Source: a virus
Length of the DNA stretch: 51,211 nt
Reading direction: 5' to 3' (one strand)
Virus record (IMG/VR): IMGVR_UViG_3300009149_000048
Location: 1-51,211 of that record
This document shows, one piece after another, positions 1-51,211 of this stretch. Position 1 is the first letter of the stretch; every line of letters begins with the position of its first letter. The notes under the pieces are model-generated. The model did not search any database. It saw only the letters and a list, made by a program, of their open reading frames with translations, and was not told the origin of the DNA. The position numbers were made by a program, and so were the translations under genes.

Positions 1-177
1 TCCTTGGATTCCTTGTGGACCTGTTGCTCCTTGTGGACCTGTTGCACCTGTTGCACCAGAAGGGAAACTATCATCATTTAGATTGAAAACCCCATCTATA
101 AAATTTTCAAATGATTCCTGTGTCATCAAATCACCCGTTTCGAATAATGCCTTTAATTGTGCTCTAGATAGTGTCAT
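1..177 (-). CDS. Collagen-like tail fibre/virion protein (5' part, runs off the window)
   Basis: The reading frame opens with ATG at 177 and is still open at base 1, so only the first 59 codons are present. The N-terminus (MTLSRAQLKALFETGD, then a QESFENFIDGVFN-like stretch) resembles the short helical start seen in many phage fibre proteins. It is followed from about residue 43 by Gly-X-Y triplets of the GATGPQG type, which form trimeric collagen-like stalks. It starts 6 nt after the stop of the preceding gene and is probably cotranscribed with it. The product is likely a virion fibre. Its receptor-binding or other C-terminal domain lies outside the window, so no specific role can be assigned. 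Confidence 0.7.
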   Translation of the reverse strand, partial: MTLSRAQLKALFETGDLMTQESFENFIDGVFNLNDDSFPSGATGATGPQGATGPQGIQG

Positions 178-183
178 TTAAAT

Positions 184-1029
184 TTATTGAACTTTACATT
201 TTCCTACTATTGCAAATCCAACTCTAGGATTGCAACCTCGATTCTTTTTTGCATTTCTGTTTAATAAGACACCATGTGTTTCCATGTGTCTTCTCTTTTT
301 GTAGTCTTTACTATTAATTATTTCAAGATATTCGTTATACCAATCAACTCTATATATATAACTTTGAATATTTGTACCTATTATATCAATAGGTCTGCTC
401 GTTTTACCCAAATTACTAAACATAGTTACACTTTCTGAGATGTTTTGTTTAGGATGTCTTATAATATATTCATCAATATTAAGATCATCGTTTATTATAA
501 AATCTAATTGTTTTAGTAATTCTCCTGAAACATCATAATCAACTGAAAGCATAATTTTATAATAATCACAAAAATTACACAATTCTTGTAAAATATTATT
601 GTCAACCTCTTTGTTTAAAACTAATACACTTTGTGTTTGAGATACGGGATAATAAAACAAATCTAAATAAACATCCTTTTCGTTTACTAATACTTGAACA
701 AATTCTTTAATAGGTTCTATATTCTTTTCAATACTATTATCAATAATTTCTTGAAAAGAATAAACGTTTTCGTTTATATTAGTAGAAGAAAATATATGTA
801 CCGAATTGGATTCGTGTTGTTTAAAAATATCATAATTTGTTTCGGGTTCTTCTCGAAATATGTCAATATTTTTTGTTTGTAAATTTGAAAACAGATTTGT
901 TTTTATATGTTCTTTGTTTTTTTCTATACCTTTAAATATATCAAATTTTTCAATTTCTTTTATGAAAGAAAAAGTGTCTAGTGTTTGTTTTTCACTTTTT
1001 TTTGAAAATATATCAAGTGGATTAGTCAT
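184..1029 (-). CDS. Unrecognised protein with an N-terminal array of DIF-like motifs
   Basis: 281 aa, not matched to a family I know. The first 80 residues hold a regular series of short acidic/hydrophobic motifs ending in Phe: DIF at 6-8, DTF at 18-20, DIF at 30-32, NLF at 46-48, DIF at 56-58, DIF at 67-69 and HIF at 78-80, mostly 10-12 residues apart in a charged, probably disordered background. The middle (about 100-230) looks globular. The C-terminus is basic (KKRRH, then NRNAKKNRGCNPR). The gene follows the DUF3008-like gene by 2 nt and precedes the collagen-like gene by 6 nt, so the three form one operon. The motif array suggests a multivalent adaptor or scaffold that binds one partner repeatedly; this is inference. 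Confidence 0.7.
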   Translation of the reverse strand: MTNPLDIFSKKSEKQTLDTFSFIKEIEKFDIFKGIEKNKEHIKTNLFSNLQTKNIDIFREEPETNYDIFKQHESNSVHIFSSTNINENVYSFQEIIDNSIEKNIEPIKEFVQVLVNEKDVYLDLFYYPVSQTQSVLVLNKEVDNNILQELCNFCDYYKIMLSVDYDVSGELLKQLDFIINDDLNIDEYIIRHPKQNISESVTMFSNLGKTSRPIDIIGTNIQSYIYRVDWYNEYLEIINSKDYKKRRHMETHGVLLNRNAKKNRGCNPRVGFAIVGKCKVQ

Positions 1030-1031
1030 TA

Positions 1032-1790
1032 TTACGAATTCTTAAACTTTTTAATAAAATCTTGCTTTTGTTTCGAAGGTGCAAATCCAGCAATACTCAT
1101 AGCAACATCTACTCTATCTTTTAGTTTTCCTTTTTGTAGATAGTTTATTAGGTTGTCTATGTTTATATTATTTAGTTCTATAAAATCAGATATTACTTTA
1201 CTTGTTATATTAGTATAGTGTTGTATGATTTCAATTTCTGTATTAGTAACTTTTGAATTCTCATTTAAGTTTGTTTTTTTAACTACTCGTTCACCTAGTT
1301 TAGATAATTTACAACAAACACAACCATCTTTTGTGAATTCTTTTATGTAATGAGAATTCCTTTTTATCCAATTTGCGTTAGTTTTAGACCCAGATTCTTC
1401 ATTTTTAGAATTAATAAATTCGATTAGTTCATCTTTTGTACATTGACCTTTTTCAGCAATAAATCCTAAAATATTATGTCTAACGGGTGCATTTGCACCA
1501 ACTGAAATAGAATCATATTCTCTATATTTTCTCTTTACTTGTATGGTTTTTATTTCTTCTAATTTTTCGGGTAAATCTTTGGTTTTAGTTTCTGCAAAAT
1601 CTCTAAGTTGAGTATTAGTCATTTCACCATCTACTATTTCTTTCACTTTTAGTTTAAATGATTCGTTTTCAATATCAGATATTTTCATATCACCTTCTCT
1701 AACTTGCAAAGCAACCGCCATTAGTGATTGTTGTGCTTTACTTTCAGATTTTTTGTTTATTAGATTTAAAAATTCATTTAGGTGTTTCAT
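1032..1790 (-). CDS. DUF3008-like protein with possible winged-helix domain
   Basis: 252 aa. Residues 17-75 (SKAQQSLMAVALQVREGD through TKTKDLPEK) match the pattern of the phage DUF3008-type segment (SKAQQ-hydrophobic-basic, then AKTKHKGLP). Residues about 104-170 (RHNILGFIAEKG, TKDELIEFI, NWIKRN, LSKLGERVV) read like a winged helix, although the CVCC cluster at the wing is unusual. The C-terminal 70 residues are helical and basic. A promoter-like ATTAAATA lies 20 nt upstream, and the gene leads the operon that continues into the DIF-array and collagen-like genes. DUF3008-type segments are common in phage head and structural loci, but the function is not established. A DNA-binding or assembly role is possible. 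Confidence 0.7.
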   Translation of the reverse strand: MKHLNEFLNLINKKSESKAQQSLMAVALQVREGDMKISDIENESFKLKVKEIVDGEMTNTQLRDFAETKTKDLPEKLEEIKTIQVKRKYREYDSISVGANAPVRHNILGFIAEKGQCTKDELIEFINSKNEESGSKTNANWIKRNSHYIKEFTKDGCVCCKLSKLGERVVKKTNLNENSKVTNTEIEIIQHYTNITSKVISDFIELNNINIDNLINYLQKGKLKDRVDVAMSIAGFAPSKQKQDFIKKFKNS

Positions 1791-1810
1791 AGTATGACAT
1801 TAATTTACAT

Positions 1811-1818
1811 TATTTAAT
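1811..1818 (-). promoter_or_regulatory. Late-promoter-like ATTAAATA
   Basis: Minus-strand ATTAAATA, 20 nt before the ATG at 1790. It is one of eight exact copies at 18-21 nt from a start codon in this window and resembles the T4 late promoter TATAAATA. Confidence 0.6.
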
Positions 1819-1921
1819 GTTATCAATATTTACTATAAAGGGAAACCCACCCCGATGGTGTTTGTGTTAAAGATGTGGGATTAGTGTTTTTTGGTTTTCG
1901 TTTGGATGTGATTGATGAACT

Positions 1922-1946
1922 ACTACGCCACTAAAGATGACGTAGT
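1922..1946 (-). repeat. Right-end hairpin of the TnpB element
   Basis: Plus-strand arms ACTACG (1922-1927) and CGTAGT (1941-1946) enclose CCACTAAAGATGA. Inside the arms a C/A mismatch is followed by a CA/TG pair, giving an imperfect hairpin. The tnpB stop codon (1923-1925) lies in the arm. The copy at 3271-3293 has the same inner sequence with a compensated stem pair. Confidence 0.7.
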
Positions 1947-2040
1947 TTCTCGTTTCTTAGAAGTTGCCTTAGTAGTCTTAGACTTCTTTGGTCTTATATC
2001 TTCTCCACGAGCTGATGAGGTCGTTCCGACCTCCAATATT
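1923..2040 (-). ncRNA. Candidate omega/reRNA scaffold overlapping the tnpB 3' end
   Basis: In this family the guide RNA is transcribed from the 3' end of tnpB through the right end. Two structural elements fit here: a perfect 6-bp hairpin GAGGTC-GGAAC-GACCTC (2017-2033) inside the coding sequence, and the right-end hairpin at 1922-1946. The guide would start just beyond the right end, below about position 1922. This is inferred from family knowledge; there is no direct evidence for the transcript. Confidence 0.4.
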
Positions 2041-3143
2041 CTTTGTCCTTCATTGTGAATATTAATAGCAGCATTTATATCTCTATCAATACTAGTTCCA
2101 CAAGATGAACAATTGTACTTTCTATCACTAAGAGTTAAATCTTGTTTTATTGAACCACAATTAGAACAAGTTTTACTACTAGGGTAAAATCTATCTACAA
2201 ACACTAATTCTCTGTTGTTCCATTTGCACTTATACTCTAAGATTCTCCTAAATTCATTTAGACTTAGTTCTTGAATAGAACGTGCTAATTTATGGTTCTT
2301 CATCATACCTTTCACATTTAGGTCTTCTAAACAGATAACTTGGTTCTCGTTTATCAATTTATTAACCTCCTTATGTAAAAAGTCATTCTTTTGGTTACTT
2401 ATTTTCTCATGTAACTTAGCAAGTCTAAGTCTTGTTTTATTAAACCTATTACTTCCTTTTGTTTTCTTAGACAGGTTGCGTTGCAACTTGCTTAGTTTCT
2501 TTTGGTTAGTCCTAATATACTTATTGTTCTTAGTTACTTCTCCATCAGAAGTTATAATCAAATCCTTTATCCCTAAATCAATACCTATTGTGTTTTGGTT
2601 ATTAGGTAACACTTTGTGCTCTCTTTCAACTAATATACTAAGAAAATATTTATTTGTCTTAGTTTTACTAATTGTTACAGATTTATATATTAAATCTTCT
2701 TTATTCAAATAGTTCATATCCCGTTTAGAACACTTAAATATAATATTTGCTAATTGTATATTAAGTTTTACCTTATTGCTACTGATGAACTTTTTACCCA
2801 ATTGATTATTAAACCTTATGCTTTGTTTACCATGACGATTCTTGAACTTAGGAAATCCTTTACCCTTAAAAAAATGTTTATATGCTTGGTCTAAATCTTT
2901 TAAACTTTGTTGTAATGGTACACTATGTACTTCTTTGAGGAAACTAGTATCTTCTTGTTTCTTTAGGTTAGTAATGTATTGACTTAATTGATTATAGGAA
3001 ATATTGGTTTTGTCTTGCTCATAAGCTGTCTTTTTGTAATCTAGTGCTTTGTTATAAACAAACCTACTACATCCAAATAGTTTACTTAGGTACTCTTGTT
3101 GAGTATTATTAGGATAAATACGTACCTTAATTGCTTTGAGCAT
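1923..3143 (-). CDS. tnpB: TnpB RNA-guided nuclease (IS605 OrfB)
   Basis: 406 aa, about the usual full length. The N-terminus (KAIKVRIYPNNTQQEYLSKLFG) and the FPKFKNRH segment at 98-104 are typical of the family. The split RuvC site looks intact: Asp189 in GIDLGIKD, Glu273 in CLEDLNVKGM, and Asp355 in DRDINAA. The zinc ribbon is complete: Cys326/Cys329 and Cys345/Cys348. Family members are RNA-guided DNA endonucleases that cut next to a transposon-adjacent motif and favour retention of the element. The gene stands alone between the DUF3008-like gene and the helicase, without tnpA. The start is the only ATG that keeps the conserved N-terminus. In a phage it may be a passenger or act like a homing nuclease against related phages; this is inference. 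Confidence 0.93.
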   Translation of the reverse strand: MLKAIKVRIYPNNTQQEYLSKLFGCSRFVYNKALDYKKTAYEQDKTNISYNQLSQYITNLKKQEDTSFLKEVHSVPLQQSLKDLDQAYKHFFKGKGFPKFKNRHGKQSIRFNNQLGKKFISSNKVKLNIQLANIIFKCSKRDMNYLNKEDLIYKSVTISKTKTNKYFLSILVEREHKVLPNNQNTIGIDLGIKDLIITSDGEVTKNNKYIRTNQKKLSKLQRNLSKKTKGSNRFNKTRLRLAKLHEKISNQKNDFLHKEVNKLINENQVICLEDLNVKGMMKNHKLARSIQELSLNEFRRILEYKCKWNNRELVFVDRFYPSSKTCSNCGSIKQDLTLSDRKYNCSSCGTSIDRDINAAINIHNEGQRILEVGTTSSARGEDIRPKKSKTTKATSKKRETTSSLVA

Positions 3144-3169
3144 TAAATACTATAATTAAATTTTAGTTT

Positions 3170-3208
3170 AAAGGAACTTAGGACTACGAATCCGATAATA
3201 GTTCCTTT
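3170..3208. terminator. Stem-loop between tnpB and its left end
   Basis: Arms AAAGGAAC (3170-3177) and GTTCCTTT (3201-3208) enclose a 23-nt loop with a small inner GGA/TCC stem. The plus-strand side is followed by Ts. It resembles the hairpins at 12008 and 28973, which share the AAAGG/CCTTT core. Whether it terminates transcription towards tnpB is unclear. Confidence 0.4.
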
Positions 3209-3213
3209 TTCTT

Positions 3214-3221
3214 TATTTAAT
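3214..3221 (-). promoter_or_regulatory. ATTAAATA motif upstream of tnpB
   Basis: Exact minus-strand ATTAAATA in the TTGATTAAATA context also seen at 18677, 23327 and 38120. It is 70 nt from the tnpB ATG, far from the usual 18-21 nt, so its activity is doubtful. Confidence 0.3.
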
Positions 3222-3269
3222 CAAGAAAATATTATTGATTAATTTGTACTTGAATAATAGAGAAATTCA

Positions 3270-3294
3270 GCTACACCACTAAAGATGATGTAGT
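3270..3294 (-). repeat. Left-end hairpin of the TnpB element
   Basis: Arms CTACA (3271-3275) and TGTAG (3289-3293) enclose CCACTAAAGATGA, the same inner sequence as the right-end copy at 1922-1946. The stem differs by a compensatory change: G-C in the right end, A-T here. That supports selection on the folded form. Confidence 0.7.
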
Positions 3295-3334
3295 TTTCTT
3301 TCTCAAAAAATCTTTGATTTTTAACTATAATAAG

Positions 3335-3376
3335 AAAAAGGTTTCATTAAGTATTTAACCCAACGAAACCTTTTTT
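3335..3376 (-). terminator. Terminator of the UvsW-like helicase gene
   Basis: An 11-bp stem, AAAAAGGTTTC (3335-3345) with GAAACCTTTTT (3365-3375), sits 17 nt beyond the helicase stop codon. In the minus direction the stem is followed by a T-rich run. It is symmetrical enough to act in both directions. Confidence 0.75.
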
Positions 3377-3393
3377 ATAATATAATTAAATTA

Positions 3394-4893
3394 TTAATCT
3401 TTATAAATAGATTTTCGTATTCTAGAATGATTTTTAAGCATGTTATCACCCTTGGAATTTAGACAATCTACATAATCATATAATCTTAATTTATCCTTGT
3501 CTTTGTGATTTCTTAATCCTCTACCGATAGATTGTCTAACAATAACATCTGATTTAAAAGATTCAGTAAAATGTATGTTGTGTATGTTAGTTATATCCAG
3601 ACCTGTTCCTAGAGTACCATAACTAGCAACTAATACTTTGTTTTTTCCAGATTTCATTAATGTTTTTATATCAGACCTGACATCTGTTTTTATTTCACCA
3701 TATATAAAATGTATTTCTTTATCTGTATTTTCTTCTAAATAATTTTTTAATAATTTACCATGTGATTTTCTGTGAAAAAGAACTAATTGATTTTTTTCTA
3801 TTTTAGATACTATTTTACTTATTGTTTCTTTTCTGGGTTCATATTGTATGACAAAATCTTGTTCTATTTTAAGAAGTTTACCTTTATCTTGACCTTTCAT
3901 AGTGGTTTTGATATCATCGAATCGTTTTCTTATATCTTCTGGATAAATAAATTCAACAATGGCAATATCAATTTGTGCAATATCACCTTTATCTTGTAAT
4001 TCTTTTGCTTTGATTTCCATCACTTTTGGTCCTAAATAAGCCTGTAGTGTCAAACTATCTAATGTACCTTGTTTTGGTATAGTACCGGTTAATCCAAATC
4101 GTCTTTCTGCATTTATACATTTACTGATACAATCCTTTATACTGGTGGCCTTGGATCTGTGTGCTTCGTCAACTATTATAGTATCGAATAATGCAAAGTA
4201 ATTATTTTGAAATTTTGCTAATGATTGAAAAGTTCCTATGTGTATATTTTGTTTAGCTAAAAAATCTTTCTTTTCACCACCATGAATTTGTTTTATATTC
4301 AAAGGAAATCTATTTTCTGCTAATAGAAAACTATTATATTCGTGGAAATTTTCATATGCCTGTATTACTAGATCAATAGATGGTACTATCATCAAAAATT
4401 TATTACTAATTGACCTTTCTTGAAAAAAGACAATACAAATAAATATAATTAATGATTTTCCTGCGGCTGTTGTTAATTCACTAATTGATAATTTATTAGT
4501 TAAGATTTTATATGCGGTTTCTACTTGATAATCTCTGGGTATAAACGGTTCTCCTTTACTGTTAGTAGCACCATAGAATTTTTCATCTACCCATTCTTGA
4601 AATTCTTTTTTGGATACATCTTTATAAAAGATAGCATCTCCTAAACCAGTAATTTCTAAAGGGTATTTGTAAGTTTCAGCAATAGTTTTTAATTCTTGCC
4701 ACAACCCAATAGGAACATATTTGTCTTTGTGAAAGTAAGAAATAATACCATTCCACTTTGCTTTAACTGCGGGAGGTAAAAAATTATAATGTTCTAATTT
4801 TTTAGTTAAAGATAAACTTAACTGTTTTCTTTCTAGTGTAGTTGCATCAACTAAAGTTAATATTTTATTATTATGTGATGTTTCGAATCGCAT
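3394..4893 (-). CDS. uvsW: UvsW-like SF2 DNA helicase
   Basis: 499 aa, close to T4 UvsW. Superfamily 2 motifs are in order: Walker A TTAAGKS (141-147), motif II DEAH (242-245), motif III-like LTGT (268-271), and motif VI QSIGRGLRNHK near residue 470. The N-terminal 110 residues form the extra UvsW-type domain preceding PRDYQ. In T4, UvsW unwinds branched DNA and R-loops and drives the switch to recombination-dependent replication. The next gene upstream (4928-5383) is UvsY-like, matching the uvsY-uvsW adjacency in T4. The gene has its own terminator and a near-match late-promoter motif (4918-4925) ahead of the start. Confidence 0.9.
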   Translation of the reverse strand: MRFETSHNNKILTLVDATTLERKQLSLSLTKKLEHYNFLPPAVKAKWNGIISYFHKDKYVPIGLWQELKTIAETYKYPLEITGLGDAIFYKDVSKKEFQEWVDEKFYGATNSKGEPFIPRDYQVETAYKILTNKLSISELTTAAGKSLIIFICIVFFQERSISNKFLMIVPSIDLVIQAYENFHEYNSFLLAENRFPLNIKQIHGGEKKDFLAKQNIHIGTFQSLAKFQNNYFALFDTIIVDEAHRSKATSIKDCISKCINAERRFGLTGTIPKQGTLDSLTLQAYLGPKVMEIKAKELQDKGDIAQIDIAIVEFIYPEDIRKRFDDIKTTMKGQDKGKLLKIEQDFVIQYEPRKETISKIVSKIEKNQLVLFHRKSHGKLLKNYLEENTDKEIHFIYGEIKTDVRSDIKTLMKSGKNKVLVASYGTLGTGLDITNIHNIHFTESFKSDVIVRQSIGRGLRNHKDKDKLRLYDYVDCLNSKGDNMLKNHSRIRKSIYKD

Positions 4894-4917
4894 TATGTAT
4901 TATAATTAGTACTATTA

Positions 4918-4925
4918 TATTTAAC
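4918..4925 (-). promoter_or_regulatory. Late-promoter-like motif (GTTAAATA)
   Basis: Minus-strand GTTAAATA, one base off the consensus, 24 nt before the helicase ATG and just beyond the stop codon of the preceding gene. T4 uvsW is a late gene, which fits. Confidence 0.4.
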
Positions 4926-4927
4926 GA

Positions 4928-5383
4928 TTAGAAATTACCCGATAAATACTTTTTAACTTCTATTAAGTATTTTATCATATAAACACACTTGTCTAAAGTT
5001 TCTGTTGTTTCTTTATAATATAGGACTTGATTTTCAATTAATTTTATGATATTGATAGAATCTTCTATGTCAGCTTCAATATGATTTTTTATTTCATAAT
5101 CGGTTAATTTTATATCATAATCTAACTTATAATACCTATATTTTTGTTTTTTTATTCCATGAAGGTTTTTATTCTTTTTTCTTATAGAAGCTCTCATTTC
5201 ATTAGCTCTATCTACTAATCGTTGTCGTTGTGATAATAAATGGACTTGAACATCTGCAATGTGTTCAATTTTGTTCATTTTATCTGTAATATTATTTTTT
5301 ATATATTCAGAAATATCTTGTCTTTCTTTAGCAAATGCTTGATCTAGTTTATCAGAAGTGTTTAATTCTTTTTCTTCACTCAT
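4928..5383 (-). CDS. uvsY: UvsY-like recombination mediator
   Basis: 151 aa, slightly longer than T4 UvsY (137 aa). It is almost entirely helical and rich in Lys, Glu and Tyr. The centre (LSQRQRLVDRANEMRASI, KYRYYKLDYDIKLTDYE) and the end (TLDKCVYMIKYLIEVKKYL) follow the layout of UvsY: basic helix, Tyr-rich segment, then an amphipathic C-terminal oligomerisation helix. UvsY loads the UvsX recombinase onto gp32-coated single strands. The call rests on this pattern, on adjacency to the UvsW-like gene, and on the gp32 and primase genes nearby. Direct sequence identity is weak. The start codon abuts the stop of the small basic gene upstream. Confidence 0.55.
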   Translation of the reverse strand: MSEEKELNTSDKLDQAFAKERQDISEYIKNNITDKMNKIEHIADVQVHLLSQRQRLVDRANEMRASIRKKNKNLHGIKKQKYRYYKLDYDIKLTDYEIKNHIEADIEDSINIIKLIENQVLYYKETTETLDKCVYMIKYLIEVKKYLSGNF

Positions 5384-5586
5384 TAGAATAATTGTTTACC
5401 TTTTTTTGGTATAGGTTTTTTAATACTTTTTGATTTTTTTGTAGACTCTTTATTTTTTTCAGATTCGATTACTATATCGTTTTCTTTAGGTGGAATGATT
5501 ATAGTTTTTTCAAAATCTAATAATAGTTTGTTTCCTTTTTTTTCTACTTTTTTCTTAATGGGTTTTGTAAATTCTAAATCAAACAT
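5383..5586 (-). CDS. Small lysine-rich protein of unknown function
   Basis: 67 aa, about one third Lys plus many Glu, with little hydrophobic core; probably disordered or nucleic-acid associated. It overlaps the primase 3' end by 8 nt and shares its last base position with the start of the UvsY-like gene, so translation of all three is probably coupled. Not recognised. Its position between primase and UvsY suggests an accessory replication or recombination role. Confidence 0.6.
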   Translation of the reverse strand: MFDLEFTKPIKKKVEKKGNKLLLDFEKTIIIPPKENDIVIESEKNKESTKKSKSIKKPIPKKGKQLF

Positions 5587-6664
5587 GATATATATCGTAT
5601 TTATTTTTACTGAAACATTCTTTAATTAATTTCATAGTATCTTTATATTCTCTATTTTGATATACATATACTACTAATTCATTTAAGTCCTTTATCCTCT
5701 TATTTTTAAATGTTGAAATATTAAAAAACCTTTTCCAAAGAAAACATTTATTTTTATTCTTTATTTTGTCTATTGTACTATTTTTACCGGTACTATCATT
5801 ATCAAACCAATATCTAATATTATCTAAACCATCAAAAAAGTTTTTTAATTTACTAGCACCCGCGGTTGCTACTGAATTAGGAACAAAAAAAGAATCGAAA
5901 GGTCCTTCGAAAACCGTTACTTCTTTTTCGATGTCTATGTTGAAAATGTTAAAAATTATAGAAAGTGTTGATAATTTTTCTAAAAATATTTTATCATTTG
6001 GGTATTCAATTTTTTTATTCATTTCTTCTATTAAAGTAGTAAAAGTTTTAGTACTATATTTAGTACCAAAATCTAAGTTTTTTATTTGTAATCCAACTAC
6101 TTTATCATTTTCATCTATTTTATTAAGTACCCAAACTTCTTTGTTTCCATAGTTATTTTTTCTAAAACGAATCCTATCATCAAACCTATGTAATAATCTA
6201 CCTTGTAAAAAATCAGCACCCCATTTACATTGATCTTTCGTAAACAACCCATAGTGTTTTTCAAGTTCGTTTATAGTAACTGAGTTGTTATATAAAAATT
6301 CAAAATATTCACTAGAATCTACTAATTTAGTTGGTTTCCTAAGTCTTTTTGATTTTTCTATTACTTTACTAATTTCTGATATTTGCTCTAAATTCTTTAG
6401 TTGTTTACCAAAATACTTAAAGAATTTAAAAATAGACCAATATTTAGCTTCACAATCACCATTCCAACAATAATATTTGAAAGTGTCTAAATACAGAATA
6501 CCTCTTTTTTTAGATGAATTTGTCAAAGAGTCACCACAACAAGGACAAGCCATTTCTAATTGTTCAGTTTTATCTTTAACTAATCTTCTTTTTTCTATAT
6601 CAGTATGTGCATGATATAAAATATCTTCGACTATTTTTTCAATATCTTTTCTTAAATCCACCAT
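5579..6664 (-). CDS. DnaG/gp61-type DNA primase
   Basis: 361 aa (T4 gp61 is 342 aa). An N-terminal zinc finger is visible: Cys40 and Cys43 in CPCCGDS, Cys66 and Cys71 in YYCWNGDCEA. A Toprim core follows: the acidic EGPFDS motif near residue 248, AGAS near 262, and the metal-binding YWFDNDSTG near 285. The enzyme would lay down RNA primers for lagging-strand synthesis together with the replicative helicase, which is not in this window. It is followed directly by the small basic protein and the UvsY-like gene, and preceded by the gp32 terminator, so it probably starts its own transcript. Confidence 0.85.
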   Translation of the reverse strand: MVDLRKDIEKIVEDILYHAHTDIEKRRLVKDKTEQLEMACPCCGDSLTNSSKKRGILYLDTFKYYCWNGDCEAKYWSIFKFFKYFGKQLKNLEQISEISKVIEKSKRLRKPTKLVDSSEYFEFLYNNSVTINELEKHYGLFTKDQCKWGADFLQGRLLHRFDDRIRFRKNNYGNKEVWVLNKIDENDKVVGLQIKNLDFGTKYSTKTFTTLIEEMNKKIEYPNDKIFLEKLSTLSIIFNIFNIDIEKEVTVFEGPFDSFFVPNSVATAGASKLKNFFDGLDNIRYWFDNDSTGKNSTIDKIKNKNKCFLWKRFFNISTFKNKRIKDLNELVVYVYQNREYKDTMKLIKECFSKNKYDIYHV

Positions 6665-6676
6665 AAATATTTGATT

Positions 6677-6710
6677 ATAAAAAAAGGGGATAATTAAAAA
6701 TTATCCCCTT
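6677..6710 (-). terminator. Terminator of the gp32-like gene
   Basis: A 12-bp perfect stem, AAGGGGATAATT (6684-6695) with AATTATCCCCTT (6699-6710), and a 3-nt loop. It is followed in the minus direction by a run of Ts (6677-6683). It starts 17 nt beyond the stop codon at 6728. A strong rho-independent terminator. Confidence 0.9.
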
Positions 6711-6727
6711 ATAAAAAATTATAAAAT

Positions 6728-7681
6728 TTAAACGTCTAAACCTTCTAGAATGTCATCAAAAACATCATCATCATTTGATGAAGTTTCTTTGTTTTCTGTT
6801 ACACTTTGTTTAGTTTCTGTTAATTCACTTAAAATATCTGGTGTGTCATCTTCATCTTCTATACCATCTATTTGAATCTCAGTATCAACTTTAACGGGTG
6901 TAATACCACCAAATTTCTTACCTGTTTTTTCCGAAATAATAGATAACAACAATTTCATTCTTGTGTCGTCCATTTTTTTGTATTTATATGATTCCAGTAA
7001 ATCGTTACCCTCTTTAAGGAATTCAACAAATTCATCTTTTTTGTCAACAGTTAATTCGACACCATTAAATTTAACAGGACCACTATCTGATAAAGATACA
7101 GTACCATTATAATTCCAATTCTTACCAAGAACATCAATTGACAATCTTAACGATTTTCCTTTGAATGGGTCAAATATATTACAAGGTTTGATTCCAATTT
7201 TCTTATCTTCATCAGATACATTAATAGCACCTTGAATGATTTTATGCACTTGGATAGGTGCTTTATAAACCATAAGTTTACCTTCGTTTTCTGGGTTGAC
7301 TGCATCAGATTCTACTAATACAAGATAGAAATAAGAACTCTTTGGTTTTATTTCCTTTGCTAGTTGTTCTGCTCTCGCGTCTGTTTTACCCTCTCTTTTT
7401 AAATCAAAGAAAGTGTTCATTGCTAAACATTCTTCTTGGATAGAATAAGCAGAATCAAAGAAATTGTTTCCCGTATCGTTTCCATCTGTCTTATCAAAAT
7501 AAAAGGTTGTTTTTGGTATAAAAGACTTTTTAGGATTTTCTAACCAATAAACCGGTCTTACTAGTGCTCTATAAATTTTGTCTTTTGAATCGTTAGGGTT
7601 CGGTTTGAACTCATTGTTTGTAAATGATTTTTTTTCGTCTTTGTCTAAATCATCTACTGATAAATTAAATATGTCTACCAT
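6728..7681 (-). CDS. gp32-like single-stranded DNA-binding protein
   Basis: 317 aa (T4 gp32 is 301 aa). The core contains the gp32-type segment YFYLVLVESDAVNPENEGK followed by LMVYKAPIQVHKII (about residues 115-150), which aligns with the T4 region around VKDPAAPENEGK. The C-terminal 50 residues are strongly acidic (DDDVFDDILEGLDV), as in the protein-interaction tail of gp32. The N-terminal basic patch is weak. The zinc ligands of T4 gp32 are not seen: only two cysteines (EECLAMN and KPCNIF) are present and they are far apart. It coats single strands during replication and recombination and would work with the UvsY- and UvsW-like proteins and primase downstream. A strong terminator isolates it. 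Confidence 0.85.
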   Translation of the reverse strand: MVDIFNLSVDDLDKDEKKSFTNNEFKPNPNDSKDKIYRALVRPVYWLENPKKSFIPKTTFYFDKTDGNDTGNNFFDSAYSIQEECLAMNTFFDLKREGKTDARAEQLAKEIKPKSSYFYLVLVESDAVNPENEGKLMVYKAPIQVHKIIQGAINVSDEDKKIGIKPCNIFDPFKGKSLRLSIDVLGKNWNYNGTVSLSDSGPVKFNGVELTVDKKDEFVEFLKEGNDLLESYKYKKMDDTRMKLLLSIISEKTGKKFGGITPVKVDTEIQIDGIEDEDDTPDILSELTETKQSVTENKETSSNDDDVFDDILEGLDV

Positions 7682-7766
7682 AATTTTTACTTTTTTTACT
7701 TTTTGTTAATTATTAATTATTAATTTTACTTTCATTACTTTGTAGCTACTCTGGTAATTACTTATA

Positions 7767-7774
7767 TATTTAAT
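7767..7774 (-). promoter_or_regulatory. ATTAAATA motif far upstream of gp32
   Basis: Exact minus-strand ATTAAATA, 85 nt from the gp32 start, outside the usual spacing. It could give a long leader or be a chance match in A+T-rich sequence. Confidence 0.25.
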
Positions 7775-7964
7775 CTAAAAAATAGAAAAAATGTTTTATT
7801 CTATATGGTATTTTTATTAAATTTATTATTTGTAATGATTATAAATAACACCCCTGTTGAAAAATAATTAAAATAAATAAAATATTTTTTTGATATGTGC
7901 ATGTAATAATTGTATTAGTTCTCTGGGGAGAATATATACTCTTAGTACTCTTAGGGAATTTGTT

Positions 7965-8081
7965 TTTAGTAGAAAGAATAAAGACTATTAGCCAAGATAT
8001 TAGAAAGAATAAAGAGTAAAAGAATAATAGTTTAGTAGAAAGAATAAAGACTATTAGCCAAGATAACAGAAAGAATAAAGA
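7965..8081. repeat. Iteron-like direct repeats
   Basis: The 14-mer AGAAAGAATAAAGA occurs at 7971, 8002, 8037 and 8068, at spacings of 31, 35 and 31 nt, close to three helical turns. Copies one and three belong to an exact 35-nt repeat (7965-7999 and 8031-8065) that also contains CTATTAGCCAAGATA. Such phased repeats are typical of initiator- or regulator-binding arrays. Confidence 0.7.
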
Positions 8082-8152
8082 CAAATAAATCAGACATATA
8101 TATAAAGATTCATAGTAAAAATATCATTTAATTAGTATACAATTATAAAGAT

Positions 8153-8422
8153 ATGACTTATAACAATTTTAATTATTCTGAAAAACACAATACCTTTAGG
8201 TGTTTAGTAAATGTCTACAATTATTTAAGGGAAGATTTAGATGTAATTTTTAGAGGTGACTATAAAATAATAGTTACTGATTATAACAAAGAAAAAGATA
8301 TTATAAATATTCCAGATAGAGTTTCAGTAAAGGAAGTGCAATGTCACTTTGTTGACAATAATGAAACTATTTTAATGATAGAATTAATATTAAAAGATTT
8401 GAATATAGAAGTTAAGTGGTAA
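8153..8422 (+). CDS. Hypothetical protein, 89 aa
   Basis: Small, slightly acidic protein of alternating beta-like segments (DYKIIVTDYNKEKDIINIP, then ETILMIELILKDLNIEVKW). No motif recognised. It is the first of two plus-strand genes downstream of the iteron region and ends 4 nt before the guanylate-kinase-like gene, so the two are cotranscribed. Opposite orientation to the virion genes suggests early expression. Confidence 0.65.
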   Translation: MTYNNFNYSEKHNTFRCLVNVYNYLREDLDVIFRGDYKIIVTDYNKEKDIINIPDRVSVKEVQCHFVDNNETILMIELILKDLNIEVKW

Positions 8423-8426
8423 CAAT

Positions 8427-8933
8427 ATGATACAAGAATTTAGAAATGATGCACCAATAAACAAAAGAATTATCATTGTTGGTAAAGGTGGTTCTGGAAA
8501 AGACTATCTTAAAGATATTTTTGTTAAAAGGGGGTTTAATTCTAGTGTATCATTTACAACTAGACCACCTAGAACAGGTGAAATATGTGGAAAAGAATAT
8601 TATTTTTGTTCCGATGAACAATTTCAAGAAATGATTGATAATAATAAATTTTTCGAATATAAACAATTTAATGGGTGGTTTTATGGTACAAGTAAATTAG
8701 AGTTTAATACAGCAGATGTATTTATAATGACACCACCATCTATTGATGATCTATCAAAGGAAGATAGAAAATCGAGTATGATTATTTATCTAGATATAGA
8801 AGAATCAATTAGAAAAAAAAGACTAAGTAATAGAAACGATTCAGATTCAGTAAAACGAAGGTTATTAGCCGATAATAAAATGTTTCAAAATTTTACTAAC
8901 TATGATTTAAGATTATCTGACCCAAATTTTTAA
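8427..8933 (+). CDS. Guanylate-kinase-like nucleotide kinase
   Basis: 168 aa, shorter than bacterial Gmk (about 200 aa). The P-loop is GKGGSGKD (19-26). The GMP-binding signature SFTTRPPRTGE (42-52) followed by GKEYYF (55-60) is typical of guanylate kinases. A KRLSNRND segment near 130 fits the lid. The reaction would be ATP plus (d)GMP to ADP plus (d)GDP, supplying nucleotides for phage DNA synthesis. The C-terminus ends soon after the lid helix, so it is compact. It converges with the minus-strand gene ending at 8940, 6 nt away, with no clear terminator between them. Confidence 0.85.
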   Translation: MIQEFRNDAPINKRIIIVGKGGSGKDYLKDIFVKRGFNSSVSFTTRPPRTGEICGKEYYFCSDEQFQEMIDNNKFFEYKQFNGWFYGTSKLEFNTADVFIMTPPSIDDLSKEDRKSSMIIYLDIEESIRKKRLSNRNDSDSVKRRLLADNKMFQNFTNYDLRLSDPNF

Positions 8934-8939
8934 AAAAAA

Positions 8940-9344
8940 CTAATTACCTATGGTGGGTAAATGATTTACATCGGGTCTTGCTGAATTAGATTCTATTGTT
9001 GTGTTTATCTGTCTTGTTTTTTCAAGTAAAACTTTAATATCACCTTTTAAATCACCTTGTTCCTTTATTAATCTTTTGACATCATCTCTAACAATATGTA
9101 ACGATTCGTCTAATTCTTCTTCAACATCGTTTTTTGCATCATTCATTTTGTTCTTAGTATCTTCTTGTACTAATTCAATTTCAGCTCTTAAATTGAAATA
9201 ACCAATGGTTGCAACTGTTGATAATCCTCCATATAATATTCCTATAATTAATAATAGGGTTTTCACATTAAGTTTAATAACAGAACTTAAACCTACTTTA
9301 TTTTGACCTATTTGTATTTCTTCATCTTTTATATCTTCTGACAT
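8940..9344 (-). CDS. Membrane-anchored coiled-coil protein
   Basis: 134 aa from the ATG at 9344. I chose this start because it overlaps the upstream stop as TAATG; an ATG at 9368 would add eight residues. One transmembrane segment (about residues 29-50, LLLIIGILYGGLSTVATIGYF) is followed by a long charged coiled coil (about 52-115) and a short tail. There is no signal-peptidase site after the membrane segment. The layout fits an inner-membrane protein with a periplasmic or cytoplasmic coil, such as an i-spanin-like or holin-associated factor, but no lysis enzyme is recognisable beside it. It is the last gene of the endonuclease VII operon. Confidence 0.65.
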   Translation of the reverse strand: MSEDIKDEEIQIGQNKVGLSSVIKLNVKTLLLIIGILYGGLSTVATIGYFNLRAEIELVQEDTKNKMNDAKNDVEEELDESLHIVRDDVKRLIKEQGDLKGDIKVLLEKTRQINTTIESNSARPDVNHLPTIGN

Positions 9345-9772
9345 TAATATACACTTATATTTTGCCACTTAAAATCTAAAATGGCGTTTTTATCTGTAGG
9401 GTGCCAAAAAATACATATATTTTCTTGTTCCCTAAAAAGTACGTATGGTTCAAAATAAACCTTTTGATTATTTATAAAAAAAGATACGTTATTTAATTTA
9501 GTGTATGCCCACGTTCCATCAGAATAAGTCGAATTTGATTGCACTATTAAGTAGTAATAGTAATAATAATATCCATCTTGGGGGTTGTAAACTTTATTTA
9601 CAGTTCTTGTTATAGCATAATAAAAATCTATACATTCAACTTGTTTTTGTTCACAACTATTATTGTATACTATTGTCCAATCTTGATATACAACAAACTC
9701 AGTAATTTCTTCTTTTACAATAGGTGTGAAAGAAGAAAACAAAAGTGCTAATATGAATAAGTATTTTTTCAT
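9344..9772 (-). CDS. Secreted protein of unknown function
   Basis: 142 aa with a clear signal peptide (MKKYLFILALLFSSFTPIV). No lipobox Cys follows. The mature part has two cysteines close together (SCEQKQVEC), which could form a disulfide, and an unusual run of seven tyrosines near residue 70. It overlaps the endonuclease gene by 4 nt (ATGA) and the membrane coiled-coil gene by one base, so all three are translationally coupled. A secreted phage product beside a membrane protein could act in lysis or superinfection exclusion. This is inference from location only. Confidence 0.7.
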   Translation of the reverse strand: MKKYLFILALLFSSFTPIVKEEITEFVVYQDWTIVYNNSCEQKQVECIDFYYAITRTVNKVYNPQDGYYYYYYYLIVQSNSTYSDGTWAYTKLNNVSFFINNQKVYFEPYVLFREQENICIFWHPTDKNAILDFKWQNISVY

Positions 9773-10293
9773 TGTTTTTTAAATTCTGGATCTATACCAT
9801 ATTTAATATATAATTTTTCTAGTGATTTTGTAAAATTTCCTCTTTTTTCTTTATATTCTGGAATTTTTTGTTTTCCATCTACTACTTTAACTAATTTATT
9901 ATAACATCTTTTTGTTAATATTGGTTTCAAAGGGGCTTCGGACGGGTGTATATATACAATTTCATCTGTATGAAACCTATTACATTCTAAATAATTTGCC
10001 AAACGTCTTAATAGTGTTGGTAAATCTATATATTGTTCTAAACCAAATCTTTTATATATAGACATGACTTTACCTTCAAATTGATTAGCTGAATTGTGCA
10101 AAACGTTTCTACAATAACCCTTACCGGACACCAAATCAGGTTCTAATTTTTTAAGCTGGTGGTAGTGATCTAAAACAAAGGAATCCACATCAAACTTTTC
10201 ATTTAATAATGGACAAATAAAATCTAGTTCTTTTACCCATTTAATTTTTAAATCTTTTATTTCTTTTGATTTTAGTTGTATGGATTTTTTCAT
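9769..10293 (-). CDS. Endonuclease VII-like Holliday-junction resolvase
   Basis: 174 aa (T4 gp49 is 157 aa). Residues 41-45 (LDHYH) and 62-74 (RNVLHNSANQFEG) match the His-Me finger of T4 endonuclease VII: Asp-His in LDHDH, then the catalytic Asn in CNAAEG, which corresponds to Asn70 here. In T4 the fold is held by a four-cysteine zinc site. Here Cys27 is present but the second pair is replaced by His66 and Ala69, so the site is lost or altered. The C-terminal half is helical, as in the T4 dimerisation region. The enzyme would resolve branched DNA before packaging. It is the first gene of the three-gene operon running down to 8940. Confidence 0.75.
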   Translation of the reverse strand: MKKSIQLKSKEIKDLKIKWVKELDFICPLLNEKFDVDSFVLDHYHQLKKLEPDLVSGKGYCRNVLHNSANQFEGKVMSIYKRFGLEQYIDLPTLLRRLANYLECNRFHTDEIVYIHPSEAPLKPILTKRCYNKLVKVVDGKQKIPEYKEKRGNFTKSLEKLYIKYGIDPEFKKQ

Positions 10294-10320
10294 ATTGGGT
10301 TTAAAGGAAAATCTTAATTA

Positions 10321-11337
10321 TTATAATAGATTTTTAGTTAGTTCTTGTACCAAAGCGGCACTAACAACTCTAGATGTTAATAAATTATACAAAGGGCCTT
10401 TTTCAATCCCTAGTACCTTTGCTATTAATTTACCGACTTTTGGGCCTAATGCGAATCCAGCTGCGCCCCCTATAACCCTACCTATTACACCTTCGTTTAT
10501 AGATTTTGGATTAGTTAATATAGTACGCATAAATTCTACTTGTAATGATTCTAATAGATCCATATTAGAATCTAAAATTTTATCAATTTTTGTCTTTAGT
10601 GACTTAGTATCAGTATCTAATATATTTGTTAATTTATTCAACGTGTCTGGATTAACTAAACCATTATAACTAACTTCTATGTTTATCAGTTCTTTGTATA
10701 ATTCAGATTGTTTTGATTTAGACCTCTTAGAAAGTTCTTTAGATAGCACAGAAACTAAACTAGCAGTATCCCCCAAATCTGATATTGCAATATAGATTTC
10801 ACCTTCTTGTAAAATCCTATTTTCTTTGATTTTTTCAAATTTTTTCATTGCAATTGTTTTTATCGGTTCTTGTGTGTTAACAGAAACGGCTGTACCACCT
10901 AACACATCACCACTTCCCAAATCACCATCTAAATCGGGTAAAGAAATCTCTCCCATACCATTGATAGAATCTAAATTTGTAATTTCAATACTTTCGTTCA
11001 TAATAGAAATTATAACATCGAGGTTGGTAGAAATTATTTCGATATTTGGTTTGTTTAAATCTGAAAATAGTTTGTTGGCACTATTTATTTTTTGTCTATC
11101 TTTTTTATTGAAAAAACCAGATTCGTTACCTAATTTTAATGCATTACTATAGTACATTTTTGCAATAGTACCACCACTAGTTACCATAGTCTTGTGTCTT
11201 TCATCTTTCTTATCTGTTATAGTTTTTTTTAAATCTATAAGTGCTTCTATATATTGTTCTTTAGAAACTTTATTTTCATTAAGATATTCTTGATTTTCAT
11301 TAAGACTGTTGTTGTGTATATCTTTGAATTTGTTCAT
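10321..11337 (-). CDS. Putative virion protein with glycine-zipper C-terminus
   Basis: 338 aa, family not recognised. The N-terminus is Asn/Glu-rich and probably flexible. The middle is helical. The last 60 residues hold a hydrophobic Gly/Ala-rich segment (GVIGRVIGGAAGFALGPKVG) followed by another hydrophobic helix, a pattern seen in membrane-inserting or ejected proteins. An exact ATTAAATA lies 19 nt upstream of the ATG, which argues for late expression. A role as an internal or ejected protein that inserts into the host membrane is possible but only inferred. Confidence 0.65.
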   Translation of the reverse strand: MNKFKDIHNNSLNENQEYLNENKVSKEQYIEALIDLKKTITDKKDERHKTMVTSGGTIAKMYYSNALKLGNESGFFNKKDRQKINSANKLFSDLNKPNIEIISTNLDVIISIMNESIEITNLDSINGMGEISLPDLDGDLGSGDVLGGTAVSVNTQEPIKTIAMKKFEKIKENRILQEGEIYIAISDLGDTASLVSVLSKELSKRSKSKQSELYKELINIEVSYNGLVNPDTLNKLTNILDTDTKSLKTKIDKILDSNMDLLESLQVEFMRTILTNPKSINEGVIGRVIGGAAGFALGPKVGKLIAKVLGIEKGPLYNLLTSRVVSAALVQELTKNLL

Positions 11338-11356
11338 TTTAGATGTGTGTTTTTTG

Positions 11357-11364
11357 TATTTAAT
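11357..11364 (-). promoter_or_regulatory. Late-promoter-like ATTAAATA
   Basis: Minus-strand ATTAAATA, 19 nt before the ATG at 11337. It touches the stop codon of the preceding tube-like gene. Confidence 0.6.
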
Positions 11365-11984
11365 TAATCTAATTTACCACTAAAGTTAGAAGGATTATAT
11401 TTAAACACATTTGGGTTTCCTGTATTTGCAAAAACCGTTTCTGTTTTACTATATTGTAATCCAATAGTAAAGGTTTCAAAAGTTTGAATATTTTCTGAAT
11501 AACTCAATTCGAAATCACTAATACTAGTAAAAATACAATCTTTATATACTCTAGTAAACATAACATTACCATCGTTGTCCAACATTCTCAAACTTATATC
11601 ACCAATAAAGGGATTTGGGTTCTTAAAATCGTAATGAAAAAAGAATGTATCTAATAAAATCCAATAATTTATGTATCCATTTAATAGTTTAAATGTTAAT
11701 GACAATGATTTAACAGTGTTTTCTTGTGCATTAATAGTACTTCTCCAATTAGTTGTTATTTCATTCTTATTAAGGGTGTCCACGTGTCCTTGGTTGACAC
11801 CATCATATTCATATGATGGAACTGTCACCCCTTGCATAGAACTCTCTACTAAGACCCTTGGACTATCAAGTTGGTGTGGCATCGACTTCACATAGGGTCG
11901 ATAAAAATTTTCTATTTGTTCTGGTATAAACAACTTAGTAAATTCAACGTAAAAGAGGTCCTTCCGTGATAATAAATTTGGCAT
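11364..11984 (-). CDS. Tail-tube-fold protein (T4 gp19/gp54-like)
   Basis: 206 aa. The central and C-terminal parts follow the gp19-type tube fold: NTVKSLSLTFKLLNGYINYW, then ISLRMLDNDGNVMFTRVYKDCIF and the closing strand pair DFELSYSENIQTFETFTIGLQYS. These correspond to the strands that stack into hexameric rings in contractile tails. Length lies between gp19 (163 aa) and gp54 (320 aa). It may be the main tube protein or a baseplate tube initiator. Its location among fibre genes, away from the baseplate hub cluster, leaves this open. Confidence 0.6.
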   Translation of the reverse strand: MPNLLSRKDLFYVEFTKLFIPEQIENFYRPYVKSMPHQLDSPRVLVESSMQGVTVPSYEYDGVNQGHVDTLNKNEITTNWRSTINAQENTVKSLSLTFKLLNGYINYWILLDTFFFHYDFKNPNPFIGDISLRMLDNDGNVMFTRVYKDCIFTSISDFELSYSENIQTFETFTIGLQYSKTETVFANTGNPNVFKYNPSNFSGKLD

Positions 11985-12007
11985 AATACTTTTTGTTATG
12001 TATAATT

Positions 12008-12027
12008 AAGAAAGGTATACCTTTCTT
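12008..12027. terminator. 20-bp perfect palindrome
   Basis: AAGAAAGG-TATA-CCTTTCTT, perfectly self-complementary, in the leader region 24 nt upstream of the tube-like gene. It could be a terminator, a processing hairpin or a protein site. It shares the AAAGG/CCTTT core with the stem-loops at 3170 and 28973. Confidence 0.5.
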
Positions 12028-12047
12028 TAAAAGAATTCAACTTATGA

Positions 12048-12055
12048 TATTTAAT
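12048..12055 (-). promoter_or_regulatory. ATTAAATA motif upstream of the tube-like gene
   Basis: Exact minus-strand ATTAAATA, 63 nt from the ATG at 11984, sitting between the terminator at 12072 and the palindrome at 12008. Use of this site would put the palindrome in the mRNA leader. Confidence 0.45.
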
Positions 12056-12071
12056 CATGTAAAACCAAACG

Positions 12072-12090
12072 AGGTGGAATAGAACCACCT
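12072..12090 (-). terminator. Stem-loop after the 753-aa virion gene
   Basis: AGGTGG (12072-12077) pairs with CCACCT (12085-12090) around a 7-nt loop, 14 nt beyond the stop at 12105. In the minus direction it is followed by a T-rich stretch (CGTTTGGTTTTA). Confidence 0.6.
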
Positions 12091-12104
12091 AACAAAATAA
12101 TTAT

Positions 12105-14366
12105 CTAGTTGTTAGTCCCACTAGTTGGACCAAAAGGATTAAATGTACTAGTTTTTACATTTATTGAATTTCTATTTATTGATTTATCATTAGCAGTTAA
12201 CCCGAGGTTTCTAGAACCCGTCAAACCAATATTCCTAGATGCCGTTGGTCCAAGATTTCTAATTCTTTCTATATTTCTTCTCAATAAATTATTTTGTCTA
12301 TCTAATCTAGTAATATCATCTGTTAAATCGTTAATTATCTGTCTTTGTTGTCCAATCAATATTTCAGTTTCGTCTTCTGTTATTTTTGCATAATCTCTAT
12401 ATTTCCCAGTATATAAGGGTGTTTCTGGACTATTATCCCCAACTTTACTAGTTATGAAAAATACATCGTTCCCTGAATTTATTATTTGGTTGTATATATT
12501 AGATTTGATTCTGAATAAAATCTGTCCTTTAGATTCATCAACGTTTTGGTTTTTTGAACTTTCTATTTTTATAATTTCACCATCTTTGTTAGTGAAATTT
12601 AAAAATATTTCACCTATTTTATTTAAATCTATACTCCTAAAAGAATCATTGTCTTTTTGCTCATAAATTCCAAATTGTATAAAGGTATCAAAAGGTGATA
12701 TATAAATAGTTGCCGTACCTTGACCTTTGATATTTACAACAGAATTTGGATTTACTTTAGGTACAATATTACCGTTTCTGTCTATACTAACTTCGGTAGT
12801 ACCCGAATATATATCACTTATTTGTTTAAATGATGTTATATTTTTACTATATAAACTAGAATTTTCTATTGCATTATTACTAGATGTGTTATTTGTATTG
12901 GTTATGTTATTTATTACCTTTTTATTATACACTTCGAAAATTTGAATATTATCCCTTGTGTTTAATTTTAATAATTCTTTTCCATATTTTTGAGGTTGAA
13001 AACTAACATAATTTCCAGTTTTTTGAATAGTAGAATTAGTATTAGTATTAAATATTTGTAATGTATAACTTATTCGATAAGAAAGCGCACTACCCCCAAA
13101 TTTTAAAACTGGTCTAAATGTATTTTCTTCCCCAAAATCACTATCTTGAATAAATTCTTGGTCACCTGTTCGTATAAATTGAGCAATATCACCATAGTTT
13201 TCGATATCAAACGAATCTATGACATCAACTTTTATTGCACCCGGTAAACTTGGATTATATACAACAAAATTACCTTTGTTAACATTTTGAGCAATATCAG
13301 CATTAAATCCGGTTTCTGTGGCAACCCAATAATCACCATCCGTAAAATTTGATAAAAAAACATTATCACTTAAATCTGGTATATTTGTTAATGGGTTATA
13401 TCTACCAACTACTTGATATTGACCTGTTGTGTTGGGTAATTGTTCAGTAATAGTTAATTTGTGAATAGCTATATAGTTACCAGTACCATTATTGTTTAAT
13501 CTTTGCATATAATCACCAAAGATTTCACCATTGTACGTACCATAGAATTCAATAAAATCACCATCAGTACTTTCATTTATATAAACCCCTACATCGGAAA
13601 AATCATCTTGTGCCGATATTGAAGTAGATTCTGCGGTTATCCTACTAGTAAATAATTGATTGTCTAGTTTAGTAACATCATTAAATCTACCTGCTGATAT
13701 TTCTATTAATGTGTTCTTATAAAACCCATTACCATTAGTTATTTTATATGATAATATGTCATCGTTACCACCTTGTACATAATCAATATTATAACTATTT
13801 ACCAAGAATTTCAAAGAAGGTATTTTATATTCTATATATGATGAATATTGACGTCCACTATATAAAAATGGATTAGGATTCATTATTTCGAAACTATCTT
13901 CGACTCTATAAATAGCACTTAATAAACTAATGTTTTTACCCGTTTTGTCTTTTATATTAACATCTAAATTTATACCAGAAAAATAATCATTAAAACTAAA
14001 ACCTTGTATGAAATGTAATCTTATAGTATCGTATATAACACCTTCTGGGTTATCAAAAACTAATGGTAAATTACTAGTATTAGTTAATTTATCATCATAA
14101 TCATTATAAACTTGTCCTAATTTATTAGGTGTTAATAGTGCATATTGTTTAGATGTTTCGTCTATTTGTGCAACTGATCTATTTCTAGTGTTATTTGTTA
14201 TGTTATCTAATCCATCGACGTTCATCAATAATGAACGGTTATTATGCCCATTTTGCATAAGAAAAAAGGGTGCGGTGGTTGTATTTATGATTTCTGGACT
14301 AGTAGAATCATGATATATGTATTCAATTAAGAAGTCCGAAGAATCGAGTGATAAGAAAACATTCAT
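12105..14366 (-). CDS. Large virion protein with C-terminal coiled coil
   Basis: 753 aa, not assigned to a family. It is mostly Asn-, Ser- and Thr-rich beta-type sequence typical of baseplate or fibre proteins. Near the C-terminus a coiled coil (about residues 665-705, IGQQRQIINDLTDDITRLDR onward) leads into a short repetitive tail (LGPTASRN, IGLTGSRN, LGLTAND). It is flanked by the tube-like gene downstream and the membrane-anchored coiled-coil gene upstream. A near-consensus promoter motif (AGTAAATA) lies at 14395-14402. Probably a trimeric tail component. Confidence 0.65.
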   Translation of the reverse strand: MNVFLSLDSSDFLIEYIYHDSTSPEIINTTTAPFFLMQNGHNNRSLLMNVDGLDNITNNTRNRSVAQIDETSKQYALLTPNKLGQVYNDYDDKLTNTSNLPLVFDNPEGVIYDTIRLHFIQGFSFNDYFSGINLDVNIKDKTGKNISLLSAIYRVEDSFEIMNPNPFLYSGRQYSSYIEYKIPSLKFLVNSYNIDYVQGGNDDILSYKITNGNGFYKNTLIEISAGRFNDVTKLDNQLFTSRITAESTSISAQDDFSDVGVYINESTDGDFIEFYGTYNGEIFGDYMQRLNNNGTGNYIAIHKLTITEQLPNTTGQYQVVGRYNPLTNIPDLSDNVFLSNFTDGDYWVATETGFNADIAQNVNKGNFVVYNPSLPGAIKVDVIDSFDIENYGDIAQFIRTGDQEFIQDSDFGEENTFRPVLKFGGSALSYRISYTLQIFNTNTNSTIQKTGNYVSFQPQKYGKELLKLNTRDNIQIFEVYNKKVINNITNTNNTSSNNAIENSSLYSKNITSFKQISDIYSGTTEVSIDRNGNIVPKVNPNSVVNIKGQGTATIYISPFDTFIQFGIYEQKDNDSFRSIDLNKIGEIFLNFTNKDGEIIKIESSKNQNVDESKGQILFRIKSNIYNQIINSGNDVFFITSKVGDNSPETPLYTGKYRDYAKITEDETEILIGQQRQIINDLTDDITRLDRQNNLLRRNIERIRNLGPTASRNIGLTGSRNLGLTANDKSINRNSINVKTSTFNPFGPTSGTNN

Positions 14367-14394
14367 ATCTAGTTTTTCAATTTTTTACTTACTA

Positions 14395-14402
14395 TATTTA
14401 CT
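14395..14402 (-). promoter_or_regulatory. Late-promoter-like motif (AGTAAATA)
   Basis: One mismatch to ATTAAATA, 28 nt before the ATG at 14366 and just after the stop region of the preceding gene. Confidence 0.35.
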
Positions 14403-14407
14403 ATTGT

Positions 14408-15196
14408 CTAAAATTTGATAAGACTATATTGAATTCCTATTCCAATAGTAGGTGAAATAGATAAATTTTCTCCTATACCAATTCCAACATGTGGACCAAC
14501 ACTAAACTTTTTCTTATTGAGTTTTCTCAATTCTGGGTGTATATTTGGATCTAAAACAACTGCATCTATTTGACTAGCTTCAAAACCAGGATAATCTGTT
14601 TTTAACCAAACTTTAAGTTTTTTATCCATCATTCCTAAAACCAAAGAAGCATCCATGTTGATTATGTCTTTTGTGATTTTAACTTTACTAACGTTTAATT
14701 TTTTAAATTTAGTAGTATCGTTAAACAAATCAATTGTTAATGATCCTTCTAAGTGTCTTGAATTATTTTTACTAAACACGGTATCTTTTTTAAAATTAAC
14801 AACATACGTACTATCATTCAACATTAAAATGTTAGAATTTACATATACCGTATCACTTTGTATTTTAGTTATGTATTTCACAACTAATTGTTGATTTGAA
14901 TTTGGTATAGTTTTTTCCAATTCTTTAACTTCTTCATATAGTTCATTATTCAATTCTTTCAATTCTTTTTTATTTGAAATTAAAACGCCCCTTTCGTGAA
15001 TTAAATTACCGTTTTTAGTATAATAAGACTTTACAGAATCATTCAAAACTTCAATATTATTTTGTTGTTTTAGATTTTGTTGTTTCAATTTACTGATTTT
15101 ATCACCATTACATTTAACTAATAATAGTATAATACCAATCAATACACCTATTATGACTGTATTAGTTAACTTTATTTCTTTTCCTAGTATTTTCAT
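14408..15196 (-). CDS. Membrane-anchored periplasmic coiled-coil protein, candidate spanin
   Basis: 262 aa. An N-terminal transmembrane anchor (about residues 12-28, NTVIIGVLIGIILLLVK) is followed by a coiled coil (about 32-95), a beta-rich middle (ITKIQSDTVYVNSNILML) and a C-terminal pair of Gly-rich strands (SVGPHVGIGIG, SPTIGIGIQYSLIKF). The last residue is Phe, as in outer-membrane beta-strand signatures. The overall layout could span the periplasm from inner to outer membrane, as spanins do. However, the fold is not a known spanin family and no endolysin or holin is recognised beside it. It ends 41 nt before the 753-aa gene and starts 3 nt before the end of the collar-fibre gene. Confidence 0.6.
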   Translation of the reverse strand: MKILGKEIKLTNTVIIGVLIGIILLLVKCNGDKISKLKQQNLKQQNNIEVLNDSVKSYYTKNGNLIHERGVLISNKKELKELNNELYEEVKELEKTIPNSNQQLVVKYITKIQSDTVYVNSNILMLNDSTYVVNFKKDTVFSKNNSRHLEGSLTIDLFNDTTKFKKLNVSKVKITKDIINMDASLVLGMMDKKLKVWLKTDYPGFEASQIDAVVLDPNIHPELRKLNKKKFSVGPHVGIGIGENLSISPTIGIGIQYSLIKF

Positions 15197-15198
15197 AT

Positions 15199-18100
15199 TT
15201 ACGTTAAATTAGTGTCAAATTCTGTATTTTTGTTTATACTATTTCTATATAAATCTAGATTATGTTTTTGCCAACTAGTTTCAGAATATAATGTATTATT
15301 ATAATCTAATGGTCCAGCTGCAAAACGATCTTGTGAATTGAAATATGTATATGGGTGCATAGTATCATCGTTTCTATTCATTGATTTAAATCCAAATTCA
15401 TATGCGTTTAATTTATATGCTCCTTGAAAACCGGATGATGTCATCCTATTTGAAAAGTTGTTATAAATGTGACCGGTTGTTGTGTATTTAGATTCTTCTG
15501 AACTAACTCTAGGTGTACCTAGATATGACCACCACGACATGTCAGGTTTACTTGATACTGTTGGACTGCTACATCTTGGTACACCAGCAATATAATGAAA
15601 GTCTTTAATTATTGAATTTCTTACTGGGTTTCTAACACCTTTTAAGTTTATTGCCATATATGTACCTTTAAATGGTGGTGTTATGAATCCTTGTCCTACA
15701 GCGTTGGGTGATCCAGTTATTGTTGATCGTATCCAATTAGAGTTAGAACTATATTGACCACCTGTAGTTTCACCATACCAATAATCTAAATTATAGTCTA
15801 AAGAATCCTTTGTCCAAAAATTAATTACGTGATTATGATTTCCAGAACTTGTGTTGGCTGGATTACCAGTATAATAAACTGCATCTGGTTGACCACCATT
15901 TTCACCCAATGCATCAATCAAATTACCACCAGATTGAAACACCATTGCCCTACTTTTAATTGGGTGTATATGAGCACCATCAAATGCAGATTTCAGTTTA
16001 GGCATTTGTGAACCATCTAAATAAGGGAATCCTATAGTTTCAAAACACCCCTTCATCATCCAAGATGAATTATATTTATTGTTGGTTGTATAAAATCTGA
16101 ATCCACCGTCTTTTTCTTGTCCCGTAGTTGGTGTAGCGTTTAATGTATTACCAGAAACTGCCCTAATTATAAAATCAGAATCTGGTAAAACCATTTTAGC
16201 AACTTTACCAAAATAATTAGGTAATACTATTCTAAAACCAGAATCAGCAACAGATGGTGCTAGTACACTATATCCCCATTTTGGATCGGATCTTGGTATC
16301 AAGTTTGCTCTTGATGATGCAAAGTCACCTAACTTTTCTGACGTAGGTGCGCCTGTTGTACTATTAACAGTAAAGGTATTTTGTGTTTCTGAATTGATAC
16401 CAGAGAAATTGTTATTAATTGTATAAATAACAGATCCCCCTGTTGTAACTGTTCCGTTTTCTAAAATGAAACTAGAAGTTGTTTCCACATTCATACCTTT
16501 CATTTTGGAAAACGGTCCGGTTGATATAATATCTCTTTCATCCGCTAAAACAGCACCATTACAAATATAATAGTCTTTTAGTTCATTTGAACCCTTACCT
16601 ATAAAAGCACCACATGACGCGGTTCCACCCGGTAACCAATCTGTTGTAGTTGCACCGATGGCTGTAAATCCTAACGGTTTACCACTAGTTACAAAGAAAC
16701 TAAACTTATCTGATGCTAGTTCGGGAAACGACATTACAGCAAAGGTAGGAACAGCATTTATTAAATTTGGTTCTTCAAAAGTTATTATACCATTTTTCTT
16801 GTTTATGGCAACGTATCCATCTTGATTACCATCATTTGTTTCTTCTTGTTGTCTTAGTCTAACGGTACCATATAAATCCATTGACCCAGTAGGTAGCATT
16901 TTATGAGAAACGTCAAAGAATTTATCTTTTCTATTTGTTTTGTTTGGATCACCAGCAGTATCATAATTACCACTATTATCTTTTTCTTGTCTGAATAACC
17001 CAGGGAATAATCCCATTCTACTCATAGACCTAGAACCCGATTGATTATTGAGGGGTGCTAAAATATCATATCCCAAAAATGTTTGTAATCCATTATCGTT
17101 TGGTATTGTACCAGATAGGGAACCCGCTTGTTGTGATTCACTATTGATACTGTCTGTCGATGTATTTACACCATCAACACCCGAATAATAAACTAATGCT
17201 TGGTCATACCCAAAACCTTGATAAGAAACATTTAAATTAGATTGTGAAAACGGGAATGTTGGTTGACTATTAGGCCCTTGTATAAATTTAGCGTTTAATA
17301 CGGTTTGTCCTATTCTAAAGGGAAACCGTTGTGAATTTGAATCGAAGTTTATACTGTCTGTATATGTGTTTACTACTCTACCTTTATCGGTTGAGGAACC
17401 AGTTGTTGTTGTTGATAATAGTGTTTTGTTTAATAGTACTATTTCATTTGAATCACCAAAACCATATGCATTATTAGATATGAACGATTTACTAACATTC
17501 GATCTTAAATCATTGTTAGATGTGTATATTTTTTTATTTTCGTTGTATTTGTATTCATCTCTGATTATAACACCTAGTCCATAAGATGTGATACCACTAG
17601 ATAAATTCACAACAAACGAATCATTGAATTTAAATTCGGTGTAAATTTGAGATTCTAATTTAGTGGAAACATCTTGAACAGATGTATTAAGCGCCCTAGC
17701 TGATCTAGTACCTAATCTAAAATTAGATATTCCAGAAACACTATCTAGAGTAATCATACCCTTAGCACCTAATCTAAAATCAAAAAATCTATTTTGAATA
17801 CTTAAATTAGCAAAGTCATTATAATCCATGTCTTTACTAGCATATTCAGAAGAATTTGCATTGTATTGTGCGGTTTCGTGTGTTTTCGTTAAACCAATGG
17901 CAATACCGTTTGTGAATGAAGAATTTGCGCTAGGGTTTTTATAATCATTTTGTGAAATGATAAACATGGGTACATTAGATTCACTAGTTGGAAACTTGTC
18001 CATTGTTAAATTACCGGTTGGTGGTGAAAAAGTTCCACCTATTGCACTTGTTGCTGAATTTCTAAATAGTGTTGCGTATCTACCCAATACTAGTGAATTA

Positions 18101-18633
18101 TTACCCCTACCTAGTGCAACAAAATCCATCCCAGCGTTAACATATCCTACACTACCTAAATCGTAGTCGTCTTTATCATTCGGGAAATTTTTACCTAAAT
18201 AATTACCTAATTGTGTATATTGTGGTGTGAATTGATTACCAAAAGTACCATTACTTTGATTTAAACCGGATAAAATAGATATAGAACCATCACCCTCGGG
18301 TCCTGCTGGTCCTGTTGGTCCTGCTATGTTTATTCCTAAACTAACCCATCCACTATCGAAATATTCAACATCACCATTTATTTCTAATCTAAAATCATTT
18401 TCCCTAAAAACACCATCTGTTGGTATGTTTATTGTTCCTGATGCACCTGTTGCACCAAACCATTGTGATCCCCTAATCCCTTCTGGACCAGCAACACCTT
18501 GTGCCCCAGACGGTCCTTGTGGTCCAATTGGACCACCAGAACTTAACAAAATCTGGTCGAAATTTTGATTAATTTTTTCAGTTAATGTTAATATGTTGTC
18601 AGAACCATAAAGTTCTTTAATAACTATGTTCAT
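15199..18633 (-). CDS. Collagen-like tail fibre with collar-type domain
   Basis: 1144 aa. The start (about residues 20-30, TEKINQNFDQILLSSGG) leads into a Gly-X-Y segment (about 33-58, GPIGPQGPSGAQG and following) and a second one near residue 105 (GPTGPAGPEG). A long beta-rich shaft follows. Around residues 690-810 a tail-collar-type domain is visible (YYICNGAVL, then RIVLPNYFGKV). Two His-X-His motifs, HIH near 887 and HNH near 932, recall the metal-binding HxH sites of T4 gp12 and gp37 trimers. The protein is therefore probably a short-tail-fibre-like adhesin. It sits between the 1538-aa virion gene and the spanin-like gene. Confidence 0.75.
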   Translation of the reverse strand: MNIVIKELYGSDNILTLTEKINQNFDQILLSSGGPIGPQGPSGAQGVAGPEGIRGSQWFGATGASGTINIPTDGVFRENDFRLEINGDVEYFDSGWVSLGINIAGPTGPAGPEGDGSISILSGLNQSNGTFGNQFTPQYTQLGNYLGKNFPNDKDDYDLGSVGYVNAGMDFVALGRGNNSLVLGRYATLFRNSATSAIGGTFSPPTGNLTMDKFPTSESNVPMFIISQNDYKNPSANSSFTNGIAIGLTKTHETAQYNANSSEYASKDMDYNDFANLSIQNRFFDFRLGAKGMITLDSVSGISNFRLGTRSARALNTSVQDVSTKLESQIYTEFKFNDSFVVNLSSGITSYGLGVIIRDEYKYNENKKIYTSNNDLRSNVSKSFISNNAYGFGDSNEIVLLNKTLLSTTTTGSSTDKGRVVNTYTDSINFDSNSQRFPFRIGQTVLNAKFIQGPNSQPTFPFSQSNLNVSYQGFGYDQALVYYSGVDGVNTSTDSINSESQQAGSLSGTIPNDNGLQTFLGYDILAPLNNQSGSRSMSRMGLFPGLFRQEKDNSGNYDTAGDPNKTNRKDKFFDVSHKMLPTGSMDLYGTVRLRQQEETNDGNQDGYVAINKKNGIITFEEPNLINAVPTFAVMSFPELASDKFSFFVTSGKPLGFTAIGATTTDWLPGGTASCGAFIGKGSNELKDYYICNGAVLADERDIISTGPFSKMKGMNVETTSSFILENGTVTTGGSVIYTINNNFSGINSETQNTFTVNSTTGAPTSEKLGDFASSRANLIPRSDPKWGYSVLAPSVADSGFRIVLPNYFGKVAKMVLPDSDFIIRAVSGNTLNATPTTGQEKDGGFRFYTTNNKYNSSWMMKGCFETIGFPYLDGSQMPKLKSAFDGAHIHPIKSRAMVFQSGGNLIDALGENGGQPDAVYYTGNPANTSSGNHNHVINFWTKDSLDYNLDYWYGETTGGQYSSNSNWIRSTITGSPNAVGQGFITPPFKGTYMAINLKGVRNPVRNSIIKDFHYIAGVPRCSSPTVSSKPDMSWWSYLGTPRVSSEESKYTTTGHIYNNFSNRMTSSGFQGAYKLNAYEFGFKSMNRNDDTMHPYTYFNSQDRFAAGPLDYNNTLYSETSWQKHNLDLYRNSINKNTEFDTNLT

Positions 18634-18676
18634 GTAATCAATTTAATTTTATAGGATATAGAATCCGAACTTAGAA

Positions 18677-18684
18677 TATTTAAT
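18677..18684 (-). promoter_or_regulatory. Late-promoter-like ATTAAATA
   Basis: Minus-strand TTTGATTAAATATT context, identical at 11 positions to the 23327 copy. It is 43 nt from the fibre ATG at 18633, longer than the usual gap. Confidence 0.45.
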
Positions 18685-18690
18685 CAAATA

Positions 18691-21600
18691 TTAAACTACT
18701 GTTATGTTCGTTATAAAACTAAGCGTCACATTCTTATCACTGGGTTTTATAAAAGTAAATTTATATTCAAATTCACTGAATCTAGTACGAGAAAATCTTA
18801 TATTTTCTAATTTAGTAAATCCATTTGTTAATAATTCTTGTTCTGTCATATTAGATTCAAATAGTGGTTCATTACTTAATTTACTAGAATATTTAACATA
18901 TGCATACACATTTTGTGAAAAATATCTAGGTAAAATGTTTGTAGTTATATATCTTTCAATATCATCATCTAAAGAATCTAACACGTTGTAATTAAAATTA
19001 GGGTTAACATAAGTTTCGAACAATGAAACTAACCTTGGTTTTATAGTTTCTATTATTTTTTTAGTATTATTCAACACACCGCTTATGTTATTATTCGAAT
19101 TTCTAGTTAATCTAATATCTAGAACGGGTGATAACAAATCAGGATTGTATGTATATTTTTCTAATTTTATCAATTCCGGTATATTCATAATAGAAGATGC
19201 TAAAAAACTACTAATTTCTTTAGGTTCTATGTATCCGGGATAACTAGTAAAATTAAATTTACTATTATATTTTTTGTGAAAGTTGTGATCCCAACAACTT
19301 CTGAATATATAAGAATCCTGTTTATCAATAGAAATTTCACCTATTTTCCAAAACTGTGGACGTAAGGCGCTACCTTTATTCAAATCTAATATTGTTAATG
19401 GGTTTTGTTCATTTATTTTGTTTATATATAGTTGTTTATATAAGGCAAAATTAGGATATGTACTAAAAAATTGTACATTAGTAAATCTTAAAGAATTTCT
19501 TATATCACTTGTGAATTTGTTGTCATAATTGTCTCTATATAACATAACATTTTGAACTTTGGGATTATATCTACCATTAAATCTATACATGGTTGATATA
19601 TATGTAGAATTTAATCCAGATGTCTTTACACCAATTGGTTTAAAATCACTGTTTTTAACACCATTGAATATTATGGGTTCTGTTGTAATATAATCAGCTT
19701 TGGTGTTTGTTGAATATAAATCAAATTCCAAAAGAAATGTATTTTTATCAACTGTTCCATTTTCGTTTATTGTAACATATTCAATATCAGGACTCCCATT
19801 ATTTATTTTATCAAATATAGACGCGAAACTAATTTCTTGTATGGTTCCTTTAAACGCATTAAAACCACCAGATTCATATGTTGGTATTTTATCGAGACAA
19901 TCTTCTGGTAATGGATATAGGTTTATATATGATAACCCAAATGGGTATTCGGTCGTACCTAATTTATAAAAGAATTTCCTTGCTCTTATTGTGTTTTTTG
20001 TTATAGAAGATATTTGATCTATTATTATAGAGGTGTTAGATGTTAATTCTATCACAATTTTATTATAAACCCCTTGTTCATTTGGTAATATTTGCTTATC
20101 AAAATTAGGTAACGAATTAGATATTATGTTTTGTGATCCGTTAATCACATATACACCAGATTCTATGGTGAAATTTGGAACGTTTGTCCCAAATTCATTT
20201 TCTATAAAAGGTGAAATGGCACCAGATACTTTAATATCTGCAAAATCACCGGTGTTATTATATTTGTTTTCAATAACGTACAATAAACATCTGTCTAAAA
20301 ATAATTGACCTGTCGTCCCTCTAGATAAATAGTAATCATCTAAGTCTGCTTCGATAAACATTGTTATTGTTTTGAACTTTTTGTTTTCTATAACAGAAAA
20401 TGCAATTGGTTCATTTGTTTTGTTTGTAAAAACCGCACTAAATTTATAATCATTAAATTCGTCACTAGAAAAAACACCAAGGTCTTGAATATTAAAATTC
20501 AAAGGGTTTTTGTTTTCTACCCTTCTTTTGAATTTAATTTTTGCACCTCTGAAAAAAGTTTCGCCAAAAGAATCTTCGTTTCCGCCACTAACTATTGTGT
20601 ATTTGGTCATCATTGGAAAAGAAACACCGTCTACATTATATTGTGTGAAATATTCTGTGAACCTGTCTTGTGATATATCATACAATTCTGTTTTTTCTAA
20701 ATATCTATCAAAATAAGAAAATGAATCTATTTTTTGTTCAGTTGTCAAGTAATATGGATATTCTTGTAAATAGTACCATTCATGTGTAAAGAATCTAAAA
20801 TCTGGTATTTTATTTACATTAGAAGGTGAAAAGTTATCATAACTGAATGCACTGTTATTTGATAACCTGTAATTGTTTTCCCTAACGTCTGAACCACCAT
20901 CGTCATAAACCCACTTATTTATAAATGGTATTATTCTACCCTTTATAGCGAGTTCTGGTAGTTCGTTTTCTAAAAGTCTATCGTATTCATTGGTTATAGA
21001 TTGTATTTCACCAGTGTCTTCATTTAAACTACCACCGAGTTTCTTAAACCCACTATCTCTGAAATTTTGAATAGCGTTTTGTATAGTTAATGAAAATGAT
21101 CCAATATCACCAGCTTTGTTTAAATAATTTTCTGAAAGTAATTCTAAATACCCATCACCATCTTTACCATATTCACTCCTAAATTGATCTATGTCAAATT
21201 GTTTAATAGGATACATAGACATCAAACCAACTTTATTAGTTTCAACATCAAATATTTCACAATATCCACCATTTGATATCTTTATATCATCGGAACAATT
21301 TATAGATATATAAGAATCGAAATCATCAAAATTAACAATCCTACCATTTTGAAATATAGGCTCGTCTAAATAGGCTGATATAGAATCTATTTTAGTATAC
21401 CAATCTATGGTTTTTAAAAATAAATTTGTTGAAAAATAACTTTCAAATTCTTTTGGAATTCTTATTCTATTTTGTGGTATATCATTACCACCTTTAAATT
21501 TTTGTTGAATTATTAAAAAAGACGGGTCTTCATACATAGATGTCGCACCAGAAACTATTGCACTATAATCTATGAAATTAGGTTGTCCTAATGTATTTCT

Positions 21601-23307
21601 TCGAATGTTAAAATTTGTTATAGATTCAAAATTTTCATATGGTACACTTACAACATTAGAAAAATTAACATCATCACTGAACATTAAATATTCATAGTTG
21701 TTCCAATATTGATTAGTACCCCTTGTGAATACAATGACCCTATCGAATTTTGATATAGAAAAGATGTTAAAATCTTCGTCTTGGTTAGCGTAGTTATTTA
21801 TGGCTGTGGTTATTGCATTTGCAATTTCTTCTGGGTTACCCGCTAATGAAAATTTATTATTAATAAATGAACCAGCTGTTAATGATACATCACCTATAAA
21901 AACTTGGTTTATATTGAATTCACTTGAATTTTCATTTACATTTCTTATCCTCAATTCAAAAGAATTAGTTGTACCTTCTATTTTGAATTCAAAATATGAC
22001 CTACCTTCTTGATTAGATTTCGATGCCGGTATAATACCTAAAGATTCTTTTGTGAATCCCTTTAGGTCTCTAGTGTTTACAAATGTATTTTTTAAAACAA
22101 GTTCGTTTGAATTCCAATCAACATCATTTTTGATATCATAAAAGGTATCATCAGTTGAATATACGTAAGGTAAAAAATTACTATTTTTAATATCTGAACT
22201 TAGTAATTCATATTGATTATCATAGTCAACAAATAATTTAACACCACTTTCGTTTTCTAATGCTATGTTATTATCACTAAGTATGTTTACATCATATACG
22301 GATTCTATATTTTTATTTTGTGGTAAATTGTTATATTTTTTAGTATAAAACGCTGCACTATCTAATTTAAAATTAGTGATGTCGTTTCTGTTAAAATATA
22401 ATCCAAAATATCTATTTATTTCAAAGTCTTCATTCGATTCATCATCAAATAAAAATTCTAAGTTTATTATATTTGGATGTATAACACCATTGATTGAAAA
22501 TTGATTAGTTATTAAATTATCAAATTCTGTTATTGTTCTATCGACCGGAAACGCTTCACTGAACATATTGAACGATTCGTTGGTGAAACCACTTTTCCTT
22601 AATGATATTCCGTTGACCGTACTTTGTTTATTGATATTCCAATCAATAGTTAAAGAACTTTCTGGCATTCTTTCATCATTTATGTGATTTCTTAAAAAAG
22701 TGCCAATAGTTGAATCTGGTCCCATATCGAAAACCTTATGTAACTTTGCATTTTTCAAAATAGTTTCGAAGAAATAATTACTATTTTCTTCATTCTCAAA
22801 ATAGTTTGTATTGTATATTTCCTTTTCTGTATTTTCATCAAACGGCGTTTGTTGATTTTTAGTGTTTACCGAAACTGGATTAGGTATTTTAAATATGGCA
22901 AAATATTCAGGCACATCGTTAGGTTCTAACCAAATTGGTGCCAAATATGAAATTTGTTCATCATATAACTTAGAAATCTTGGGAGTGGCCCCTTGTTGAT
23001 AATTAGTATAATATTGCTTTGCAAAACTGTTTTTTATCGAAAAGAAATCTTCATTATCTTTTATACCATATAAAATTGATTCTGGAATACTACCACTGTT
23101 GAATAAATTATATATGGCTGTTGACCAATCGTTTTCTAAATCTAGTTTTACTTTTTTATATTTATTTCTAGTAAGTTCTGGACTAGCATCTATTGTTTCT
23201 ATATAGATGTCCCCATTACTATCAACAACCAATTTTAAATTTCCCGTTAATTTGGGGTTTGTCTTTAGTAAAGAAAAAGATGTTTTGTTTGTGAAAACCT
23301 TAGCCAT
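18691..23307 (-). CDS. Giant virion structural protein, 1538 aa
   Basis: The largest gene in the window. No family recognised. It is rich in Asn, Ser, Phe and Tyr with dense beta-strand patterns and no signal peptide. There is no long coiled coil, so it is unlikely to be the tape measure. An exact ATTAAATA at 19 nt upstream and a terminator stem just before that make it an independent late transcript. Its position among large tail genes downstream of the gp25-gp6-gp7 wedge block suggests a baseplate periphery or fibre-attachment protein; this is inference. Confidence 0.65.
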   Translation of the reverse strand: MAKVFTNKTSFSLLKTNPKLTGNLKLVVDSNGDIYIETIDASPELTRNKYKKVKLDLENDWSTAIYNLFNSGSIPESILYGIKDNEDFFSIKNSFAKQYYTNYQQGATPKISKLYDEQISYLAPIWLEPNDVPEYFAIFKIPNPVSVNTKNQQTPFDENTEKEIYNTNYFENEENSNYFFETILKNAKLHKVFDMGPDSTIGTFLRNHINDERMPESSLTIDWNINKQSTVNGISLRKSGFTNESFNMFSEAFPVDRTITEFDNLITNQFSINGVIHPNIINLEFLFDDESNEDFEINRYFGLYFNRNDITNFKLDSAAFYTKKYNNLPQNKNIESVYDVNILSDNNIALENESGVKLFVDYDNQYELLSSDIKNSNFLPYVYSTDDTFYDIKNDVDWNSNELVLKNTFVNTRDLKGFTKESLGIIPASKSNQEGRSYFEFKIEGTTNSFELRIRNVNENSSEFNINQVFIGDVSLTAGSFINNKFSLAGNPEEIANAITTAINNYANQDEDFNIFSISKFDRVIVFTRGTNQYWNNYEYLMFSDDVNFSNVVSVPYENFESITNFNIRRNTLGQPNFIDYSAIVSGATSMYEDPSFLIIQQKFKGGNDIPQNRIRIPKEFESYFSTNLFLKTIDWYTKIDSISAYLDEPIFQNGRIVNFDDFDSYISINCSDDIKISNGGYCEIFDVETNKVGLMSMYPIKQFDIDQFRSEYGKDGDGYLELLSENYLNKAGDIGSFSLTIQNAIQNFRDSGFKKLGGSLNEDTGEIQSITNEYDRLLENELPELAIKGRIIPFINKWVYDDGGSDVRENNYRLSNNSAFSYDNFSPSNVNKIPDFRFFTHEWYYLQEYPYYLTTEQKIDSFSYFDRYLEKTELYDISQDRFTEYFTQYNVDGVSFPMMTKYTIVSGGNEDSFGETFFRGAKIKFKRRVENKNPLNFNIQDLGVFSSDEFNDYKFSAVFTNKTNEPIAFSVIENKKFKTITMFIEADLDDYYLSRGTTGQLFLDRCLLYVIENKYNNTGDFADIKVSGAISPFIENEFGTNVPNFTIESGVYVINGSQNIISNSLPNFDKQILPNEQGVYNKIVIELTSNTSIIIDQISSITKNTIRARKFFYKLGTTEYPFGLSYINLYPLPEDCLDKIPTYESGGFNAFKGTIQEISFASIFDKINNGSPDIEYVTINENGTVDKNTFLLEFDLYSTNTKADYITTEPIIFNGVKNSDFKPIGVKTSGLNSTYISTMYRFNGRYNPKVQNVMLYRDNYDNKFTSDIRNSLRFTNVQFFSTYPNFALYKQLYINKINEQNPLTILDLNKGSALRPQFWKIGEISIDKQDSYIFRSCWDHNFHKKYNSKFNFTSYPGYIEPKEISSFLASSIMNIPELIKLEKYTYNPDLLSPVLDIRLTRNSNNNISGVLNNTKKIIETIKPRLVSLFETYVNPNFNYNVLDSLDDDIERYITTNILPRYFSQNVYAYVKYSSKLSNEPLFESNMTEQELLTNGFTKLENIRFSRTRFSEFEYKFTFIKPSDKNVTLSFITNITVV

Positions 23308-23326
23308 TAACAGATTTAATTTTTAA

Positions 23327-23334
23327 TATTTAAT
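23327..23334 (-). promoter_or_regulatory. Late-promoter-like ATTAAATA
   Basis: Minus-strand TTTGATTAAATATT, 19 nt before the ATG at 23307, immediately downstream of the stem-loop at 23337-23371. Confidence 0.6.
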
Positions 23335-23336
23335 CA

Positions 23337-23371
23337 AATAATAAGACTAACTAAATAGTAGTCTTATTATT
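23337..23371 (-). terminator. Strong stem-loop after the 1137-aa gene
   Basis: A perfect 13-bp stem, AATAATAAGACTA (23337-23349) with TAGTCTTATTATT (23359-23371), and a 9-nt loop. It is 22 nt beyond the stop at 23394 and only 2 nt before the next ATTAAATA. The tail is T-rich but interrupted. Confidence 0.75.
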
Positions 23372-23393
23372 AAGAATTAATATTATATAACAT

Positions 23394-26300
23394 TTATGTT
23401 ATAGTGGGTGTTATTTGATTAACGTTTCCTGTTGTTTGGTTAATAGTGTTTTGGAATGTCACAGTTGGAACATCAGATGTACCTATAGAGTTTGATTTAT
23501 ATCTAGAAATAACTTCTATGTCGAAACCAAATTTCTTTTCATCGTAGTATATATCTAATCCCATAATCTTTCTGAATTCTACTTGTGTAACTCCTTCCTC
23601 ACCTGCTATTCGACCAATACCATCTGTACCTGGTCCAAAATAATCAGTCAAACGGTATTGATATACAACTTGAAAAACAATTGCATTGGCCGTCCCAAAC
23701 GTTAATTCTTTTGTACTTGTTGTGTCGTTACCATCAACACGTACATCTGCATATTTTATGGGTGATAAGTACAAATAACACCCAACTGAAGCTGGTCCTA
23801 ATAAATATTTATCATTTTCTCTAAAAGATGTTTTATTACTCCTATTGACACCACTTAGTGTACCGGTTAAGAAAGTACTTTGTTGATAATAATTGGTTAT
23901 TGGGTACTTTATTCCACTATATGCACTTATTGTTGTGTTATCATCTAACCATTCATCATTTGTATTAACAGCACTTTCGAATAAATCTGGGTGTTCACAA
24001 TGAACATATACTTCTGTTGAATCAAATGCAAAAGGTTTTACACCAACGACTGTTGATATATCCGGTTGTGTACCATTCCAAACAAAAAAGTCATTATCTG
24101 ATTTATAATTAGCAGTTGCACCCGATACAGATCCACTGAACCTAAATTGATTATCTGATAAATTTGGTGATAATTGCGCATACGTGGTTTTAGTAGTTGT
24201 TATATCTGTACTTCTGACATAAACAAATTGACCTTTTACTTGTGATGATTGATAAGGTAATGAAAATGCTGTTAATGCGGCATTGTCAATATCTTCTTGT
24301 GATGGATTACTTAACCCAAATGCTGGTAAATCATATCCCCCTTCCGAATCTACCTTTTCGAATTTACTACCCGATAAAACACCACCTATACCAGAAAATA
24401 ATTGGATGGGTGTTGCCGCGTCATTTTCTATTCTAACAAAATAATTCTTTGTGAGGATGGTACCTTTTGGTTTATCTAAAGAAGAAACTTCGTCTTTATA
24501 ATTACCGGCAAATACCGATACTGTCGAATTTTGTTGAACTATTTTTTGATTACCATTTTCATCTTCTAGTTTTACTAGTAAAACACCTACAGTTTTACTT
24601 ATTTCAGCTTCTAAAGATGCAATCTTATCTTCTAATGATTTTAAATAATCAAATAAACTAATAACGTTTCTTTCATCTGATAAAAACCCAGAAGCAATAC
24701 TGAAAGATTGGTGTTTCCATAATTTATTGTTTTGTGAAAATTGGTCATCAACGTGAGTGTAAATACCCTTTGCATTTAGATCTTCATTTAAGTTAACTTT
24801 TACTCTTTCATCATTAGTTTCCTTAACAATTTCTAATATTTCTTTAGAAACACCTAAATCATCCGGAAAAGGTATGGTTATAATAGGACTCCATTCAGAT
24901 TCTATTGGATTAGTTGGGTAACCAGCTTCAGAAAGAGATTTAATTCTAAATTCAACGGTTTCGTTAGCACCAATAGGAATGTCTAATTGGTTAATGTTAA
25001 CTTGTTCACCATTTTCAATATCTTGATCTTTCCAAAAATATTTTCCCGTATTTGGATCGAATGCTCTTTCTCGCAATGGTGATTTCATAGCAACCCAATT
25101 AGAATAAACCCCCCTTTCACCTTCTTGGTTTTCATATTCTTCTAGGTTGTTGGCAGCACCACCTTTAGTTAGATATCTATATTCAATTTTGAATTGAATT
25201 ACTTTTTGTTCGGTGCCATCTGTTGCTATTTTATTAGCGGGTAGTGGCCAAAAACCTCTAATTCTATACTTAGCATTTGCTGTAGAGGTTGTCTTATCTT
25301 GTGATTTAGAAAGAATATCAGAAATTACAGAATTGTATAATGTTTCTGTGGCTGCCCTTCTTTCAATCAAAGTGTTTATTTGATTATCATCGGAATCTCT
25401 TTCTATATCAGATTTATAGTTCTTTGTAGATATTTCTAATCTTTTTGTAGCAATTGCTTTGTCTAAATCACCTAATTCACTTTTTAGTGCATTTTTATCT
25501 TTGTTAAGTGATTTAATATCCTCGTTTGATTGTCCATCAGTAACGTGTTTGTTAATTTGAACAACTTTGAAATCTGTATTTACTAATGATGGTGCGTTTG
25601 GTGTGATGGCTTTAGACACCGGTGGTATATTTTCTTGTGTCATAGAAAACAATACCGCACCAAAATCAACTACCTTTTCTTGATAATATGTATCTAGTCT
25701 CTTAATAATATCATCAGTATCTTTAATAGTCAATTCATTAGAATAAAAACTTATTCCGGGTGAAAAATTATCAGCCGGTCTGTTTGATTCATTATCTATT
25801 GGTTTTAAAAAAACTGAAACATATTCATTAAAACCTATACCTATTCTAATTTCTGGTGTTATATCTTCATTAGGATAGAAAGATAATATGTTTGCACCTA
25901 TATTAACAGAATCATAACCCTCTGCCAATAATACTGATATAGTAGTCGTTTCGAAATCAATGTTAGTTATTTTATAACGAGTGTTTTTATCGTTTTTGTT
26001 AACTAACAACGAATCTCCTATTTTTAATTGTTGTGATTCTAGGGCACTAGAATTTTTATCGTTATAATTTAAGGTATCTAGTTGAAACTTTTGTGTTTTT
26101 CTTGTAGCTGTAATACCATTTACAACAATATCTTCAGTTGATTCAAAAACTCTCAAAACAGAAAAATTACCATAATATCTTGGTTCTATTGGTGGTAAAT
26201 CTAAAATATCATCATCAATAGTATAAAGGATACCATTTGTATTTATTATATCTAAAAAGTCTGCATATGACAATTCAGAATTGTTTTTTATTTGTTCGTT

Positions 26301-26807
26301 GAAAATATTAAGTTTAGCATCTGTGTCTAAATTCAAAATAAATTTTTGCATCTTAACCTTAGTGGTATTAGGGTTAAGTTCGGTAGGAAAATTAAGACCA
26401 ACATATAAATATGGATTTAAAAACGATTCAAAAAACCAATTACTTTTCGATTCAAATTCAGTTGGTGTTTGTACAGTTAATAAATCGTTTGCACTTTTCT
26501 TTAGTGAAGATTTTATGATAGTTCTAAATGTACCATCAGGTAATTGAACACTAGCATCGTTATTGTTTACAGAAGATATTTGTTTGATATTTTCATCAAG
26601 TCTTTCTATATCTTTTTTTAGTGCCCCAAAACTGGGTATAGTAACTGTTTTGATATTATCGTTTGCAAGGTCTTCTAATGATAGTGTTACAACATCAGCA
26701 TCACTGTTGACAACCTCAGATAGTTTTGTTAAAATTTCTGTGTTGTTACGCTGTAGTTTTATTAAATTTGAAACTATACTACTTAAACTGTTTTTAACAT
26801 CATTCAT
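23394..26807 (-). CDS. Large virion protein with fibronectin-III-like region
   Basis: 1137 aa. An N-terminal helical segment (about 1-95) could trimerise the protein. Around residues 430-495 is a second coiled coil (DIKSLNKDKNALKSELGDL and following). Residues about 510-650 look like a fibronectin type III domain: YRIRGFWPLP, FKIEYRYLTKGG, YSNWVAMKSP, and VEFRIKSLSEAGYPTNP ending in WSPIITI. Such domains are common in tail-tip and baseplate proteins. The C-terminal third is beta-rich. An exact ATTAAATA lies 21 nt upstream. Likely a baseplate or side-fibre component; exact role unknown. Confidence 0.7.
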   Translation of the reverse strand: MNDVKNSLSSIVSNLIKLQRNNTEILTKLSEVVNSDADVVTLSLEDLANDNIKTVTIPSFGALKKDIERLDENIKQISSVNNNDASVQLPDGTFRTIIKSSLKKSANDLLTVQTPTEFESKSNWFFESFLNPYLYVGLNFPTELNPNTTKVKMQKFILNLDTDAKLNIFNEQIKNNSELSYADFLDIINTNGILYTIDDDILDLPPIEPRYYGNFSVLRVFESTEDIVVNGITATRKTQKFQLDTLNYNDKNSSALESQQLKIGDSLLVNKNDKNTRYKITNIDFETTTISVLLAEGYDSVNIGANILSFYPNEDITPEIRIGIGFNEYVSVFLKPIDNESNRPADNFSPGISFYSNELTIKDTDDIIKRLDTYYQEKVVDFGAVLFSMTQENIPPVSKAITPNAPSLVNTDFKVVQINKHVTDGQSNEDIKSLNKDKNALKSELGDLDKAIATKRLEISTKNYKSDIERDSDDNQINTLIERRAATETLYNSVISDILSKSQDKTTSTANAKYRIRGFWPLPANKIATDGTEQKVIQFKIEYRYLTKGGAANNLEEYENQEGERGVYSNWVAMKSPLRERAFDPNTGKYFWKDQDIENGEQVNINQLDIPIGANETVEFRIKSLSEAGYPTNPIESEWSPIITIPFPDDLGVSKEILEIVKETNDERVKVNLNEDLNAKGIYTHVDDQFSQNNKLWKHQSFSIASGFLSDERNVISLFDYLKSLEDKIASLEAEISKTVGVLLVKLEDENGNQKIVQQNSTVSVFAGNYKDEVSSLDKPKGTILTKNYFVRIENDAATPIQLFSGIGGVLSGSKFEKVDSEGGYDLPAFGLSNPSQEDIDNAALTAFSLPYQSSQVKGQFVYVRSTDITTTKTTYAQLSPNLSDNQFRFSGSVSGATANYKSDNDFFVWNGTQPDISTVVGVKPFAFDSTEVYVHCEHPDLFESAVNTNDEWLDDNTTISAYSGIKYPITNYYQQSTFLTGTLSGVNRSNKTSFRENDKYLLGPASVGCYLYLSPIKYADVRVDGNDTTSTKELTFGTANAIVFQVVYQYRLTDYFGPGTDGIGRIAGEEGVTQVEFRKIMGLDIYYDEKKFGFDIEVISRYKSNSIGTSDVPTVTFQNTINQTTGNVNQITPTIT

Positions 26808-26828
26808 GTGTTTTTAATTATCTTTATA

Positions 26829-26836
26829 TATTTAAT
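26829..26836 (-). promoter_or_regulatory. Late-promoter-like ATTAAATA
   Basis: Minus-strand ATTAAATA, 21 nt before the ATG at 26807, directly after the stop codon of the 699-aa gene. Confidence 0.6.
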
Positions 26837-26837
26837 A

Positions 26838-28937
26838 TTATCTCAAAATGTCAATTGTAAATTCATATAAATTAGCATTAGTACAAATTATTTCTATAAT
26901 TGGTCTATTACTAATAAAATCAACATTACTTAATTTTGCAACTAACCATTTGTAATTACCTTGTTGCCTTACATTAGTTGCATCGGTGTAAATAAACATG
27001 TTTTTAGTATCTTTCAAAGAAAAACCATTTTCAAATACTATTCTATAAACTTGTCCGGTTTTGAACTTTTCAACAGTATCATCTAAATTAATGATAATGT
27101 CGTTATTTATATCTAATGTTTGTTCGGTCGTATTTTTAAAATAATTCTTATATAATCCAACATTTATTATGTTATTCTTTACGGGGTATTCTATTACATT
27201 TGTTGAATCTGTAATACCATTCCCTATAGAATAATTTATATTTCTAGACTCGTTGTAACAAATTGGGAAAAAGTTATATTCTTGTACTATATTACTAATA
27301 ATAACCTTACCCGGAACAGATTTATCTGCTTTTATACCCGGTCCTTGAACGAATGGACTCAAATCATAAGACAACTCATTTGTTAATTCACCAGCAACTA
27401 ATTTATTAATTCTATCACTGTTTTTTCTAATCAACTCTATTAACGTAGTAGGACTTTCTAATGCTATCATTGCATTTTGTACACTTTCTTCTAAATCGGA
27501 TATAGAATTAACTAATTCGTCTATAGTTGCTTGATTAAAATAGAAACTATTTAGGTTATCAACTGATGCTTGTAAATTAGAAATTGTAGATTGTTGTAAA
27601 AGAAATGTTTCTGTTGCATCTTGTAATTGAACCATCGCATCTGAAAATAAATCCATCGAAAAGGATGAATATTCATTTATACTTCTTTCTACACCAACAT
27701 TATCTGCACTAGTATCAAATTTTATATTTGTTTTAAGTGAATATGCATTACCATTTAATTTAGTTATTGAATTGGGTTTAAATTTTGTAAAAGATTTCAA
27801 TTTTGAACCATCACTCAACGTTTCGTTAAAATCATCAATAAATAAAACCCCATAAAGGTTTCTTTTTATCAAAGACGAGTCAGATTCGTTATATATATCA
27901 TAATATATTAGAATGGTATTAAATGAAAAATTTTGTGCTTCTGCCGTAGAATTCAATTCTGATAAAGATTGAACATTTGGGTCATTTGTAATCTTAGAAT
28001 ATTTTGAAATATCCCAATCTATGACAATGCCATCTAGGTTTGTTAATTTAACTTCAAAGGGGTTTGTCCCACTAAGTGAATTAGAAACTTCTATTGTTGT
28101 ATTACCTGTTGCACCAAAAACATTTTCGGTTGCATAGAAATCGTTTATACTGTCTTGAAAATATGCTTTGATAGACATTCTAGGATCAGCTGGTTCACTT
28201 CTACCTTCTATGTCATCACCATTTGTTCCATACCATTTTAATGTTGGATTATAGTTATTATCTGATAAAATATTGAACAAAACACTAGGTGTGCTACCAT
28301 GTTCTGTTGGGATGTGTAGGTAAACTTGTGTATATGCTTCACCCCCTCTATTAACGTTATTAATTAAATCAATATCACCTAGATATTTAACGACTCTATT
28401 GTATATATCACCACTGGTATTATCTACATTTTCAGTTTCCTCAACAAAAAGATTAGATACATTAGCATCATCGGGACCTGCTGCATTAAATCGAATTGCA
28501 CCAACATCACCAACCCATTTCCAAAATAGTCTTTCTGTTATTGATTGATATGTAGAACTATCATATAAATTACCATCCGAATTTTGTTGATTTAATATAA
28601 GATTTTCCCAGTTAAGAACATAATTTTGAAAACTATTAGCAATGTATGTGTTTTGTTGTGAATTACCATTAATCATATCACTTAGTACTGTGGTGTCAAA
28701 ATACCCACCTGTTGCACCAACCACATTCTGTCTATTTCCAATAGCCTGCCATACAATATTGTTTGAACCACTACTTGGTGTATTAACTTTAGGTAAATCT
28801 AGTGCTGCAAATTTACTAAATGTGAATCTAAAATTATCATCACTAAAAGTTTTTGCTATATCATTCGCTGCTGATGAAAACACATATAGACTTCCTCCGG
28901 AAATTCTTAGTGGCCTTATGAGACTGGTTGCTGACAT
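26838..28937 (-). CDS. Tail fibre-like virion protein, 699 aa
   Basis: The N-terminal 400 residues are beta-rich and contain GATG micro-segments (VVGATGG, FGATGNT). A coiled coil spans about residues 425-515 (LQDATETFLLQQSTISNLQ, then DELVNSISDLEESVQNAM). A beta-rich C-terminal domain of about 170 residues follows. This shaft-plus-tip arrangement is typical of trimeric tail fibres or baseplate spikes. It is transcribed towards the 1137-aa gene, whose promoter motif abuts its stop codon. No receptor-binding family is recognised. Confidence 0.65.
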   Translation of the reverse strand: MSATSLIRPLRISGGSLYVFSSAANDIAKTFSDDNFRFTFSKFAALDLPKVNTPSSGSNNIVWQAIGNRQNVVGATGGYFDTTVLSDMINGNSQQNTYIANSFQNYVLNWENLILNQQNSDGNLYDSSTYQSITERLFWKWVGDVGAIRFNAAGPDDANVSNLFVEETENVDNTSGDIYNRVVKYLGDIDLINNVNRGGEAYTQVYLHIPTEHGSTPSVLFNILSDNNYNPTLKWYGTNGDDIEGRSEPADPRMSIKAYFQDSINDFYATENVFGATGNTTIEVSNSLSGTNPFEVKLTNLDGIVIDWDISKYSKITNDPNVQSLSELNSTAEAQNFSFNTILIYYDIYNESDSSLIKRNLYGVLFIDDFNETLSDGSKLKSFTKFKPNSITKLNGNAYSLKTNIKFDTSADNVGVERSINEYSSFSMDLFSDAMVQLQDATETFLLQQSTISNLQASVDNLNSFYFNQATIDELVNSISDLEESVQNAMIALESPTTLIELIRKNSDRINKLVAGELTNELSYDLSPFVQGPGIKADKSVPGKVIISNIVQEYNFFPICYNESRNINYSIGNGITDSTNVIEYPVKNNIINVGLYKNYFKNTTEQTLDINNDIIINLDDTVEKFKTGQVYRIVFENGFSLKDTKNMFIYTDATNVRQQGNYKWLVAKLSNVDFISNRPIIEIICTNANLYEFTIDILR

Positions 28938-28962
28938 ATTATTCTATGTTTATTTTAAATTG

Positions 28963-28970
28963 ATTAAATA
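28963..28970 (+). promoter_or_regulatory. ATTAAATA on the plus strand before the GIY-YIG gene
   Basis: Exact copy in the TTGATTAAATAATAG context on the plus strand, 61 nt from the ATG at 29032, with a stem-loop in between. It is the only copy noted that points towards the homing-endonuclease remnant. Confidence 0.35.
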
Positions 28971-28972
28971 AT

Positions 28973-29015
28973 AGAAAGGAATATCAATGGAACACTAATT
29001 CCTCCATTCCTTTCT
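28973..29015. terminator. Nested stem-loop between divergent genes
   Basis: Outer arms AGAAAGGAAT (28973-28982) and ATTCCTTTCT (29006-29015) enclose an inner GGAA (28989-28992)/TTCC (28999-29002) stem. It could terminate minus-strand read-through coming from beyond the endonuclease remnant, or structure the leader of that gene. Confidence 0.6.
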
Positions 29016-29031
29016 AAAATTAACTTGTAAT

Positions 29032-29250
29032 ATGAATTATTTAATCCAGGAAAATATTGACCTTTCTAAAGGTGGTATTTATCAAATCAACAATAAAGTT
29101 TATATAGGACTTACTAAAAACTTTAAATCCAGATTTAAACAACATTTTTCTAAACTTATTAAAAACAATCATATTAATAATTATTTACAATATTCATTTA
29201 ATAAGTATAGAAAGACATGGTGTAAAAGAAGGTACATTCAAATACAATGA
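29032..29250 (+). CDS. GIY-YIG homing endonuclease, N-terminal fragment
   Basis: 72 codons, the only obvious gene on the plus strand within the virion block. Residues 15-17 are GIY and 24-26 YIG. The conserved Arg34 and His38 follow (KSRFKQH), then a NNYLQYSFNKY stretch typical of this domain. The frame then runs out into unrelated residues (WCKRRYIQIQ) and stops before the catalytic Glu. A different frame continues with homing-endonuclease sequence to 29512. The original gene is therefore frameshifted or carries an internal deletion and is probably inactive. It sits in an intergenic position between two tail genes. Confidence 0.75.
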   Translation: MNYLIQENIDLSKGGIYQINNKVYIGLTKNFKSRFKQHFSKLIKNNHINNYLQYSFNKYRKTWCKRRYIQIQ

Positions 29251-29512
29251 ATTTAGAAGAAAACAATCAGAAAATTCTAAAGGTAGAGTAACAACATCAT
29301 TAGAAATATTAGGTGAAGAAAGGTGGAATGAATTTTTAGAAAAGAATAAGTTGTCACAAAAGACTAGAAAAGTTGTTGTAATAGATGGTGTAACTTATGA
29401 TAGTTTACGAGATGCTGAAAGAAAAACAGGTATTCTTAGAATTACTATATCTAGAAGATGTAAGAATGAAAATTTCCCTAATTACTTTTTTGATATAAAA
29501 AAAGAGGACTAA
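29204..29512 (+). pseudogene. Homing endonuclease C-terminal remnant with NUMOD1-like DNA-binding module
   Basis: This frame, shifted by +1 relative to the GIY-YIG fragment, has no start codon of its own that fits. It encodes HGVKEGTFKYNEFRRKQSEN, a helical linker, and then a NUMOD1-like helix-turn-helix (VVVIDGVTYDSLRDAERKTG followed by ILRITISRRCKN), ending in TAA at 29510-29512 inside the terminator stem. NUMOD1 modules form the DNA-recognition tail of phage GIY-YIG and HNH homing enzymes. The join falls somewhere in 29162-29247, where both frames are open. Confidence 0.7.
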
Positions 29513-29529
29513 AAAATAGTCCTCTTTTT
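29499..29529. terminator. Bidirectional terminator
   Basis: A perfect 13-bp stem, AAAAAGAGGACTA (29499-29511) with TAGTCCTCTTTTT (29517-29529), and a 5-nt loop. It lies between the plus-strand endonuclease remnant and the minus-strand 174-aa gene and has T runs in both directions. Confidence 0.88.
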
Positions 29530-29547
29530 GTTTCGATTAGTTTATTA

Positions 29548-30072
29548 TTAACCTAGTACAACCCACGAAACCCCATTCCAACCCCTAAAAGTATTATTAG
29601 TTGAGTCAAATGTAATTACATTTGGTCCTGTAGCACCAAGTCCATTTGCACCAACATCAATTAATTCTACTTCTGTCATTCTAGGTACTTGTATTGCTAT
29701 GAAATTTTCGAATCCAACAACGTGTGTACTGTTTGGTCCTGTTGCACCAACCGCCACTATTGTGTCTAATATTTTTGAATTGTCACTTCCTAATTGTATT
29801 GAAGCACCATCATTTAATAATGAAATATTACCACTTTGTAAATCTATGTTACCCGATTGTATATCCAACCCACCTAATGTTAGTGTAATACTTTCTGTTG
29901 TTATTGTATTATCAGCACCAACATTAGTATTATCAATTTTACCAGTAGTTGTGTTAACTATACCTAAAAGATTATTTATAGTATCTGTATTAATTTTAAA
30001 GTTATAATTAATAGTAATTCTATCAGCAGATAATGAATTAGTTCCTTTTAATGTTTTAATTGTTATTGCCAT
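29548..30072 (-). CDS. Small virion protein with GATG segments
   Basis: 174 aa. The N-terminus (TIKTLKGTNSLSADRITINYNFKINTDTINNLLG) resembles phage fibre attachment segments. A short Gly/Ser/Asp-rich beta repeat follows (DIQSGNIDLQSGNISLL), then two GATGPN elements. The closing motif (FDSTNNTFRGWNGVSWVVLG) is the 'new data value in a fibre' type ending also found at the end of the 48304 fibre (YNTTDNKFQGYENGAWANLI). It follows the gpI-like gene by 27 nt and is closed by the terminator at 29499-29529. Likely a small tail or fibre component. Confidence 0.65.
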   Translation of the reverse strand: MAITIKTLKGTNSLSADRITINYNFKINTDTINNLLGIVNTTTGKIDNTNVGADNTITTESITLTLGGLDIQSGNIDLQSGNISLLNDGASIQLGSDNSKILDTIVAVGATGPNSTHVVGFENFIAIQVPRMTEVELIDVGANGLGATGPNVITFDSTNNTFRGWNGVSWVVLG

Positions 30073-30099
30073 TTTGTATATTTTTGTTTTAATTTTTAA

Positions 30100-33000
30100 T
30101 TAGGTCACCCTAATCAATCCATTTTTAGTAACAGTTTTTATATTACCATTAGTATCTTCTAGAGTTAGTGATATGTTATATTCACCTTCTTCTGTAAAAA
30201 GATAAACCATGTATCTATTCAACCAATTGAATATTACCTCTCCTGTTTCTACTTTTGTTATCTTCCAAACAGGGTTTTTAAATCCCGGCATTTTAGATAT
30301 ATCATAATTGAAATATATCTGCGTGTAAGGACTCACATTTCTTTGGTAATAAAGAACATCTAAACTATTCCATGTAGCATTAGTTGTTATACACCTAGCA
30401 TATTTAGTACCATACACGTTATTGTATTTAATAATATTAATTTCATTACTATCATAGAATTTATTAACAGCAAGAATCTTTTCATCTCTATAATCAGCTG
30501 TTGCTCCTTGATAAGATTTAACAATATTAAATTCCCATTCTTGAAATGGTGAATTATCATTTAAGTCGTCATTTAAGTCTGAAAGTGTTGTTATTGAATT
30601 AGGTATGTCGTAAGAAATGTTATCTATTGTTATTGTTCCTTGTCCCGTTGCGCCCGTTGATCCAGTTGCACCAGATTGTATATTTAGTGTTGAGTATATG
30701 TCGAATGCTGATGGGGAATCCCCTAATACACCAAACCCATTTAAAGGGGTATTATATTCAGACACTTCACAATTAGTACCACTAAAATAAAATCTATTTG
30801 GTGCCTCAAATGATTTAGAAACGGCCACTATTTGTTCAATAGTAGTTGCACCATATTCTATTGTTGGTCTATATTCATATAAAAAACTATATGCTATTGG
30901 GTATAATTCTTCATCTAATTCATAAACTTGATCTACAAAGTCTATATAAACATTATTAATATCACTATTTCTAGTAAACGTTATAGATTCTAATAACGTA
31001 CCACCATCATCTAAAATATCGAAACCAAATGTACCAGTGTCTTGTAATTCATTTATATAAAATTTAGTAAATGTGGGACTGAGGGTATCCCAATAAAGGT
31101 GATCGGCTTCTTCCCAAGTAGTTTCATCACCTATATTTTTCCATGTATAAGAATTTATATCACCCTTACCTCTTAATATGGCATCTTGTCTTACTAGATT
31201 TTGATAGAATTCGACCCTATCCGTACTATGCCATGTTATAATAGCATCGTCTGTAATAGTATTTGGTAAAAACGGTAAATCCCATGTACTGTTCATATCA
31301 TTCCAAGATATTTTATCTAAGTCATCCCACGAAACATCTTTAAAATCCATTATTTTCCAAGCTGTAAAGTTTGGTTTCTTTTGTTCAACGGTAATATAAT
31401 TGATTTCTGTGTTTCTACTATACGACCCATACATATCATATAGTGTCAATTCTACAGTATATTCACCTTCGTATGGTAAATTAACCGCCCATTCTCTTAA
31501 TGTTCTTGGATTTCCTTTTATTGAATTTTCCCAATATGGTGTTTTTTCGTTTGCCTTTTTGTAAATAAACCACTCTATTTCATAAAAATTAGAATTTCCT
31601 ATATCATCCCAAGAAACCCCAGAAAAAGGATCGTCTGCATTATTATATGGAATAGTAGGAAAACCAGAATCTGTCGAAAAATTAAAATCGTTATAGTTGT
31701 GTTTTTCATCTAAAATGTTCCATGTTACTTGTGCATCGTTCCAAGAAATGTCAAAAGATGTGTTTTTTAATAAAATAGGATACCCAACTGGAATGTCTTC
31801 ATTATTATCTAATTCTAAAACATTAAATTTTCTATCGAAAAAATATTGTAGATATGCTTCTTTATAATCTTCTATGGGTTGGTCACCATTCAAGAAGTCT
31901 TGATATGATAGTGTAGGTGGTGTTCCCGCAAATTGACCTTGTGTTACAGTTGATTCAATTACCGCATTTGTACTGAATCTTTCAACAAATAAAATTTTAT
32001 TACCATCTAAGTTTATATAAAAGTTGTTAAAGGGTTCACCTAGTGATAACAACCCATCATATAAACGAGCCATGTTGCTATTATTTGTACTTTGATATTC
32101 CGCGGTAATTTCAAAACCTACACCACTAACTGCGTCGAATATCCTAAGTGTGTTATCATAAAATGAATTAGTTAGTGTGAATTCCCTTACCTTTAAATCG
32201 GTACTACCATCTAATAATAAATCTGGACCTATCCTAGTACCAACCCATTCCAATGGTCTTAAATCTTCAATAAAACCAAAATTACTAGGGTAAACATCAA
32301 AAGTTGGGTTTATGTTTATATCTATATTATCTATTCGATTAAACGTTTGCCAATAATTTAATTCTATTTTAGTGTAATATAGCGCTTCACCTATTATATC
32401 AACAATCCTACTGTTTAGTGGTAGAAAATATTTTTTTAATTTGTCTTTTAATGCATATAACTTTATTAGTATTTCATCAATTGTGAATTCAAAAACTTCT
32501 TTGGTTATAGGTAAACCATCCTCATCAAATTCCCCAGTCTCTTCTGTTATTTGATAGAACATACCAAACTTATTAGTTTTAGTATATATTTTAGACGGAA
32601 ATAAATCAGAAAGTTCTTCGGTGTTGTTAGAATTCAACAATACACTTTCTATATCAACTGGTCTATATTTTCCAAAATTTTCTGAATCAACCTTTACGTT
32701 TTTCCAATATTCTTTTATGGTCAGTGATTCATATCCAAAAAACTTAATTATATTTATAAGTGCCTTGTAAGAACCAAGATATGGAAAAATATTATGAAAT
32801 TCTAATAATAATTCTTTTCTTTTCTTGTTGAGGACGTTAAAATCTATTTCTTCTTCTTTTACATTAGTAGTGTCAAAAATTAAGTAATCTTTATTGTTTA
32901 CATTATTACCTAGTGTTTCTAATAACAGTGGGAGTCTAGTATCTTCAGCAACGGTATCTACAAAGAAAAAAATCTCACCAATTTTTTCTTTTGAAATCAA

Positions 33001-33516
33001 ATCCTTGAAGTAAATATTAACTTTACCAACAAAAGAATTTTCTTCACTAGATGAAAACCCTATATTTGCCGTAAAATAATCTTGTCTTAAATTGTTTATG
33101 TCATAAGAATTTGGTATATTTGTATAGGTAGCACCAGACACGGTGGTATTGCTAAATGAGGCATCATACGTCGCTTCTACAGCAACTTCTGTTTTTTTAT
33201 CTATATAGTATGTCTTATCGTCTAAAGTGATGTCAAACGCAAAAAATTCATCTTGTGCAGTGGGGTCAATTTCGAAAACAATTTCAGCTTCATCTGAATC
33301 TACATTTGTTGGTTTAACAAACATAAATTTATTATATTTTTCACTATAAACTTTTTCTAAAACAACAATTTGTTCAGACTCTATTAAATCTACCGATATA
33401 GGTTGTTCCGATAAAACATAATTACCCCTATATAACCCACTATTAGAATCATAGAATAAATTAAGATTGTTTCCTTTTTTGTTAAAAAAACGTAAGTTTT
33501 CTTTTTTTAATGACAT
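30100..33516 (-). CDS. Baseplate wedge protein, gp7/P2 gpI-like, with PKD-like domains
   Basis: 1138 aa. Residues about 225-270 (KKRKELLLEFHNIFPYLGSYKALINIIKFFGYE, here split: KKRKELLLEFHN, then YKALINIIKFFGYE and IKEYW) follow the tail protein I signature, where a helix-rich segment precedes a Glu-Trp/Tyr-Trp end. Its place right after the gp25-like and gp6-like genes matches gpW-gpJ-gpI of P2 and gp25-gp6-gp7 of T4. PKD-like beta sandwiches are seen near residue 687 (EGEYTVELTLYDMYGS) and at the C-terminus (EGEYNISLTLEDTNGN). Between 585 and 1050 short Trp motifs such as SWDDIG, SWDDLD and SWNDMN recur. A collagen-like GATGSTGATG lies near 950. Confidence 0.65.
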   Translation of the reverse strand: MSLKKENLRFFNKKGNNLNLFYDSNSGLYRGNYVLSEQPISVDLIESEQIVVLEKVYSEKYNKFMFVKPTNVDSDEAEIVFEIDPTAQDEFFAFDITLDDKTYYIDKKTEVAVEATYDASFSNTTVSGATYTNIPNSYDINNLRQDYFTANIGFSSSEENSFVGKVNIYFKDLISKEKIGEIFFFVDTVAEDTRLPLLLETLGNNVNNKDYLIFDTTNVKEEEIDFNVLNKKRKELLLEFHNIFPYLGSYKALINIIKFFGYESLTIKEYWKNVKVDSENFGKYRPVDIESVLLNSNNTEELSDLFPSKIYTKTNKFGMFYQITEETGEFDEDGLPITKEVFEFTIDEILIKLYALKDKLKKYFLPLNSRIVDIIGEALYYTKIELNYWQTFNRIDNIDININPTFDVYPSNFGFIEDLRPLEWVGTRIGPDLLLDGSTDLKVREFTLTNSFYDNTLRIFDAVSGVGFEITAEYQSTNNSNMARLYDGLLSLGEPFNNFYINLDGNKILFVERFSTNAVIESTVTQGQFAGTPPTLSYQDFLNGDQPIEDYKEAYLQYFFDRKFNVLELDNNEDIPVGYPILLKNTSFDISWNDAQVTWNILDEKHNYNDFNFSTDSGFPTIPYNNADDPFSGVSWDDIGNSNFYEIEWFIYKKANEKTPYWENSIKGNPRTLREWAVNLPYEGEYTVELTLYDMYGSYSRNTEINYITVEQKKPNFTAWKIMDFKDVSWDDLDKISWNDMNSTWDLPFLPNTITDDAIITWHSTDRVEFYQNLVRQDAILRGKGDINSYTWKNIGDETTWEEADHLYWDTLSPTFTKFYINELQDTGTFGFDILDDGGTLLESITFTRNSDINNVYIDFVDQVYELDEELYPIAYSFLYEYRPTIEYGATTIEQIVAVSKSFEAPNRFYFSGTNCEVSEYNTPLNGFGVLGDSPSAFDIYSTLNIQSGATGSTGATGQGTITIDNISYDIPNSITTLSDLNDDLNDNSPFQEWEFNIVKSYQGATADYRDEKILAVNKFYDSNEINIIKYNNVYGTKYARCITTNATWNSLDVLYYQRNVSPYTQIYFNYDISKMPGFKNPVWKITKVETGEVIFNWLNRYMVYLFTEEGEYNISLTLEDTNGNIKTVTKNGLIRVT

Positions 33517-33519
33517 CTA

Positions 33520-33744
33520 TTAATATTTGTTTGGTATATCTTCTGTGTAATTATATAGGTTTTCTAATAATTTAATAGAATAATAATTATTCATTTTTAA
33601 CATTTCTAACCTTTTAAGAAAACCTTGCATTAATTCATTAGGTGTACCAGTCAAATAAGGTGACATAGTTTTTTCGAAAACATCTAATTTTTTTTGTTCA
33701 ATTGGCTCAAACGCTTGTCTTATTTGTGATTTTCTTAGTGTCAT
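33520..33744 (-). CDS. Small protein between gp6-like and gp7-like wedge genes
   Basis: 74 aa, helical, charged (TLRKSQIRQAFEPIEQKKLD, then a GTPNELMQGFLKRLEMLKMN segment). Not recognised. It is spaced 3 nt from both neighbours, so it is surely cotranslated with the wedge proteins. A small wedge subunit or assembly factor is likely from context. Confidence 0.65.
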   Translation of the reverse strand: MTLRKSQIRQAFEPIEQKKLDVFEKTMSPYLTGTPNELMQGFLKRLEMLKMNNYYSIKLLENLYNYTEDIPNKY

Positions 33745-33747
33745 TGT

Positions 33748-35562
33748 TTAACTTAATTTTCTAGGTATAGATTCTCTAATTACAATATTTAGTGCTGATA
33801 AATTATCATTATTTATACCGTTAATATATTGTACACCATTTCTATCAATAAAACCACCCCTTACTAACGGCAATTCTCGGTTCCCTATTACTATATCACC
33901 AAATTCATCTAACCCCAAGTTTGGATTTTCACCGGGTCTTAAAACTATTTTTTCGTTAGTTTCTATAGAATTACTGTCGTTTAGATTGGGTATGTCGATA
34001 TTTTCTCTAATTTTATTTAAAAGTGCGCTCGTTCTGTTATTGTTATTATAATCTATATTTTTGAAATAAAAACCATTTAACATAGCCTCTTCATTTACCC
34101 CAGATATAAAATCCACATATACAGAATCAATACCATCTATTTCTTCTATTAATTTGATAATGTCTGATCTAGGAATTTTGTCTCGTCTGTTTATGTTTAA
34201 GAAATATTCACCCACCTTATCAGTAATTTCAGCTTTGATTACATTTTCACTAATTATATCATCGAATACCCTTATAAAAACATTCAAGGCATATCTAGTA
34301 ATTATGGGATCAATGATACTTAATTCAGTGGATATTAATTGTTGTCCACTTTTATTAATTACATCATAAACAGCATCTTTGTCCTCTTCTGTTAAAAAGA
34401 AATTATTTGTATTTGTACTGAAATAATCTGAATTACTTTGAACTTTTCTTGAAATATCTGGCAATAAAAATAAATAAACTACGTTATCATCATCTAAATA
34501 TTGGTCACCAAAAGTATTGAATGCGTCTATATAACTAAATTGATTGAATTTAGACAAGAAATATATATAATTAGTAGGATTTGCAAGTACTAAACCCCTA
34601 CTATTTTTATTCATTAAAAACCTTGTCAATTCTTTGTTTTCTGCATCTGCTCCCATAGTTATTTTTTTAGAAACACTGATATCAAAAACCTCATTCAAGT
34701 CTAAGTCACCACCAAAACCGTCTGATATGGAATCAACAAATTCTAATATTATGTTAGAAGATGCTTCGCCAATATTACCATTAGCACCACTAGATGCAAT
34801 CCATTCTACTTGTATTGTTTCCCCGGTATCTGGAATATATCCATAATCTTCATTACCAAAGTAAATATCAACACCACCATTTATACCTGTTTTTATAATA
34901 ACACCCCTTTCGTTTTTTTTCATGTCATAAAGGGATTCAAAATTTTTAAATTCTTGTCCATTAACAAAAACAGTTACATAATTGTTTTCTATTTGTGCAA
35001 ATCGAGTAGGTATGTTGAAAGATTGTAGATTTGAATTGTCACCAATAAAATTAGATGTGTTTAATTCACCTTCTATAACTTGAAAATAAAACAATTCTGA
35101 ACTAGATTTTGGTATAAAAACAGAATCAGAATCTAATAATATTAGATAATTTCTTTGATTGTTTTTACATAAAATTTTTGTATATTTTTGTATTTGTATG
35201 TTTGAAACCGCAATTTCGTTAGCTGCACCCGGTTTTATCTTTAACGAAATTTCTCCCTTTGCGCTAATTGGTCTACTTGGATTGTGACCGGTTAATCTGG
35301 CCAGTCCTAAAATAGAATTTTCTTTGTATGCCGTTAATATATTTCTTTCGTTTACAACATCTTCTAGGTAAAAATATTGTAATTTATTCAATTCATCTAA
35401 TACATCAATAATTTGTCCATACGGACTTGAAGGGGAAAAGTTTAATCCTCTTTTGTCATATTCTTTTACTAAATAAGTTTCAATTTGTTGTTTTAGTTGG
35501 TCATCAAACAACCTACTTTTATCTATAATCTTATTAACTTGATTTTTTGTTCTATTTGACAT
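33748..35562 (-). CDS. Baseplate wedge protein, gp6/gpJ-like
   Basis: 604 aa (T4 gp6 is 660 aa). The baseplate J-type signature is visible around residues 228-265: GGVDIYFGNEDYGYIP, then GETIQVEWIASSGANGNIGEA. The helical N-terminus and the C-terminal beta domains fit the family. In contractile tails gp6 dimers form the ring that joins wedges. The gene follows the gp25-like gene by 47 nt, and its own promoter (ATTAAATA, 19 nt upstream) starts a transcript covering the gp6-, 74-aa and gpI-like genes. Confidence 0.85.
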   Translation of the reverse strand: MSNRTKNQVNKIIDKSRLFDDQLKQQIETYLVKEYDKRGLNFSPSSPYGQIIDVLDELNKLQYFYLEDVVNERNILTAYKENSILGLARLTGHNPSRPISAKGEISLKIKPGAANEIAVSNIQIQKYTKILCKNNQRNYLILLDSDSVFIPKSSSELFYFQVIEGELNTSNFIGDNSNLQSFNIPTRFAQIENNYVTVFVNGQEFKNFESLYDMKKNERGVIIKTGINGGVDIYFGNEDYGYIPDTGETIQVEWIASSGANGNIGEASSNIILEFVDSISDGFGGDLDLNEVFDISVSKKITMGADAENKELTRFLMNKNSRGLVLANPTNYIYFLSKFNQFSYIDAFNTFGDQYLDDDNVVYLFLLPDISRKVQSNSDYFSTNTNNFFLTEEDKDAVYDVINKSGQQLISTELSIIDPIITRYALNVFIRVFDDIISENVIKAEITDKVGEYFLNINRRDKIPRSDIIKLIEEIDGIDSVYVDFISGVNEEAMLNGFYFKNIDYNNNNRTSALLNKIRENIDIPNLNDSNSIETNEKIVLRPGENPNLGLDEFGDIVIGNRELPLVRGGFIDRNGVQYINGINNDNLSALNIVIRESIPRKLS

Positions 35563-35581
35563 GTGGGAATACTTGTTTGTA

Positions 35582-35589
35582 TATTTAAT
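35582..35589 (-). promoter_or_regulatory. Late-promoter-like ATTAAATA
   Basis: Minus-strand ATTAAATA, 19 nt before the gp6-like ATG at 35562, directly after the stem-loop at 35594-35615. Confidence 0.6.
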
Positions 35590-35593
35590 AGTG

Positions 35594-35615
35594 AACTAAT
35601 TATCGACAATTAGTT
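35594..35615 (-). terminator. Stem-loop at the gp25-like stop codon
   Basis: AACTAATT (35594-35601) pairs with AATTAGTT (35608-35615) around a 6-nt loop. The stop codon (35610-35612) is in the arm. No strong T run follows, so it may be a weak terminator or processing site. Confidence 0.5.
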
Positions 35616-35975
35616 TATTACTAATCGCACTAAATTGTCATCTTCTACTAAAATATCAATAATGGCAGAATCACTTGCACCATTTTTAAAAAATTCAACA
35701 CTAATTTGATATTTAAATTCCCCAGATAACGCACAATTTCTTGTTATTTGTTGATTTATTGCTTGTTTTAATTCACTTTGTCCAACGTTAAATTCGTGCA
35801 AATAAGACTGTAACCCAACACCATAATCGGTTCTCCCCAATACTGTTGTTGGTGGTGTGCCTAAAACCATTTCGATTTCTTGAAGGAATAATTCCAACAT
35901 ATCATTAACTTCAATATTGTTTTCACTAAAATTGGTTTTGTTCGGTCTTCTTATGTAGATATCAGTTCCAGCCAT
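35610..35975 (-). CDS. Baseplate wedge protein, gp25/gpW-like
   Basis: 121 aa (T4 gp25 is 132 aa). It has the family's core: helix MLELFLQEIEMVLGTPP, the loop GRTDYGVGLQSYLHEFN at about 52-68, a helix of polar residues (SELKQAINQQITRN) and a final beta hairpin. gp25 together with gp6 and gp53 joins the wedge to the sheath initiator. It lies directly upstream of the gp6-like gene, as in other contractile tails. An exact ATTAAATA sits only 4 nt before the ATG. Confidence 0.8.
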   Translation of the reverse strand: MAGTDIYIRRPNKTNFSENNIEVNDMLELFLQEIEMVLGTPPTTVLGRTDYGVGLQSYLHEFNVGQSELKQAINQQITRNCALSGEFKYQISVEFFKNGASDSAIIDILVEDDNLVRLVIN

Positions 35976-35979
35976 AATC

Positions 35980-35987
35980 TATTTAAT
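35980..35987 (-). promoter_or_regulatory. ATTAAATA immediately before the gp25-like ATG
   Basis: Exact motif 4 nt from the ATG at 35975. If used like T4 late promoters, the mRNA would start at or very near the start codon. A chance match in A+T-rich DNA cannot be excluded. Confidence 0.4.
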
Positions 35988-36008
35988 ATCGAATTTGATT
36001 ATAACTAA

Positions 36009-36779
36009 TCAAAGTCCATTCGTATGGAGGAAAAACGAGCTTCCACCACCAATGTTTTTAACCTCTTCCTTAATTTCGTCCATTTGTGTTTTACCTTGAT
36101 CGTAAAACCTATCATAATTAATAGAAGCATTTCCAGGAAGTGTCATTTGAAATGTTCCTAGTATATTAGCCAATTGCATTTTTGCATACCCAACACAATA
36201 ATAGAAAAATAAATCTAAGTCGTATAAAGATTCATATGGTATTCTAATATCACAGTCTAATAAGAAATCTGGATCGTGTTCTAATGAACCCTTTAGAAAC
36301 AACTTATTAGTTTGTCTACTGTATGAGTATGATATGGGATAGTTTAGTATATGATATGTTAAATCACCCCAACTAGAAGCAATAACATATCCCAAGATCG
36401 CATCGGATTGTGTAGTATCTTCAACACCACCAAATCCACTATTTATACCCCAATTAGAATAAACATATTTATCAAATGAAAAATCTGGGTATCCATTCAT
36501 TTGTCTTTTAGAAACTTGATCTTTTGCAACAGCATTCACTGAATATATACAATTGGGTAATGTTAATTTTCTACTAGCTTTAAATTCTTGATTATTGGAC
36601 CAAACCTCTTTGGGAATAGATAAATATATATTATCAACAGCATCTTCGTAATTTCTATAGAACCATTGTGCAGCAAAATTAACTATGTTATCTATGGCTT
36701 TTTCTGGAATAGAAAATGGTAAACTGCATGAAACAGTAATATCATTGTTTAAATTGTCATAAAAATCTCTCTTAGTCAT
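36009..36779 (-). CDS. Unrecognised virion-cluster protein, 256 aa
   Basis: No family recognised. The N-terminal half is helical with aromatic residues (KAIDNIVNFAAQWFYRNYED). The C-terminal half contains a hydrophobic helix (DLFFYYCVGYAKMQLANILG) followed by a charged amphipathic helix (QGKTQMDEIKEEVKN). It lies between the amidoligase and gp25-like genes and is spaced 17 and 33 nt from them, so it belongs to the baseplate/tail block. A neck, tail-terminator or wedge role is conceivable. An exact ATTAAATA lies 4 nt before the ATG. Confidence 0.65.
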   Translation of the reverse strand: MTKRDFYDNLNNDITVSCSLPFSIPEKAIDNIVNFAAQWFYRNYEDAVDNIYLSIPKEVWSNNQEFKASRKLTLPNCIYSVNAVAKDQVSKRQMNGYPDFSFDKYVYSNWGINSGFGGVEDTTQSDAILGYVIASSWGDLTYHILNYPISYSYSRQTNKLFLKGSLEHDPDFLLDCDIRIPYESLYDLDLFFYYCVGYAKMQLANILGTFQMTLPGNASINYDRFYDQGKTQMDEIKEEVKNIGGGSSFFLHTNGL

Positions 36780-36783
36780 ACTA

Positions 36784-36791
36784 TATTTAAT
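36784..36791 (-). promoter_or_regulatory. ATTAAATA immediately before the 256-aa gene
   Basis: Exact motif 4 nt from the ATG at 36779. Same arrangement as at 35980, so the pair may mark leaderless transcripts. Confidence 0.4.
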
Positions 36792-36796
36792 TAATT

Positions 36797-38101
36797 TTAA
36801 TCTAGCATTTCATCTAAATTTTCAACATCTACATCTATTATCATAGTATTATCAGCAATTGTAGTACTTGAATATGTACCTTTTCTAAAAATCCCACCAT
36901 TTATATCAGAATCTAATAGTTTTACATCATCTAAATAACAATTAGTAAATTCACAATATATATAATTTGCATTTTTAATCCTACTATGCTTAAATATAGT
37001 ATCTTGGGATTTACACCCATCTAAATCAGAACCAGAAACCCTACAATCATATAATTCTGTGTTTAATAAAACGGTGTTTATTAATCTACAATCATGTAAT
37101 AAGATTGCTGGATTTTCTATAAATGTTCTTTTTATAGTAAACCCAGACCATTCAATTTTAGAACTATCGGTATCGTAATTTATAACACCAGACATATTAA
37201 ATTTAACTTCTTTCATTTTAATTAGAATTGGGAATATGTTTTTCCATATTATAGGAAAAAACAATTTTAAAATTTCTTTGTTATCTTTAGTGTCTACTTT
37301 TAATTCTACATTTTTAAATATGTTACTGAAATTAAAATAGTTTTGTCCTGCTAGAAAAACTTTTTTCTTTGGTTCTAATAAATCTATTAATTTTTTCTTT
37401 ATATCATCTGGATTTGATTTGTAACAATCTTTGATACTTTGTAAAAAGAAATCTAATAAAAATAATATATCTGATTGTTGATGTTCATATTTTTTACCAC
37501 CAAGGTATCTAAATTCTAAATAGTTCTTTTTTATTTTTTCGAAATTAATACCATAATATTTTGACATCGGATAAACAAAACTACTTCTACTTGTTGTTAT
37601 GTTTGCAAAATCAAAATTGTTATGTAACGGCACTATGTCTTTTATAGATTTAGTATAAATGTTATCTTCTCGATTTGGAAAACGTTTATAAACTTCAGAT
37701 TCGTCGAAAGTTAAAATAAACTTTAGGAGGTCTATGTTTTCGATATAGTTATTTTTCGGGTAACTTAAATTTAGGTGCAAACCACATCTATCGGTTGTCT
37801 TTACATCCTTTGTGTTTCTTATCCATTTAAGAACTTTTATTAGTACTATCCTAGCATGGTTGTATTGTAATGGTCCCGTGATTAATTCACATGTATATTC
37901 CCCAGCACTAAAATCATCTTCTATTTTCCAATGGTTGTCGGTAGGTACAAAATCCGTATGATGACCATTTTCTAGTTTTATATCAACTTTTAGTATTTTT
38001 TGTAATTCCCTTTTTATTTCTGTCCTTGTGAATGTGGGGTTTCTTATAAATTCAAATTCAATACCAACAGTTGTATTGTAAATTTCTGGGTCTTTTTGCA
38101 T
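36797..38101 (-). CDS. Amidoligase-family enzyme fused to pentapeptide-like beta-helix
   Basis: 434 aa. Residues 1-300 carry the motifs of the glutamine-synthetase-like amidoligase family: GIEFEF (13-18), WKIEDDFS (58-65), ELITGP (72-77), CGLHLNLS (106-113) and LEFRYLGGKKYE (195-206). Such enzymes form amide bonds between carboxylates and amines using ATP. From about 305 to 420 the protein changes to short repeats with a hydrophobic or small residue every five positions (HDCRLINTVLLNTELYDCRV, SDLDGCKSQDTIF), a pentapeptide-like right-handed beta-helix. The gene sits within the baseplate block, has an exact ATTAAATA 18 nt upstream and follows a strong terminator. A role in covalently modifying a virion or host protein is inference. 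Confidence 0.75.
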   Translation of the reverse strand: MQKDPEIYNTTVGIEFEFIRNPTFTRTEIKRELQKILKVDIKLENGHHTDFVPTDNHWKIEDDFSAGEYTCELITGPLQYNHARIVLIKVLKWIRNTKDVKTTDRCGLHLNLSYPKNNYIENIDLLKFILTFDESEVYKRFPNREDNIYTKSIKDIVPLHNNFDFANITTSRSSFVYPMSKYYGINFEKIKKNYLEFRYLGGKKYEHQQSDILFLLDFFLQSIKDCYKSNPDDIKKKLIDLLEPKKKVFLAGQNYFNFSNIFKNVELKVDTKDNKEILKLFFPIIWKNIFPILIKMKEVKFNMSGVINYDTDSSKIEWSGFTIKRTFIENPAILLHDCRLINTVLLNTELYDCRVSGSDLDGCKSQDTIFKHSRIKNANYIYCEFTNCYLDDVKLLDSDINGGIFRKGTYSSTTIADNTMIIDVDVENLDEMLD

Positions 38102-38119
38102 TTAATGATATAGTTTTCT

Positions 38120-38127
38120 TATTTAAT
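38120..38127 (-). promoter_or_regulatory. Late-promoter-like ATTAAATA
   Basis: Minus-strand TTGATTAAATA, 18 nt before the amidoligase ATG at 38101, immediately after the terminator at 38129-38160. Confidence 0.6.
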
Positions 38128-38128
38128 C

Positions 38129-38160
38129 AAAAAAGCAACCATCTCTGGTTGCTTTTTTTT
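38129..38160 (-). terminator. Strong terminator after the S1-domain gene
   Basis: AAAAAAGCAACC (38129-38140) pairs with GGTTGCTTTTTT (38147-38158) around a 6-nt loop. Both sides have A/T runs, so it can work in either direction. Confidence 0.88.
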
Positions 38161-38163
38161 ATT

Positions 38164-38286
38164 GATTTCTAAAACATATTTATTATATGGGATTTCAAGT
38201 GTTTTTAACATCAACACTTTTTCAAACCATTTCTAAAACATATTTATTGTCCGAATTATCAAGTATCTTAACCTTAACACTTTCCC
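38164..38286 (-). repeat. Decayed tandem copy of the S1 gene 3' end
   Basis: The last ~58 bp of the S1 gene (38229-38286) are repeated, with drift, just downstream of its stop codon (38164-38223). A 20-nt core ATTTCTAAAACATATTTATT is identical in both (38165-38184 and 38229-38248). The downstream copy still encodes NKYVLEI in one frame, matching NKYVLEM, but the rest is broken by stops. Confidence 0.7.
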
Positions 38287-38584
38287 CTCTTTCTAAATCT
38301 TTGTCACTTTTAAGTTTACTTATGTGAATTAATCCAGTTGCATTTTTACCTAATGAAACGAAACTTCCATATTTTACAGTTTTTACAACTCTACCATCTA
38401 CTATTTCACCCTTTGTGAATTTTGGTTTAGATGCTTCTTCCGGATCAACAACAAATCTCGATAGAATTATTTTTCTATTAGTAACTATTTCTTTCAAATA
38501 AAAATCTATTTCCCTACCTGGTGTAATAGTATTATTATCAAACATATCATTTAAAACATCATCGAAATCATCTTTGTGAATCAT
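38222..38584 (-). CDS. S1-domain protein, C-terminal part of an interrupted gene
   Basis: 120 codons from an internal ATG. It holds the end of S1 repeat 3 (MIHKDDF through IILSRFV) and a complete S1 repeat 4 (GEIVDGRVVKTVKYGSFVSL, GLIHISKL, SVKVKILD). The same frame extends upstream without a stop to 38803 and encodes the first half of repeat 3 (GAVYTDKVTGTKPFGVFIEF) and the end of repeat 2. Thus this is the tail of a four-S1-repeat protein that begins at 39340 and is split by the TAA at 38801-38803. Whether this part is translated separately is unknown. No promoter-like motif or leader is obvious near 38584. Confidence 0.6.
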   Translation of the reverse strand: MIHKDDFDDVLNDMFDNNTITPGREIDFYLKEIVTNRKIILSRFVVDPEEASKPKFTKGEIVDGRVVKTVKYGSFVSLGKNATGLIHISKLKSDKDLERGESVKVKILDNSDNKYVLEMV

Positions 38585-38800
38585 ACCCGTTAATACATCG
38601 TTAAATTCGATAAAAACACCAAACGGTTTTGTTCCAGTTACTTTATCTGTGTAAACAGCACCTATTTCTAATTTTTCAATTTCTAACGGTATTAGTGTTT
38701 CTAAATAAGCTCTGTGAGAAACTATTAATTGATCTTTGAATTTAGAATATTTGTTTTCGTTTTTAATTGGAATAACTTTTATATTTTCCCCTATTAAAGA

Positions 38801-39340
38801 TTAAAAGTTTAACAATTTGTTTATTCCACCTAAACTCCCCGGCATAAATACGTCTACACCTTCTATATCTAATATATATCCATTTTCTGTTAAATTTAAT
38901 ACCTTAGCGTCGTATACTTTTTTATTGTCAGCATCTTTCATTTCATTGTATAAAGATGTTTTTACGTGTTCTAAAATACTGGCTCTTAAATAATTATCTG
39001 TGTTTGTGACTAATGCTTCGATTTCTTGACCTATACTATAATTTTCTGGATCTAATCGGTCTTTTTCTATAGAAATATACGCAAATTCTTTACTACCTAA
39101 ATCTAATAGTATACTTTCTTTGTTTATTTGTGCAATTTCGCCTTTGATTGATTGGCCTATTTCTAAGACTGGGTTTTTTGGTAATCTACTAAACGATTCA
39201 TCATAAAGTTTTAGTAATTCTTCTACATATGACTCATTTGATAGTAATTTACCATTTTCTAAAATGATTTCTTCATTTGAGTTAGATTCAAATATGGAAA
39301 TGTCATCTGAATTACCATATATTGTTTTTTGTTCATTCAT
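38801..39340 (-). CDS. S1-domain protein, N-terminal part ended by an in-frame TAA
   Basis: 179 aa. An acidic leader of about 50 residues precedes S1 repeat 1 (about 60-120, IGQSIKGEIAQINKESILLDLG) and the first half of repeat 2 (KVYDAKVLNLTENGYILDIE, VFMPGSLGGINKLLNF). The stop at 38801 cuts repeat 2 in mid-domain. The sequence after the stop in the same frame (SLIGENIKVIPIKN, then LIVSHRAYLETLIPLEIEKL) is the natural continuation. S1 repeats bind single-stranded RNA, and the intact protein resembles a shortened ribosomal protein S1. It is placed between a 171-aa virion-cluster gene and the amidoligase gene. Confidence 0.75.
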   Translation of the reverse strand: MNEQKTIYGNSDDISIFESNSNEEIILENGKLLSNESYVEELLKLYDESFSRLPKNPVLEIGQSIKGEIAQINKESILLDLGSKEFAYISIEKDRLDPENYSIGQEIEALVTNTDNYLRASILEHVKTSLYNEMKDADNKKVYDAKVLNLTENGYILDIEGVDVFMPGSLGGINKLLNF

Positions 39341-39348
39341 TGTTTATT

Positions 39349-39356
39349 TATTTAAA
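39349..39356 (-). promoter_or_regulatory. Late-promoter-like motif (TTTAAATA)
   Basis: One mismatch to ATTAAATA, 8 nt before the S1-gene ATG at 39340. Spacing is shorter than usual. Confidence 0.3.
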
Positions 39357-39365
39357 GGTTATATG

Positions 39366-39881
39366 TTATATAATCGTGAAAGAAGATACAGGAACAGATA
39401 TTGCAGGTGGTGGAACAACAACTGGAACACCGGTATATAGAAATGATATTGTTTTTGCGTGATTAACAAACATGTTAAAAAACTTATCTACTACCGTTTC
39501 TATACTAGATGTTGGTGCCACTAAGGGTGTTGTACCAACAGGTGTAGACGCAGCAACATTACCTAACGTAACTAATGACATACCCGATGGGGGTATTGCT
39601 GGTAGTTGTAACAAAGCGGGTGCCCAAGCGGCAATCAAGGAAACTTCAATTAGTGTAAATTGTAAAAAGGTTTTTGTATTAAATGATAATTGTAATTGTG
39701 CTATGATGGCAGATTCTATAACGGGATAAAGTACACCGCTCCATTTATTTGTGATAGAATCACTACCAGCATCAACAGCCGTAGCATAAGCATCTACGAC
39801 TAGTTTTGCCACATCAGCAACACTACCATTATTATCTAGATTTTCTTGAAATGCAGCTGTTAAATCTTCTTTAAGTGCCAT
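39366..39881 (-). CDS. Ala/Val/Pro-rich protein in the baseplate cluster, 171 aa
   Basis: Family not recognised. The N-terminal helix (ALKEDLTAAFQENLDNN) is followed by a helical region and a Pro/Val-rich C-terminus (GVPVVVPPPAISVPVSSF). Amino-acid composition is unusually Ala/Val/Pro-rich for this genome, and the DNA is correspondingly less A+T-rich. It follows the gp5-like spike gene by 21 nt. A small spike-associated or hub protein is possible from position alone. Confidence 0.6.
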   Translation of the reverse strand: MALKEDLTAAFQENLDNNGSVADVAKLVVDAYATAVDAGSDSITNKWSGVLYPVIESAIIAQLQLSFNTKTFLQFTLIEVSLIAAWAPALLQLPAIPPSGMSLVTLGNVAASTPVGTTPLVAPTSSIETVVDKFFNMFVNHAKTISFLYTGVPVVVPPPAISVPVSSFTII

Positions 39882-39888
39882 AATATAT

Positions 39889-39896
39889 TATTTAAA
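39889..39896 (-). promoter_or_regulatory. Late-promoter-like motif (TTTAAATA)
   Basis: One mismatch to ATTAAATA, 7 nt before the ATG at 39881, immediately after the stop of the gp5-like gene. Confidence 0.3.
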
Positions 39897-39902
39897 CGAT
39901 TA

Positions 39903-40616
39903 TTATTCACTATCTAGTGTCACTAGTGTACTTTTAAATTGTGCCCATTCACTTTGAAATTTTTGAACTAAACCTGCCCACGTAGGTGAACCACTAATCG
40001 GCCCTGATGGACCAGCCGGTGTTGCTATTGCACTAATTTTACCTAATTCTGTTATAAAGGAATTCAATAATTCTTCTAGTGTGTCACCTAAAACAGCGGG
40101 TTCCGCAGATGTTCCTTCTGAACCTAAACTAATACCATCTTCACTAATATGTATAACCTTTTCAGTAGAACCATTTGAAATAATAATACTTTCATCTTCG
40201 TTTTTAATTTGAACGAAACTATTTGATTTTCTAATCATTAATCCTTGTGTATCGGTATAGAATATTTCTAGTGTTTTTTCTTCACCTATTGTTTTGTCAT
40301 ATGCAATAGACCAAACCAACGGATAGTCGTCTGATATTTCATCTAGTAAATCATCATTGATCTTTGCAATTCCCATATAAAAAGGAATATTTTCATCACC
40401 ATTTTCGAAGAAAACATTACAAATTTCTCCAATTTTAGGAATCATAATAGTTCCAGAAGATAATTGATTATATGGAATAGACCATGGTATAACCTCTTCG
40501 TCTAATTCATCAAATTTTCCAAATATCCTAATTTTAACCCTTCCGAGTTTTAACGGATCTTCTACATCTATTACCTCCCCAACCCATATAGTTCCAAGTG
40601 TTACGTCTTTAAACAT
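39903..40616 (-). CDS. Baseplate spike protein, gp5 OB-fold type without lysozyme
   Basis: 237 aa, much shorter than T4 gp5 (575 aa). The N-terminal OB fold is clear: WVGEVIDVEDPLKLGRVKIR (11-30), then PWSIPYN and GEICNVFFENGDENIPFYMG. This matches the gp5/VgrG/gpV start (WVGIVEDRLDPLKLGRCRVR in T4). No lysozyme domain follows. Instead there is a short beta region (TLEIFYTDTQGLMIRKSNSF, VIHISEDGISLG) that could form a small spike, and a helical C-terminus. The hub genes lie directly upstream, as expected for gp27-gp5 partners. Confidence 0.8.
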   Translation of the reverse strand: MFKDVTLGTIWVGEVIDVEDPLKLGRVKIRIFGKFDELDEEVIPWSIPYNQLSSGTIMIPKIGEICNVFFENGDENIPFYMGIAKINDDLLDEISDDYPLVWSIAYDKTIGEEKTLEIFYTDTQGLMIRKSNSFVQIKNEDESIIISNGSTEKVIHISEDGISLGSEGTSAEPAVLGDTLEELLNSFITELGKISAIATPAGPSGPISGSPTWAGLVQKFQSEWAQFKSTLVTLDSE

Positions 40617-40617
40617 A

Positions 40618-41931
40618 TTAATTATCGAAAGTATTACCTATTTTTTTAATTGCATTAGCGGGTGCATTAACTATTCTATTCCTAGCAACACCTTCTGTTG
40701 TTGCCGGTGAAAAGTCATATACGTTACCTAAATATAAAGAATTTAGTCTATTTCTAATTAAATTTGCAGCTTCGGCTGAAATATTTTGTCTAATATCATC
40801 ATATATGTTGTCTAATTCCGCATTTAAATTGATAGGATTAACACTATCCAATAATTCGTTTGCACTTTCTTGTATTCTCTGACCAAAATTTGGGTTATTT
40901 GCACCTTCTATACTAGGTGGTACAAAGTTTTTAAATGTGTTATTCCCAGCTGTATTATTACCCGCAAGTATATCCAATTCTTTTCTCAAATAATCCCTAA
41001 CATAATAATGTGAACTATTATTAAGCGCTAATAAACTTCTATATATGTTATCTTCTTGTATGTTTTCATAACTGATTTTAATAATTTGTGATGCTTGTTC
41101 ATATGTACTATTAGAAATGTTACTAAACATATTACCAGATTCGTTTGGTATGAATTCACAATGTGATAAGTTGAACGTTACTTGATTAGTAACTGAATAG
41201 TCTTCACCTAAGAATTCAGTATTTTGCAAATTTTTATTTTCGTTTCTTTTATCTTGATTTAAATACTTCCCTGGGTTTTTTTGAAAATTTCTAACATCAT
41301 AAACCTTAATAGAAAGGTCGAATTTTCTTAGGTTATCTGGTAAAATAGCTCTTCTATTTTGCCAATCAAAAGCAACTTTTCTATACAAATCCATTAGTGC
41401 TGTGATTCGTAAATCCACAGATTCTAAACAATTTACAGTTATTTCTTTTTTAAATTTAGTAACCATAAAATCTCGATTCCATGCTTCGTTTAACCCATCT
41501 ATTGATTGAAAGTACCAAGGATATTCAGTATTCAATTTACTCAATAAAGATTTAAAATCCAAAAGCATATTAAACCTAGCATTATCACCAATAGATTTTA
41601 AATAAGACAATGCCGAATTAGAATTGTTTACATCACCAAACAATCCAGTAGAATTTATGGTTGTTATAGTATTGGTTGTGATACCAGTATTACTACCTTG
41701 AATCCATTGTGTTGAACTATTTGGTGTTTCGTTTGCGGCATTAAATCCAAATTCTATATTAGACTTAGAACTATTTATATTATCCGCAATATTCATAAAA
41801 AACATTTTGAATCCTAATGTCGTTGGGTCTTGAAAGAGTTTTAAAAAATCACCATCACCAGTACCCCTTTTGAAATTGCTATATTCGTTATTGGGTATTT
41901 TACCACTACTATTTTTACTAGGATCGAACAT
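40618..41931 (-). CDS. Baseplate tube/cap-like protein
   Basis: 437 aa from the ATG at 41931, which starts 1 nt after the upstream stop; an ATG at 41982 would overlap the hub gene by 50 nt and is less likely. The middle (WNRDFMVTKFKKEITVNCLE, then YRKVAFDWQNRRAILPDNLR and FDLSIKVYDVRNFQ) is typical of tube-fold proteins that start or cap the tail tube, such as T4 gp48 and gp54. The strand NQVTFNLSHCEFIPNESG supports this. The Asn-rich C-terminus is helical. It lies between the gp27-like hub and gp5-like spike genes, with a 1-nt gap to the latter. Confidence 0.6.
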   Translation of the reverse strand: MFDPSKNSSGKIPNNEYSNFKRGTGDGDFLKLFQDPTTLGFKMFFMNIADNINSSKSNIEFGFNAANETPNSSTQWIQGSNTGITTNTITTINSTGLFGDVNNSNSALSYLKSIGDNARFNMLLDFKSLLSKLNTEYPWYFQSIDGLNEAWNRDFMVTKFKKEITVNCLESVDLRITALMDLYRKVAFDWQNRRAILPDNLRKFDLSIKVYDVRNFQKNPGKYLNQDKRNENKNLQNTEFLGEDYSVTNQVTFNLSHCEFIPNESGNMFSNISNSTYEQASQIIKISYENIQEDNIYRSLLALNNSSHYYVRDYLRKELDILAGNNTAGNNTFKNFVPPSIEGANNPNFGQRIQESANELLDSVNPINLNAELDNIYDDIRQNISAEAANLIRNRLNSLYLGNVYDFSPATTEGVARNRIVNAPANAIKKIGNTFDN

Positions 41932-41932
41932 T

Positions 41933-43414
41933 CTATTTTTTATTTTTTGATATACCAGCTGAATATGGGATAGGCCATTCACGTCTGATGAGATTCACCG
42001 TTTGTGTAAAACCATCACCCCTATCCCAATTTATGGAATAATCCCTAACAACATAAAAACCACTTATGAAACTATTTGCTATGAAGTTTTCTGTTCTTTC
42101 ATATACATTACCAGATTCATCATTATTGGCAGTGGTTTTTCTTTCTTCGTCACCATTTTTCATATTAACGTTATTAACTAAATTTCCATTCTTTTCATAA
42201 ATAGCAACAGGTATTCGTTTATATCTAGATATATTACTTGATATATCTTGTAAAGTAACAGATAGTCCCATCTTATTTAATTCTTCGTTGTTTTGATAAT
42301 TCAAAATTTTAGAAAAATGGTAGTTTGGGTGTAAATTGCCTGAATTTTGTGTACTAAATTGTCTACCTTGATATGTGTATTTGTTTTGTAATTCATATGA
42401 ATCGTCACCAGCTTTACCTTTTAGTATAACCATATCATTTTCAGATCCCTCTGTTGTCATAGGATCAACAAAGAAAGAATTAAATTCATATGTGTCCATA
42501 TCCATATATTGACTATATCTTTTATAACCATTTTTCATCCAAACATCACCAGATTTGTTAAATAAGTGATACGATTTAATATAATTAGTAGTGTTATCGA
42601 ATTTAGGATGATTAGATAATAGAATTTTACTATCTTGATTACTTACGTTTTCAGAATCATTACTTTTATCTTGTGTTAATGCGGTTATTAAATCAGCAGA
42701 TCCATCTTCTAATGTTTCGTCCATAGAAAATAGTGTATTTACATTTACTAATGTGAGATAATAATACAAGTCTATATAAGTTGTATAAAAACTGTTTTCG
42801 TCTTTATAACTAGTTTCGACAGTTTTTAAAATAAAATCTTTTATCGTATTGTTTGGATTGAATCTAGGCATTGAATCTATCGTATTGGTTTCGTTACTAG
42901 CAAAACCTAATTGTATTTCTTCACAAACCGATAAAAGATGATTGTAGGATGTGTCTGTGGGATATGAAAGTTGTTGTTCACTAAAAATATTAGGAACTTT
43001 CATTATACCAGATAATTTGTAAATATTTATACCCTTTGTACTATATCCACCGATAGTTAGAATATCAAAATTTATTCTTATTTTCTTTTTTCTATTATTG
43101 TTTCTACTCCTAATATAAAGTTCTATTAAATCACCATCTTTAGGAAAATCATTTTGAAATTGTTTAGTTACGTCTTCAAACACTAAATCTATAGTTGGTA
43201 TAAACCCAATAGAATTTACTTTAAATTTAATAATGGATTTAGCATCCATTTCATACCCATTTATCTTAATATATGGTGAATTATTACCCATATATTTAGA
43301 TTTATCTGCCACTGATTGATTTTCAACTTCGTAATTTCCTGTTTCTATTTGTTCAATTACAACAGAGGGTTCTTTGACTGTTAATATGTCTGAATTGTTT
43401 GATCCTGTAATCAT
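41933..43414 (-). CDS. Baseplate hub protein, gp27/gpD-like
   Basis: 493 aa (T4 gp27 is 391 aa). The early part has the tube-like hub domain (IKFKVNSIGFIPTIDLVFED, GDLIELYIRSRNN). A segment YKLSGIMKVPNIFSEQQLSY followed by YNHLLSVCEEIQLGFASN and NPNNTIKDFI matches the pattern of gp27/gpD/VgrG hubs, in which a search-helix segment links the two barrel domains. The C-terminal strand pair (SGFYVVRDYSINWDRGDGF) also fits. The hub trimer would connect the tail tube to the gp5-like spike two genes downstream. Confidence 0.65.
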   Translation of the reverse strand: MITGSNNSDILTVKEPSVVIEQIETGNYEVENQSVADKSKYMGNNSPYIKINGYEMDAKSIIKFKVNSIGFIPTIDLVFEDVTKQFQNDFPKDGDLIELYIRSRNNNRKKKIRINFDILTIGGYSTKGINIYKLSGIMKVPNIFSEQQLSYPTDTSYNHLLSVCEEIQLGFASNETNTIDSMPRFNPNNTIKDFILKTVETSYKDENSFYTTYIDLYYYLTLVNVNTLFSMDETLEDGSADLITALTQDKSNDSENVSNQDSKILLSNHPKFDNTTNYIKSYHLFNKSGDVWMKNGYKRYSQYMDMDTYEFNSFFVDPMTTEGSENDMVILKGKAGDDSYELQNKYTYQGRQFSTQNSGNLHPNYHFSKILNYQNNEELNKMGLSVTLQDISSNISRYKRIPVAIYEKNGNLVNNVNMKNGDEERKTTANNDESGNVYERTENFIANSFISGFYVVRDYSINWDRGDGFTQTVNLIRREWPIPYSAGISKNKK

Positions 43415-43445
43415 TATATACTATAATTGTTTCATCTAGTAAACA

Positions 43446-43949
43446 TTATACACTAATACTATTAGATTGATTATCAACATTAATATTAGATTCACCGGGT
43501 TTTAAATCGTTCGGTTTTGTATTTACTTTAGAACCATTCTTAATACTTGAACTAATTTTCGCAAGTGTTTCTAATCTTTTGATGTCTACTTTACTTTTTT
43601 TAGTGGAATCTATGTAATTTTCACTAACTTCACTAGATTCTTTATTGGGATTTTTATAAAATTTCTTGGCACCGGTTAATTCGGGTATAACTAATATATC
43701 ACCGGTTCTAACACTTAGAGGGTCTGATATTTCATTACATTTTAGTATTATGTCCGAATATTGATCTGAACCATAAACCGCTAAAGAAACCAAATCGACT
43801 CTACGATCATATTCATCAGTGACCTTTATGATTTTTTGTACTAAGAAGTTTTCACCGTCATATTCTGGTAGATATGTAACTTCTACTAAATCTACTATTT
43901 CTGTGATACCGTCTTTACTAATTTTTATTTTCTTGTTTAAAGTTTCCAT
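43446..43949 (-). CDS. LysM-like baseplate protein, gp53/gpX-like
   Basis: 167 aa. Residues about 50-90 (DRRVDLVSLAVYGSDQYSDI, ILKCNEISDPLSVRTGDILVIP) are a LysM-like module as found in T4 gp53 and P2 gpX. The C-terminal 75 residues are polar and probably disordered. The start overlaps the stop of the upstream tube-like gene as TAATG, so translation is coupled. In T4, gp53 joins neighbouring wedges. The hub gene follows 31 nt downstream. Confidence 0.7.
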   Translation of the reverse strand: METLNKKIKISKDGITEIVDLVEVTYLPEYDGENFLVQKIIKVTDEYDRRVDLVSLAVYGSDQYSDIILKCNEISDPLSVRTGDILVIPELTGAKKFYKNPNKESSEVSENYIDSTKKSKVDIKRLETLAKISSSIKNGSKVNTKPNDLKPGESNINVDNQSNSISV

Positions 43950-45520
43950 TATGCTGTATAGAATGCTGCATCAAATTGTTGATACTTACTTTTTAAATAT
44001 GCCGTTGTTGCACTAGTATCATCTACTACTCTAGATGCGTTATCTGCTATCTTACCGGGTGATGTTGTTCTACTTCCAGTACCCGTTCCTTTATTTCTAT
44101 AATACGATTTACTCTGAAAATCTGTATCACTTCCATAAAATCTACTACCACCAAAATTAAACATTCTCTGTATACCGTATTTGTCTCTTGGCATTGCGTG
44201 TTTTAACTTAACTTCTAATAAAATATAACTAGGTATGTCATCGGCAGTAAAGGGCCCTTCGAATCCAAAAGATGCGTCTTCCATTATTAAATTACCATAC
44301 ATCATAGCTGGACTAAATGGGTTACCCACCGTTAAATGCCACTCACCCGTTGGGTTAGCTGTTAATAATGAATGTAGAGAAAACATTTCGGGTCTACCTA
44401 ATTTGTCTAAACTATCACCTAATAACCCAGCACCAACATTCCCTGCAATATTTTTAATACCTTCAAATAATCCATTTTTAAAAGGAGCTTCTAAACTGTT
44501 ACCTATTCCTTTTATGAATGATGATAAAAACCCATCAACATCTCCATTTTTTAATGCTGTTGTATTTCCTAATGGTCCAGAATATCCACCACCACCATTA
44601 AATCTAACAGCACCACCCCAAAAAGGTGCTTTATTAGTAACCATATTTAACATATTACCTAATATATCTAAAAATGCTATTTTTGTAGATATACCATCAT
44701 ATGACCTAACCGCATATCTAAATTTAATAGTCAAATCTTGTGCAAAGTTAATACCAACGTCTCTAGTGATAATTTTGTCAATCACATCTATTGGACCCCA
44801 AGTATAATTAGCTTGATGTGTTGAATAAGGATCAAAATCGGTTGCTGCCTTACCTTTTAATTTTTGGTTTGCAAAATTACCACTAGTATCTGCATAACCT
44901 AATAAATCTAATCCTCCCCATCCGGTTTTGGATCTATCCATTGTTTGTATTTCACTTTGAAATTCTTTCCAATTAAATCCAGCACTAAAAGAAAAAAGTG
45001 ATTCGAAATTATTGTCTTCCCCATCTATATATGATAATAACCTAGATACGTCTCTATTAGGGTTTTCTAAATTGTTTAGTAAGTTATCGTTACTAGGCTG
45101 TGGGAATCTCCTCAATGTTACTAAATGATTGTTTGGAACTTTTCCATAATGATCTAAAAATAGAAAATCCCCCCACTTATATTGCATTGCGTGTTCTACC
45201 GTATTTTCATTAAATGCGGAAACTATTTGTGATCCTGTAGGATTTCTATAACCATTCGCGTTGTCACCAGAAAAATATCTACCTTGATCGTTTTCAAACG
45301 GTGAATTAAACCCAGGTCCTTGATTTATAAAATCATTATAGTGCAACACTGAAAGTGAATGCAACATAGACTGTTTACCTTCTAATGATGGGAAATTATC
45401 TCCAGTTTTTTGACCCTTATCATTATATTTTGGTCCTTCTGGTAGACTAGTAAATCCATCTTTGATAGTTCTATCTATATAATTTGTTGAATTGTTATTT
45501 GGGTTTTCACTGAAACTCAT
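43949..45520 (-). CDS. Baseplate tube-cap-like protein (gp48/gp54-like)
   Basis: 523 aa. The C-terminal third carries a tube-fold signature: GEWHLTVGNPFSPAMMYGNL, then EDASFGFEGPFTADDIPSYI and LLEVKLKHAMPRDKYGIQRM. This is the pattern of proteins that initiate tube polymerisation on the hub. The Gly-rich middle (GGAVRFNGGGGYSGPLG) contains hydrophobic segments (GLFEGIKNIAGNVGAGLLGD). An exact ATTAAATA lies 19 nt upstream and opens the hub operon: this gene, gp53-like, hub, tube-cap and gp5-like. Confidence 0.65.
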   Translation of the reverse strand: MSFSENPNNNSTNYIDRTIKDGFTSLPEGPKYNDKGQKTGDNFPSLEGKQSMLHSLSVLHYNDFINQGPGFNSPFENDQGRYFSGDNANGYRNPTGSQIVSAFNENTVEHAMQYKWGDFLFLDHYGKVPNNHLVTLRRFPQPSNDNLLNNLENPNRDVSRLLSYIDGEDNNFESLFSFSAGFNWKEFQSEIQTMDRSKTGWGGLDLLGYADTSGNFANQKLKGKAATDFDPYSTHQANYTWGPIDVIDKIITRDVGINFAQDLTIKFRYAVRSYDGISTKIAFLDILGNMLNMVTNKAPFWGGAVRFNGGGGYSGPLGNTTALKNGDVDGFLSSFIKGIGNSLEAPFKNGLFEGIKNIAGNVGAGLLGDSLDKLGRPEMFSLHSLLTANPTGEWHLTVGNPFSPAMMYGNLIMEDASFGFEGPFTADDIPSYILLEVKLKHAMPRDKYGIQRMFNFGGSRFYGSDTDFQSKSYYRNKGTGTGSRTTSPGKIADNASRVVDDTSATTAYLKSKYQQFDAAFYTA

Positions 45521-45524
45521 TTAG

Positions 45525-45552
45525 GATAGATATTTATGTTATTTAATCTATC
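45525..45552. other. Inverted repeat around the hub-operon promoter motif
   Basis: GATAGAT (45525-45531) and ATCTATC (45546-45552) flank a 14-nt loop containing most of the ATTAAATA element. Could be an operator-like site or a leader hairpin. Confidence 0.4.
45540..45547 (-). promoter_or_regulatory. Late-promoter-like ATTAAATA
   Basis: Minus-strand ATTAAATA, 19 nt before the ATG at 45520, heading the hub operon. Confidence 0.6.
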
Positions 45553-45584
45553 GAAAGAAAAATGTTATTATAAAGTGATTACTA

Positions 45585-46409
45585 TCAATCCCTATTTTCT
45601 TTCTCTCTCCAAAGGTCTCGGTTGACAAAATACCGCACATGAGTTTTTCTACTTTTACTAAATTCCGTTCTCCTAGCTGGTCTGTTTAATATATATTCAT
45701 CAAAAAAATCATATATACCTTTTTTAGTTTTAGAATATTCTTCATATTCTGGACCCATATCGGCAATTATCTTTAGAATCATTGGTTTGAAATCTTGAAT
45801 AAATTGTTGTGTGGTCTTAACATAAATTTTACTCGCACTTTGTATAAGGTGCTTAGATAATACAATATCATGCAATTGTTTTATGTATTTACAGGCTGAC
45901 ATGAAATTTAATTTACTTAGGTAAGACATTGAATCGAAATGACTATCAAAAATGAAAGCTTCGTTGACCCAAAAAATAAATTTGTCTGAATTGTTTTTAA
46001 AAAAGGTTTTATATTTACCATAGCTGAAATTTTTATTTTCAATTTCTTCAACTAATTCAGATTCTACAAACGAAAACATATTAACACCTTCATTTAAAAC
46101 AGAATCTTGTATGTCGTGTGATTTAATTGCTGTTCTGAACCAATTATTATGAAAAAAATCTTTCAATAATTCTCTTTTTTCGAAAGCATTTTTAATCCGT
46201 ATTACGTAATCTAGTGTGTGATCTGCATTTACACGATGTCTTAATATTTCACCCGAAAATGCTTTGATAGTGTCTGGGTTGTTATAGGAAAATAATAAAA
46301 AATAAACTCGGTCGCCTTTGATATAAACTTTGTCTCTTAAAATATCTGCTGAATATATTCCTTGTTTACTTGGTTTATATTTTTTATTATTTTTATTTGA
46401 TTTATACAT
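45585..46409 (-). CDS. Unrecognised protein, 274 aa
   Basis: Basic N-terminus (MYKSNKNNKKYKPSKQG), then a mixed alpha/beta region with many Phe and Tyr (KVYIKGDRVYFLLFSYNNPD) and a helical C-terminus ending in basic residues (RTEFSKSRKTHVRYF). No family recognised. It overlaps the upstream 145-aa gene by 73 nt in another frame. No later start codon would remove the overlap without losing most of the protein. Its place upstream of the hub operon fits a tail assembly factor, but nothing in the sequence proves it. Confidence 0.6.
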   Translation of the reverse strand: MYKSNKNNKKYKPSKQGIYSADILRDKVYIKGDRVYFLLFSYNNPDTIKAFSGEILRHRVNADHTLDYVIRIKNAFEKRELLKDFFHNNWFRTAIKSHDIQDSVLNEGVNMFSFVESELVEEIENKNFSYGKYKTFFKNNSDKFIFWVNEAFIFDSHFDSMSYLSKLNFMSACKYIKQLHDIVLSKHLIQSASKIYVKTTQQFIQDFKPMILKIIADMGPEYEEYSKTKKGIYDFFDEYILNRPARRTEFSKSRKTHVRYFVNRDLWREKENRD

Positions 46410-46774
46410 TCTGTATCAATTGATTTAGGTTCATCTAGGTTACACAAATTAATATTTAAATTAATGTCTAGTTTATCTTTATATTTTTCTATAGTACCTA
46501 TGAAGTTTTCTAAAATTACGGTGTCTAATGTATCAGTGTAGTAAAATATACTATGATATTTTGGATATTGTAAATTTGATATAGATTCGAATATTTTATT
46601 GAATAATTCACACTCTAACACTGAATTGTTTTTAGATTCACCAAATAGAATATATTTTTCTTGTTGATTGAGAATATCTATGTAACTAACATAGATACTC
46701 CCTGGTTTCTTTTTAATGAAATCTTTAAAAACTGTATGATCTTTTGTATGAATTATGAAAAAATTATTCATCAT
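46337..46774 (-). CDS. Unrecognised protein, 145 aa
   Basis: Acidic alpha/beta protein (MMNNFFIIHTKDHTVFKDFI, SIYVSYIDILNQQEKYILFG) with no motif I recognise. It overlaps the 80-aa gene upstream by 4 nt (ATGA) and the 274-aa gene downstream by 73 nt, so all three are translationally coupled. Confidence 0.6.
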   Translation of the reverse strand: MMNNFFIIHTKDHTVFKDFIKKKPGSIYVSYIDILNQQEKYILFGESKNNSVLECELFNKIFESISNLQYPKYHSIFYYTDTLDTVILENFIGTIEKYKDKLDINLNINLCNLDEPKSIDTECINQIKIIKNINQVNKEYIQQIF

Positions 46775-47013
46775 ATATCATCTGGTGTAAAATCTTCTTC
46801 TACTAATTCAGCATCTATGTCTATTGAATTATCGTTTAGATTTCCTTTTTTATTTTCTGAAATTGTTTGTTGTAAATTTTCGTGTTGTTCAATACCCATT
46901 CTAGAAATGTCAGATTTTAATTGTTCGTATTCACTTTTTGAAATTAAACCTAATTTCCATTGTTTTTTTGCATTCTTTACAAAATTTCTTCTTTGTTCTC
47001 TTGTACTGTTCAT
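46771..47013 (-). CDS. Small charged protein, 80 aa
   Basis: Basic helical first half (NSTREQRRNFVKNAKKQWKL) and acidic second half (DIDAELVEEDFTPDD), suggesting a chaperone-like or adaptor peptide. Not recognised. An exact ATTAAATA lies 19 nt upstream, inside the 3' end of the preceding gene, and begins a transcript covering the 80-, 145- and 274-aa genes. Confidence 0.65.
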   Translation of the reverse strand: MNSTREQRRNFVKNAKKQWKLGLISKSEYEQLKSDISRMGIEQHENLQQTISENKKGNLNDNSIDIDAELVEEDFTPDDI

Positions 47014-47018
47014 ATTAA

Positions 47019-47585
47019 TTAGTTTACTTCTTTATTTAATACCTCGTTAGTTTCTTGTTTAGGGAATTTATGTAATAAATATTGTTCTATGCAACTAGTT
47101 ATCACATCCTCATTTAATTGTTGTCTAACATAATCTTTAAGAGATTCAAACAATTCATCACCATACAATTCTAGCAACATTTTAATTTTTTCTTCTGATA
47201 TAAAATCAAAATCTATTAGGATATTCAATTTCATTTTAGAATCTCTTTGTGCTTTATCTAGAATATCAAACCCAAATGTGTTTTTCTGGTTTGATATTTT
47301 TGATGTTGGTGGTTTGATTACGGTATTGGTGTTATTTGAATCTAATGTTTCTTGTTCCTGTTGCTTTTTATTCAAGTGTTTTTCGACATCTTCTTCTGAG
47401 GCAACACCTATGAGATTCATCATCTCATTTATTACGTGACCATTTATTCTACCCCCACCATAAAAATTGATCCAAGTGAATTCACCCTTTACATCTATAT
47501 CTTTTACAATTTCAGTTAGTCCTTCTTTATCACTTTTGACCCACTGTAAAATCATTAGTGGAACTAATTCTTCCGGTTTTATCAT
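47019..47585 (-). CDS. Unrecognised protein, 188 aa
   Basis: N-terminal domain with hydrophobic helix and a WINFYGGGRINGHVINEMM segment. A polar linker follows (about 75-110), then a helical C-terminal domain (MLLELYGDELFESLKDYVRQ). I cannot name the family. In T4-like phages the small genes between fibre and hub operons often encode hub assembly factors such as gp26 and gp51, so such a role is possible. Spaced 5 nt from the 80-aa gene. Confidence 0.6.
   Translation of the reverse strand: MIKPEELVPLMILQWVKSDKEGLTEIVKDIDVKGEFTWINFYGGGRINGHVINEMMNLIGVASEEDVEKHLNKKQQEQETLDSNNTNTVIKPPTSKISNQKNTFGFDILDKAQRDSKMKLNILIDFDFISEEKIKMLLELYGDELFESLKDYVRQQLNEDVITSCIEQYLLHKFPKQETNEVLNKEVN
47033..47040 (-). 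promoter_or_regulatory. Late-promoter-like ATTAAATA
   Basis: Minus-strand ATTAAATA, 19 nt before the ATG at 47013, embedded in the end of the 188-aa coding region. Confidence 0.55.
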
Positions 47586-47644
47586 ATCATATGTTTAAAA
47601 TACTATATTAATTACATATAAATAATAACTTAAATATTTTTTTG

Positions 47645-48298
47645 TTAAATGATATTTTCAATTTGTATTACTTTAGAAATTGATATTGTATTATTAGAAT
47701 CTCTTACTTTAACAACATAACTACCAGAAGATAGTGAACCAAATGTATTAGAAGGTTGATACGCAACAATTTCTGTATTACTATCATCAAATAGTGCATA
47801 ATCAAAGGTAGAAACACCATCTACCACAGTAACATCTATACTACCATTATCATCACTTTCTGTGGTAGAATTATTAACTGTGAGGTCAAAGGTAACTGGT
47901 TGATAAAAATTACCATTAGTGTCAAATATTCTAATTCCACTTACTATAAACTCATCAGATTCACCAAATAGTGCATTAGTGATACCGTTTACTAAGTGAT
48001 TATATATCGCATCCAAAAGACCATTTGGTGCGGTGGAATTGGCAAATGCGTCCCATTGACCTGGTTTGTTAGCATCAAATACACCCCTCTCTGGTGTCTC
48101 TAGTACTAGATTCCCATTTTTATCTTTAATATCTTTGAAATAGATAGCATCTATAAATCTATTTGCCGCATCTATTCTTAATAATTTAGCATACACATAG
48201 TGTTTAACACCATTTTTAGTATATTCTATTCTAGCGCCATTGTATTCGTTTTCTACGAATGCGTTTATTGTTAATCCTCTGTAATTGAAAGTTTCCAT
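47645..48298 (-). CDS. Virion protein with SprB-like repeat
   Basis: 217 aa from the ATG at 48298, chosen because it follows the fibre stop by 5 nt; an ATG at 48322 would overlap that gene. The first 130 residues are mixed alpha/beta. The last 85 form an Ig-like module matching the flavobacterial SprB repeat pattern: DNGSIDVTVVDGVSTFDYAL, then FGSLSSGSYVVKVRDSNNT. SprB repeats are abundant in surface adhesins of gliding Flavobacteriia. It lies directly after the tail fibre gene and may be a fibre cap, fibre chaperone or decoration protein. Confidence 0.65.
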   Translation of the reverse strand: METFNYRGLTINAFVENEYNGARIEYTKNGVKHYVYAKLLRIDAANRFIDAIYFKDIKDKNGNLVLETPERGVFDANKPGQWDAFANSTAPNGLLDAIYNHLVNGITNALFGESDEFIVSGIRIFDTNGNFYQPVTFDLTVNNSTTESDDNGSIDVTVVDGVSTFDYALFDDSNTEIVAYQPSNTFGSLSSGSYVVKVRDSNNTISISKVIQIENII

Positions 48299-48303
48299 AT
48301 ATT

Positions 48304-51211
48304 TTATATTAAATTTGCCCAAGCACCATTTTCATAACCTTGGAATTTGTTATCTGTAGTATTGTATATTATCATACCATTAACACCCGTTAATGCGTTT
48401 CTTTCGGTTGTTGTTAATCTATTTAATATAGCAACTCTAGTGACACTTTGTAAGTCTAAACCCGCACTTGAATTAGTTTGAGCGGTTGCACCAATAACAA
48501 CAGCACCCGTACCATTTATATAACTAGTCGCTGTTTTTGCTAAAAGTATAGTAGGTGTTGCCTCAAACCAACCTAGCGCAAAACTATTCTGAACGTTATT
48601 AGTCAACCTATTGCCACTATTGAATCCATGACCTAAAGTAATCGCACCATATTCAGTAGAGTTTACTAAATGACCTATACCGATTGACTCTATATCTGTT
48701 GTAGTTACGAGCGTACCAATTGATATGGCTCTTGTGTTTGTTGCTACTGACTGCCTACCTATGGTTACTGTGTCGGCACCTATGTTATCCGTGCCCGCAT
48801 TGTTCTGGTAGCCTATACTTATGGCGTTTAGCCCAACGGTTCCCGTTGTGGAGCCTGACTCTAATCCGATTGAAATTTGTCTAGTACCCTTAGCTCCAAC
48901 TAATCTACCTATAGCCACGATATTATTAGAAGTAGCGGTAATATTGCTTCCTAGTATAATATTATCTGATTGTGAAGCAGCTACCGAAGAAGCAAAGGCA
49001 ATCATTACCGTCCTAGAACCTCCTGTGTTAGCCGTAGAAGTACCCATTACGACACCTCCTGCTGTACCTAGAAGTTGACCACCTGCGGTGGCAAATCCAT
49101 ACGTACCTTCAACTCGTGCTCCAGTTCCAATTGCGATACCATCGCCACCCGAAAAGGCTAAGTTTCCTATTGAAACGCCATTCACTGAAGATGATCCGTA
49201 GCCAAGTAATACCGACCGAACGCCAGTAGTAGTAGCAAGTGATCCTAATACTGTTGTTTGGTTACCTGACCCACCATTTGCGTTATTCCCAATTGCTACA
49301 CCATCCGTGCTATCGCTTAAAGCACCACCAATTGCTAGAGAGTTAAGTCCCGTTCCTGCATTGACCAACACACCCCGTAGGACAACTTCACCATTAACCC
49401 CAGCTGAATCGTCATATATATAGGCAAAGCCATCCTCGGTGGCTGTTGGATTCTTAGCTAAGGTGGATAGTGGCTTAGTACCTATTGCGTTTATAAGCCT
49501 ATACGTAGTGCCTAATTCTCGAAGGTTGTGGACCCCATCAAGATCTTTCCACCCCATCCCATCACTAGGTGTGAATCCAGCACTATCAACTCTATCTTTT
49601 AAATAGATATGTGCCCTGTCGTTCGTTGATACTCTAGAATCGCTGAGATTATCAAAGTCGTTAATAGTAACAATAGCTTCTGATGAGGGGATTAGGGTCC
49701 CAGAAAAGGATATGTTTCCATCACCCGGAGACGTTCTTAGTATGTTAGAGTTACTAGTGTCCTTCACAAAGAAACTGTAAGCATCTAGAGAGGCATTTAA
49801 TGTTATATCTCCTGCATTAGCTGCAACCTCTCTTACTCTTAACCAGTTACCACTCGTTGTAAAATTGAAATCCGCAAAAGTTACGCTACCACTCTTAAAA
49901 AAAGAGATGAGTCCAGTATTGTGACCTCTAAGCTGGAAGGAACCAAAGTTGTTTACAGAATCATACCCAAGGTTTAAATAAGTATTTGTACTAGAGTTGG
50001 GACCGATTCTTACAGAATTCTGTACACTTCTATAATAATCAACACCGGGTACAGAGGTTAAGTCTTGCCTAAGGTTTGAATTCTCTATTCCGTCACCTGC
50101 TGCGTTTGATATTGGTATAAAATTATCAGTTAAGCCAGATATACTGGGATTAGGGATCAGTACTATTTCCCCGTTGACACCTGCTGCATTATCATAAGAG
50201 TAGATATAGCCATCTTCTGTTGCAGTCGGGTTCTTAGCCAAGGTGGATAGTGGCTTAGTACCTATTGCATTTATAAGCCTGTAGTTTGCACCAGACTCCC
50301 TAACCTCAAGAACGTTACTATTTGAACTGAGCCAAATTGAATTATTTGAAGGTGCTGTAGCTGTCTCGTCATAACTACCAAGAAACAATACGTGTGGTCT
50401 TGGATTTGGAGTTGTGTTTAATGACCAAAATATGGCATGGGCGTTTGCCGAAGCAGCAAGTCCTGCCATACCATAGCCAAATGTAACTCTTTGGTCATTG
50501 TAGGACATGAAATTATATCCATTTGATGCATTTGCTCTAGGATCATTAAAACCAACCCCGTACTGGTGACCAAAATAATCAACAGCACCAGAAACATGAG
50601 CATACGTATCAATTATACCAAAAGTAGTATTGCTTTGTGAAACAAAGTTGGTTAGTGTAAATGATCTAGCTCCAGTTGCATCTAAAGAAAGTCTTGAATA
50701 GTCTCTATCTAATGTTGCAAAACCAGTAACCGCATGACCAGCTAGAAATCCAATGTTATTAGCTAGATGAGATACTTCCCAATTTTCCAGCCCTGTTGTG
50801 CCATTAGTTAGCCTATACGTGTTTGTAATCTTGTTTAAAGCACTTTTTAACGCCCCGTTACCCCTTATTACAAAAAGGCTGTCGTCTGTTGTTCCTTCAT
50901 CTAAAAACAATAGCTCAGAAGTGTTGCTACCTGTGCCCGTTATGATGTTAGAAAGTCTCGAATTCTCTATCCCGTCACCAGACGCATTAAATATAGGTAT
51001 AAAATTATCTGTTCCTGAAAGCGAAGCCCCAGCTAGCAAATCAGTTGTCGTTGTCCCGTCGTGAAAATTTAAGTTTGTACCATTAAACCACATATCGCCA
51101 CTAATAGGAGTTGTCTTGTTTACTCCTGTATTAGGGTTTAAGTTTAAATGCGCCTTGGTAGTTGTGTTTTCACCAACTCTAAAGTTTGCAGAACCAATAG
51201 ATGACAGAGCA
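48304..51211 (-). CDS. Tail fibre with YadA-head-like beta-roll (5' end outside window)
   Basis: The frame remains open to the right edge. Codons upstream of the ATG at 51093 encode a typical fibre segment (KAHLNLNPNTGVNKTTPISG), so that ATG is internal. The N-terminal part is repetitive (DNFIPIFNASGDGIENS and DNFIPISNAAGDGIENS; two NAIGTKPLSTLAKNPTATED copies). Residues about 590-870 (numbered from 51093) are a ladder of 14-16-residue units such as GVAIGNNANG, GVSIGNLAFSG, GIAIGTGARVEG and TVTIGRQSVAT, as in the left-handed beta-roll of trimeric autotransporter heads. The tip ends with YNTTDNKFQGYENGAW. Codons are richer in G+C than in neighbours, which suggests recent acquisition. Probably the host-recognition fibre. 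Confidence 0.8.
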   Translation of the reverse strand, partial: ALSSIGSANFRVGENTTTKAHLNLNPNTGVNKTTPISGDMWFNGTNLNFHDGTTTTDLLAGASLSGTDNFIPIFNASGDGIENSRLSNIITGTGSNTSELLFLDEGTTDDSLFVIRGNGALKSALNKITNTYRLTNGTTGLENWEVSHLANNIGFLAGHAVTGFATLDRDYSRLSLDATGARSFTLTNFVSQSNTTFGIIDTYAHVSGAVDYFGHQYGVGFNDPRANASNGYNFMSYNDQRVTFGYGMAGLAASANAHAIFWSLNTTPNPRPHVLFLGSYDETATAPSNNSIWLSSNSNVLEVRESGANYRLINAIGTKPLSTLAKNPTATEDGYIYSYDNAAGVNGEIVLIPNPSISGLTDNFIPISNAAGDGIENSNLRQDLTSVPGVDYYRSVQNSVRIGPNSSTNTYLNLGYDSVNNFGSFQLRGHNTGLISFFKSGSVTFADFNFTTSGNWLRVREVAANAGDITLNASLDAYSFFVKDTSNSNILRTSPGDGNISFSGTLIPSSEAIVTINDFDNLSDSRVSTNDRAHIYLKDRVDSAGFTPSDGMGWKDLDGVHNLRELGTTYRLINAIGTKPLSTLAKNPTATEDGFAYIYDDSAGVNGEVVLRGVLVNAGTGLNSLAIGGALSDSTDGVAIGNNANGGSGNQTTVLGSLATTTGVRSVLLGYGSSSVNGVSIGNLAFSGGDGIAIGTGARVEGTYGFATAGGQLLGTAGGVVMGTSTANTGGSRTVMIAFASSVAASQSDNIILGSNITATSNNIVAIGRLVGAKGTRQISIGLESGSTTGTVGLNAISIGYQNNAGTDNIGADTVTIGRQSVATNTRAISIGTLVTTTDIESIGIGHLVNSTEYGAITLGHGFNSGNRLTNNVQNSFALGWFEATPTILLAKTATSYINGTGAVVIGATAQTNSSAGLDLQSVTRVAILNRLTTTERNALTGVNGMIIYNTTDNKFQGYENGAWANLI
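49451..49500 (-). repeat. Internal fibre repeat, copy 1
   Basis: 48 of 50 bases match 50231-50280, 780 bp away, with weaker similarity extending 60 bp to the left. It encodes the NAIGTKPLSTLAKN segment. Confidence 0.8.
50231..50280 (-). repeat. Internal fibre repeat, copy 2
   Basis: Partner of 49451-49500. Offers a site for unequal recombination that would shorten the fibre by 780 bp (260 codons) in frame. Confidence 0.8.

Follow-up and report, generated by a model that had tools for sequence, protein, structure and literature searches.

A pentapeptide-fused amidoligase gene in the neck–baseplate operon of a phage lineage, with catalytically dead orthologues under purifying selection

The window, by which we mean the whole stretch of DNA analysed, is an IMG/VR virus record of 51,211 bases with 29% G+C. 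Its tail genes are T4-like, comprising a phrog_211 neck-type protein, gp25-like and gp6-like wedge proteins and a Phage_base_V hub, and it further encodes a gp32-like protein and a UvsW-like helicase. Also present are an IS605 OrfB/TnpB-type gene (1923–3143, minus strand; PF01385, PF07282) and a short guanylate-kinase-like gene on the opposite strand (8427–8933, plus strand; PF00625, E = 7e-21), which has a relative in contig L007. Among the tail genes, an open reading frame of 434 amino acids with an ATG start was confirmed at 36797–38101 on the minus strand. We refer to this amidoligase-pentapeptide gene and its product as AMI. The features of the locus are as follows.

36797–38101, minus strand: AMI, the amidoligase-pentapeptide gene (open reading frame, Pfam, AlphaFold2 model)
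37493–38074, minus strand: amidoligase (glutamine-synthetase-like) domain of AMI (PF12224, E = 1.9e-11; residue conservation; model strands)
37202–37486, minus strand: middle part of AMI, mainly helical, residues ~206–300, with D270 conserved (model helices; conservation)
36866–37147, minus strand: pentapeptide beta-helix of AMI, residues ~319–412 (PF00805/PF13599, periodicity, model, solved pentapeptide proteins matched by profile)
36009–36779, minus strand: neck or head-tail adaptor-like gene (phrog_211, E = 6.8e-11), 17 nt after AMI and adjoining it in nearly all relatives
35610–35975, minus strand: gp25-like baseplate wedge gene (phrog_43 and PF04965, both weak)
33748–35562, minus strand: gp6-like baseplate wedge gene, the independent marker (phrog_219, E = 6.7e-32; scans)
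38222–39340, minus strand: frame of an S1-domain protein, upstream of AMI and with an internal TAA at 38801–38803 (PF00575 in both pieces; intact, ~370–450 amino acids, in relatives)
39903–40616, minus strand: baseplate hub/spike OB-domain gene, Phage_base_V, gp5/VgrG-like (PF04717, E = 7.3e-9; phrog_37871, E = 3.4e-28)
38129–38158, no strand: terminator-like hairpin separating AMI from the S1 gene, in the same place in L002 and L017

An earlier note, made from the letters of this DNA, had read AMI as an amidoligase joined to a pentapeptide-like helix. The five amidoligase motifs it quoted are all present in the order it gave, and both folds are borne out. Amidoligase_2 (PF12224) matches AMI with 44.8 bits against a cut-off of 22 (E = 1.9e-11), and the pentapeptide family PF00805 with 27.7 bits against 20.2. 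At E ≤ 0.01 the PF12224 match is found in 17 of 38 aligned relatives, the largest huge phages falling below the cut-off. Five-residue periodicity over residues 319–412 scores 30, whereas shuffles average 18.5 (sd 1.6) and none of 20,000 reached the observed value. An AlphaFold2 model built on 38 sequences is a two-part chain with a mean pLDDT of 90.3 and a pTM of 0.82. In its residues 333–381 (model numbering is AMI protein numbering minus 1) strands are spaced exactly five residues apart, about ten turns' worth. The C-terminal end of this helix carries a conserved motif, GG-I/V-F-R-x-G (G403, R406, G408).

When the model was searched against the PDB with Foldseek, glutamine synthetase was the top match (E = 4.6e-4, probability 1.00) and Qnr/MfpA-type helices were matched separately. 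The TM score to glutamine synthetase is low, ~0.28, over the two-part chain. A profile search of the enzyme half against solved structures gave no ligase even at E = 10, only kinase noise. Against BFVD there was one whole-length match, A0A6J5PQ40, and after it came dozens of hits to phage amidoligases, confined to the enzyme half. The conserved residues of the amidoligase domain are E15, E17, K59, E61, D63, E72, H109, N111, E196 and R198. In the model E15/E17, K59/E61/D63, E72, H109/N111 and E196/R198 sit on the strands of the domain, where they would form the metal/ATP site of a glutamine-synthetase fold. As the earlier note had held, the catalytic set (ExE, E, HxN, ExR) is intact in the window copy, and it is invariant or nearly so, with single exceptions, in 43 non-redundant relatives.

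The gene immediately upstream had been called a truncated S1 gene. That description does not hold, as the frame at 38222–39340 has its full 372 codons and a single in-frame TAA (38801–38803), at which relative L003 reads Gln. A point (nonsense) change or a sequence error is the more likely origin. Stop-codon reassignment was rejected because more genes in the window end in TAA than in any other stop. Just after the stop of the S1 gene comes a partial copy of its 3' end, seen as a 52-nt imperfect direct repeat (73%) at 38154–38269. Nor did the claim that AMI has its own promoter and terminator stand up: promoter-like matches are at chance level (27 found, 35 in shuffles), and the hairpin at 38129–38158 lies upstream of AMI. 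The 17 nt that separate AMI from the neck gene in the window contain no terminator. In the AMI leaders of relatives such as L053, L061, L069 and L085, an invariant ATATATA box lies within a hairpin directly before the AMI start codon, and the outer stem of this hairpin varies in sequence while keeping its complementarity. [AG]ATATATA is ~45 times denser in intergenic DNA (145 in 25.7 kb) than in coding DNA (87 in 693 kb), and ATATATA also precedes S1, gp25 and another tail gene. The element is probably a late promoter accompanied by a 5' hairpin. In the clade to which the window belongs, a terminator-type hairpin takes the place of the ATATATA hairpin before AMI.

The proposed link to the tail is upheld by gene order. 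The usual arrangement in 43 non-redundant AMI loci runs from the S1-domain protein through AMI, the neck protein and gp25 to the gp6-like wedge. Because circularity was to be avoided, prevalence was scanned with the gp6-like wedge protein as query instead of AMI, using two wedge queries and the best-scoring 80 loci per scan, and the figures that follow refer to these. In the first scan, 76 of the 80 loci have AMI upstream, three meet a contig end, and one (L107) is without it. L107 and LR756500 have 100% identical wedge proteins, and in LR756500 AMI lies ~10 kb upstream of the wedge gene. The second scan, in which the wedge protein of the window itself was the leading query, added 16 further contigs, all 16 with AMI. 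Over the 96 contigs of both scans AMI is upstream and on the same strand in 92, that is, in 92 of the 93 contigs with room for it; the S1–AMI–neck–gp25–gp6 order was never shuffled over both scans, with contigs counted twice. The gap between AMI and the neck gene is -8 to +18 nt in nearly all relatives (17 nt in the window), and therefore one transcript, often with translational coupling, is suggested. Visual inspection of the C-termini of neighbouring proteins, in search of a conserved tail that could be ligated, turned up nothing convincing. A small protein of 70–94 amino acids follows the wedge gene in a conserved position (33520–33744 in the window and, among relatives, for example L047:7332–7604); it belongs to two sequence families (clusters 22 and 11).

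The fusion that the earlier note had wanted surveyed proved widespread in viral contigs as full-length, two-part orthologues. A profile scan of IMG/VR gave at least 450 relatives among 598 candidate stretches, the closest to the window AMI being 64–68% identical among the matches listed. All 90 other full-length relatives are ~404–471 amino acids long and have both halves. Among named phage records, the full architecture occurs only in uncultured huge phages of 462, 634, 636, 642 and 735 kb, whose AMI proteins are 29–37% identical to that of the window at 87–99% cover. Such huge phage genomes have been described (PMC7162821, PMC9723777), and Bacteroidetes hosts were predicted for the five genomes above 634 kb in one of these studies (PMC7162821). 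Lak-A1 (541 kb) has no AMI relative by this profile. In 84,980 bacterial and archaeal genomes, AMI matches were confined to two short MAG contigs, one of which (L092) holds the neck, gp25 and wedge genes of a phage. The four largest phages (634–735 kb) have AMI outside the tail block, with tail genes within a few kb in most, so tight linkage characterises a single branch.

The wedge-based scans also surfaced orthologues whose catalytic site is dead. In syntenic, full-length AMI orthologues the E/H/E catalytic residues have been lost in at least two independent lineages, amounting to ~17 contigs. L149 has E15A, E72N, H109L and E196K and is 73% identical over its whole length to the intact L074. 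In its sister L164, eight of the ten catalytic residues are changed. In further groups (L112/L115/L122; L178/L201/L205/L207; L198; L199/L204) E72 and H109 are replaced, as E196 usually is too. Every one of these genes is an open frame of full length, and gene order is unchanged where checked. Assembly error is ruled out for the L112 type because it recurs in several separate contigs at 57–100% identity. By the well-supported branches of the trees, the site was lost independently at least twice; deep joins among long branches are unsure. Dead-site contigs that were tested for a second AMI copy had none; these are fragments of genomes, 18–69 kb long.

The losses are concentrated in the active site. 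Against 4 of 10 catalytic sites changed in L149 stand 2 of 29 other invariant N-domain sites, and against 8 of 10 in L164 stand 5 of 29; invariant C-terminal sites are kept in both, with at most one exception in each. For dead pairs dN/dS is 0.030 (N-domain 0.012) and 0.047 (N-domain 0.037). The figures for intact pairs are 0.04–0.08, or 0.03–0.07 in the comparison with the dead N-domain. By this measure of sequence change, the dead N-domain is under purifying selection, its constraint no weaker than in intact pairs. A model of the dead L112 protein has the same fold (pLDDT 86, pTM 0.82), which is partly inherited from the intact relatives in its alignment. It shares the BFVD neighbours of intact AMI, including A0A6J5PQ40 (TM ~0.77–0.81 over the AMI models). 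The nearest relatives of the window copy are intact, so catalytic loss does not extend to all close relatives.

Published accounts place phage amidoligases in early cassettes of several genes, for which a role in modifying the cell wall has been proposed (PMC3890496, PMC5498523, PMC10580990). Their partners there, located among the early genes, are class-II glutamine amidotransferase, ATP-grasp and GGCT (PMC3890496). AMI has its domain family and fold in common with the Amidoligase_2 proteins of phiEco32, LUZ24/tf/UFV-P2, CW02 and Atu_ph07, among others. However, the known phage amidoligases either belong to early multi-enzyme cassettes (tf, UFV-P2) or match AMI only in the enzyme half, whereas AMI has a pentapeptide fusion, no cassette, a place in a neck–baseplate operon and pseudoenzyme branches. 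Its neighbours are neck and baseplate genes rather than those of a phiEco32/LUZ24-type cassette, and the cassette partner GGACT was found only far from AMI, in three of nine records. The distant amidoligase gp196 of Atu_ph07 falls within a virion-protein cluster, CDS 170–215. Salicola phage SCTP-2 encodes two tandem large proteins with C-terminal amidoligase domains (L011:7041–8861 and 8858–10801) near a ClpP-like protease gene. Fold search places the N-terminal half of AMI with the GS/gamma-glutamyl ligase fold (GS, YbdK, gamma-GCS, GshF), although AMI is much smaller than these and has no profile match to solved ligases. The uncharacterised A0A6J5PQ40, from an uncultured Caudovirales phage, has a two-part architecture like AMI but is only 18% identical to the window protein.

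The pentapeptide half also has known counterparts. In T6SS, pentapeptide-repeat proteins are accessory proteins for assembly of the VgrG-PAAR spike (PMC13373197, PMC11883445). There, in TvpAB/TvpB, DUF2169 carries the PPR part at its C-terminus and the genes lie next to those of the VgrG/PAAR spike, whereas the partner in AMI is an amidoligase. No Pfam match to DUF2169 or PAAR/DUF4150 was found in AMI or the window genes scanned, which leaves AMI outside the Tvp proteins, and there is no sequence evidence of common descent of the two. The parallel may be a functional one only; descent is not claimed.

Taken together, our results lead us to favour, with modest confidence, AMI as a core tail/neck morphogenesis factor of a huge-phage lineage, one that uses its whole fold to bind partners and acts as a catalyst too in most lineages. 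The basis for this is formed by both folds, the intact active-site residues of the window copy, the fixed synteny, the tight link to the neck gene and the purifying selection seen on dead-site orthologues. AMI is kept under strong selection after its catalytic residues are lost, and therefore its core job is probably structural rather than that of an optional add-on enzyme; selection without an active site, together with a fixed place in the neck–baseplate operon, makes a binding or assembly part the simplest reading. From this basis we infer neck/tail protein binding, ATP use, amide-bond formation and the kind of substrate. The two-domain protein would bind neck/tail partners and help to assemble them, or remain in the virion. 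Docking could plausibly take place on the pentapeptide helix, which ends in a conserved motif. In intact copies, including that of the window, the glutamine-synthetase-type site probably uses ATP to join a carboxylate to an amine on a partner; candidate products are a crosslink between proteins or the addition of an amino acid, a peptide or a polyamine. The earlier note had proposed amide-bond chemistry for the gene. The intact site of the window copy agrees with that, but as the whole point of the gene it is weakened because syntenic orthologues with dead sites, in several lineages, stay under purifying selection.

The same orthologues would suit a pure assembly chaperone that does not become part of the virion, wrapping or holding a neck or spike component during its construction, with the amidoligase site, even in copies that retain its residues, a relic or a nucleotide sensor that carries out no ligation. 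The T6SS precedent of pentapeptide accessory proteins at a VgrG-like spike points this way, as does the hub/spike OB gene ~1.8 kb upstream of AMI. However, the catalytic residues are among the most conserved in the 43 non-redundant relatives, across very divergent phages, and a relic would not show such conservation; we consider a pure chaperone unlikely. Dead-site orthologues are ill-suited to a host-modifying enzyme, which is one difficulty for the idea that AMI acts on peptidoglycan or another host surface component in superinfection exclusion. The enzyme family is the same as that for which this was proposed, in phiEco32-like and LUZ24-like amidoligase cassettes (PMC10580990, PMC5498523), but those amidoligases sit in an early multi-enzyme cassette and AMI stands alone in a neck–baseplate operon. 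GATase_6 was found in none of nine records, the five huge phages included, whereas all 14 control genomes were positive. A host-facing role thus seems to us quite improbable.

The earlier note had seen in AMI a late cargo gene, or moron, optional for the phage, whose enzyme would crosslink or tag the baseplate or a small molecule. Its distinct domain fusion and the terminator-like hairpin beside it could be taken in that sense. Fixed synteny, prevalence and the upstream position of the hairpin contradict it: AMI is near-universal in this phage lineage, embedded in the operon and tightly coupled to the neck gene across a gap of a few nt, and the AMI–neck junction has no terminator. With 92 of 93 contigs carrying AMI where there is room, we reject the cargo reading as very improbable. 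Still less credence goes to a DNA-mimic or gyrase-type role of the helix, as in Qnr and MfpA, carried along with the tail genes. The five-residue beta-helix is common to AMI and to Qnr, MfpA and AlbG, and both profile and fold matches reach MfpA and QnrB1. By family cut-offs, though, AMI is not a Qnr protein (22.2 bits against 360 for the MfpA model; 18.8 against 460 for QnrB), its C-terminal part has little acidic character (mean net charge -2.6, range -8 to +3), and it sits in a neck–baseplate operon.

A tentative extension of the morphogenesis reading, possible rather than probable in our view, is that a GS-type amidoligase fold came to serve as a core structural or assembly part of the contractile tail or neck in the largest phages, with catalysis in second place, giving an ATP-dependent covalent modification of the virion (isopeptide or amino acid) where the site is intact and structure only where it is dead. 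The HK97 crosslink is autocatalytic, whereas the amide modification proposed for AMI virions would be enzyme-made. We found no earlier report of the pentapeptide-amidoligase fusion, of its place in a tail operon or of its pseudoenzymes in the main texts of the openly readable literature, and a prior mention is possible; a review of jumbo phages has amidoligases only in a reference title (PMC7824862).

AMI is a strict, unannotated member of the neck–baseplate module. It serves as a lineage marker gene, one that escapes the standard Pfam cut-off in the largest genomes. The full architecture was found in no cultured phage among named phage records, and the tail assembly of this huge-phage lineage is accordingly unstudied. 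If the morphogenesis reading is true, an ATP-using ligase fold would have been turned into a morphogenesis factor, and its natural dead versions would separate binding from catalysis.

Follow-up and report, generated by a model that had tools for sequence, protein, structure and literature searches.

In Escherichia coli, the N-terminal segment of ribosomal protein S1 (bS1) anchors to uS2 and is sufficient for assembly with the 30S subunit (PMC4288201). Proteins resembling ribosomal S1 (rpS1-like proteins) have also been described in huge phages, whose genomes are poor in Shine-Dalgarno sequences (Al-Shayeb et al., 2020, PMC7162821), and in that study genomes over 634 kb were predicted to have Bacteroidetes hosts. 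The ribosomes of Bacteroidia do not recognise Shine-Dalgarno sequences (PMC9976891, PMC6847099). A protein of this general kind is encoded in the viral DNA analysed here, a stretch of 51,211 nucleotides (IMG/VR record IMGVR_UViG_3300009149_000048) that we call the window. The first-pass annotation of this DNA considered phage-encoded S1-like proteins to be notable, and they are indeed of interest, although such proteins had already been reported from huge phages in 2020 (PMC7162821). The family in the window resembles the rpS1-like proteins of huge phages in that it carries several S1 (OB-fold) domains, in a single open reading frame (ORF) in its relatives, and occurs alongside few Shine-Dalgarno sites. 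It differs from them in having four S1 domains and no PHROG match, and the copy in this record is interrupted. Start contexts in the window are A/T-rich, and the Bacteroidota host proposed by the earlier annotation fits both these contexts and the host predictions for huge phages.

The S1-like gene lies on the minus strand (39340-38222). Its translation yields one frame of 372 codons followed by a terminal TGA, with a single internal stop, a TAA at codon 180 (38801-38803). As a consequence of this stop, the frame is listed as two ORFs, 39340-38801 (179 aa) and 38584-38222 (120 aa), which share one register and are separated by 72 codons that are all open. Pfam assigns an S1 domain (PF00575) to residues 60-124 and an S1_2 domain (PF13509) to residues 144-168, both upstream of the TAA, and recognises two further S1 stretches downstream of it. 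Domain 1 corresponds to positions 38969-39163. Domain 2, placed by the start of the PF13509 match and by alignment with bS1, covers approximately residues 143-210 (38711-38914, with an approximate end) and is cut by the TAA, and the equally approximate limits of domains 3 and 4 are residues 222-295 (38456-38677) and 308-371 (38228-38419), all on the minus strand. Thus, three claims made from the letters alone were borne out: a single TAA breaks one frame of about 372 residues, the two ORFs are in register across 72 open codons, and S1 repeats stand on both sides of the stop. Two smaller features mark the end of the gene. A tandem repeat with a unit of about 64 bases (1.9 copies, 38165-38283) spans the last codons and the bases beyond, and the terminator is TGA in the window versus TAA in relatives.

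When the family profile was compared with solved structures, bS1 was the best match (9zcd_A, E=1.6e-27; E. coli bS1, E=5e-20), and the alignment is collinear over domains 1-4, indicating homology beyond a single S1 domain. The intact protein is therefore probably similar to domains 1-4 of bS1, and a predicted helix at residues 37-51 (39188-39232, minus strand), which resembles the N-terminal segment of E. coli bS1, is a probable uS2 anchor. By analogy, this helix and domain 1 would dock on uS2 as the E. coli segment does, and domains 3-4 would bring phage mRNA to the host ribosome. The phage protein differs from bS1 in that it is phage-borne, has no domains 5-6 and carries a longer N-terminal extension. 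An AlphaFold model (mean pLDDT 50) was too weak for a fold search. This low-confidence model puts the stop within a domain 2 helix that precedes the last strand of the domain, and so the 179-residue product would be missing the end of that fold. Lacking this segment as well as domains 3-4, such a product would presumably have no activity beyond, at most, occupying the uS2 site.

Homologues of the S1-like gene were found in 18 relatives, all of them uncultured or metagenomic sequences, and the gene is uninterrupted in every one. Eight close viral contigs are 69-71% identical over the S1-like protein (two share the same S1 sequence), eight distant contigs are 32-35% identical and encode proteins of 387-397 residues (two are identical), and the remaining two are genomes of uncultured phages (635 and 642 kb). 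When bacterial and archaeal genomes were scanned, the result was one weak match that involved a single S1 domain. The first-pass annotation had proposed comparing the interrupted codon in related phages, and this comparison proved informative: codon 180 is CAA (Gln) in 8/8 close relatives, its column holds E, D, S or N in the distant contigs and huge phages, and a stop is present at this position in 0/18. A search of the viral collection with a degenerate pattern that covered the site and a TAA or TAG after it had no match, and the two DNA-pattern matches around the site that arose (L019 and L020) are due to chance, with no S1 gene there. We also looked among the 18 relatives for two separate S1 proteins, the result that the earlier annotation had said would overturn its interpretation, and found none.

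Gene order around the S1-like gene is the same in the close relatives. Its syntenic neighbours in the window, both on the minus strand, are a baseplate OB-domain protein (39903-40616) and an amidoligase with pentapeptide repeats (36797-38101), and these two genes flank the S1-like gene in 8/8 distant contigs as well. Because the frame is open in all relatives and its neighbours are kept, we regard the S1-like gene as a conserved part of these phages. The 252-aa gene at 1032-1790 (minus strand) corresponds to two separate ORFs in relative G002, reflecting either a fusion here or a split there. Roughly 3.5 copies of a 31-base unit form an array (7970-8082) just before the plus-strand genes at 8153-8933.

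Most probably, the stop reflects a point change at the level of this record, one that is very recent or not real, in a normally intact gene; we place the probability of this interpretation at roughly 85%. A single C-to-T change in one record would convert CAA to TAA at codon 180, and it could stem from an error in consensus or assembly, from template damage, or from a nonsense variant that segregates within the phage population. The sequence beyond the stop is consistent with a recent or unreal lesion. The 192 codons past the TAA are 75-81% identical to the same part of the relatives' single ORFs, which shows that the continuity of the frame is not due to chance. Differences between the window and its relatives in this part are mainly silent (dN 0.12-0.16, dS about 1 or more), and dN for the same part between intact relatives of similar distance is 0.11-0.13. 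At columns invariant in seven other sequences, the window differs at 13/89 before the stop and 9/138 after it; the corresponding counts are 15/91 and 4/133 for contig L001 and 6/82 and 6/135 for contig L002. By these sequence comparisons, any excess of changes in the window after the stop appears at most weak, and no relaxation of constraint is clear. Since the downstream part is about as conserved as it is between intact relatives, the stop must be very young, ineffective or not real.

A further reading is that the phage makes two S1 products on purpose, either by stop-codon read-through or by a functional split with internal initiation. The frame past the stop is open and conserved, as this would require, and in-frame stops with conserved parts beyond them reportedly occur widely among prokaryotic genes (PMC7918605). 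We nonetheless consider a purposeful arrangement of this type very improbable. The codon-180 stop is shared by no relative, and no special structure follows it: RNA fold energies past the stop are at chance level (z -0.04 and -0.25), and we rejected structure-aided read-through on this ground. The only in-frame restart codon past the stop is the ATG at 38584 (38582-38584, minus strand). It resides inside domain 3, so that a protein initiated at this codon would have half a domain at its N-terminus. Moreover, its Met is present in 8/8 close relatives and in the two huge phages, all of which are without the stop. An internal start at 38584 can therefore be ruled out, as the codon specifies a conserved internal Met. 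Taken together, the ordinary use of TAA as a terminator, the failure to find a tRNA, the unremarkable fold and the internal position of the ATG make read-through or a true split unlikely. Of the four options that the first-pass annotation had offered, a recent nonsense mutation and a sequencing error are favoured, and read-through and a split with internal initiation are unlikely causes of the interruption.

Testing the relatives' proteins against the window revealed one other gene with in-frame stops. This gene codes for a UvsW-like helicase (3355-4893, minus strand), which carries ResIII, DEAD and Helicase_C domains and ends early (3394-4893). It exhibits a lesion of the same kind, the adjacent codons TAA TAA at 3391-3396, past which the conserved tail FNYIIKKVSLG continues in frame, and the gene is open at this position in 7/7 relatives compared. 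A strong hairpin with a terminator-like appearance (z -7.6, 3290-3392, minus strand) overlaps the UvsW frame at its end together with the bases beyond, and it may place the conserved tail under some additional constraint at the DNA level.

A near-identical twin contig (G009/L040, IMGVR_UViG_3300024262_000574) proved valuable for evaluating this second lesion. The twin matches the window at 12,850/12,852 bases, and the two mismatches are both in the UvsW codons, which read CAA CAA in the twin versus TAA TAA in the window. In other words, the sole differences are two stop-making C-to-T changes located three bases apart. The sequence of the window is identical to the copy in its source record. 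Only about 5% of all possible substitutions in these genes, and 1.7% of transitions, create a stop, and for this reason two stop-making differences alone would be surprising as independent events. The double change is easier to accept as one local event, and the comparison with the twin indicates an event that is either local to the record or very recent.

If the S1 stop is counted, the record holds three Gln-to-stop changes, all of the same type and on the same strand. Their presence in two conserved genes suggests a consensus problem or clustered C-to-T changes. We recognised no comparable sense-gene lesion in the relatives' contigs; the apparent interruptions encountered there are, by our own reading, antisense-frame matches of short ORFs. 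Searches for a near-identical contig covering the S1-like gene found none, and the same was true of searches via the gene at 18691-23307 and via that at 48304-51093, the latter yielding only short C-terminal matches. The last of these genes (minus strand) codes for a 929-aa protein whose final 40-90 residues match many viral contigs with up to 92% identity, whereas the rest does not, and thus its C-terminal end looks like a shared module.

Two lesions of the same kind, both at Gln codons, are more than would be expected from random errors, and this is a point against our preferred explanation. A different reading of the data is that the phage is beginning to read TAA as Gln by means of an ochre-suppressing tRNA-Gln of its own or of its host. 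If so, CAA-to-TAA changes would be tolerable and might first become visible in the S1-like gene and close to the end of UvsW, at a stage when most genes are still terminated by TAA. Each of the three in-frame TAA codons occupies a position at which relatives or the twin have Gln, and a tRNA-Gln turned TAA suppressor, without TAA reassignment, occurs in a crAss-like phage (PMC7886860). The recoding seen in crAss-like and Lak phages likewise places in-frame stops at Gln codons of conserved genes. However, the phage recoding that has been reported concerns TAG or TGA (PMC7886860; PMC9523058), whereas here it would concern TAA, at three codons only. TAA is also the main terminator of this record.

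Several further observations weigh against recoding. TAA terminates 32/43 ORFs in the window, a count that rests on mechanically called ORFs, and most genes for which relatives exist stop at a place homologous to the relatives' ends. Together, these two findings rule out a general reassignment of TAA. The open sequence past the stops of 30100-33516 and 33748-35562 has a trivial cause, in that the next gene simply continues in the same frame. Neither the window, which represents an incomplete genome, nor 37 relative loci yielded a tRNA gene. Furthermore, if TAA were neutrally tolerated, silent differences from the twin should also exist, yet the comparison shows none. We know of no demonstrated code change for TAA in phages. 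We judge this reading to be the least probable of those weighed here, with very little chance of being correct, but should these three TAA codons be genuine and decoded as Gln, they would represent an early stage of a code change.

We therefore return to a record-level point change in a normally whole gene, which could take either of two forms. In the first, to which we give not quite even odds, the TAA is an error of the record, arising from the consensus, the assembly, a damaged template or a later change to the record. The twin supports this form because it differs from the window only at the two stop-making changes, and the absence of recognised sense-gene lesions from the relatives' contigs is in agreement. 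Errors are not expected to favour stop codons, however, and the S1-like gene lies outside the twin's coverage. In the second, the stop is a real nonsense variant that segregates in the population, and its 179-residue fragment either represents loss of function or may block the ribosomal S1 site. We regard this as a credible, if tentative, possibility. The change needed is a single C-to-T, and the fragment retains the counterparts of the E. coli segment that suffices for assembly with 30S and, when synthesised, inhibits bulk translation (PMC4288201). Yet the gene is intact in every relative, distant ones included, and the absence of the similar UvsW change from an otherwise identical twin fits a record-level problem as well or better. 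Because of the twin contig, we lean slightly toward a consensus problem.

These findings indicate that an isolated in-frame stop in a metagenomic phage record can be a change at the level of that record, and that a near-identical contig can expose it. The S1 stop itself probably matters only as a warning of this kind. The S1-like gene is a good subject for tests of initiation takeover, because it is conserved and syntenic and belongs to phages with little Shine-Dalgarno signal.
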